A stretch of 38,671 nucleotides of DNA, from contig JANQXM010000069.1 in assembly GCA_030729385.1 (NCBI GenBank), positions 1 to 38,671 of the forward strand, in the 5' to 3' direction. Both the position numbers and the translations under genes were made by a program. Every line of letters begins with the position of its first letter. Position 1 is the first letter of the stretch. This DNA comes from Opitutales bacterium (GTDB lineage Bacteria > Verrucomicrobiota > Verrucomicrobiia > Opitutales > Coraliomargaritaceae). Below are positions 1 through 38,671 of the stretch, piece after piece. Under the pieces are notes generated by a model that did no database searches, was not told the origin of the DNA, and worked only from the letters and a program-made list of their open reading frames with translations.

Positions 1-64
1 TATCTTTCGTCACGACAGCCAGCCCGACGCCAGCCAACATAGTTTTTTTAACGAGCTCTATCAT
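1..64 (-). CDS. N-terminal fragment of a small phasin-like protein (runs off left edge)
   Basis: Reading leftward from the ATG at 62-64, the frame stays open to the window edge and gives MIELVKKTMLAGVGLAVVTK followed by D. This short amphipathic start (M-x-x-L-x-K-K-T-x-L-A-G-x-G) resembles phasin / polyhydroxyalkanoate-granule-associated or similar small helical proteins. Only about 21 residues are visible, so the family is a guess. A second in-frame ATG lies at 38-40. No clear Shine-Dalgarno motif precedes either start. The gene reads in the same direction as the giant protease gene to its right, but a terminator hairpin at 132-163 separates them. Confidence 0.5.
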   Translation of the reverse strand, partial: MIELVKKTMLAGVGLAVVTKD

Positions 65-131
65 AGTGTTGATACCATAGTCCTGATTCCGCTCAAATAC
101 AAGAGCGTAGAATCGAACAATCGCTCAATAA

Positions 132-163
132 AAAGTCCCCCAGGGCGAACCCTGGAGGACTTT
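132..163 (-). terminator. Rho-independent terminator of the giant protease gene
   Basis: Two 14-nt arms (132-145 and 150-163) pair with a single C/A mismatch around a 4-nt loop. On the minus strand the loop reads TTCG, and the 3' arm runs into a T-rich tail (TTTTTATTG). It lies 22 bases beyond the protease stop codon, the expected place for its terminator. Confidence 0.85.
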
Positions 164-184
164 GAAAAACAACGTGAAAAACGC

Positions 185-3100
185 TTATTTGGGTTCGGGT
201 TCTTCAACCGTCAACCTGAAGAAGCATTTATCCTGCACGCTGAGCGGTTGTGAACAGCGGTAGACAACACGCTCTACTTGGGAATCTACGGTTGTTGTCG
301 ATACGTGAACCGCTTCAGTGCCGTCAAAGTTCAGATCTTCTGTTTCTTCAACGATGAACTCGTAGCCTAGAGCCACGGCCTCACGCGAACGGTAATATTC
401 GAAATGGAAGTAGTCTTGGCCTCCGAAATCTTTGATCGACTTGCCAATCATTACGTAATCCCACTTAGAAATATCCAGAAGAAGCGCAAACTCAGCCCAG
501 TTTGGATATCGGTCACCGTCAGTATTTTCATACGGATTTTCCAATAGATTGATCGGCAGGTCTTCTGGCGCTGCGAAGCTCCAGTTACCATTCAGATAAT
601 CGTCGATAATCACGTCGTCTCCGACATTATTGCCATCTCCGTCGCCCACATCGTCCCAATACAGGGTATAAGGGTGCGTGCGGTTATCGAAGAAGACACG
701 TATGAAGTAGATACCCGGCGCATCAATCGCAAAGGTATCGAACTCCTGACGGAGATCCGTCCAGTCCGCTAGGACATCTTGCGGGTTATCAACTGTATAT
801 CTGGTAAATTCTGGAGTCTTATTTGCCAGACGGCGAACAAGCACAGGTTTACGTAAATCTCTGGTTGAGTCATCATCATCATTACCTGCGAGGAAATAGA
901 CTTCGATATCCATATCCAGATTATCAGGATTAAAGCGGTAATCCGGATTATCATCAGAGAAGAAATCACAATGAACTTCCAGTTCAGTGCTACCCGGAGA
1001 AACAACAATTGTATACCAGTCATCCGTCGTTTGAGAGCCATAACCCCGTGGCGCTTTAAAGCCGTCGTCAGCAGTATCTCCATCGCCATTAACATCAACA
1101 GGATATTCAATGAGATCTAACCATGTCCGCTCTGTTGACTGCCCATCTACACTCGTGAGGTCAAAAGCCAGATCGACGAAGTTGTTTGTATCCTCTTCTT
1201 CGTAGGCGTCTACGGCAGTATAATCCCACTTCAAGGAATAATCATTCGCATTATTATCACCGTAGACACGGATATAATAAATCAAATCGTGTGCTAGCAC
1301 ATCAACCCGCGCCGCGACCGATTCAGTCCCATCCTCAAGGGTAGAACTCTCTGAACGAGCGATCGGAGCAGGAAGATTCTCCGGATCGAAATTATCCGGA
1401 TCAATAGAATAGCTATCATAGACTTCCAAATTGATATCTCCATCTCCATGAGCGAATTCTATATCAACCAGCAGTTGGGTGTAATAATCACGCTTCAACG
1501 CTTGGAACGTGTTATTATTTTCTTCCTGCTGAACCGTTTGCAGAGCCCATGATGGAATTTTTAGTTGATACCAATCTTCTCCCTCCTGAGTCGCATGGCC
1601 AAATGGATCGAAGATTGGATTGGTGACGAACAGCGGCAAGCTGCCAATCAATCCGTAATCGAAACCGAATTCTGTAATCGGGTTGATATATGTCCAAGCT
1701 GGTCTTGGCGTAGGGATGTATACAGGCTCAAGTCGTTGACGCGTCAAATCTGGCGCACCCGCTGGCGTATCATTTTGACCAACAAGGATCTCAGGGTCTT
1801 CAAAGTCAGGCAGCATAAACACGTCGTATTCATCGACATTATCAAAAGACCAGCTGAAGAAATACGATGAACCCGAATTCGAGCCTGTGACTCGCAAATA
1901 ATAAGTTTTCGGCTCAGGAGAAACCACTGCTGTCTGGATATAACCATTGGGCAATTGCGTGCCAGTTTCATCTGTAATTGTGGCCACTAGATCTTCCGCA
2001 TTGTTAATCGGAGTAATACCACCAAACAAGTGCACTTGATCTGCGGGTATCTCCATCCGGTAGTAATCTGTATCACGCTGAATAGCGAAGAGCGGCAGAC
2101 CGACCAGTTCAGTTATATCCGCATTATCATCTGCTTCAGCGAGGGTGTCATTCTCCTCCCACTCATCGTCAAGGAACGCGCGAATCGTCAAACCGTAAGG
2201 AGTGCCTAGGTCTTCACCGATCACTTGGATGTAGTAGGTTTCAGCTGTAGCAGAGACATACTCAATGGTCTCGTTATCGTTCGTGCTTAAAGACTCACCA
2301 ATCAGAGCCAACTCGAGGTCTGCTTCGGTCAGCTCGCCGTCTGCCAGTCTTTGAGTGTCCAGGGCAGAGGCCTTGTATACTCTCAGACCCAAGTCTCCCT
2401 CAATATGCTCAAAGCCGATGCGCACAAACAATGAATGCGGCAGCCCGCCTCCAACATCGACCGTATATTCATACCAGTCGTCATCGAACTGCACCAATCC
2501 AAACGTATTGTATTCTGGGCGATACTCTACCTCGATGTCATCATTCGTGCCCAAGATCAGATCTGGTCCGACGTCAAACGTAAAGGTTCTAAGCGTATCA
2601 TCTACGATGCCGTCATCATCTACCACACCATACTGGTCGATCAGAGGGACGTCTACCGTCTCTGGAATCCCATCATCACCCGCAAAAGTGCGGTGGTAGA
2701 TATCATCATTGAATTCGACATCCTCAGTATCGGGAGTTTCGACATCATAAATGTCTTCGATGGTACTGTTCCAACGCATCGAGTAAGTATTGCCCATACC
2801 GCGCGCAATCGGCACGGAGAACGTATAATAGCTCGACTCATCAGGGTCAGTCGTATCAACAAACTGATTATTAGCCGCATCATTTAGATCTTCGGCAAAC
2901 GGATCGAAGTCATTAGGTGCCCATCCAGGAATGTCCTTTGGAGGAAGTATTCCATAGCCATAGACACAGACCAAATAAAACCCTGGGGGTAAGTCTCTAA
3001 CAGTGAGACGCTCACCATCATCAGTAGACTCTATTTGGCTGTTAGGGCTGAAAACACCTCCTTCACCAAAGACGTCAACATCAACGCCCCCGCTATCCAG

Positions 3101-6100
3101 AATCAGACTACCCACTTCGTCGTAAACTGCCACATCGATATCTCCTTGGGCATGTTCGAACTTCAGGTCCACGATGAAAATATCCTCATCGGACTCAGCT
3201 TGAACTAGATACCAATCTTCGTCGATTTGTGTCATACCGGAGAGCAGAGCTAGCTCTAGGGTGAAGCCATCATTACCGAACAATCCACGATTCCGAACAT
3301 CGCCAACTAAGTTGCGAGGCAACGCCGGCGCATCATTATCTCTATTTGGATTAGTAGCGGCAATCTCAAGAATATCCTCACTGTAGCTATTCCACATGAT
3401 ATCATATGGATTGCCTGAGAGGTCATTGAAGACCCTTAGGTAATAGTCACCTGCTCCAGCAGTGAGATGGATCCGCTCGACATCACCAAATCCATTCGAA
3501 CGAGCGACTAGGGTTTCGGCAGAATTAAAAAGTTCGATATCAATGTTACGACCATCATCTTGGTCAAAGGTGACCTCAATGATCACCCCATCATCACCGG
3601 CATTAATCGCGACTCGATACCAATCCTCATCTTCAGAGGTGGCATATCCACTCGTTTCAGAAATCCGGAAACCTTCACTGCCCAGGATGCCATCTGTTGC
3701 GCGATCGAAAGTATTGTTACCCTCATCGCCTTCATAGATATCTTCAGTGGTCGCGGCCCAATATAGGAGATAATCTGTTCCAGCATCGGAGCCACTGACC
3801 TTGACGTAGTATGTATCACCCGCAACAGCACCATATGGATTAGGACCATAGATAATGACTTCGTTATCTGTATCCGTATTCGCATAGGCCAGTTCTTCAC
3901 CCAGTGCATCGTAAAGTGTTAACTCGAGATTTCCATCTTCATGGGCAAATCGAAGGTCTACACGAAGGCTCACTTCACCTGGGAAAACCACGACTTCATA
4001 CCAATCCTCATCAAACTGAACACCTTTCAAGTATTCGTCTTCATTTCCGGTAATATCAGTGGCTGTTTCGAGGGTGTCATTTTCTTCATATTCATCATCG
4101 GGGGCAACAAGCCAATCGAGCGTATAGTTCTCATTGATGCCGTCACCAAAAACTCGAACATAATAATTACCCGGCTCTGCGGAAATTACGACTGATTCGA
4201 TATCTTCACCAATATCATCCGAAGTCCCCTTCAATATCAACGTAGGGTTCACTGAAGGGACACCTACGACACCAGTAGAATCAAAGTAAACTTCTATACC
4301 GATATTCCCCTCGTCATCGTCAAATCGGGCAACAACAGACAGGAATGAATTCGTCGCATCGGTGGAGAATGTAAACCAGTCATCATCAAACTGAGTCGCA
4401 GAAATCGACGGCAGCAATTGGATGTCAGCAGCCGTGGCGGAAGTATCATTCTCTTCATAGTCATCATCCTGAAGGATGAGCCATGTTAGGTCATAGATAT
4501 TGTAAACATCATCACCAAAGACCTTCACATAATTTGTGCCGGCTTGAACCGGGACAAAGAGCGTCTCCGAATCCTCTGTCGAGTTTGCGGTGTATTCGTT
4601 AGCCAGTGTATCAATGATAGTGAAATCGATCGCACCATTTTGATCTACATAGTCCAACGTGACGCGAAGCCATGGATAGTTGCCGGTTGCCTCAATTGCG
4701 AACCAGTCATCGTCGCCTTGTGTCGCATAATCGGTATCAGAGAGCTTCTGAGTATCCAGCAACGAGGTGTCATACGCCGTCTCCAACGTGTCGTTCTCTT
4801 CATAAATATCGATGATACGAGCGACCCAGTACAAGTCGTAATCATTACCTACATTCGGACCATAGACGCGAATGTAGTAAGTGCCGGCGGTCAAAGTTGA
4901 ATCAAGCAAGAGGATTTCATCGTCCACGATACCATCACGCGTAAAGATCGGATATCCCAAGGAGTCATAGATCTCGAAATCAATATCACCATCAACGTGG
5001 GTGAACAAACACTCTACATACAGACCTAGATTATCCTCAGGGACGTCGATCTCAAACCAATCGTCGTCTTTCTGAGTGCCTAGACCGAGGTAATTCGAAA
5101 GACGTGGGTCTAAACGAGTCAGCACTTCAGATTCCGAGCGCAGATCATTTTCTTCATATTCATCGTCACCAACTGTCAGGTCGAATACTTCATCAGCATT
5201 TAAAGCTGACCATGATAAGTCATACTCGTTGCCAGCGTCACCGTAATGCAGGCGAATGAAATAATCTCCCTCAACAGGATTTGAATAAATGATAGATTCA
5301 TTATCGGTGGAAGAAATTGCGCGAGCAACTAAGTAGCCAGCCGTATTGTAAACATCCACATCGATATCACCATCGGCGTGCGTAAAGGTAACATTGATAC
5401 GTAGCTGCGCAGTATCGGAACGAGTCGTCACGAGATACCAGTCCTCATCGGCTTGAACGCCTCGACCATCCAGCTTACGAAGTAGCTGGCGTTCATAACC
5501 GGACAGATCAAACGGCTCGCCGACATTGTCATTCTCTTCGTATTCATCTTCGGCAGGAGTAATATCCCAGAACAAGTTGTAAATATTACCTTTACCGTGA
5601 TTGAGCGGTTGCACCTCATCGCCAGTCGCCGCGATCTTGTAAGTCCCTGGGATAGGATCCTCCCAAACAACTCTCCGAACATTGCCATCACCCGCAGCTG
5701 CAAAGCTTATCTCTAATTGAGACTCATTAAGAGGAACGCCTGCCGATGTCGCTAATGTGAGATTGATGTTACCGTCACCCGCGTCGAATCCAAGTGCCAC
5801 TTCAAGCTTAGTCGCACCGACTGGCACTACGATTTGATACCAATCAGGGTCAGTCATCGTAGCATATCCATCGATAGCAGTCAGCCAGAAGCCTTCGTTG
5901 CCACTGATATCATATACTTGGTTAGACGCATCGTTGTCTTCATACGCGTCCTCAAAGGGCTCTTCAACAAACGGAGGCTCGCTGGAGTATGTCACTTTGA
6001 AATCATAGCCACTCAAACCGCTGATATCGGATTGAGCATCCACCTTAATGTAATATGTGAATCCAGTCGGCACATCCAATGTAAGCGTATTACTGAAGGT

Positions 6101-9100
6101 GAAGTCAGTGGAACTTAAGAGCAAATTACCGTTACCGTCATAAAGGAACACATTCATGAACCCGCCATCGAAGCTTTCATACTCGAGGATGACCTGCTCG
6201 AGGATGACCGAATTATCGATGGTGAACTTATACCAATCTTCGTCGGCACTATTTACGAAATTCTGTGCGGTCGCATTGTTGGCATAGGCGGAACTCGTGC
6301 CAATACCATCCACTTCAGACAACCATTTATCAATAATTGTCTGCCCTAAATCGAAAGCATCATCAATATCATCATTTTCAATGTCCTCGTCTCCATCCGT
6401 TCCCACGACTTCATACTTGTCGTCACGTAGAGTCTCGAAAATCAAATCGTATGAATTGCCGGCATAATCACCATAGACGCGGATATAGTATGTGCCCGGC
6501 GGAACACCCATGATCGCGACATTACCTGTAGGTGTAAAGTTGTCGGTATAATCTGCTGTTGCGACGCCACGGTGGTAGGTGAGGACTTCATAATCGTTCT
6601 CGGTCGCAGAAGTGTCAGGGAAGAACTGACTGAACGTGCTACTATCGTAAAGCTGGATATTAATATCACCCTCGGCATGAGTAAACAGCGCCCGGACATA
6701 GAACATCCGGATAAACGGATCACTTGGAATATCAATACGATACCAGTCTTCGTCATCTAGTATACCGAGGCCCAAGATTCCCGACAAACTAGTCGCGGTA
6801 GCGCCTGACAAATCGAATGCTTGGTCTTGAGTGTCATTCTCTTCGTAAAAGTCATCATCACCAATCTCCAAGATGCTCGCATTCCACTTTAGATCGTATG
6901 CGTTACGAACAGTCGAAGCGTCGGTAGTCTTCGCGACAATATAAAATTTGCGAAGTAGACCGGAGTAATTAGATGGCAAGATATACCGAATCGTTCCGTT
7001 TCCTGCAGTGCTGGAAACCAATGGAGCCGAGGTGTTATTAGCAGTGCCATTGTGCAATTCGAAGGTAATATTTCCTGCTGTCGCATCGTAATCGATGTCG
7101 ATAGTAATCAATAAGGCACCCGATTCTGTTGGGGTGAAGGTATAGAAGTCCACTTGGTCATCCATGAAGAAAGCAAGGCCCTTATAATCAGAGAGCCAGA
7201 CGCCTTCAAGCGCACCATTTAAACCATTTATGTTTTCTGCGGCCCCAGTGCTGTCATTTTCTTCGTAGTTATCCTTAGTTGGACCAATCGTTGAAGTGCC
7301 GCCAACAGCAAATTGGAACACTTCTGGTCCGTCGTCTGTATCGTATGTGATCAGCACGGTATCCAAATCGACACCTGTGGTGGTCGGGTCGTATGCAATC
7401 GTAAGATACTGACTTTGCTCACCCGGCAGTAGTGCCGGAGGAGCTGAAACAATGCTGAAAGGTCCACCAACCGCTAAGCTAACTGATAAATTAGTGATAT
7501 CAGAGGGCTCAATATTAGTTAGTAGGAATGTGCGCTGCACTGCTGGAGCGGCAACATAAGTAAAGCCGAAGTCTGTGTCGTTTTCGGTTTGGATATTGGT
7601 GTCGAGGGAAACGACAGCAACGTCGAGTTTATCGCCACCAAAAACCGCCAATGGAGGTATCGGCAATTGTCCGACAATGGAGTATTGCCCCAAGCTGGCA
7701 TAGTCAGTGAAACCAGTGGCACCATCTGATCCGCGACCAGTGCCTTCTACCGAGATAAAGTATACACCAGCCTCCAAGTAAGCATCCACAACCGATTCCA
7801 AATCTTCTGCCCCATCTGGCTCACCAGTCGCAATCAAGAGACCTGTCGCATCATAAAGTTTAATGGTTGCTGCAAGATTCGCACCTGCGGTCTCCGATCC
7901 TGTTTGAGGGTCGGGTGACATCACGTCGATCGGCACTGCAGAGAATGAAACATCGCCCTGTTCGGTCGAGAAACGGAAAAAGTCGATGTCGGCCTGACGT
8001 GAAATAAGTCCATCTGCACCCAGTTGATCGGGGCCAGTAATTGCTAAGGTGCCGACATTATTATCATCGAAGGCATTCGCGTAATCGTCGTTCTTAAAAC
8101 CAAAACCGTTGCTCGCATTACCGATGATGGCAACGTCATCTTCCGAATTATTTGCATTGGTGTATTCACCGCGGCTCCATTGGGTGGCTGCATCATAGAT
8201 ACCACCCGAAAAGCCTGCACCCATGATTGGCGACCAGCCTGGAGTATAACCCGCGGTATGACCTGGATAGTATTCCACATTTTGCGTGGTGCCATCGTGC
8301 CGAAGCCCAAAAGCGTGCCCCCCCTCGTGAGAAATTGTGTCCGCACAAGTGTATTCAGTCGGATTGAATGTCCAGACAACTGGTGAATCTGTGCGGAATG
8401 AATTAAGGTATGCAACACCACCGGCACCAGGAGCAGCTGTCGTAGTCGGCGTAATCACACACATCATGCGCTTATCGCTCTCTGCGGCATCATAAACCGC
8501 ACGGTCAGTCGTCACATTTATATCAAATGGTGCAAAGTCTTCAACGACACGGCGCCAGACTCTCGTTACAAAGGCATTATCGTCAGCGCGAACGTGTGGC
8601 GCAGCATCAATTCTAGCACCGCCCAACCAAGGTGTGCCTTCCACGACTTCACCGTCGAAGTCTAAATAGTAAACGAACTCAGAATTTGGATTATTCTCCA
8701 AGGCTACTGTGTAAATAGGACCCGATGGAGCAGATCCACTCTCTGTTTCTGAAGTCATTACAATGGCATCGGCACCAGGGGCACGTAACCCAGTTTGAGT
8801 GTAAATAGTGCCCTTCTGCGCACAAAAGATATCACTGACTTCAGTCGCTTGAACCAATAACTGTGGCTCACTCGCATCGACTAGATAATCGGTTGCAGTG
8901 AATGCACGGGATTCATCGAAAAAGAGCACATGTGCCGTGATTTTATCATGTGCATTCGTGGTGACGACCAAACGGCCTAAATCATCATCGAGAGCCAGCG
9001 CGTAACTGTGAGCAACTGGATGCTCCTCCTTGAGCATCGTTACCGTGCCCGAATAGACTTTCCCTCCGAGAGTAAAACTACCGCGTGCGCCGACATGGCT

Positions 9101-9478
9101 CCCTTTAAGGAAATCAAATGTGCTGCGAGGAGTGACTTGGATCTGCAACTTCGCGAAATCCTTGAAGATATAATCTAAGCTAGGATTCGTCGAAAGGAAT
9201 GGTTTGCTTGGTGTCGTAGGTTCTTCTGCTGCGAGGCAATGTGCACAATCCGCGGCATGATCCTTATCGACTACTTTATCTTGAGTAATATTGTTCGTTT
9301 CAGACAACGAAGCCACTTCAGTGGTTACTGGAGTGGCTACTGCATCGGAGCTAGCGATCTCCGAGGGAGTTGCGCCGCCCTTATCGTCTGATGGACCAAG
9401 AATGACAAATGCTCCAATAAGAAGCACGACAATGAAAGTTAGCGATAGCGCGCGTTTGTTGAACTTAGAATCGGACAT
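185..9478 (-). CDS. Giant secreted metzincin-type zinc metalloprotease with about 16 PPC repeats and a TSP3-like C-terminal module
   Basis: A 3097-residue exported protein. Residues about 10-28 form a hydrophobic signal or anchor helix (SLTFIVVLLIGAFVIL). A pro-region follows, then a protease domain with the zinc site HEGGHAFGLRHDG near residues 383-395 (HExxHxxGxxHD, metzincin/adamalysin-like) and a likely Met-turn SPIMGAG near 418. A degenerate PPC domain (about 465-620) and a choice-of-anchor/DUF1573-like beta domain (about 630-730) come next. Fifteen recognisable PPC-type repeats then run to about residue 2940, each opening with a D-x-YEENDT-like motif, a DDDWY box and an AGTYYIRVYG-like strand. 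Residues about 2979-3097 are a C-terminal module with a TDGD...N..EFA calcium-loop-like start and a final FFRLTV strand. No Shine-Dalgarno motif is seen; the start is the ATG before the signal helix. It is probably a secreted or surface protease; the substrate is unknown. It follows the pilus-like operon but has its own upstream terminator, so it is likely transcribed separately. Confidence 0.9.
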   Translation of the reverse strand: MSDSKFNKRALSLTFIVVLLIGAFVILGPSDDKGGATPSEIASSDAVATPVTTEVASLSETNNITQDKVVDKDHAADCAHCLAAEEPTTPSKPFLSTNPSLDYIFKDFAKLQIQVTPRSTFDFLKGSHVGARGSFTLGGKVYSGTVTMLKEEHPVAHSYALALDDDLGRLVVTTNAHDKITAHVLFFDESRAFTATDYLVDASEPQLLVQATEVSDIFCAQKGTIYTQTGLRAPGADAIVMTSETESGSAPSGPIYTVALENNPNSEFVYYLDFDGEVVEGTPWLGGARIDAAPHVRADDNAFVTRVWRRVVEDFAPFDINVTTDRAVYDAAESDKRMMCVITPTTTAAPGAGGVAYLNSFRTDSPVVWTFNPTEYTCADTISHEGGHAFGLRHDGTTQNVEYYPGHTAGYTPGWSPIMGAGFSGGIYDAATQWSRGEYTNANNSEDDVAIIGNASNGFGFKNDDYANAFDDNNVGTLAITGPDQLGADGLISRQADIDFFRFSTEQGDVSFSAVPIDVMSPDPQTGSETAGANLAATIKLYDATGLLIATGEPDGAEDLESVVDAYLEAGVYFISVEGTGRGSDGATGFTDYASLGQYSIVGQLPIPPLAVFGGDKLDVAVVSLDTNIQTENDTDFGFTYVAAPAVQRTFLLTNIEPSDITNLSVSLAVGGPFSIVSAPPALLPGEQSQYLTIAYDPTTTGVDLDTVLITYDTDDGPEVFQFAVGGTSTIGPTKDNYEENDSTGAAENINGLNGALEGVWLSDYKGLAFFMDDQVDFYTFTPTESGALLITIDIDYDATAGNITFELHNGTANNTSAPLVSSTAGNGTIRYILPSNYSGLLRKFYIVAKTTDASTVRNAYDLKWNASILEIGDDDFYEENDTQDQAFDLSGATATSLSGILGLGILDDEDWYRIDIPSDPFIRMFYVRALFTHAEGDINIQLYDSSTFSQFFPDTSATENDYEVLTYHRGVATADYTDNFTPTGNVAIMGVPPGTYYIRVYGDYAGNSYDLIFETLRDDKYEVVGTDGDEDIENDDIDDAFDLGQTIIDKWLSEVDGIGTSSAYANNATAQNFVNSADEDWYKFTIDNSVILEQVILEYESFDGGFMNVFLYDGNGNLLLSSTDFTFSNTLTLDVPTGFTYYIKVDAQSDISGLSGYDFKVTYSSEPPFVEEPFEDAYEDNDASNQVYDISGNEGFWLTAIDGYATMTDPDWYQIVVPVGATKLEVALGFDAGDGNINLTLATSAGVPLNESQLEISFAAAGDGNVRRVVWEDPIPGTYKIAATGDEVQPLNHGKGNIYNLFWDITPAEDEYEENDNVGEPFDLSGYERQLLRKLDGRGVQADEDWYLVTTRSDTAQLRINVTFTHADGDIDVDVYNTAGYLVARAISSTDNESIIYSNPVEGDYFIRLHYGDAGNEYDLSWSALNADEVFDLTVGDDEYEENDLRSESEVLTRLDPRLSNYLGLGTQKDDDWFEIDVPEDNLGLYVECLFTHVDGDIDFEIYDSLGYPIFTRDGIVDDEILLLDSTLTAGTYYIRVYGPNVGNDYDLYWVARIIDIYEENDTLETAYDTSLLDTQKLSDTDYATQGDDDWFAIEATGNYPWLRVTLDYVDQNGAIDFTIIDTLANEYTANSTEDSETLFVPVQAGTNYVKVFGDDVYNIYDLTWLILQDDDYEENDTSATAADIQLLPSISATQFDDDWFTFSTDATNSFLSVVARFDDDEGNIGIEVYFDSTGVVGVPSVNPTLILKGTSDDIGEDIESVVISAEPGNYYVRVFGDGINENYTLDWLVAPDDEYEENDTLETATDITGNEDEYLKGVQFDEDWYEVVVFPGEVSLRVDLRFAHEDGNLELTLYDALGEELAYANTDTDNEVIIYGPNPYGAVAGDTYYVKVSGSDAGTDYLLYWAATTEDIYEGDEGNNTFDRATDGILGSEGFRISETSGYATSEDEDWYRVAINAGDDGVIIEVTFDQDDGRNIDIELFNSAETLVARSNGFGDVERIHLTAGAGDYYLRVFNDLSGNPYDIMWNSYSEDILEIAATNPNRDNDAPALPRNLVGDVRNRGLFGNDGFTLELALLSGMTQIDEDWYLVQAESDEDIFIVDLKFEHAQGDIDVAVYDEVGSLILDSGGVDVDVFGEGGVFSPNSQIESTDDGERLTVRDLPPGFYLVCVYGYGILPPKDIPGWAPNDFDPFAEDLNDAANNQFVDTTDPDESSYYTFSVPIARGMGNTYSMRWNSTIEDIYDVETPDTEDVEFNDDIYHRTFAGDDGIPETVDVPLIDQYGVVDDDGIVDDTLRTFTFDVGPDLILGTNDDIEVEYRPEYNTFGLVQFDDDWYEYTVDVGGGLPHSLFVRIGFEHIEGDLGLRVYKASALDTQRLADGELTEADLELALIGESLSTNDNETIEYVSATAETYYIQVIGEDLGTPYGLTIRAFLDDEWEENDTLAEADDNADITELVGLPLFAIQRDTDYYRMEIPADQVHLFGGITPINNAEDLVATITDETGTQLPNGYIQTAVVSPEPKTYYLRVTGSNSGSSYFFSWSFDNVDEYDVFMLPDFEDPEILVGQNDTPAGAPDLTRQRLEPVYIPTPRPAWTYINPITEFGFDYGLIGSLPLFVTNPIFDPFGHATQEGEDWYQLKIPSWALQTVQQEENNNTFQALKRDYYTQLLVDIEFAHGDGDINLEVYDSYSIDPDNFDPENLPAPIARSESSTLEDGTESVAARVDVLAHDLIYYIRVYGDNNANDYSLKWDYTAVDAYEEEDTNNFVDLAFDLTSVDGQSTERTWLDLIEYPVDVNGDGDTADDGFKAPRGYGSQTTDDWYTIVVSPGSTELEVHCDFFSDDNPDYRFNPDNLDMDIEVYFLAGNDDDDSTRDLRKPVLVRRLANKTPEFTRYTVDNPQDVLADWTDLRQEFDTFAIDAPGIYFIRVFFDNRTHPYTLYWDDVGDGDGNNVGDDVIIDDYLNGNWSFAAPEDLPINLLENPYENTDGDRYPNWAEFALLLDISKWDYVMIGKSIKDFGGQDYFHFEYYRSREAVALGYEFIVEETEDLNFDGTEAVHVSTTTVDSQVERVVYRCSQPLSVQDKCFFRLTVEEPEPK
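655..7280 (-). repeat. Tandem PPC-domain-coding repeats within the giant protease
   Basis: Fifteen repeats of roughly 95-200 codons. Each carries, in order, a D-x-Y-E-E-N-D-T-like opener, a D/E-D-x-D-W-Y/F box, a G-D/N-I-x-x-x-L-Y-D strand, a T/S-x-D-x-E-x-I stretch and a Y-Y-I-R-V-Y-G strand. The repeats are diverged: most DNA identity sits in the opener and the DWY box. Several copies (residues about 2030-2160, 2190-2330, 2430-2600 and 2680-2760) are lengthened by Asp/Asn/Gly-rich insertions that look like calcium loops. In known secreted proteases PPC domains are often cleaved off after export; a protein consisting mainly of them more likely uses them as a stalk or binding array (inference). 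Confidence 0.85.
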
Positions 9479-9577
9479 AAGGGGTCAAGCTATGAAACCC
9501 AGAATTTTGTGATGATTAACTGATTATGTATTAATCGCTATTAAGCATCGATGGTTTCATTATATTTTAGATAAGAA

Positions 9578-9606
9578 CAGGAAGCCGCCGAAACGGCGAC
9601 TTCCTG
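9578..9606 (-). terminator. Terminator at the end of the pilus-like operon
   Basis: The 13-nt arms 9578-9590 and 9594-9606 pair with one mismatch around a 3-nt loop. On the minus strand the hairpin is followed by TTCTTATCT. It sits 28 bases past the secretin stop codon and before the giant protease start, so it separates the two transcription units. Confidence 0.75.
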
Positions 9607-9633
9607 CAAAGGGGAGATCATGACTGATCTGTT

Positions 9634-12372
9634 TTATTCCGAAGCAGCTGGATCAATAGAGCGATTTGCAGTGCCAGCAGGAGTCATAATAGTTGGATTC
9701 TGGAACAGTGAATTTGCATTCACGTTACGATAATTCTGACGAGCAGGTGAGCCACCTGGGCTGACCAAATTCGCAGTCACGAAGATCAAAAGGTTACGCT
9801 TTTGGCGTGTTTCACCCTCGGAACGGAAGAGGCGACCAAGACCTGGGATATCACCCAATACTGGAACCTTGTCGTTTACAGTCTTCACTTCATCGCGAGT
9901 CAAACCACCCATCACAACAGTCGCACCATCAAAGACGGTCACTTCTGTCGAGATTTCACGAGTCGAGAATACGGGCTGGTAGAAGCCTGCAGGCACAGTG
10001 ACTGTAATACCACCGGTAACGGCAACACTCGGACCACCATACTCAACAAATCCTTCAAACTCAGTCACACGCGGCTCGAGAATCAAGCTAATGGTATCGT
10101 CATTTTCAACATTCGGCGTTACCGACATCTCGACACCGATATTACGTGTTACGAAATCTTGAGGTGTGCCAGCTGTGATCGCAACTGCAGAACCTGCGGA
10201 GTCTCCGCTCGTGCTGCTGCCACCACCACTACGACCCACATCCGCTTCGATGTCGCCGAAGCTTTCAGGGTAACGCAACTCTTGTGCGACTGTAATAGTT
10301 GCACGTTTGCCGGAAAGCACTGTCACCTTCGGCGCACTCATCAAATCGCTACCCACTTTACGAGATAAAGCACGGATCGCGAGATCCACATCGTAGCCAT
10401 TGAGCGACCAGCCTGTTGCGGTGAATAAGCTCGTTGCAGAGGAAGCAAGATCAATAGCAGTTGAGATATCAGGAGCCGAATTATCAGCAACGACATCGCC
10501 ATTAATTGTAATCGCGGAATTATTTGAACTAATACCAAATGCATCGTTTAGGCTGCGGTTGTTGCCCGTGCTGCCAGATCTGGCATATTCACCAGTTGGA
10601 TTGCCGAAGCTGTCTGCAATGGGGAAGCCACCATCACTATATTGATTGAAGCTATCGCCAACACTCCAGTCAAAGCCGACCTCTTCGAGATCGTTCTGTG
10701 TGACTTCAAGGAACTTCGCTTCGATTTCAACTTGCTTCACTTCATTGTAGTTACGAAGGATGATACGCATGCGCTCCAAGTTACGACGAGTTTGTGTAAC
10801 GATCAGTTGCTCACCATCGAAAGCGAGGCTAGTGCCTGCGAGCTCGAAGTTAACGCCTGCACTCTGGAAGAACCCTTGAAGGGCCTCGACTTCGTCAGAA
10901 GCAGAAGGACCGCTGCCACCGCCACCAGATGAAGGCGGAGCAAATGGATCAACAGGGCCGGAAGAACCGCTGCCACCGCCATCGCGGAAACCAGTCAAAC
11001 GGATAACAGTTGCACGTGAAATCGGGAAGAACTCAGTAACTGTTGTTGAGCTACCGTCGATTGAGTCGCTGGGTGCAACAGTGACCGCGTCGTCGCCGAT
11101 ATCGTAATTGAAATTCACCTGTTGTGTAACGAATTGCAGGATGCGATCCAAGCTAAGGTTACGCAGGCTGATGTTTACACGTGGGTTCTTTTCATTCGGA
11201 TCGAAAAGTGGCACGATGTTCACACCGACTTTTTCGTCGTCATATTCGAGTGAAAGCTCGGAGAGTGTCTCGATAACACGAGTCAGTTCCATGCCGGAGA
11301 AGTTCACCTGAGGGATAACGATCGAGTTCATCTTTTGAGCGGTCGCGCTAACACCTGTTTTGTTGCCTGTTTGTTCGACAGAAACGTCGAAGACTTTAGG
11401 ACGCTCCCAGCTTTGATCCACCTCTGTGAGCATTTGCTGGCGAGTCTTGTAGAAGTTTTGCTTGTGCACCCCACCTAGGATCTCGGCGATCTTAGTTTGG
11501 AAAAGCTTGGCTTCGGGATTGTTGGCATCACGCGCTTCCACTTCACGGAATGTAGCGGACGCACCATCATAATCACCATTTAAGTATTGAGCACGGCCAC
11601 GAGTCAGTAGGTCGCGAATGATTTTACTTTGAGCAACATACTCTGGGCTAATCGCATTGATATCCAACTCATACGGATCGGAAATTTCCTTATTCAATTT
11701 GTTTTCCAAAGAGCGGGCTTTGGATTCGCTGCCTCCAGCGGCACGGTAAGTGTTAACAAGCTCTTCTGCGCCTTTCAGGTCGCCGGCATCAGCCTTTGCC
11801 TTCGCTTCGGAAAGAATCACATTGGACTTCGCATCATCAATAGCATCGAGTGTGCTTGCTGTGGAAGTGCTACGTGTGAGGCTTGAAGCAGCAGAGCTGA
11901 GCAAGCTGTTCGCATCTGAATAAGCACCTAATTTAACAAGCTTATCGGCTTCACCGAGTGCATTCTTAGCAGCAGCCAACTTTTCAGATTGAGAAGCGGC
12001 AGCGGCAGCGGCGAGTGCATCAGCACCGGTTTCGCCGGATGTTGCTTGCATTGCTTCTTCAGCGCTCACGTTTGGAGCTTGACCATAAACAGCAGCACCA
12101 CCGTTACGACGGTCCATTTCATTATTGATGGAAGCGAGCAAGCGCTGGACGTTTTCGTCATTAGGAGCAATCTTGATCAACTCCTCGGCTTTTGCCTTAG
12201 CAGTCTCGAGATTCCCGGAATCACGAGCACGCAGGGTTTCAGCCATCAGACGAATCTTCTCAGGCGTGCTTTGCGCGTCGACCGTATGAGGGGCGATAAA
12301 TGTAAATGATCCAAGCGCACCAGCCATAAGAATGGCGGAAATGCGCATGCGTGCTGCGAGGTATTTTTTCAT
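9634..12372 (-). CDS. Outer-membrane secretin of a type IV pilus-like system (Amuc_1098/PilQ type)
   Basis: Forms the outer-membrane gate of the trans-envelope complex encoded by the operon. The N-terminal signal peptide starts MKKYLAARMR and ends near the Ala-rich HTVDAQ. A TPR-like, Ala/Glu-rich helical region of about 300 residues follows. A secretin N0-like domain (about 358-435, with NISLRNLSLDRILQFVTQQV) comes next, then an N1-like domain interrupted by a Gly/Ser/Pro-rich linker (about 463-490). The secretin beta-domain (about 550-866) carries VEIEAKFLEV and the signature VPVLGDIPGLGRLF followed by LLIFVTANLV. About 912 residues, longer than many PilQ proteins because of the TPR-like front. 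I place the start at the ATG at 12372, since the longer frame would begin with TTG two codons earlier. It is the last gene of the operon, 40 bases after the Amuc_1099-like gene. Confidence 0.92.
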   Translation of the reverse strand: MKKYLAARMRISAILMAGALGSFTFIAPHTVDAQSTPEKIRLMAETLRARDSGNLETAKAKAEELIKIAPNDENVQRLLASINNEMDRRNGGAAVYGQAPNVSAEEAMQATSGETGADALAAAAAASQSEKLAAAKNALGEADKLVKLGAYSDANSLLSSAASSLTRSTSTASTLDAIDDAKSNVILSEAKAKADAGDLKGAEELVNTYRAAGGSESKARSLENKLNKEISDPYELDINAISPEYVAQSKIIRDLLTRGRAQYLNGDYDGASATFREVEARDANNPEAKLFQTKIAEILGGVHKQNFYKTRQQMLTEVDQSWERPKVFDVSVEQTGNKTGVSATAQKMNSIVIPQVNFSGMELTRVIETLSELSLEYDDEKVGVNIVPLFDPNEKNPRVNISLRNLSLDRILQFVTQQVNFNYDIGDDAVTVAPSDSIDGSSTTVTEFFPISRATVIRLTGFRDGGGSGSSGPVDPFAPPSSGGGGSGPSASDEVEALQGFFQSAGVNFELAGTSLAFDGEQLIVTQTRRNLERMRIILRNYNEVKQVEIEAKFLEVTQNDLEEVGFDWSVGDSFNQYSDGGFPIADSFGNPTGEYARSGSTGNNRSLNDAFGISSNNSAITINGDVVADNSAPDISTAIDLASSATSLFTATGWSLNGYDVDLAIRALSRKVGSDLMSAPKVTVLSGKRATITVAQELRYPESFGDIEADVGRSGGGSSTSGDSAGSAVAITAGTPQDFVTRNIGVEMSVTPNVENDDTISLILEPRVTEFEGFVEYGGPSVAVTGGITVTVPAGFYQPVFSTREISTEVTVFDGATVVMGGLTRDEVKTVNDKVPVLGDIPGLGRLFRSEGETRQKRNLLIFVTANLVSPGGSPARQNYRNVNANSLFQNPTIMTPAGTANRSIDPAASE

Positions 12373-12412
12373 AATCAATTTCGGGAGTCGTGTTGTTTGT
12401 TAAAAGTTAGAT

Positions 12413-13321
12413 CTAAAAATCAATGCTAAAGGAGCCATCATCAAATGAGGCTTCAACTGCTGGGGTTACGGGATTACTTATGGTTTTAGAGGCGGGTTTG
12501 CTAGTTAGGACGGAAAGCACTTTTGTCTCCGCATCACGTTCTTCATCCCCTTGTTTCTTCACTGTTACGGTTAATTCTTCAAGGTTTATTTGCTCTAGAG
12601 TATATTGACCCTGTGGTGTCTCAAAGGTCTGACCTTCCTTATTCAGTAAGATACGAACGGAACTGTCCTCTTTCGAAGCGATAGTAATGTCAATTGCTTC
12701 GACCAGCAGACGCTCGCCATGCTTCAGGGTGATTTCCTCATTCGTGCGTAGGTCTTGAATCTTAACAGTGGCTACTTTCTGGATATTTCCAGCGCCATCG
12801 CGAATGCGCTCCACATTAAAATCAATGACTTTAAACTCGGACTTTGCGACTTCTCGCCCGATACGAGTGCGGATACGCTGATCCAACTCTTCATCGAAGA
12901 GTAAAATCAACACTTTGGTCGGATCATCACGATCCTCCTCCACATAGCCTTCGATTTGGATGCGATATGGCTTGTTAGTCGTAAAATCAGCAAGATAGAC
13001 ACCGAATGGTGGTTTTGGTGGGCCTACAACCCAGCCAATAGGAGTCAATTCCCCGTTCTCTCCAATGAAAACTTTAGGCGGCGTGAAAACATCATAAGTC
13101 CACCCAGCGCCTCTTGATTGCTCAACGGGCATAGGCCATGCGGCCGTAACATCGGTGGAGGTAGGCACAGGAACGACCGAGTAGGCATCTCCCGTGGTCT
13201 CAACAGAGATCGTAGGCTTACCTGGTGGGACAGCACCGGATTTAACGACATATAATCCCACTCCCGCGAGGAGTGCCAATACGGCCAGTGCTAATACAAG
13301 CTTATCGTAAACTTTATTCAT
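12413..13321 (-). CDS. Pilus-like system inner-membrane protein, Amuc_1099 type (PilP position)
   Basis: A 302-residue protein with a short cytoplasmic start, one membrane helix at about residues 9-27 (LVLALAVLALLAGVGLYVV), and a periplasmic part of mixed beta structure. A Pro-rich segment (about 40-110) precedes two beta-rich stretches around IQIEGYVEE and ITLKHGERLLVEAIDI. I recognise it mainly by position: it sits between an Amuc_1100-like gene and the secretin, as in Akkermansia muciniphila, and where pilP sits in classical pilMNOPQ operons. PilP normally links the inner-membrane PilN/PilO pair to the secretin, so a linking role is inferred. The gene begins 6 bases after the upstream stop codon, so translational coupling is likely. 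Confidence 0.75.
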   Translation of the reverse strand: MNKVYDKLVLALAVLALLAGVGLYVVKSGAVPPGKPTISVETTGDAYSVVPVPTSTDVTAAWPMPVEQSRGAGWTYDVFTPPKVFIGENGELTPIGWVVGPPKPPFGVYLADFTTNKPYRIQIEGYVEEDRDDPTKVLILLFDEELDQRIRTRIGREVAKSEFKVIDFNVERIRDGAGNIQKVATVKIQDLRTNEEITLKHGERLLVEAIDITIASKEDSSVRILLNKEGQTFETPQGQYTLEQINLEELTVTVKKQGDEERDAETKVLSVLTSKPASKTISNPVTPAVEASFDDGSFSIDF

Positions 13322-13327
13322 GCGGGT

Positions 13328-14308
13328 TTAAGAAGGGTTATTCTCCGATTCGGAAGGGATGATAATTTCAATAAATTCGAGAACGACCGTAAAAGTCGAA
13401 ATATTCTCTGAGATAACAGGCTTTTGGTCTTCCTTGGGCTCCTCTGCTGAAGCTGGCGAAGTGCCACCAAAGCCGCCGAATAGGTCTTCGAGACCGCCAC
13501 CGCTTGGCTTTGCAGCAGCGACGGTTTCACTGCCTTGCGGACGATCCACTTCAATACTTCGAACGACAATAGGCAGATCGAATTGAGCAAGACTATTTAT
13601 GAATATACGAAGCGAGTCGGTGTAGCCTTGGAAGGTGATACTAAAGGCAAGCGTGTCGATGGCGCCAGGCACACGGGCAGAGATTGCTGGAGCGATCTTA
13701 AAGCCAGACTGGGCAGTGGCTTTAGCCTCTTTGCCGGTCTTCTTGACTTCAAGCAATTCACGCTCGACGGCTTTGATCGCAGTGGGATTAGCGGTGAACA
13801 ATTTATCAAGCAGGTAGACCAAAATTTGACGCTGCTTATCCATGGCCATGTTCGCCTTCTTATCCTGAATGGGCTCTCCCTTTTCTAAATAGAGGTCAAA
13901 ACCAAATCCAAAATTTGATTCCGTCAGAGGCGTAACCTCTCCCTCGGCATCAGTAAAGGTAGCCGCACGGCGCTGGTATTCAGAGATATATTGCTGAATC
14001 GATGACATAACGCGGACACCATCCCGCGAAACAGTCATCTGAGAGCCGCGTTGCAGATTCAAGCGAATCTTCTCCAGCTCGTCCACCAAGTCGGCGACAT
14101 TCTGTTCGGCTGCGGCAACGTTCTGAGCACTCGGCGCGGGCGAAGCCACAAGCAAATTCTTTAATTGAGCCTCAGCGCTATTAATTTTTTTCTGGGCTGA
14201 ATCGACCTTGCCAGCCTCAGCAAACGCGAGGTAAGCGCCCGCGGCAAATGCCAACAGACAGATCAAGATCAGCAGAGATAAGGCTAGATTTTTCTTAATA
14301 AAATCCAT
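13328..14308 (-). CDS. Amuc_1100-type pilus-like protein (PilO position)
   Basis: A 326-residue bitopic inner-membrane protein. One membrane helix lies at residues about 7-29 (NLALSLLILICLLAFAAGAY). A periplasmic coiled coil follows (about 33-90, with SAQKKINSAEAQLKNLL and AEQNVADLVDELEKI), then a two-part alpha/beta region. Length and layout match Amuc_1100 of Akkermansia (about 317 residues), which is encoded in the same gene order. TM, coiled coil and ferredoxin-like region is also the layout of PilO, and the gene occupies the pilO slot here. Residues about 275-300 are a Gly/Ser/Pro-rich linker (GGGLEDLFGGFGGTSPA). It starts 5 bases after the PilM-N gene. Structural role inferred; confidence in family is good but based on recall. 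Confidence 0.8.
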   Translation of the reverse strand: MDFIKKNLALSLLILICLLAFAAGAYLAFAEAGKVDSAQKKINSAEAQLKNLLVASPAPSAQNVAAAEQNVADLVDELEKIRLNLQRGSQMTVSRDGVRVMSSIQQYISEYQRRAATFTDAEGEVTPLTESNFGFGFDLYLEKGEPIQDKKANMAMDKQRQILVYLLDKLFTANPTAIKAVERELLEVKKTGKEAKATAQSGFKIAPAISARVPGAIDTLAFSITFQGYTDSLRIFINSLAQFDLPIVVRSIEVDRPQGSETVAAAKPSGGGLEDLFGGFGGTSPASAEEPKEDQKPVISENISTFTVVLEFIEIIIPSESENNPS

Positions 14309-14313
14309 GATTA

Positions 14314-15981
14314 TTATAGTGGCTTAGCAGGGTCGATGACCAAGTTAATGCTAAAAGGGAGAACAGGTAGACCTTCACGAAGTCTCGTCCAAGTGAGAGT
14401 GGGGCCTACTGAGGAAACAACAAATTCAGATTCCTCAAAGCTAGATTGAAGGCCATTAATACGACGGGTAAGCACTTCTTCGTCGATAGCTGTTCCGCCT
14501 TCTACTTGATCGCGCACGAGCATTTGCCCCATGACTACGACTTCATATGAAGGCTTACCATCTTTCGACACCGCGCGGATAACTTTCAAATCATCCAGCC
14601 AAACATCTTCAGCCGTCGTCAGACTCTCTTGGAGCTCAGCAAAAAACTGAATCCAATTCGTCTTCGAGTTGAGCAGCCCTTCGACACGCTTGATAGAATC
14701 GCCTAGAGCTTTCGCTTTTTCGGCATTTTCTTGAATCGCAAACTTACGCCCTTGAATCGGGGCCACTTCAGCTTGAGTCGCAAGAGCCACTTCCTCATAG
14801 CCAGCACTCACTTGCTTATAAGCAACATAGGCAGGCCAAGGAGCCAAGGCGAACAATATGGCCGCCGCATATAGAAACGGCTTTTTCGCGGAGAATGCCA
14901 TTTCGCTTTGAATATCATCAGGCAGCAAATTGACACCTGCGCTATCGGGAAGCGACTTGCGAACAGCCTCACCGATAATCTCACCGACTTGCAAGCGAAG
15001 CTCCTCCATCGGGATAGAGATGTCGGCATCCAAGGTGACACCTTGAAGTGGATCGAAGTATTCAACCTTAATTTTTTGAGATTCTGAAAGTTTTTCCGCA
15101 AGCCCGGTCAATAAGGCACCACGACCATTTAACAAAATGCGCTTCGGCGCATTGCCTTGCTTTTGTCGGCGATAATTGACGATCGAACGAGTAATTTCTT
15201 GGCTCATCCGGCGGATAAAAGAGTCCGCGCAAGTAGTCAGGAGCTTACCTCCAGAGTCATCATCCGAGTAGCTAGAGTCATCACCGAAGAACTTATGCTT
15301 CACCTCTTGCGCTTGGGCAAATGGCTTACCGATGCTATCGGCGATATTCTGCGTGAGCGTATTACCGCCAAGCGCAATATTCCGCACAAAGAACTCATCT
15401 CCGTTACAGAACAACAAGTTGGTAGAACGTGCACCAACATTAATCAGCAGCACATCCTCAGTCTGTCCGGGGTATGCGAACTGCAGTGCATTAAAATCAA
15501 GCACTGTAGCGGCACTAATTGCCTCAACCACTAATCCTGCAGATGCAACACTGCGGCAGATGTCATCAATCGTGTTCGACTTACAAGCGATGAAAAGAAC
15601 CTCGGTCTCAACACCATCGTCGCCGACCACCTGGCTATCCCAAACTACTTCGTGCAATGGATAAGGGATGTTCTGTTGCGCTTCAAAGGCTATCACCTGA
15701 GCACGTTTTGACTCATCCACATTGGCAATACGAATGGTCTTAGTCAGGACCTGATTGCCAGGAATAATAATAGTCGCCTTACCGGAAAGCTTATGAGTGC
15801 GAGCTAAAGTTTGAAGCGCATCACCAACGGCGCCGATCCAAGCATCGTCATTCGAGTAATCGTATTGAAGACGCTCGTAGACAAGCTTGTCGATTTGAAA
15901 GCCGTTACCCTGAGGGGACACATAGGCAGCGGTGACGCGACTCGCCCCGCAATTAATAATCAATCGTTTTGAATTACTCAT
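14314..15981 (-). CDS. PilM-PilN fusion protein (Amuc_1101 type)
   Basis: A 555-residue protein. Residues 1-345 are a PilM-type actin-like ATPase domain: the N-terminal strand IINCGASRVTAAYVS, EAQQNIPYPLHEVVW (typical of PilM), the second phosphate motif LLINVGARSTNLLF (179-191) and an adenosine-motif-like ILLNGRGALLTGL (282-294). A PilN-like part follows: NLLP at 351-354, a membrane helix at about 367-386, a helical stretch, and a periplasmic alpha/beta domain. In classical operons PilM is cytoplasmic and binds the N-terminal tail of a separate PilN containing NLLP; here both lie on one chain. The adenosine motif reads NGRG rather than the common SGGG, so nucleotide binding may differ. It is preceded by the Amuc_1102-like gene (45-base gap) and followed 5 bases later by the Amuc_1100-like gene. 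Confidence 0.88.
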   Translation of the reverse strand: MSNSKRLIINCGASRVTAAYVSPQGNGFQIDKLVYERLQYDYSNDDAWIGAVGDALQTLARTHKLSGKATIIIPGNQVLTKTIRIANVDESKRAQVIAFEAQQNIPYPLHEVVWDSQVVGDDGVETEVLFIACKSNTIDDICRSVASAGLVVEAISAATVLDFNALQFAYPGQTEDVLLINVGARSTNLLFCNGDEFFVRNIALGGNTLTQNIADSIGKPFAQAQEVKHKFFGDDSSYSDDDSGGKLLTTCADSFIRRMSQEITRSIVNYRRQKQGNAPKRILLNGRGALLTGLAEKLSESQKIKVEYFDPLQGVTLDADISIPMEELRLQVGEIIGEAVRKSLPDSAGVNLLPDDIQSEMAFSAKKPFLYAAAILFALAPWPAYVAYKQVSAGYEEVALATQAEVAPIQGRKFAIQENAEKAKALGDSIKRVEGLLNSKTNWIQFFAELQESLTTAEDVWLDDLKVIRAVSKDGKPSYEVVVMGQMLVRDQVEGGTAIDEEVLTRRINGLQSSFEESEFVVSSVGPTLTWTRLREGLPVLPFSINLVIDPAKPL

Positions 15982-16026
15982 GTATTCTGTTTCTTATAAA
16001 TAGTGTTGTCGTCAAGCAGCACCACA

Positions 16027-16611
16027 CTACTTACGGACATCGCGACGCAAGAACGTAGGCATGTCGCTGATGCGTCCAAGGTATTCTGCAGGACAAAAAT
16101 AGACAGGCATCAATAAGTGCTCGTTTTGACCCGCTGCGTTTGAAGTAAATGTAGTCAGCGCCGGAAGATTGGGGATATTCGGGCTAAACGCCTTCGAACC
16201 TTTACGTGGAGGCTGAAGCGCTCCCTTCACGGACACTTCCACATAGTAGTATTTCGGCTCTTGCGACTGAATCTGATCGCGCTCAACGATCAAGCCAGGG
16301 AGATAAAAATAAACGTTATAATTTTCGCCCTTCTCCATGATGACGATCTCTAACTCAGAGGAATAATAATCAAACGTTTCGGCATACTTGCTCTCATACG
16401 CGAGATACACTTTCACTTTAATTTCTTCAACGAATCGAGAATCGCGCGCATCCGGCAGTTTATTATCACCACAATTCAATTCGATCTCCATCTGGATCCA
16501 ATCATCGTCGGTCTTATTAAAATCGACTTTCTTTACCTCTACAGCCTCTTGGGCAAATGCAGTGATCGCGGAGACGATAAATATGAATATAGGGTATAAA
16601 GTTTTTTTCAT
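16027..16611 (-). CDS. Exported pilus-operon protein, Amuc_1102 type
   Basis: A 194-residue protein with a clear signal peptide (MKKTLYPIFIFIVSAITAFA, cleavage expected before QEAVEV). The mature protein is predicted beta-rich and has no other membrane segment. It contains VDFNKTDDDWIQMEIELNCG and a later YYVEVSVKGALQPP stretch; the end is basic (FLRRDVRK). As the first gene of the operon it corresponds in position to Amuc_1102. Its biochemical role is unknown; a periplasmic or surface accessory of the secretin machine is the simplest inference. A stem-loop lies in its leader at 16634-16650. Confidence 0.72.
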   Translation of the reverse strand: MKKTLYPIFIFIVSAITAFAQEAVEVKKVDFNKTDDDWIQMEIELNCGDNKLPDARDSRFVEEIKVKVYLAYESKYAETFDYYSSELEIVIMEKGENYNVYFYLPGLIVERDQIQSQEPKYYYVEVSVKGALQPPRKGSKAFSPNIPNLPALTTFTSNAAGQNEHLLMPVYFCPAEYLGRISDMPTFLRRDVRK

Positions 16612-16633
16612 AACAGTTTATGGGGAATGACTG

Positions 16634-16650
16634 GTATTCGTGCTGAATAC
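16634..16650. promoter_or_regulatory. Perfect inverted repeat in the leader of the pilus-like operon
   Basis: GTATTC-GTGCT-GAATAC: a 6-bp perfect inverted repeat with a 5-nt spacer, 23 bases upstream of the first operon start codon. It could be a dyad operator or a small leader hairpin. There is no T-tract, so it is not a terminator. A convincing -35/-10 pair for the operon was not found in 16651-16804. Confidence 0.3.
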
Positions 16651-16804
16651 GGGTATGAACCTTAGACAGTTACGTGCCTGCCAGACGTATAGCAAACCAT
16701 TTTTGCCCCAGTTTACCAATTTAACGGATATTTTTCGCCCTTAATAAATATTACCAGAAAAATTGAATTGCGATTCACTTCTTCCCGCAAAATTTTCACC
16801 CCCC

Positions 16805-17302
16805 ATGGCTTCTCCTTTACCCTACAAAATCAGCGCATTAGTCTTCGTGCAAAACACCGCTGGCGAACATCTGCTAATTCAGCGCCGCAAAGCACCGAAT
16901 AAAGGCTGCTGGAGCCCAATCGGCGGCAAGTTAGATATGAGCACGGGCGAATCTCCTTACGAGTGTGCACGCCGAGAAATTGCCGAGGAAATTGGGCTGA
17001 CCACGACCGACCAAGATCTACACTGCTTCGGCTATATCGCCGAAAAAAGTTATGAAGGTGCCGGACATTGGCTGATGTTTTTATTCGACTGCACCAAACG
17101 TATCGAAAAATTGCCCACCACCATCGACGAGGGACACTTCGCTTTTTATTCACGGACCGCAATCGACACCCTCGCGATTCCTGAAACAGACAAAAGCCTC
17201 GTCTGGCCTTATTACGACCAGTTCCACAAGGGCTTCATCGGGCTACGTGCCGACTGCGCCACGGACGGGCAACTGCAGATCATAGAAGAGCTCAAGCTCT
17301 AG
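16805..17302 (+). CDS. Nudix hydrolase (MutT-like)
   Basis: About 165 residues forming a single Nudix domain. Members hydrolyse nucleoside diphosphates linked to another moiety; the substrate cannot be read from the sequence. The Nudix box spans residues about 40-65: GGKLDMSTGES..., ending REIAEEIGL with the metal-binding glutamates E58, E61 and E62. The loop between GGK and the first Glu is two residues longer than the usual GGK-x-E-x-GE pattern. I use the ATG at 16805; a longer frame starts with TTG at 16763 but has no supporting site. It converges on recF with 9 bases between the stop codons and is divergent from the pilus-like operon. Confidence 0.88.
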   Translation: MASPLPYKISALVFVQNTAGEHLLIQRRKAPNKGCWSPIGGKLDMSTGESPYECARREIAEEIGLTTTDQDLHCFGYIAEKSYEGAGHWLMFLFDCTKRIEKLPTTIDEGHFAFYSRTAIDTLAIPETDKSLVWPYYDQFHKGFIGLRADCATDGQLQIIEELKL

Positions 17303-17311
17303 AACTCAAAA

Positions 17312-18385
17312 TCAACCCGCGGGCTTAAAGCTGCCCGCCTGCACCTCGACGACGGACCATGACTCCGCATCCTGCGGCAATTCCGTCCCAGTCGCGATGA
17401 TCTGATAGTCCGAAGGGCAGGCTTTCCAGAACCCTGCCTTTCGGTGCGGGTCCAGCTCGCCCAACACATCGTCCGCAAGAATGACAGGCTTCAATCCGAG
17501 GCGATCATGGAAAATACGCGCCTGAGCAATCCGCAAGGCCACGCACAGACCACGCTGTTGCCCGTCCGAGGCATACTCCCTCGCACCACCAATGGATAGA
17601 CACAAATTGAAATCATCACGATGCGGCCCTTTTTGAGTGGAGCCCATCATTTCGTCGCGACGACGATTCTCATGAAGCAACTGACAGTAAGACTCTACAT
17701 CTCCCAAAGGCACGCTGGGCTTAAAGTCGAGTTCCGGCCCCTCCTCTGCTTCAGCAATATCAGCATACACTTTGATCAAATGCTGGCGAAGCACCTCCAC
17801 CTCAGCAGCACGATGCTGCCCGACAAGCACGGCATATGGCGCTATTTCCGCCTCGAACGCAGATAGCTCTCCAGCCGAACCGCCTTTTTTCAATAAACGA
17901 TTACGCTCGGCGACGCCCCGATGATAGTTACGCAGTGCATCATAATAGACGGGATCGACAGCCGAAAGTGTGAGGTCAACAAAGCGGCGGCGCTCCGCGG
18001 GAGCACCTCGCAAGATCATCAAGTCGCCCGCGCTCAATGGCACCACAGGAAAGCGCCCAATAAAATCTCCCAAACGTGACACACGCTGACCATCGAGCTG
18101 CACCTTTCGCCCTGCGGAACCAGACTGCACCTCCAACTCCGTTCGCCCCAACGACTCATGCTCCACCGAGTAAACCGCCGCAAAGCTAGACTCACCCTGC
18201 CGAGTCAGCGCAGACATGCTTTGTGTTCGGAAAGAGCGCAGCGCCGTGACCAAGCCCAAAGCCTCTAATAAATTCGATTTCCCCTGCCCATTCGCACCAA
18301 CTAAAAAACTACGGTCCGCCTGCAAATCCAGCTCCGCAAAAGCAATATTACGGAAATTCTGCAGTCGAAGATAGTGGAAGCGCAT
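17312..18385 (-). CDS. recF: DNA replication and repair protein RecF
   Basis: RecF is an SMC-like ATPase that helps load RecA at single-strand gaps. It has 357 residues, the usual length. It opens with MRFHYLRLQNFRNI, the typical RecF start. The Walker A motif GANGQGKS is at 30-37, the RecF-typical GPHRDDF and the ABC signature SDGQQRG lie in the C-terminal half, and Walker B VILADDVLGELD is at about 300-311. The start is 15 bases after the cysteine desulfurase stop codon in the same direction, so the two are probably co-transcribed. It is not next to dnaA/dnaN here, the common location in many bacteria. Confidence 0.95.
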   Translation of the reverse strand: MRFHYLRLQNFRNIAFAELDLQADRSFLVGANGQGKSNLLEALGLVTALRSFRTQSMSALTRQGESSFAAVYSVEHESLGRTELEVQSGSAGRKVQLDGQRVSRLGDFIGRFPVVPLSAGDLMILRGAPAERRRFVDLTLSAVDPVYYDALRNYHRGVAERNRLLKKGGSAGELSAFEAEIAPYAVLVGQHRAAEVEVLRQHLIKVYADIAEAEEGPELDFKPSVPLGDVESYCQLLHENRRRDEMMGSTQKGPHRDDFNLCLSIGGAREYASDGQQRGLCVALRIAQARIFHDRLGLKPVILADDVLGELDPHRKAGFWKACPSDYQIIATGTELPQDAESWSVVEVQAGSFKPAG

Positions 18386-18400
18386 AATCGACTAGATCTG

Positions 18401-19555
18401 TTAAATTGAAATAACTTGAGTGCCAGAATCAGCCGCATCCGACCTCAAGACCTCATGGCTTTCGCAAATCGCCACGAGCAATGCTTGCCAATCTGCTACT
18501 GCTGCATCGTAGCCCGAGCTAATGCGTAAGACTCGGCGCATGGCAGATGAGTCGACCCCCATCGCAGCCAACACATGCGATGCGCCCTCCTTGCCGGTCG
18601 AGCACGCAGAGCCAGCCGACACGTAGAAGCCACGCTTTTCCAACGCACGAATCCAGCGCTCACTCGCAAAGCTAGGCATTATGACCGAAACCGTATTGCA
18701 CAAACAAGCCGCGCCATCGCCAACAACTTGAGCATTCGGTATCGCAGCTTTAAGTCCATTGATGAATTGCTGACGACCCGCTACGCTTAGGTGTCTCCCA
18801 TTGGTGACTTTTAGCGCCTCCAACATTGCCATCACCCCAGCCACGTCCTCAGTGCCAGCGCGACGCCCCTGCTCTTGGGCACCTCCAAATGCGCTCGAAA
18901 ACCCGCAAGCAGTCGCCGGCAAGACGAGGAAGCCCACACCGCGCGGACCACCGAATTTGTGCGCGCACCCGGTCAAATAATCACATGCGCCCAAGCCCTG
19001 CAGTGGCATTTTACCCACCCACTGTGACGCATCGCAGTGAAACGGACGTCCCTCTCGACGGCAGACCTGGGCGATCTCTGCCCAAGGATTCAGCAAGCCG
19101 GTTTCATTATTAGCTGCCATCACTGAAACCGCAGCGAGCGCACCCGTTTTTAGCAATTCTGATAAAGGTCCCACCGCCACCGCGCCCTGCGCATCCAGCG
19201 GCAACCAAGTCACACGATCACCAAAGTAATGCTTCGCCGCTTCAATCACACTCGGGTGCTCGGTCGGGCTCACGCCGACGACACTGCCTTGCGGCAAATG
19301 CTTCGCCCAATGCGCAAAGACTGCGTTATTTCCCTCCGTAGCACCGGAATTAAAAATCAATCGCTCGGGCGCCAACCCCAGCAATTCAGCCATAGCTCCA
19401 CGGGCGGCTTCCAACTGCACATGCACTTGCGCAGCAGCGCGGTAAGGACTGGAGGGGTTGAGCCAACACGCTTCCGCGGCTTGGCTCCAAGTAGCCTGGG
19501 CCTCCGCCAACAGTGGCGTCGTCGCATTGTGATCAAAATAACCTTTCAAGTTCAT
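18401..19555 (-). CDS. Cysteine desulfurase (class V aminotransferase, NifS/IscS family)
   Basis: A PLP enzyme that removes sulfur from cysteine for Fe-S clusters or thiolated tRNA. It has 384 residues. The N-terminus shows YFDHNATTP. The PLP lysine is in GCAHKFGGPRGVGF (about K200), preceded by FHCDASQWVGK. The persulfide-forming Cys lies in SAGSACSTGKEGASHVL (about C318), in the longer-loop arrangement of the NifS/IscS group rather than SufS. I use the ATG at 19555; one codon upstream is a TTG. No iscU or other Fe-S gene is adjacent. It lies 62 bases after the LysM lipoprotein gene and 15 before recF. Confidence 0.9.
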   Translation of the reverse strand: MNLKGYFDHNATTPLLAEAQATWSQAAEACWLNPSSPYRAAAQVHVQLEAARGAMAELLGLAPERLIFNSGATEGNNAVFAHWAKHLPQGSVVGVSPTEHPSVIEAAKHYFGDRVTWLPLDAQGAVAVGPLSELLKTGALAAVSVMAANNETGLLNPWAEIAQVCRREGRPFHCDASQWVGKMPLQGLGACDYLTGCAHKFGGPRGVGFLVLPATACGFSSAFGGAQEQGRRAGTEDVAGVMAMLEALKVTNGRHLSVAGRQQFINGLKAAIPNAQVVGDGAACLCNTVSVIMPSFASERWIRALEKRGFYVSAGSACSTGKEGASHVLAAMGVDSSAMRRVLRISSGYDAAVADWQALLVAICESHEVLRSDAADSGTQVISI

Positions 19556-19617
19556 CAACGCAGCATCGTAGTTATCATCGTGAAAGCGTCAATCGGAGCC
19601 GTAGAGAATCGAATCAC

Positions 19618-20409
19618 TCAAGGAATACGAATCACTTGCCCGACTTTGAGCGCATTCTCACTGCGCAAACGGTCTCGATTTGCTTGATAGATATCAATCC
19701 AACGCGAAGGCGTGCCGTAGTAGCGCGAACTGATCGTGCTCAAAGTATCGCCCGACTGCACGGTATGCGTGCGAGGCACAGACGCTGGATTGGGAGTCGC
19801 GGGCGCTGTCTGGCGAGTCTGTTGCACTTGTGCGGTGGTCGTGCGCTGTTGGGTGGCATTCGCTTGCTGCGTATTTTGCACGGTAGGCACGCTACGGGCC
19901 TGCCCGACCATCGCCTGCAATTGCTGCACACGTGCCTGCGCTGCGACCAAATCACGCTTCAAGCTGTCATTCTCAAGCTTCAGATTCTTTACCAGCTCCA
20001 TTAAATCGATTCGATCCAGCTCACCCTGGTAAGGTTGCGCTGGCAACTGGCGGGCAAACTCTTTTTGCGCGGTCTCAATCAACTGACGCACTTGAGACGC
20101 TTGAGGAGACTGCGGCTTAAACTGCAGGTAGCGGTCAAAATGATAGATCGCACGCACTGGATCTTTCAGCTCATCCAAGTAGATGTAACCTGCCTCAAAA
20201 TGTGACTCGGGCGAATCTCGACGAGCATCGATCACGCGATGAAAGGCACTCAGCGCCTCTTCCATTCGCCCTTCACCCTTATATTTCTGAGCCAACTGAT
20301 ACTGTTTTTCATCCGTCTCGTTCACTAGCTCTACCCCGCTCGGAGCACAGCCGGAAAACAATCCTACCAAAAGAGCGATCATAAGAAAAGCTAGAGACAA
20401 AGACTTCAT
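19618..20409 (-). CDS. LysM-domain lipoprotein with TPR-like and coiled-coil regions
   Basis: A 263-residue envelope protein starting at MKSLSLAFLMIALLVG. The lipobox LFSGC places the lipidated Cys at about residue 21. Residues about 35-105 form TPR-like helices (YQLAQKYKGEGRMEEALSAF, then HFEAGYIYLDE). Residues about 128-160 are a coiled coil, followed by a Gln/Thr-rich linker. A C-terminal LysM domain (about 214-263: HTVQSGDTLSTISSRYYG ... LKVGQVIRIP) is expected to bind peptidoglycan. A longer reading frame extends upstream to 20619 but overlaps rsmE and lacks a signal sequence, so I prefer this start. Likely an outer-membrane-anchored cell-wall-binding protein. Confidence 0.88.
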   Translation of the reverse strand: MKSLSLAFLMIALLVGLFSGCAPSGVELVNETDEKQYQLAQKYKGEGRMEEALSAFHRVIDARRDSPESHFEAGYIYLDELKDPVRAIYHFDRYLQFKPQSPQASQVRQLIETAQKEFARQLPAQPYQGELDRIDLMELVKNLKLENDSLKRDLVAAQARVQQLQAMVGQARSVPTVQNTQQANATQQRTTTAQVQQTRQTAPATPNPASVPRTHTVQSGDTLSTISSRYYGTPSRWIDIYQANRDRLRSENALKVGQVIRIP

Positions 20410-20456
20410 AGAACTGTGTGTTAAATCTGCACTGTTTTCCGTCAACGCTATTCGCT

Positions 20457-21206
20457 TTAAGCCAAGTCCGTGGATGTCTGTTCGCTCCAACAACCAAGCA
20501 CAGACGCCGTCGCCGAAACCGCAGCTACAACCGCCGTTTCTGCACGTAGAACATGCGGTCCAATATGCGCCAACTTCCAACCGTTCTTGCGAAAAACATC
20601 TCGCTCCGTCGGCGACCAACCGCGCTCTGAACCGAGTGCAATCAAGGCACTGCCTGCCGCCTGCGGTAATATTGCGCTCAAGGCGCCCTCTGCTTCATAA
20701 TTGTCCAAGGCAATATTCACATCCGCGCCATAGAGCGCCGAAATAGCCGACTGCAAATCAGCATGCATCGCCACATCCGGCACATGCGTGCCAAAGGACT
20801 GCTCAGTGCCTAAGCGTAAACGATCACGCCACTCATCCGTCGACCACAGACTGCTCTGCGCATACGAAGGCTCGCTCCGCTCGGATTCAAAAAAGTGCAA
20901 AGCCTGCACGCCCATGCTGGCCGCATCGAAAAGAATACGCTTAGCCGTGTGCGGGCGCGGCAGACCAATCAACAAAGTAATCGGTAATGCCGCTGGCGAA
21001 GACTCCGTATTCACTACTTCCAAAACAACCGCACCATCATCTGACAGTTCAGTCACGGACACACGCGCACGCGGTCCGTTTTCAAAACCGACAAACACCA
21101 AAGTGCCAACGACAGCGCGGAACACCTTGCGGATGTGCTGCGCCCGAAGATCCGAACCTTCCAGTCGAATCGTCTCAAAAGGTTTTTCAAATAGAATGAG
21201 ATTCAT
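20457..21206 (-). CDS. rsmE: 16S rRNA (uracil1498-N3)-methyltransferase RsmE
   Basis: RsmE methylates N3 of U1498 in 16S rRNA using S-adenosylmethionine. It has 249 residues, the usual size. An N-terminal PUA-like part (HIRKVFRAVVGTLVFVGFENG) leads to the SPOUT methyltransferase domain. The knot signature is at the C-terminus: ALGSERGWSPTERDVFRKNG then GPHVLRAETAVVAAV. I start at the ATG at 21206 (MNLILFEKPF); the longer frame begins with TTG. It is 50 bases downstream of the helicase gene, in the same direction, and probably in one transcript. Confidence 0.93.
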   Translation of the reverse strand: MNLILFEKPFETIRLEGSDLRAQHIRKVFRAVVGTLVFVGFENGPRARVSVTELSDDGAVVLEVVNTESSPAALPITLLIGLPRPHTAKRILFDAASMGVQALHFFESERSEPSYAQSSLWSTDEWRDRLRLGTEQSFGTHVPDVAMHADLQSAISALYGADVNIALDNYEAEGALSAILPQAAGSALIALGSERGWSPTERDVFRKNGWKLAHIGPHVLRAETAVVAAVSATASVLGCWSEQTSTDLA

Positions 21207-21218
21207 GACGCATGCCAA

Positions 21219-21254
21219 GTATTCTGAACCCTGACTCCCGTATCCTAAATCCTG
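21219..21254. repeat. Short degenerate direct repeat in the rhlE-rsmE gap
   Basis: Two 15-nt units, GTATTCTGAACCCTG (21219-21233) and GTATCCTAAATCCTG (21240-21254), match at 12 of 15 positions and are spaced 21 bases apart. This fills most of the 50-base gap between the two genes. Such CCTGAATC-type runs may be part of a dispersed intergenic repeat family, but only one cluster is in this window. Confidence 0.4.
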
Positions 21255-21256
21255 AA

Positions 21257-22471
21257 TTAACGGCGGCGACCGAAGCGACTAGAAGCCGAATTACGCTTAC
21301 GGCGAACTGGCTTGGCTGCTTCACCGGTGCGGATCACTGGCTCGTAGAAATAGTTAAAGTTCTCAAGCTTACGCTGCGGAATGGTTTGATCGATAAATTT
21401 CTCAATCGCATCGAGTTTCGCCTGCTCGTCTGGTGCGACGATCGTGGCGGCATCGCCCTCGCGCTGCGCACGACCTGTCCGACCGATACGGTGAACATAG
21501 TCTTCCGCATGCTCAGGCACATCGTAATTAATGACGTGCGTCACATTCGCGATATCGAGACCACGCGACGCAATGTCTGTAGCAACGAGGATTTTGATTT
21601 CACCCTTCTTAAACTGGTCCAGCGCTTTCGTGCGCGCCTTCTGAGGGAGGTTCGAGTGCATTGCCGCGCAACTGTAGTCACGCTCTTGCAACCAACGGGC
21701 GATACGGTCCGCGCCCACTTTCATGCGGCAGAAAATAATCATGCTGTCGATTTCCATCATCTCAATCAAAGCGATCAAGAGGTCGAATTTCTGCATTGCA
21801 CCGACTGGATACACCTCGTGTTTCACAGTCTCCGCAGGAGTCAGTTTAATACCGATAGTGACTTCAGCGGGATCTTTCAGGCTCTTAGAAACCAAGCGTT
21901 TGATATCTTCCGAAACGGTTGCCGAGAAAAGCAATGTCTGACGGTTTGCACCACATAACTTAATGATACGCTGCACATCGTCGATGAAGCCCATGTCGAG
22001 CATACGGTCGACTTCATCCAACACAAGCACCTCAATCGAGCGCAGGTCAAAATTCTTCTGTTGCAAGTGATCGAGCAAACGACCCGGCGTCGCAATCACG
22101 ACATCGGCACCTGCTTTAATCTCTTCGATCTGTTTACCGTAGCCAACACCACCGTGAATAAGGCAGCACTTCGGCGCACAATATTTGCCGTAGGAAGCAA
22201 ACTGATCTTCCACTTGAGCCGCTAGCTCGCGTGTCGGTCCCAAAATAAGGCAGCGCGGCGCGGCGCCCTCTTTATGCCCGCCCAAACGGTGTAGAATCGG
22301 TAGCGCGTAGGCTGCCGTTTTTCCCGTGCCGGTTTGAGCAGAGCCGATGACATCGCGGCCATCGAGGATAAATGGGATTGCTCCCGCTTGAATAGGTGTC
22401 GGTGTAGTAAAACCGAATTCGTCAATAGACTTAAGGATAGACTCATCGAGTCCGAGTTCGTGAAACGTCAT
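21257..22471 (-). CDS. rhlE: DEAD-box RNA helicase, RhlE-like
   Basis: A 404-residue ATP-dependent RNA helicase. The Q-motif region FTTPTPIQ lies at 21-28 and Walker A AQTGTGKT at 45-52. Motif II reads LDEVDRMLDMGF (DEVD at 152-155 instead of DEAD), SAT is at 183-185, and motif VI is HRIGRTGRAQREG. The tail is short and basic (KPVRRKRNSASSRFGRRR), typical of RhlE-like RNA-binding tails. It is the first gene of the minus-strand run toward rsmE and is divergent from the gene at 22702 across a 230-base spacer. The DEVD substitution is conservative; catalytic D152, E153 and D155 remain. Confidence 0.92.
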   Translation of the reverse strand: MTFHELGLDESILKSIDEFGFTTPTPIQAGAIPFILDGRDVIGSAQTGTGKTAAYALPILHRLGGHKEGAAPRCLILGPTRELAAQVEDQFASYGKYCAPKCCLIHGGVGYGKQIEEIKAGADVVIATPGRLLDHLQQKNFDLRSIEVLVLDEVDRMLDMGFIDDVQRIIKLCGANRQTLLFSATVSEDIKRLVSKSLKDPAEVTIGIKLTPAETVKHEVYPVGAMQKFDLLIALIEMMEIDSMIIFCRMKVGADRIARWLQERDYSCAAMHSNLPQKARTKALDQFKKGEIKILVATDIASRGLDIANVTHVINYDVPEHAEDYVHRIGRTGRAQREGDAATIVAPDEQAKLDAIEKFIDQTIPQRKLENFNYFYEPVIRTGEAAKPVRRKRNSASSRFGRRR

Positions 22472-22701
22472 GTTAGCTGTGGGTGAAATGCCCGGCCAAC
22501 TTTCGCATCCGGGTTCAATTTAGAAAGAAGGGAGGCTGCCCGCATTTCTTTGAAGATCAAGGAGAAAGGCAGCTAAACCCCGAGATTGTAAACTTAAAAT
22601 GCATTTCTCAGCCGACATAAACACCTTAAAACGCCAAAACCTAACTTATTTATAAATTGAAAAATTAGCCGGTAGACATATTCCTTTTATTCACATAAAC
22701 A

Positions 22702-24189
22702 ATGCTCATGAAACATACCCTAAAGAAAATCATATTCAGCCTGACAGCCCTATTTCCACTTCTCGCGCAGGCAGGCTCATTCGAAGCAGTTTCAAAGCAT
22801 CTCGATACTGATGGCTCATTGATCGCATATATCGATTTCGAAGGCGACGGTGCTGAGATCAGCACGAAATTTAACTCCATCTACCAAAAACTCTTAGAGG
22901 GCGGAGGCTCAATTCCACCGATACCTGTAGATTTCGACCTGCTTTTTGAAAACCTTGGCTTCAGTTCCATACAAGGAATGGGGCTCAGCTCAAAGCAACT
23001 CTCAGCCGATCTTCACCTGAATCGCTATGTGGTCGAAACGAATGGCGCACCTGCCGGACTCTTCAGCCTATACGGCAACAGCGGCGCTGAGCCGCAAGCT
23101 TTCACCGCTGCAGCCATGGTCCCAGCAGATGCCACTATCGCGGGCTGCGGTCCCGTCGACCTGAACGACCTAGTGACGACTGTTCGCACCATAATGGTGC
23201 AATTCATGGGACCAATGGGTGAAGGAATGGCAGATCAATATTTGATGATGCCGATCCCCGAATCTGAGGTGACCGCCAATGATGTTATCGCTGGGCTCAG
23301 CGGTCGCTGGGACTATGCATACAAAATGGATATGGCTGACATGGAGGCACCAAAAATCGAATTCTGGGTGCAAATCAGTGGCAGCGGGGAACTCGTCAGC
23401 AAGCTGAAATCTCTCGGCGAAAGCATGTCGATTGTATTCACAGAGGAAGCCAACGGTGAACTGATCGCTGATTTCTCCCCGATGGTAGGCGAAGACGCTC
23501 CATTCGGATTTTTCATCAAGAACACCACAAACGGCGATCTGGTGATTTACTCGGACCCGAACTGGGGCGGCTCTACAGAAGGCTCTCTACTTAAAGACGA
23601 TCCAAAATTTATAAATCTAACCAAGAATTTGCCCGCGAAAGCACTTTGGTTTTCCTACTCTGGCGGCTTTGATATACTCGATACAATGAGCGAGGCAATG
23701 GAAGGTGACGAAACGATGGCACCCTACCTCGCCGCGATAATGGAAGCTGCTGATTACCTCGTAGGCGATTTCTACGAACCAGCCGCAGCCGCAGCTTACT
23801 ACGATGGTGACATGTTAATCTCCGAACAATACGCAGGCTACTCGACGAAGCAGCTTGCAATGCTCGTGCCTACGATGTTCGCCGCTTACCCCGCCATGGC
23901 ATTTTACGGATTCCAACAAGTAACATCTAGCATGATGGATTTGGAAATGGATTCTGAAGAAGCGGTGGTCACCAATAATTTGCGCCAAATCTCAGCAGCA
24001 GCCGACCAATACTTCCTCGAAGAAGGAAAAACTTCTGTAACCATCGAAGAGCTAGTCGGTCCGGATAAATACATTCGGGAGCTAATCCCCGTCGCAGGGG
24101 AAAGCTACGAAGGCATGATCATCACAATGGAAATGGATGAAATCAGCGTGACCCTAGAAAGCGGACAAGTCGTCTCGCTTCCTCGCTAA
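22702..24189 (+). CDS. Exported protein of unknown function with a pseudopilin-like C-terminal tail
   Basis: 495 residues starting MLMKHTLKK (an ATG two codons on, at 22708, is equally possible). The signal peptide is about 1-24 (FSLTALFPLLAQAG). The large middle part is acidic and alpha/beta; I do not recognise it with certainty. A hydrophobic segment lies at about 384-406 (LAMLVPTMFAAYPAMAF). The tail from about 415 reads NNLRQISAAADQYFLEEGK, ELVGPDKYIREL and VAGESYEG, which closely resembles the post-helix part of GspG/PilA-type pseudopilins in Verrucomicrobiota. No prepilin cleavage motif precedes it. It is a monocistronic gene with a strong terminator after it. Confidence 0.8.
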   Translation: MLMKHTLKKIIFSLTALFPLLAQAGSFEAVSKHLDTDGSLIAYIDFEGDGAEISTKFNSIYQKLLEGGGSIPPIPVDFDLLFENLGFSSIQGMGLSSKQLSADLHLNRYVVETNGAPAGLFSLYGNSGAEPQAFTAAAMVPADATIAGCGPVDLNDLVTTVRTIMVQFMGPMGEGMADQYLMMPIPESEVTANDVIAGLSGRWDYAYKMDMADMEAPKIEFWVQISGSGELVSKLKSLGESMSIVFTEEANGELIADFSPMVGEDAPFGFFIKNTTNGDLVIYSDPNWGGSTEGSLLKDDPKFINLTKNLPAKALWFSYSGGFDILDTMSEAMEGDETMAPYLAAIMEAADYLVGDFYEPAAAAAYYDGDMLISEQYAGYSTKQLAMLVPTMFAAYPAMAFYGFQQVTSSMMDLEMDSEEAVVTNNLRQISAAADQYFLEEGKTSVTIEELVGPDKYIRELIPVAGESYEGMIITMEMDEISVTLESGQVVSLPR

Positions 24190-24211
24190 AACAGGCAACC
24201 ACTTTCACATC

Positions 24212-24241
24212 AAGGCGACGCGATCTAACGTCGCCTTTTTT
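24212..24241 (+). terminator. Rho-independent terminator after the 495-residue protein gene
   Basis: A perfect 9-bp stem, AAGGCGACG (24212-24220) with CGTCGCCTT (24229-24237), around an 8-nt loop and followed by a T run. It is 22 bases after the stop codon. Confidence 0.92.
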
Positions 24242-24300
24242 GTCGTCCAGCAAAAGCAACGGCTTGCACCCAAGAACAGACTCGCATAGATTCTCTGCAA

Positions 24301-25167
24301 ATGGGTTCCACATATCGAGGCCGCATCGCACCGACGCCGACGGGGTATTTACACCTCGGCCACGCGCGGACGTTTTGGATCGCGATGGAGCGAGCGCGTG
24401 AAGCTGGCGGACAACTCATTTACCGCGACGAAGACCTCGACCCTCAACGCTGTAAGCCTGATTTCAGCGACGGTGCGATTGAAGACCTGCGCTGGTTTGG
24501 TTGCGACTGGCATGAAGGTCCGGATCGCGGCGGTCCGACCGGCCCCTACAAACAGAGTGAACGCCAAGACATGTTTCTCGATGCGTGGAAACACTTAAAG
24601 TCGGCAGGTTTTATTTATCCCTGCAACAAATCACGTAAAGATGTCGCCCATGCGACTCAAGCGCCGCATATGGACGATGACGGCGCGGAACAGATTTATC
24701 CCGAAAACTGGCGTCCTCCGATCGGCACGGGTAAACATGCACATAGCCCTGGCGATACCAACTGGCGCTTTCGAGTGCCGGACTACCTGAAGGTCGATTT
24801 CGACGACGGTCGTCTCGGACCTTGCTCTTTTGAATGTCTGCGCGACTTTGGCGACTTTCTCGTTTGGCGACGCGATGGCGTGCCCGCCTATGAACTTGCC
24901 GTCGTGGTAGACGATGCCGCCATGAAGATTTCTGAGGTCGTGCGCGGCGAAGACCTACTCATCTCTACCGCTCGCCAACTGCTCATTTACAAAGCCCTCG
25001 GCCTACAGCCACCAGAGTTTTACCACACGCCTCTGCTCTGCGACACCAGCGGCCAACGGCTCGCTAAGCGCAACCGCTCACTCAGTTTACGAGAACTCAG
25101 AGAAGCCGGTCATGAACCGGAAGCGCTACGCCAATCCGAAGACTGGTGGTCCGGCCTAGATGATTAA
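24301..25167 (+). CDS. gluQ: Glutamyl-Q tRNA(Asp) synthetase
   Basis: A 288-residue truncated glutamyl-tRNA synthetase paralogue lacking the anticodon-binding domain. The family attaches glutamate to queuosine at position 34 of tRNA-Asp. The class I signature is PTPTGYLHLGHA (HLGH at 18-21). RDEDLDPQR and the degenerate KMSKS-like RLAKRNRS near the C-terminus are also typical. The zinc-site pattern of E. coli GluQ-RS (PCxC...Y...C) reads YPCNKSRKD ... YPENWR here, so two of the three Cys ligands are missing. queA, a queuosine biosynthesis gene, is 8 kb to the right, consistent with queuosine being made in this organism. Confidence 0.92.
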   Translation: MGSTYRGRIAPTPTGYLHLGHARTFWIAMERAREAGGQLIYRDEDLDPQRCKPDFSDGAIEDLRWFGCDWHEGPDRGGPTGPYKQSERQDMFLDAWKHLKSAGFIYPCNKSRKDVAHATQAPHMDDDGAEQIYPENWRPPIGTGKHAHSPGDTNWRFRVPDYLKVDFDDGRLGPCSFECLRDFGDFLVWRRDGVPAYELAVVVDDAAMKISEVVRGEDLLISTARQLLIYKALGLQPPEFYHTPLLCDTSGQRLAKRNRSLSLRELREAGHEPEALRQSEDWWSGLDD

Positions 25168-25220
25168 GCCACCCGCGCTTTGAGCTTTTCAGGGACGGCA
25201 ATTACTCACAGCCTATCGCT

Positions 25221-26042
25221 ATGGAAGAAGAACTACAGCAGCTAGAGGAACTTAAAAATAAACTGATCCTTTATTTCGTGGAAAATGGAATGCGACTACT
25301 GATGGCTATTCTGATATTGGTCATCGGCTTCTGGGTCGCGAAACGAGTCGCCAACCTGATCCTCAATATCTGTAAAAAGAAGGAGCTAGACCCCACCCTC
25401 GCGCGCTTCTTCGCTGGGTTCAGTAAGATTGTGATCATCGTGTTTGCGCTCATCATGGCGCTCAGCAAGGCAAACATAGAAATCACTCCTTTCATCGCCC
25501 TGTTAGGTGCCAGCGCCTTCGGCCTCAGTTTAGCCGTGCAAGGCCCCATCTCGAACTATGGCGCCGGCATCGTGCTCATTGTCACACGTCCTTTCGTCGT
25601 AGGCGACACACTCACACTCAATGACCTTTGCGGCACAGTCGACAGCGTTAACCTAGGTAACACTCAGTTAATCAACGAAGACGAAGAGCGTATCACCATT
25701 CCAAATCGAAAGGTTCTGGGCGAAATCTTCACCAATTCCTACGAGCACAAAATCGTAGAAGCAGTCGTCGGCATCGACTACAGTGCCGATCCGGAAAATG
25801 CGATCGAGTGCATCACCACTGCGATCCAAAAGGTCGAAGGCATTGCCACCAAACGCGCACCTGACGTCGGCATCGAAGACTTTGGCGACTCCTCGATCAA
25901 TATCGGCTACCGCGTTTGGGTGCCGACCAATGCCTACCACCGCACTCGCTATAAAATAAATATGGCAGTCTTTCGCGCACTCGAAGAAGCGCAGATCACC
26001 ATCCCGTTCCCGCAGCGCGATGTGCACCTGATCCAAAAGTAG
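25221..26042 (+). CDS. mscS: Small-conductance mechanosensitive channel, MscS family
   Basis: A 273-residue channel that releases solutes on osmotic downshock. Three membrane helices are visible: about 20-44 (RLLMAILILVIGFWVAKRVA), 64-85 (FSKIVIIVFALIMALSK), and the pore helix TM3 about 89-125 with the Ala/Gly pattern ALLGASAFGLSLAVQGPISN. The beta domain starts RPFVVGDTL and includes ITIPNRKVLGE; the C-terminal alpha/beta cage domain ends IPFPQRDVHL, the normal MscS end. Length equals minimal MscS proteins. It is 53 bases after gluQ and converges on the LysE-like gene. Confidence 0.94.
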   Translation: MEEELQQLEELKNKLILYFVENGMRLLMAILILVIGFWVAKRVANLILNICKKKELDPTLARFFAGFSKIVIIVFALIMALSKANIEITPFIALLGASAFGLSLAVQGPISNYGAGIVLIVTRPFVVGDTLTLNDLCGTVDSVNLGNTQLINEDEERITIPNRKVLGEIFTNSYEHKIVEAVVGIDYSADPENAIECITTAIQKVEGIATKRAPDVGIEDFGDSSINIGYRVWVPTNAYHRTRYKINMAVFRALEEAQITIPFPQRDVHLIQK

Positions 26043-26060
26043 TCAGCCGTTTACGGCTTG

Positions 26061-26678
26061 CTAAAATCCCAGTAAGATCGACACGAACGCCAAAAAGCAG
26101 CTCAAGGCCGCGCAAAATGGGCGGATCTTATTGAGTGATTTAATCGTAATTGGATACGGCACTCGCTTGGCAAAACAAACAGACAGGAAAGTGAATTGCC
26201 CCCACCACCAACTCACACCAATCAACGCGCCCAAAGCAACCGAAGGCACCACCGCCCAGCTCGGAGTGTGATTAATATAAACACCTGTTGCCAGCAAGAT
26301 GGCCATGGCTGCGGGTAAACGCATCGGCATCGCAAACGACTGACTCAATGCCTGGCGAAACAAGGACATCGCTGACGGCAGCGTTTTGACATCATCCAAT
26401 TGTTCGACGCGCTTGGTCCGGAAAAATTTAAAGCCCAAGAAAAGCAATACAAAAGCCGCAAATAGATGCATCCCTGGTCGTATAAAAACCAGATAACGAG
26501 CCATCATCATTAAACCGGGGATCGCTACTAGCATCCAGAGCAACTGCGAAAACCAAAACGCGAAGCCAACCGCTAGCACCTGCCGCGCGTTTCCGCACAC
26601 CCCCACTTTCACTAACCACACCGTCCCGGGAAATAGCGTGAGTGACAAAATAAAACCTGCCGTGATACCTTCGATCAT
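26061..26678 (-). CDS. LysE/RhtB-like membrane exporter
   Basis: About 205 residues with 5-6 predicted membrane helices. The N-terminal GITAGFILSLTLFPGTVWLV resembles the LysE/RhtB superfamily start (GxxxGxxxxxxPGP), and VCGNARQVLAVGFAFWFSQL fits the first loop and TM2. I place the start at the ATG at 26678, one base after the TAA of the upstream gene (TAAGATG); a longer frame from 26729 would overlap that gene by 50 bases. The tight spacing means translational coupling. The substrate is unknown: the family covers amino-acid exporters and relatives, and the partner gene hints at metal handling (inference). Confidence 0.65.
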   Translation of the reverse strand: MIEGITAGFILSLTLFPGTVWLVKVGVCGNARQVLAVGFAFWFSQLLWMLVAIPGLMMMARYLVFIRPGMHLFAAFVLLFLGFKFFRTKRVEQLDDVKTLPSAMSLFRQALSQSFAMPMRLPAAMAILLATGVYINHTPSWAVVPSVALGALIGVSWWWGQFTFLSVCFAKRVPYPITIKSLNKIRPFCAALSCFLAFVSILLGF

Positions 26679-26679
26679 C

Positions 26680-27840
26680 TTAGTGCGATACTGAACGGTT
26701 CGCGGCGGACAAGCGAAAGAAAAGAACACTACTCAGCGTCCCAGTTAAAACCATCCATCCGATGGTCAGTGCCAAGCTAGCAGTCACCCACCCGATCAAC
26801 GCTCCTAGAACGCCAAGCATCAAAAATAAGACCACGCACCATCGAGGCATTTGGTGAGTCGCGCCACGTGCTAAAGGATACAAACTGCTCGCCAACAAGA
26901 CCGCGACAGCCGGCTTTAGTCCGGTGCAGACAAGAGCAGCTACACTCAAAGCTAACACTGGCAAAACATACACCTGTAAGACGGAAAAGACCGCAGGCTC
27001 CAAATCGCCCGCGGGCGGCGCATAGCGTCGCCATAAATCACGATGCCACCAGCGAGCACCCAGTAATGTAAACACAAGCACGGAGAACACCCATTGCGGC
27101 ATCTCCCCCAACCCTAACACAGTAGCAAGCAAACCAAGCATTAATCCCAGCGCGGTGAGCGTGTCGTAATGCACGCGCTTCACCCGAAGCGATTGATACG
27201 CTGGCATCACGAAAAAGGACGCACCCACAATCGCACTGAGCAGCACTATCAGGAGACTCAGTAAATGAAATAAGTTTTCAAATGTGCCAACCTCGAAACC
27301 AATCGCAGGCAGTGCTCCTAGGAATAGACCATTCGCCGCAAACAATCCGCAAAGCACCGTCCGCCAAGCCAGAGGCGAGAGCTGAGCCCGAGCGGTTGCC
27401 TCGTATGACTTCGCCGTATATCCGAAGCGCTGCCATTCATGAACCAAGCCAAGCAAGGAAAACGCCCCCGGCACCCAAGCGATCAATACCGTATCCGATT
27501 CTAGCTGAACACGCGCCGAGGTCACCCCCAACTGTCCACGAGCCAAGCGCTCAACCAACCATGCACAGCCCATGCACGACATACCTTGAATCGAGAGCTT
27601 CACTTCCACAGGCGGCTCGGCTTCGGCGGACGTCTGTGCCGCTGCCACCCACTTACTAGAACCAGCGTCTGCCGCATCCAAAACCGGCGGCTCACCAACT
27701 CGGTCACGTAATGAATAAAACCCCTCCAACCCTTCATCCCGGATCAACCGATACACTTGTTCGCACCCGCCGCAGCAGAAGTCGCCATGCCCGGTAAAAT
27801 CCGGATAACGTGTGCCGCAATGTTTACAAAAGATTCGCAT
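26680..27840 (-). CDS. CcoI/FixI-like metal-binding membrane protein without P-type ATPase catalytic domain
   Basis: 386 residues. The N-terminus is the Cys-rich domain found at the front of CcoI/FixI-type copper ATPases: FCKHCGTRYP ... DFCCGGCEQVYRLI ... GLEGFYSLRDR. A heavy-metal-associated (HMA) domain follows with GMSCMGCAWLVERLA (about 85-150). About eight hydrophobic segments follow from residue 155. I see no actuator TGE, no CPC transport motif, no DKTGT phosphorylation loop and no GDGxND. It therefore equals the front part of CcoI plus membrane helices, and cannot pump with its own ATP hydrolysis. The frame is open and clean, so it is not a simple truncation. It may bind or hand over copper for a cbb3-type oxidase (inference); no cco genes are in this window. 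Confidence 0.8.
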   Translation of the reverse strand: MRIFCKHCGTRYPDFTGHGDFCCGGCEQVYRLIRDEGLEGFYSLRDRVGEPPVLDAADAGSSKWVAAAQTSAEAEPPVEVKLSIQGMSCMGCAWLVERLARGQLGVTSARVQLESDTVLIAWVPGAFSLLGLVHEWQRFGYTAKSYEATARAQLSPLAWRTVLCGLFAANGLFLGALPAIGFEVGTFENLFHLLSLLIVLLSAIVGASFFVMPAYQSLRVKRVHYDTLTALGLMLGLLATVLGLGEMPQWVFSVLVFTLLGARWWHRDLWRRYAPPAGDLEPAVFSVLQVYVLPVLALSVAALVCTGLKPAVAVLLASSLYPLARGATHQMPRWCVVLFLMLGVLGALIGWVTASLALTIGWMVLTGTLSSVLFFRLSAANRSVSH

Positions 27841-27909
27841 TCTAACGCTTGAATAGTTGGATTGGTAATTGTATTGTTAAGGAATATTAATACCTTCAAT
27901 AGAGATAAT

Positions 27910-27937
27910 TTTACTAGTTTAATATTAAGCCTAATAC
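27910..27937 (+). promoter_or_regulatory. Possible sigma70-type promoter for the BLUF gene
   Basis: TTTACT (27910-27915), a 16-base spacer and TAATAC (27932-27937), 19 bases before the BLUF start codon. The region is strongly A/T rich compared with its surroundings. It also contains a partial dyad (CTAGT...TATTA / TAATACTAG). The match is by eye only. Confidence 0.3.
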
Positions 27938-27956
27938 TAGCATCGCAGATAACAAC

Positions 27957-28403
27957 ATGAGCAAGCCATACTATCAGTTATTGTATTATAGCACCGCCAA
28001 CCCGGAGCTGACTGAAGATGCACTGACTGAGATATTAATGGAATCGCAAAAGCGTAATACGAAACGCGAGATCACGGGCTTACTCTTACATTCTGACGGA
28101 AACATCATTCAAATCATCGAATGAAAGAAAGAAGATGTCGAAGCACTCTTCGAGAAAATTGAACACGACAAACGCCATCGCGGTGTCTTTGTCCTCTCGC
28201 GCAAGCACGTCGAAAAGCGCGACTTCCCAGAATATAAAATGGGCTTTAGGCGCCCGGAACGTGACCTCATCGAAACACAAATTCCAGGTTTTTCAGATTT
28301 AGTGGAAAGAGGCTCAATACCCGCTAATCAGTTAGATGGTCTATCTACCCTCGTCGCCACCTTCTTAAGGACTTTTGCCCGTTCGACAGGATTGGGCACC
28401 TAA
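27957..28403 (+). pseudogene. BLUF-domain blue-light photoreceptor interrupted by one in-frame TGA
   Basis: The frame from the ATG at 27957 to the TAA at 28401-28403 encodes 148 codons with a single TGA at 28122-28124 (codon 56). Residues read as BLUF: LLYYS with Y10, KRNTKREITGLLL with N34, IIQIIE with Q52, then after the stop HDKRHRGVFVL and EYKMGF with M95. Spacings Y10-N34-Q52-M95 (24, 18, 43) equal those of AppA Y21-N45-Q63-M106. BLUF proteins bind FAD and signal blue light. The family normally has Gly after the Glu of the QxxEG motif, so GGA to TGA is the simplest lesion. No effector domain is fused; the C-terminal about 45 residues are the usual short BLUF cap. Recent loss or a sequencing error are both possible. 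Confidence 0.85.
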
Positions 28404-28459
28404 ACACAACGCTCAGCTAGACTTGAGTTATCCGCCAAGATCATTTGGTGTAGGCTGGA

Positions 28460-29635
28460 ATGACGGAAACCAAACTTTCATTACTACGCATTTTCCTGAT
28501 CTACCTGCGCTTGGGTTGCATTTCCTTTGGCGGTCCCGTGGCGCATCTCGGCTATTTTAAAGACGAGTTCGTCAACCGGAAGAAATGGTTATCTGATGCC
28601 CGCTATAGCGAATTGCTCGGGCTTTGCCAATTCGTGCCAGGACCATCAAGCAGTCAACTGGGGTTCGCCATCGGCTGGCACAAAGGTGGCCTCCTTGGTG
28701 CATGTGCCGCGTGGCTAGGGTTCACCCTGCCGTCGGCGATGCTGATGATCGCGTTTGCCTACGGGCTATTCGCAGTTGGCGATACCGCCAATGCATTTAT
28801 CCACGGACTATTGATCGCGGCTGTCGCAGTCGTCGCCAACGCGGTGGTCGGTCTAGGCAAAAAACTCTGCCCCGATTTACCTCGTGTGCTCATCGCGATA
28901 CTCAGCGCGGTCGTCGTGTCGTTCTCGCCGAGCAGTTTGATGCAAATCGCGACGATCCTAATCGGCGCCATGATCGGCATGTTGCTTTTCAAACAATCGA
29001 ACCAAGCTAACTCGAACGAACCACACACCATCATCGCAGGCCGAGCTACAGTCGCGATCGCACTACTTCTCTATACTGGTCTGCTAGTCCTTTCCATTTG
29101 CATCAACAGTAGTGACCACGACTCGATCTACGCGGTGCATTACCAAGCTGGGGCTTTGGTCTTTGGTGGCGGCCATGTTGTGCTGCCACTCCTGCAGGAA
29201 GGGCTCGTCCCCAACCTGATGACAGAGTCCAACTTCCTCGCTGGCTACAGCGCAGCCCAAGCACTACCGGGTCCGCTGTTTACTTTCTCTGCGTTCCTCG
29301 GCACGACCGGCAGCACAAACGCGCCAAGCGCACTCGTGGGGCTTGGCACACTGATCGCGATTTTCCTGCCCGGCATGCTGCTCCTCATCGGCATTCTTCC
29401 GTTCTGGAATCGCTTACGGCAACGTGTCTGGGCTCAAGCTGGATTGCTCGGTGCCAACGCCGCCGTCGTCGGCTTACTCCTCGCCGCATTCATCAATCCC
29501 GTCTGGCCGCATGGCATCCACAGATGGAGCGATTTCGCGATCGCCACTGCGGCTTTTATTGCACTCTACCGCTTTAAAGCGCCCGCATGGCTGACCGTGC
29601 TCAGCTGCGGAGTGCTCGGATACATTGTCAGCTGA
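28460..29635 (+). CDS. chrA: ChrA-family chromate (anion) transporter
   Basis: A 391-residue inner-membrane protein with two homologous halves (CHR domains). The first half has SFGGPVAHLGYF and QFVPGPSSSQLGFAIG; the second has VFGGGHVVLPLLQE and AAQALPGPLFTFSAFLG. This double pattern is diagnostic of the long-chain ChrA family. About 10-12 membrane segments are predicted. Some members export chromate in exchange for sulfate; whether this one gives chromate tolerance cannot be told from the sequence. It lies 56 bases after the broken BLUF gene and converges with ftsH. Confidence 0.93.
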   Translation: MTETKLSLLRIFLIYLRLGCISFGGPVAHLGYFKDEFVNRKKWLSDARYSELLGLCQFVPGPSSSQLGFAIGWHKGGLLGACAAWLGFTLPSAMLMIAFAYGLFAVGDTANAFIHGLLIAAVAVVANAVVGLGKKLCPDLPRVLIAILSAVVVSFSPSSLMQIATILIGAMIGMLLFKQSNQANSNEPHTIIAGRATVAIALLLYTGLLVLSICINSSDHDSIYAVHYQAGALVFGGGHVVLPLLQEGLVPNLMTESNFLAGYSAAQALPGPLFTFSAFLGTTGSTNAPSALVGLGTLIAIFLPGMLLLIGILPFWNRLRQRVWAQAGLLGANAAVVGLLLAAFINPVWPHGIHRWSDFAIATAAFIALYRFKAPAWLTVLSCGVLGYIVS

Positions 29636-29701
29636 GCTATCACGAAACTTAGCCACCTCTTTCCGACAAGAGACAACAAAGAACAACCTCTCGGTGAGCA
29701 C

Positions 29702-31759
29702 TTACGCTGGCGCAGGGGCTTCACTTCCAGCTAAACCACCTTTATCATCATCCTCTTTGGCCTTTTTCTCAGCTTCAGTTTCGGGGGTTTCCTCTTCTTC
29801 TGGCTCAGGATCGGCTATGATTCGCTTCACGATCGGCGAGCGCATTTCACCATGCTCAATGATCTCCAGAACATGTTTCCCATCAATGGTTTCATGCTCA
29901 ATGAGTGCCTCCGCAATCGTATCCAGCGCACTTCGATGTCCATTCAAAATTTCAAGCGCACGCGCATACTGTTCTTGAATTAAATCATGAACAAGTGAAT
30001 CGATTTTCTGGGCGGTCTCTTCGCTATAATTCTTACTCGCGACCCCACCATGACCCATATAGCCACCGCTCTGACTTTCGCCAAGTGCGACCATACCAAG
30101 CTCGGACATGCCCCAATCACAAACCATGTGACGGGCTGTCTTCGTAGCCATTCGGATATCGCCTGAAGCGCCGCTAGTCACATCGCCCATGACAATCTCT
30201 TCGGCAGCGCGTCCACCCATCGTGCAGCAAATATCATTGATCAAACGACGCTTGGAGTGGTTCAAGAGATCTTTCTTCGGCATGAACATGGTCGAACCAA
30301 GACTTTGACCGCGCGGAATAATCGTCACCTTGTGAACAGGCATATGCCCGTCATCCACGATGCCTTGAATCAAAGCGTGACCGGCCTCGTGATAAGCGGT
30401 GATCTTGCGATCCTCGTCATCCATCAACTTGCGACGCTCACGACCAAAGGAAATCTTATCGCGCGCCTCATCGAGATCATCCATCTCGACAACTTTTTTA
30501 TTGTAACGAGCTGCAATCAACGCGCCTTCATTCAGAAGATTCGCAAGGTCTGCACCGGAAAATCCGGGTGTATTACGTGCTACAAACTCCAGATTCACCT
30601 CTTCAGAGAGCGCGATCTTCTTAGCATGCACCAAGAGAATTTCATGGCGGCCATTCAGGTCGGGTAGATCAATCGTCACTTGACGGTCGAAACGACCTGG
30701 GCGCAGTAGCGCGTTATCCAAAACATCTGGGCGATTGGTCGCAGCAATGATGATAACACCTTCGTGCCCATCAAAACCATCCATCTCGACGAGGAGCGAA
30801 TTAAGCGTTTGTTCACGCTCGTCATTTCCGCCGCCCACACCGGAGCCACGTTGACGGCCGACCGCGTCGATCTCGTCGATAAAAACAATACACGGTGCAT
30901 TTTTACGTCCTTGCTCGAACATATCTCGAACACGCGCAGCACCAACACCGACAAACATTTCCACGAAATCGGAGCCACTGATCGAAAAGAATGGAACGTC
31001 GGCTTCACCAGCAACGGCCTTAGCCAGCAGCGTCTTACCTGTGCCCGGAGGGCCCACCATCAACACACCTCTTGGGATGCGGCCGCCAATACGTTGAAAT
31101 TTCTTCGGGTCTTTCAAGAAGTCGACTACTTCACTGACTTCCTCTTTGGCCTCATCGCAACCGGCAACATCCTTGAATGTCAGCGCGTCTTTTTCACGAG
31201 TCAGCATCTTTGCCTTGCTCTTGCCAAAGCTCATCGCACCACGACCGGCGCTTTTCAGCTGGCGAACAAATAGGAAATAAAGCAGACCGATAATCAGCAA
31301 AAATGGCAAAAAGCTAATGAGCACATCCTGAAGCGAAGTGCTAGCGCGCTTCTCTTGGAGCACTTCACGAACCAATAAAAAATCGTCCGTGGTCAGACGA
31401 CCACGGGCAGTGAAGCGAACCTTGGCAGGAGTATCGGAAGGGATTGCGACACCTTCTTCTGGATTTTCCCATACCGGGTTTTTCATTTCGCCGGAAATCA
31501 CATAACCGTCGCGACCGTAAGAAGGGTCGGGCTCCATATAGCCATCGCCCTCAACAATCATGCCGTCTTTAACCGCTTCGATCAGCTCGCTGATGGTCAA
31601 CTTTTGCACGTTCGAACCCGCACCTGGATTTGCAAACCAGATAGTGAGAATCGCTGCGACGATCAACAAATAGATGATCAGCACTTTGGGCTGAAAGCGT
31701 TGCGGAGGTCCGTTGCGACCGGAGTCTTTATTCTGTGGCGTTTTGTTCTCTGAGGACAT
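29702..31759 (-). CDS. ftsH: ATP-dependent zinc metalloprotease FtsH
   Basis: A 685-residue membrane AAA+ protease that degrades misfolded and short-lived membrane and cytosolic proteins. The first membrane helix is about 27-43 ([17 protein letters not shown]), followed by a periplasmic segment and a second helix about 149-165 ([15 protein letters not shown]). The AAA domain has Walker A GPPGTGKT near 236, Walker [10 protein letters not shown] and the second region of homology [19 protein letters not shown]. The protease motif HEAGHAL is near 456. The C-terminal tail is acidic and Ala/Pro rich ([13 protein letters not shown]). Its ATG overlaps the tilS stop codon (TAATG), so translation is coupled to tilS. 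Confidence 0.97.
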
Positions 31760-33225
31760 TAGGCGAGTGAAGTTGGGTTTCTAGTCCGGTAAGTCAATCT
31801 AAGAGCCAATTTCGTGGTCGGGCTCAATTTCATGGTGTCTGCAGGAGGGAACCCTGGGACCCAGATGATTTTACCGGAGCTGGTGCTGACAACGGGTAGC
31901 TGCTTTCGTTCCCTTTGTGGAATATAGCGGTCGATAAACCAATCTTTTAACTTTTTAGAGCCCGGTGCGCCAATCGGATGAAAACGATCGCCCGGCTGCC
32001 AAGACCTCACCTCGAAGGTCGTATCTTTCGGTGGCACGATGTAAGCCTCCGCCCCCTGATCAATGGTGCCGGATAAAATTTTTGCGCTCAACACCTGGTC
32101 GACCTCGATCAACTCCAGACCCATAATCGCACCCGTTGCCAACAAGAGCGACGTGCCTAGCTCCAGCGTTGAGGACTCTAGGTCTCTATCCGGCTCTGCA
32201 TCTGAGGCTCGCTCGATCAACAGTTGATCACCCTCGAACAGAATATAATCAGACCCCACGCTCATACGGTGGCGCTTCTTCTGCCCATAGACGGCATCAA
32301 GCAACACATCCATAGCCGGTCCACTCACAGACGATAACAGCTGATGCTGACTCAACCAAGCAGACAAGGCACGACGTGTGATGGCACGCGGACAGGCCTT
32401 CAAGGCACAGCGAGCCAACTGCGACTTTACAGAATAAGCATCCGGCAAGCGCTCGCGAGCAACCGATTCCAAAGCACGGGCATCTTCCTCGATCAATCGA
32501 CGCGCCCGCGCGGCACCCGCAACCGGGTCACGATCCAAAGCCTCAATCAGCTCAGGAATCACTCTGCCACGTAGCGCATTGCGCGCAATCGACTGGTCGT
32601 CATTCGAGGCGTCCTGTTTTGACGGTATTCCAGCCGCATTTAAAGCCATCCGAATATCTCCAGAACGCAGATTGAGCAAAGGTCGCACATGTGTCGGCAA
32701 ACCATCAAACCGCGCAATCGGTCTGGGCGCAGCCAAACCATCGGTCCCGCTGCCACGCGCGATCCGTTGCAACTGCGTCTCCAAAATATCATCCATCTGA
32801 TGCCCCAAAGCAATACAGGGGCATCGATGCTGCGCCGCCGCTTCACGCAAAAAATCTAGCCGTAGCGCCCGCGCAGTGGTCTCCGTAAAGGCCGCTTCAT
32901 TTTCTGGACGCACACCCACGACATAAGGCAAGTCGAGCACATCGGCCATTCCGGCGACGAAGGCAGCATCTTCGTCGGACGCCTCTCCACGCCAACGATG
33001 GTTGTAATGCGCCACCACCAACTCCAAGCCCAATACATCGGCTCGTCCCGCCAACAATAAAAGTAACAAAATCGAATCTGGTCCGCCGGAACAAGCCACG
33101 AGCACACGCTCCGTTTTCACACGCCGCAAAAAAGCTTCCACCTCGGGCACAAATGCATCGCCAAAGCGTTCGCTCAGTTGCCCGATGATCACAGGCCAAT
33201 CGATTTTATCTAAATCTTCTGACAT
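31759..33225 (-). CDS. tilS: tRNA(Ile)-lysidine synthase TilS
   Basis: A 488-residue PP-loop ATPase that converts C34 of the tRNA-Ile CAU anticodon to lysidine. The PP-loop SGGPDS is at 46-51. VVAHYNHRWRGEASDEDAAF, CIALGHQMDDILET and RIARGSGTDGLA are TilS hallmarks. The C-terminal lysidine-synthase domain carries FEVRSWQPGDRFHPIGAPGS and KLKDWFIDRYIPQRER. The stop overlaps the ftsH start by one base; tilS and ftsH are also neighbours in many bacteria. It is divergent from queA across about 100 bases. Confidence 0.95.
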   Translation of the reverse strand: MSEDLDKIDWPVIIGQLSERFGDAFVPEVEAFLRRVKTERVLVACSGGPDSILLLLLLAGRADVLGLELVVAHYNHRWRGEASDEDAAFVAGMADVLDLPYVVGVRPENEAAFTETTARALRLDFLREAAAQHRCPCIALGHQMDDILETQLQRIARGSGTDGLAAPRPIARFDGLPTHVRPLLNLRSGDIRMALNAAGIPSKQDASNDDQSIARNALRGRVIPELIEALDRDPVAGAARARRLIEEDARALESVARERLPDAYSVKSQLARCALKACPRAITRRALSAWLSQHQLLSSVSGPAMDVLLDAVYGQKKRHRMSVGSDYILFEGDQLLIERASDAEPDRDLESSTLELGTSLLLATGAIMGLELIEVDQVLSAKILSGTIDQGAEAYIVPPKDTTFEVRSWQPGDRFHPIGAPGSKKLKDWFIDRYIPQRERKQLPVVSTSSGKIIWVPGFPPADTMKLSPTTKLALRLTYRTRNPTSLA

Positions 33226-33317
33226 CCGGATAGACTATCACGCAAAATATAAAAGCGGTGCAAGCGGGAAGGCAGACTTAAGAAAAGAGTTTACCCCACC
33301 CAATTCTATATAAATAC

Positions 33318-33323
33318 AGGAGG
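33318..33323 (+). promoter_or_regulatory. Consensus Shine-Dalgarno site of queA
   Basis: AGGAGG, 5 bases before the ATG at 33329. This is the only full-consensus Shine-Dalgarno motif I found at a gene start in the window; most other starts have A/C/T-rich leaders. A TATAAA box sits just upstream at 33309-33314, without a convincing -35. Confidence 0.8.
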
Positions 33324-33328
33324 CACAC

Positions 33329-34417
33329 ATGGATAGCGCTCTTTTCGATTACCATTTACCCGCAGAATGCATCGCCCAGGAACCGGCAGTCACTCGTGAC
33401 GCCTCGCGCCTGATGGTGGTCAACCGTGCCGACCGCACAGTCACCCACACCCATTTCGCCGCCATCGGAGAGCATTTACCGAGCAACGCCCGCCTCTTTC
33501 GCAACAACGCGGCCGTGCTCAAGGCTCGGATATTCGGCACCCGCCCCACCGGCGGCAAAGTCGAATGCCTCCTACTTCAGCCAGCCGAAGACGCCGTAAC
33601 TTGGTGGTGTCTGCTTAAACCGGGTAAAAAGACTTTCCAAGGTGGTCAGTTCGGGGTCGAAGGCGAATACACCGCCGAGGTCCTAGAAGCCGGCAGCAAC
33701 GGCAACTATCGCGTGCGCTTCCACCCCGTGCGCGTCGAGTCTGTCACAGATATTTCCGAGCGCCTCGGCATCATGCCGCTACCGCCCTACATCGAACGCA
33801 TCGCCAACGACCCGCGTCAGACTGACGACAACGAGCGCTACCAGACCGTTTATGCCGACTACGACAAACGTGTCGCAGTCGCCGCTCCCACTGCGGGGCT
33901 CCACTTTACCCCCGAACTGATCGATGAACTGACCGCCAGCGGCGCGACCTTCCACGACCTCACCCTGCAAGTCGGGATCGGCACCTTTCACCCGATCCAA
34001 GTCGATCAAATCGAAGCGCACAACATCCACCGTGAGTGGTATGAAATACCGACCGACGCCTACCGCACACTTCAAAACCCCGAGCCCGGCCCTCGCATCG
34101 CCGTCGGCACCACCTCCGTGCGTTCGATTGAGGATGCCATGCGACGCACACAAAACGCGCCCGAAACCTGCCTCACCCCTTCCGGTTCTGTTCAGGCCGA
34201 AGCCGACATTTTCATTTTTCCACCCGCGCAGTTTGCAGCGGTCGATGGCTTGATTACCAATTTTCACCTGCCGAAATCGACACTCTTGTGCCTTGTTTCC
34301 GCCTTCCTCACTCCTGGGTCGGAAGATGGGATTCCTTGGTTAATGGAACTTTACGCCGAAGCCATTGCACACAAGTATCGATTTTATAGCTATGGGGATG
34401 CGATGCTCATCCTCTAG
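33329..34417 (+). CDS. queA: S-adenosylmethionine:tRNA ribosyltransferase-isomerase QueA
   Basis: QueA moves the ribosyl part of S-adenosylmethionine to preQ1 at position 34 of tRNA, giving epoxyqueuosine. It has 362 residues. It opens with FDYHLPAECIAQEPAVTRDASRLMVV, typical of QueA. MPLPPYIERI, YQTVYADYDKRVAVAAPTAG, LHFTPELID and GIGTFHPI are conserved blocks. The C-terminal block LITNFHLPKSTLLCLVSAFL precedes YRFYSYGDAMLIL, the family end. A consensus ribosome-binding site fixes the start. Together with gluQ it indicates queuosine modification. Confidence 0.97.
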   Translation: MDSALFDYHLPAECIAQEPAVTRDASRLMVVNRADRTVTHTHFAAIGEHLPSNARLFRNNAAVLKARIFGTRPTGGKVECLLLQPAEDAVTWWCLLKPGKKTFQGGQFGVEGEYTAEVLEAGSNGNYRVRFHPVRVESVTDISERLGIMPLPPYIERIANDPRQTDDNERYQTVYADYDKRVAVAAPTAGLHFTPELIDELTASGATFHDLTLQVGIGTFHPIQVDQIEAHNIHREWYEIPTDAYRTLQNPEPGPRIAVGTTSVRSIEDAMRRTQNAPETCLTPSGSVQAEADIFIFPPAQFAAVDGLITNFHLPKSTLLCLVSAFLTPGSEDGIPWLMELYAEAIAHKYRFYSYGDAMLIL

Positions 34418-34471
34418 AATCTGACTTTGTAACAATAATTTCTGGAATAAGCGCCCCGACGGACAACTCAC

Positions 34472-34996
34472 ATGGACACTGACATACCATCAACATTCGA
34501 AGACATCGTGAGTGCTTACTACCAACCGCTCTATCGTTTTGGCTATAGCCTAGCTAAAAACGAGCACGAGGCGGGCGACCTTGCCCAGCAAACCTTTTTC
34601 ATTTACGCCGAAAAAGGAAGTTCTTTGCGCGATAAATCCAAGGTAAAATCTTGGCTCTTCACCACACTCTACCGCGAGTTTCTGCGTCGCCGCCGCAAGG
34701 ATGGCCGCATGGACCACTACGAACCGGAAATGCTGGAAACCGTCGGCGGCTCCGTCGAGCCACACATCCGCCGCACCACAGATGCCAACCTCGCCGTCGA
34801 AGCCCTTGACGAAGTCGACGAAGTTTACCGCCAACCACTTTCCCTCTTTTACATGAAAGATCTTTCCTACAAAGAGATCGCCGAAGTTCTGGATGTGCCC
34901 ATCGGCACCATCATGTCACGCCTCTCCAGAGGTAAAGCCCAACTCCGCGATATTTTTAAACGCAAGGAAACTGAAACTTCCGAAAACGCCCTTTAA
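34472..34996 (+). CDS. ECF-type RNA polymerase sigma factor
   Basis: 174 residues containing sigma region 2 (about 8-75: FEDIVSAYYQPLYRFGYSLA ... DLAQQTFFIYAEKG) and region 4 (about 115-165: PLSLFYMKDLSYKEIAEVLD then GTIMSRLSRGKAQLRDIF). Region 1.1 and 3 are absent, as in ECF sigma factors. The next gene starts 3 bases after the stop and encodes a membrane protein with an anti-sigma layout, so the pair probably forms a sigma/anti-sigma switch. The target regulon is unknown; the YceI gene downstream is a likely member (inference). Confidence 0.92.
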   Translation: MDTDIPSTFEDIVSAYYQPLYRFGYSLAKNEHEAGDLAQQTFFIYAEKGSSLRDKSKVKSWLFTTLYREFLRRRRKDGRMDHYEPEMLETVGGSVEPHIRRTTDANLAVEALDEVDEVYRQPLSLFYMKDLSYKEIAEVLDVPIGTIMSRLSRGKAQLRDIFKRKETETSENAL

Positions 34997-34999
34997 GCC

Positions 35000-35800
35000 A
35001 TGGACCGCGCCGAAGCACAAAATATTCTCCAACTCTGCCGCCCCGATAACGAGGCCGACCGCCAATATCCACTCATCGCGGAAGCCCTTGCCATGCTCGA
35101 AACCGACGCCGAACTACGCGCATGGTTTGAGGAGCAACAGGCCTTTGACGCCGACATTGCTGCACAGTTCGAAGCAATCACACCTCCCGCAGATCTCAAA
35201 GTATCGATCCTGGCGGGCATGCGCGCCCATCAGGTTCATGCAGAGCCCGAGGCAACATCTGAAACGATCGTGCAGACCTCGCAAGCATGGTGGCGCAACC
35301 CGTGGCTCGGCATCGCCGCGCTCTTCGTCATCATGATGGTCATCATGAGCGCACCAGGCGGCAACCAAGACCAGCAACTTGCGGTAAACAATCCCGCCCT
35401 CAGCGGTCTCCCGCCAGTCATCCCCTTTCTTTCCGATAAAATCGACGGCTTGAAAGCATGGCAGTTTGACAAGCGCAACAGCGATGCCGCCCAACTGCAA
35501 ACTTACCTAGCCAGCACCGGTTCGCCCTCACCTAGCCTCTGCGATCAGCTCGCCAATACGCCGACTATCGGTTGCGTGACCTTCAACTACAATGGCACAA
35601 AACTCAGCATGATTTGCTTTAAGGATGGAGAGGTGTATCATCTCATCACCGCCGACAAGGCGAACTTCCCTGACACATTATCCACTCAGCCCGAAGTCTT
35701 TGAGCTCAACGACAAAGCCTTTAAAATCTGGGTGGAAGATGATCAGGTCAACATCCTGACCATTCATGGAACGAAAAACGACATGCCTGAATTCATCTAA
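35000..35800 (+). CDS. Putative membrane anti-sigma factor
   Basis: 266 residues. A cytoplasmic helical N-terminal part of about 95 residues (LRAWFEEQQAFDADIAAQFE then ITPPADLKVSILAGM) is followed by one membrane helix at about 99-115 (WLGIAALFVIMMVIMSA). A periplasmic domain of about 150 residues contains three cysteines in SLCDQLANTPTIGCVTFNYN and LSMICFKDG. No zinc-binding HxxxCxxC of ZAS anti-sigma factors is present. The call rests on layout and on the 3-base spacing to the ECF sigma gene. The periplasmic Cys cluster could sense redox or bind a ligand (inference). Confidence 0.75.
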   Translation: MDRAEAQNILQLCRPDNEADRQYPLIAEALAMLETDAELRAWFEEQQAFDADIAAQFEAITPPADLKVSILAGMRAHQVHAEPEATSETIVQTSQAWWRNPWLGIAALFVIMMVIMSAPGGNQDQQLAVNNPALSGLPPVIPFLSDKIDGLKAWQFDKRNSDAAQLQTYLASTGSPSPSLCDQLANTPTIGCVTFNYNGTKLSMICFKDGEVYHLITADKANFPDTLSTQPEVFELNDKAFKIWVEDDQVNILTIHGTKNDMPEFI

Positions 35801-35815
35801 GCCAAACCATACTAT

Positions 35816-36409
35816 ATGAAAAAAATTCTCTCGATCACTGTAGCATTCGCCCTTGCCACACTCACATCATTCGCCGACCAAACAGCCAGCGCGAATTTCG
35901 AAACCTACAAAATCGATCAAGGTCACTCTTCCGTAAAATTTAGCATCCGCCATTTCGTCGCAAAGACGACCGGCAACTTCGGTGAGTTTGAAGGCACCCT
36001 CAGCATCAACCGCGACGACCTCACTCAGAGCCGTATCGAAGCAACCATCAAAATTCCTTCCGTCGACACCGATAGTGTAAAACGCGACGCGCACCTTCAA
36101 AAGGACGACTATTTCGATGCCGAAAAGCACCCTGTAATGTTGTTTAAATCCACCAAGTGGGCAGCAACGAAGAAAGAGAACCACTTCACGGTAATCGGCG
36201 ACCTCACAATCCGCGATATTACAAAATCCGTCACCCTCGACGTCGAACTACTCGGCTTCGGCGAAGGCATGCGCGGCGCCTATCTCTCTGGATGGGAAGC
36301 CACCACCACGCTCGATCGCACCGAATGGGGCATCACCGGCGGACAACCTGCCGTCGGCAACGAGGTAGATGTGACGATCAACATCGAAGCGATTCGTCAG
36401 GAGCAGTAG
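35816..36409 (+). CDS. YceI-family periplasmic protein
   Basis: 197 residues with a signal peptide ([20 protein letters not shown]). The mature part is the YceI lipocalin-like beta barrel: [17 protein letters not shown] at the front, [20 protein letters not shown] in the middle and FGATTTLDR-like [16 protein letters not shown] near the end. The family binds isoprenoid-type lipids and some members are stress-induced. It is 15 bases after the anti-sigma gene, so all three genes are likely one operon. Confidence 0.92.
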
Positions 36410-36417
36410 TTCGAAGA

Positions 36418-36440
36418 GACAGGCACCACTGTCCGTTTTT
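36418..36440 (+). terminator. Possible weak terminator after the sigma/YceI operon
   Basis: GACAG (36418-36422) pairs with CTGTC (36429-36433) around a 6-nt loop, followed after CG by five Ts. The stem is only 5 bp, so the call is tentative. It lies 8 bases after the YceI stop codon. Confidence 0.45.
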
Positions 36441-36526
36441 CCGATAATTTTGCCTGATTCACTTGCCAAAATGTGGAACCGAAATTGCTATCTTAGTTCA
36501 AAGAACAACGAATCCAATTACACACC

Positions 36527-37186
36527 ATGACACTCATCTTTTTTATCCTCATACCCATCGTAGTCGGCCTCTGGGCCCAGATGAAAGTAAAGAGCGCCTA
36601 TAATAAATACATTCAAGTGCCTTCCCGCGGTCGCATCACTGGCCGCGAGGCCGCCCGCGCCGTAATGGAAAGCGCCGGCATCTACGACGTCGAAATCGTC
36701 GCCTGCCACGGCACACTCACCGATCACTACGATCCGACCAATAAACGCCTCGCCCTCAGCGAAGCCAACTACCGCGGCAGCAGCTTAGCCGCCCTCGGCG
36801 TCGCTGCCCATGAAGCAGGTCACGCCATCCAGCACAAACAGGAATACGCGCCACTCAACCTGCGCATGTCACTCGTGCCCATCACCGGCTTTGCCTCACA
36901 ATTTTTACCCGTCATCATGTTCGGCGGCTTCTTCTTTGGATATGGTCCACTCACGATCAATCTCGGAATCATCGTTTACTTGATCCTGACGGTCTTCCAG
37001 CTCGTCACTCTGCCCGTCGAATTCGACGCCAGCAAGCGCGCTAAAGCTCAACTCGTCGGCCTCGGTATCGTCGATCAAGACGAACTCATCGGCGTCAACA
37101 AGACCCTCGACGCCGCCGCCTACACTTACGTCGCCGCCTTCGTCAGCAGTCTCGGCTGGTTGCTTTACTTCCTGTCGAAGCGGTAA
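36527..37186 (+). CDS. Zinc metallopeptidase, YugP family
   Basis: A 219-residue membrane protease. The first helix (MTLIFFILIPIVVGLWAQM) is followed by a cytosolic stretch with HGTLTDHYDPTNKRLALSEA and the zinc motif HEAGH at 95-99 (VAAHEAGHAIQH). Two or three further helices occur at about 108-160. LPVEFDASKRAKAQLVGLGI is conserved in the YugP/DUF-type family, and the chain ends with a last membrane helix (AFVSSLGWLLYFLS). Substrates are unknown. A single-gene unit with its own terminator. Confidence 0.93.
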   Translation: MTLIFFILIPIVVGLWAQMKVKSAYNKYIQVPSRGRITGREAARAVMESAGIYDVEIVACHGTLTDHYDPTNKRLALSEANYRGSSLAALGVAAHEAGHAIQHKQEYAPLNLRMSLVPITGFASQFLPVIMFGGFFFGYGPLTINLGIIVYLILTVFQLVTLPVEFDASKRAKAQLVGLGIVDQDELIGVNKTLDAAAYTYVAAFVSSLGWLLYFLSKR

Positions 37187-37208
37187 AACAAGCCAACAAA
37201 CCTTTACC

Positions 37209-37245
37209 ACAGCCCGATTCGCTAAGAATCGGGCTGTTTCGTTTT
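37209..37245 (+). terminator. Rho-independent terminator after the YugP-like gene
   Basis: A perfect 11-bp stem (37210-37220 with 37226-37236, CAGCCCGATTC / GAATCGGGCTG) with a 5-nt loop and a TTTCGTTTT tail; an outer A-T pair at 37209/37237 extends it. Confidence 0.93.
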
Positions 37246-37319
37246 ACAAGCTTTTCATCTATTTACAGTGGATAAATAGGCTAAACTCCCTATGTTCCAC
37301 ATCTCTACCTACTTGTTAT

Positions 37320-38537
37320 ATGCCACTATCTCCCAAAGTTTACCCCCTCTGCGTCAGCTTGTGCTTGCTACTCGCGCAAGCAGCTAGCGCGATCATATTT
37401 CCCTCAGGCGATAACGCCAAAAACCAAACCCCACCTGATACCGAACGGACTGATATCTTCAATGCAGTCGGGCGTAGTGTGAACACTGGAACCGGCAGTG
37501 GCAGTGCTGTTTACCTCGGAGGTAAATATGTTCTAACCGCCAACCATGTGAATTTGCTCAGCAATATTACTTTCGATGGTTCAACTCTATACAAAAGGGA
37601 TACCGCCTTCAGTCCGCGTCAAGTTAGCGACACGGATCTCAAAGTCATTAAACTAGAGAAAGTCCCTACAGGTTTAGTCGGGGTGACTCTCAACACCAGC
37701 ATATCAGATTTCAATAAAACCGGAACCATTGTCGGATGGGGGCGCGGTCGATCTACTTCAGATACCGACGGCAGTAATGGCTGGACATGGGGGAATTCTA
37801 CAACTGAAGCAAAGCGTTGGGGGACGAATGCCATCACATCAGCTGCGATTTTCCCCAGTTACGGAGACACAAATGGCAACACATACACCAACACACCTGT
37901 ATTAGTCACTATTTTAAATTCTGGATTAGGTGTAAATGACGATGAAGCCGCAGCGGCATACTTAGACTCCGGCGGGGGCATCTTTGCAAAATTCGGCAAT
38001 GAGTGGCGTCTGATCGGACTAACCATCCTCTCCAGTAACCCCAGTAATTTCAATAATACGGACCAAAACTACTTTGTGCGAATCAGCACCTACGAATCTA
38101 CCATCCAAGACGAAATCCCTGACACCAGCGTCTATGCAGACTGGAAAGTCGATCACAGCCTCTACGGTGCCGACGCGCTCGATGACGCCGACACTGACAG
38201 CGACGGAATCGGTCAGCTCCAGGAGTTTGCCTTCGGTGGCGACCCGAACGTCAACGACATCAGCATCCTACCCACCTTTGAGCTAGTTGAAGATGGCGGC
38301 AGCTCCTATCTAGAACTCTCAGTCACTCGCCCTATCGGGCTACAAGACATCACTTACACGCCCAAGACGACCACTGACCTAAGCAGCTGGCCGAGCGACT
38401 CCACTGGCATCGTCGATGACAACCCAACACCTGTCGACAATCTCGACGGCACCGAAACACTTACCTACCGCCGTAGTGGAGCAGTCGCCAGTGCTGATGC
38501 AGCCTTCATACGAGTCGACGTTTCAGAAACACCATAA
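37320..38537 (+). CDS. Secreted trypsin-like serine protease with TSP3-like C-terminal module
   Basis: 405 residues. The signal peptide is about 1-24 ([14 protein letters not shown]). The protease domain has the chymotrypsin-fold motifs [19 protein letters not shown] (catalytic H76), DTDLKVIKL (D106) and [13 protein letters not shown] (S217; the usual GDSGGP reads LDSGGG). Residues about 288-405 form a separate module: an Asp-rich calcium-loop-like start ([20 protein letters not shown]), a beta-rich middle ([17 protein letters not shown]) and an end LTYRRSG ... [11 protein letters not shown]. The same order of motifs ends the giant metalloprotease at the other end of the window. Probably exported; substrate unknown. 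Confidence 0.82.
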
Positions 38538-38551
38538 AGGCTTGACGGGAT

Positions 38552-38582
38552 AACGCGGGGCAGCATTAACTTCGCGTTTTTT
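38552..38582 (+). terminator. Rho-independent terminator after the trypsin-like gene
   Basis: AACGCGGGG (38552-38560) pairs with CTTCGCGTT (38570-38578), 9 bp with two G-T pairs, around a 9-nt loop and followed by a T run. It lies between the protease stop and the tRNA gene. Confidence 0.82.
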
Positions 38583-38583
38583 A

Positions 38584-38665
<82 letters not shown>

Positions 38666-38671
38666 TGAAAA

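Follow-up and report, generated by a model that had tools for sequence, protein, structure and literature searches.

A five-gene operon on a contig of an Opitutales bacterium (Verrucomicrobiota) raises the question of whether it encodes a type IV pilus alignment complex with PilM and PilN as a single polypeptide, or a different machine built from related parts. Classical type IV pilus operons run pilM-N-O-P-Q, and PilM binds the NLLP-containing tail of PilN. The related locus of Akkermansia has already been described in print as a type IV pilus cluster that includes PilM and PilQ (PMC10688800, PMC13174399). The locus itself is known, and an earlier identification of PilN or PilO is possible; what appears to be new is the PilN part of the fusion, the resemblance of one protein to PilP, the range across the phylum and the pairing with motors.

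Organization of the operon

Within the window (the whole stretch of 38,671 nucleotides that was analysed), five consecutive open reading frames lie on the minus strand. They encode, in order, an Amuc_1102-family protein of 194 aa (16027-16611; NF042424, E 0.0012), a fused PilM-PilN protein of 555 aa (14314-15981; NF045709, E 3.9e-94), an Amuc_1100-family protein of 326 aa in the PilO position (13328-14308; NF038287, E 2.6e-21), a PilP-like Amuc_1099-family protein of 302 aa (12413-13321; NF042425, E 5.4e-8) and an Amuc_1098-family secretin of 914 aa (9634-12378; NF042912, E 4.9e-131). The intergenic gaps are 45, 5 and 6 bases, followed by 34 bases if the secretin begins at its listed TTG or 40 if it begins at the in-frame ATG six bases further inside, at 12372, which is the more likely start. 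The sequence-only reading had described five same-strand genes with gaps of 45, 5, 6 and 40 bases and a secretin last, and this was borne out with the ATG start and a secretin domain match (PF00263) of E 7.8e-35.

A terminator-like hairpin with a 14-bp stem and 9 GC pairs is found 3' of the secretin (9577-9607, minus strand); it comes from a consensus scan only, which returned 11 such sites in the region compared to 7.6 expected. Because the hairpin follows the secretin, the operon seems to stop there, and we regard it as the probable operon end. No Rfam family was found within 9000-17500, and no pseudopilin gene among the window's reading frames adjoins the operon. Beyond the operon and the hairpin, positions 185-9478 encode a secreted protein of 3097 aa that contains PPC repeats and a region weakly resembling reprolysin, and homologs of it occupy the same place in several relatives (L056, L059, L060 and L063).

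All five genes match the NCBIfam families named for Amuc_1102, 1101, 1100, 1099 and 1098 (E 4.9e-131 to 0.0012), and none reaches the curated equivalog cut-off (18.5/55, 316.6/650, 76.4/180, 32.8/50 and 438/750 bits, respectively). Judged by these scores, the five proteins are divergent relatives of the Amuc_1098-1102 proteins and not NCBI equivalogs.

A PilM-PilN fusion in the second gene

The second protein had been read as a PilM-like domain followed by an NLLP motif, a membrane helix and a PilN-like part, and both structure prediction and comparison of its residues 345-555 with PilN, two of the checks proposed at that time, agree with this reading. The PilM domain (PF11104) is matched over residues 10-321 with E 9.6e-31. 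In the predicted model, which has a mean pLDDT of 86, residues 2-343 align to the PilM structure 2ych_A with Z 32.4 over 320 residues at 2.8 A. At the junction lies the NLLP motif (residues 351-354; 14920-14931, minus strand), of which L352 and P354 are conserved at 90% or more; the pattern [ND]-L-x-P is present in 35 of 37 aligned relatives, remote ones included. A hydrophobic stretch at residues 369-387 corresponds to a membrane helix modeled at about 355-387. The model continues with a long helix (381-457) and then a strand-strand-helix-strand-strand arrangement (460-549) that we take as the periplasmic domain. Its order of elements is that expected of the permuted ferredoxin fold common to PilN, PilO, GspL and GspM (reviewed in PMC4471445).

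Among PDB chains, the best match to a profile built on residues 345-555 was Myxococcus PilN (3jc8_Na, E 1.7e-6), beginning at the NLLP motif, and the second-best match was an unrelated coiled coil (E 0.024). The whole-family profile matched the same chain from PilN residue 3 onward (E 4e-6). The profile match spans residues 349-471 only, that is, the NLLP motif, the helices and the first strand, and the Pfam PilN family was reached by just two of the 37 family members (E 0.034); the fold proposed for the last 85 residues therefore comes from the predicted model, whose order of elements fits PilN. By hhalign, the C-terminal profile gave weak scores with both E. coli HofN (11.6% probability) and the N protein of an unfused set in the same genome described below (29.6%). 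The whole-family profile also aligns through the junction of an engineered Pseudomonas aeruginosa chain in which PilM is joined to PilN residues 1-12 (5eou_A), placing the NLLP motif against the PilN part; that construct stops soon after the peptide, whereas here an entire PilN-like part follows. The fusion claim therefore holds, although the sequence-only reading omitted a precedent: PilM and PilN parts in one chain are the architecture of GspL/PulL in type II secretion (PMC10191384, PMC4471445).

The remaining operon proteins

Pfam showed no PilN, PilO or PilP across the operon proteins, and single-sequence PDB searches with the Amuc_1100- and Amuc_1102-type proteins gave no match; profiles were needed. 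The profile of the 326-aa family matches the Amuc_1100 structures 6kny and 6lad (E 3.3e-14). Crystal structures of Amuc_1100 show two abb motifs (PMC13119276), and from these structures and the profile match we infer a PilO fold. Operon position and Amuc_1100 homology support the 326-aa protein as the PilO counterpart. It begins with an N-terminal membrane anchor helix that has no conserved signal-peptidase site behind it, and for this reason the Amuc_1100-type protein is more likely anchored in the inner membrane than in the outer. Such a placement would conflict with published localization, since Amuc_1100 has been reported at the cell exterior and in envelope fractions (PMC5332112, PMC10688800).

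The predicted model of the 302-aa protein (pLDDT 82.8) has a membrane helix at residues 3-28 in place of a lipobox, which is absent from the sequence, and two beta domains at about 108-152 and 163-271. Its top VIA-align match was Myxococcus PilP (3jc8_Pa; 67 residues at 2.8 A) with Z 7.0, a level attainable by common folds, and the next match had Z 3.4. Foldseek on the model found nothing under 0.001, and the family profile found no PDB chain. As modeled, the protein resembles PilP. The 194-aa protein carries a cleavable signal peptide (AFA-QE), and the A-x-A-Q site is kept in most Opitutales relatives; the protein is predicted to be soluble in the periplasm or exported. Its family profile matches the Amuc_1102 crystal structure 7dsz (E 9.6e-8). 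The secretin has an N-terminal TPR-like region and an N0/STN domain, with weak matches to TPR and STN, and then the secretin domain; no AMIN domain was found by Pfam at E up to 1. The proposed order M/N-O-P-Q is thus upheld by the structural match for M, the profile match for N, PilP as the top structural match for P, and position together with Amuc_1100 homology for O.

Compared to the PilMNOPQ proteins of type IVa pili (Myxococcus, Pseudomonas, Thermus), the operon shares the gene order, similar M, N, P and secretin components and the PilM-binding NLLP segment, and PilB, PilC and PilT motors are encoded in the genome. It differs in that M and N are one chain, an extra Amuc_1102-type gene is present, the membrane helix of P comes without a lipobox, and TPR-like repeats are matched in the secretin but AMIN is not.

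Conservation of the locus in Verrucomicrobiota

The Amuc_1098-1102 locus of Akkermansia muciniphila, also described as MUL2, has the five homologous genes in the order 1102-1101-1100-1099-1098. Identity between the fused proteins is about 25-30% in loci titled A. muciniphila, and the genomic setting differs. The operon lies directly before coaE-rho in other Verrucomicrobiota, including records titled A. muciniphila, but has no coaE-rho behind it here, where coaE-rho instead precedes pilB-pilT-pilB-pilC.

A match to the fused protein was present in 45 of 57 related genomes. Among 57 named loci from Opitutales, Verrucomicrobiales and Chthoniobacterales, the Amuc_1102-type gene was not recognized beside the fused gene in some, and some absent genes are artefacts of a crude reading-frame picker in GC-rich DNA; the order of that gene followed by M/N-O-P-Q is nevertheless kept in most complete loci, down to 20-30% identity. 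Conservation of order at such low identity indicates that the arrangement is not due to chance, and the operon is confirmed as real and conserved. In some relatives, two or three Amuc_1098-type secretins occur in tandem (L130:12783-18050, L132:12535-17611, L153 and L154), and two genomes (G032 and G013) each carry the fused gene in duplicate, complete or nearly so, for which a mixed assembly is possible.

Across the phylum, the Amuc_1101 model found a match of some strength in 278 of 288 genomes; the 30 genomes scored as lacking the gene comprise 10 with no match and 20 with E above 1e-15. Almost all of the strong matches among those listed fall in frames of 511-778 codons. With frames of this length phylum-wide, the M-N fusion appears to be the rule across Verrucomicrobiota. 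The locus has been reported in Akkermansiaceae, often in other Verrucomicrobiales and in fewer Chthoniobacterales, and as absent from Methylacidiphilales (PMC13174399); its range extends here to Opitutales and many other families of the phylum.

Motors and other machines in the genome

The earlier observation that PilB, PilT, PilC and a pilin are absent from the window was correct, but its suggestion that the operon might serve secretion or a compact pilus was not sustained. The genome search it had proposed found all of them elsewhere. In total the genome holds five PilB/GspE-type and several PilT-type ATPases, several PilC/GspF proteins, three secretins and 20 prepilin-like N-termini, together with just one PilM_2 protein. 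Since PilB, PilT, PilC and prepilins are encoded elsewhere in the genome, secretion or a compact pilus is not favored, and the motors favor a pilus over secretion. One contig, C37, carries the cluster coaE-rho-pilB-pilT-pilB-pilC; the operon and this cluster are on separate contigs of the assembly. A different contig, C52, has an E-F-prepilin set with a GspL-like gene, and C35 has pseudopilins with GspL/GspM-like genes. On contig C68 (L047:2334-6942) a 433-aa secretin directly precedes an HlyD/MacA-like protein and MacB-like ABC genes, an arrangement that looks as if a secretin had replaced TolC. Two different PilB-type ATPases in tandem beside pilC, with or without pilT between them, recur throughout the phylum (L010:1558-6124, L200:9048-12375, L207:5292-9815).

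Among the 57 relatives, whose hits were classed by hand (C37-type meaning at least about 48% identity or 340 bits, or a fragment more than 60% identical), 40 had both the fused gene and a C37-type PilC, 4 and 3 had one alone and 10 had neither (p 5e-6). The fused gene showed no association with the C55-type GspF (p 0.53). In a phylum set of 70 genomes, made up of all 30 poor matches and 40 hand-picked positives, a C37-type PilC (330 bits or more) was present in 39 of the 40 fusion-bearing genomes compared to 5 of the 30 fusion-poor ones (39/1/5/25; p 5e-13). These p values ignore kinship; the genomes with neither gene span at least eight families. All 11 fusion-bearing genomes tested had a PilT-family ATPase above the cut-off. 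Relatives such as Akkermansia lack the C37-type PilT ortholog and carry two other PilT-family genes, and in Akkermansia-like genomes pilB-pilB-pilC lies apart from these two. In one genome without the fusion (G048; L204:4460-9108), the site retains coaE-rho-pilT but has neither pilB nor pilC. Exceptions were also seen: G015 has the motors without the fused gene, and G044 and G036 show the reverse. A joint cluster of the operon with pilB-pilC was not found in 20 phylum loci, where coaE-rho is the sole link.

A separate pilMNOPQ set already filling this role had been named as grounds for doubting the proposal, and such a set was found in part. Contig C67 (L046:8926-13781) has an unfused M-N-O-P-Q-like operon whose secretin is close to PilQ/GspD and whose M and N proteins matched no Pfam family. 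In the 57 relatives its M gene is associated with the C55-type GspF (25/3/0/29; p 3e-13) and shows no association with the C37 PilC (p 0.23). Because this set goes with another GspF, and because many operon-bearing relatives lack it, it does not replace the fused operon.

A type IV pilus machine or type II secretion

Most likely, the operon encodes both the alignment complex and the gate in the outer membrane for a type IV pilus machine found widely across Verrucomicrobiota, with PilM and PilN fused. The principal alternative, which we consider improbable, is a type II secretion-type assembly in which the fused protein is GspL, followed by GspM, GspC and GspD, and which exports proteins such as the giant neighbor at 185-9478. 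GspL is likewise a PilM-PilN fusion and GspC is membrane-anchored without a lipobox, like P here, so these two features together are the type II arrangement (PMC10191384), and the secretin has a small score advantage for GspD over PilQ (137 versus 122 bits). However, the fused protein does not match the Pfam family T2SSL (GspL) at E up to 1, in contrast to its strong PilM_2 match, and keeps an NLLP-type motif that is absent from two fused GspL-like proteins of the same genome. Its presence tracks the pilB-pilC cluster and shows no association with the C55-type GspF, and the pseudopilin set on C35 has GspL/GspM-like genes of its own. A group-specific glycan-capture or uptake device with polysaccharide-binding surface structures and the Amuc_1100- and Amuc_1102-type proteins outside the cell, as published under the MUL2 view for Akkermansiaceae (PMC13174399) and in keeping with the reported exterior location of Amuc_1100, is likewise improbable given the PilO place of the Amuc_1100-type protein and its anchor with no conserved cleavage site, and overlaps with a pilus in any case, as polysaccharide binding may be a use of a pilus and not another machine.

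The analysis shows the gene order, the homology of the parts, their predicted folds and the co-occurrence of genes; for the type IV pilus machine, we infer that the products form a physical complex, are paired with the C37 motors and act as a pilus. The PilM and PilN parts would be a single bitopic inner-membrane protein, with the actin-like domain in the cytoplasm against the PilB/PilC motor and the NLLP segment adjoining that domain as a built-in ligand. The periplasmic, ferredoxin-like part would pair with the Amuc_1100-type PilO, the PilP-like protein would bridge the inner frame to the secretin, and the Amuc_1102-type protein may be an exported partner. The motors would be supplied by the C37 cluster. 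The anatomy is a mosaic: the M-N fusion and anchored P are as in type II secretion, and the NLLP segment, the PilM sequence and the motors are as in type IV pili. By definition this is not a classical PilMNOPQ system, having a fused M-N and neither lipobox nor AMIN domain, but it should work like one. An extension that we put forward as speculative, and hold to be rather unlikely, is a phylum-wide retractable pilus that mainly hauls bound polysaccharide through the secretin into the periplasm (the "selfish uptake" of Verrucomicrobiota); Amuc_1100 would then natively be PilO in the inner frame, and only a released fragment or shed material would reach hosts.

Significance

The Akkermansia locus has been studied mainly for Amuc_1100, a probiotic candidate that has been assigned to the outer membrane or to a pilus. 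Should the operon be M/N-O-P-Q, Amuc_1100 would be PilO, an inner-membrane frame protein, and claims of surface exposure need a direct test. A natural PilM-PilN fusion would mean that the GspL type of joining also occurs in an apparent pilus machine, with the NLLP segment retained even though there are no longer two chains for it to bring together. Its pairing with a single pilB-pilC cluster names the genes for a clean deletion test.
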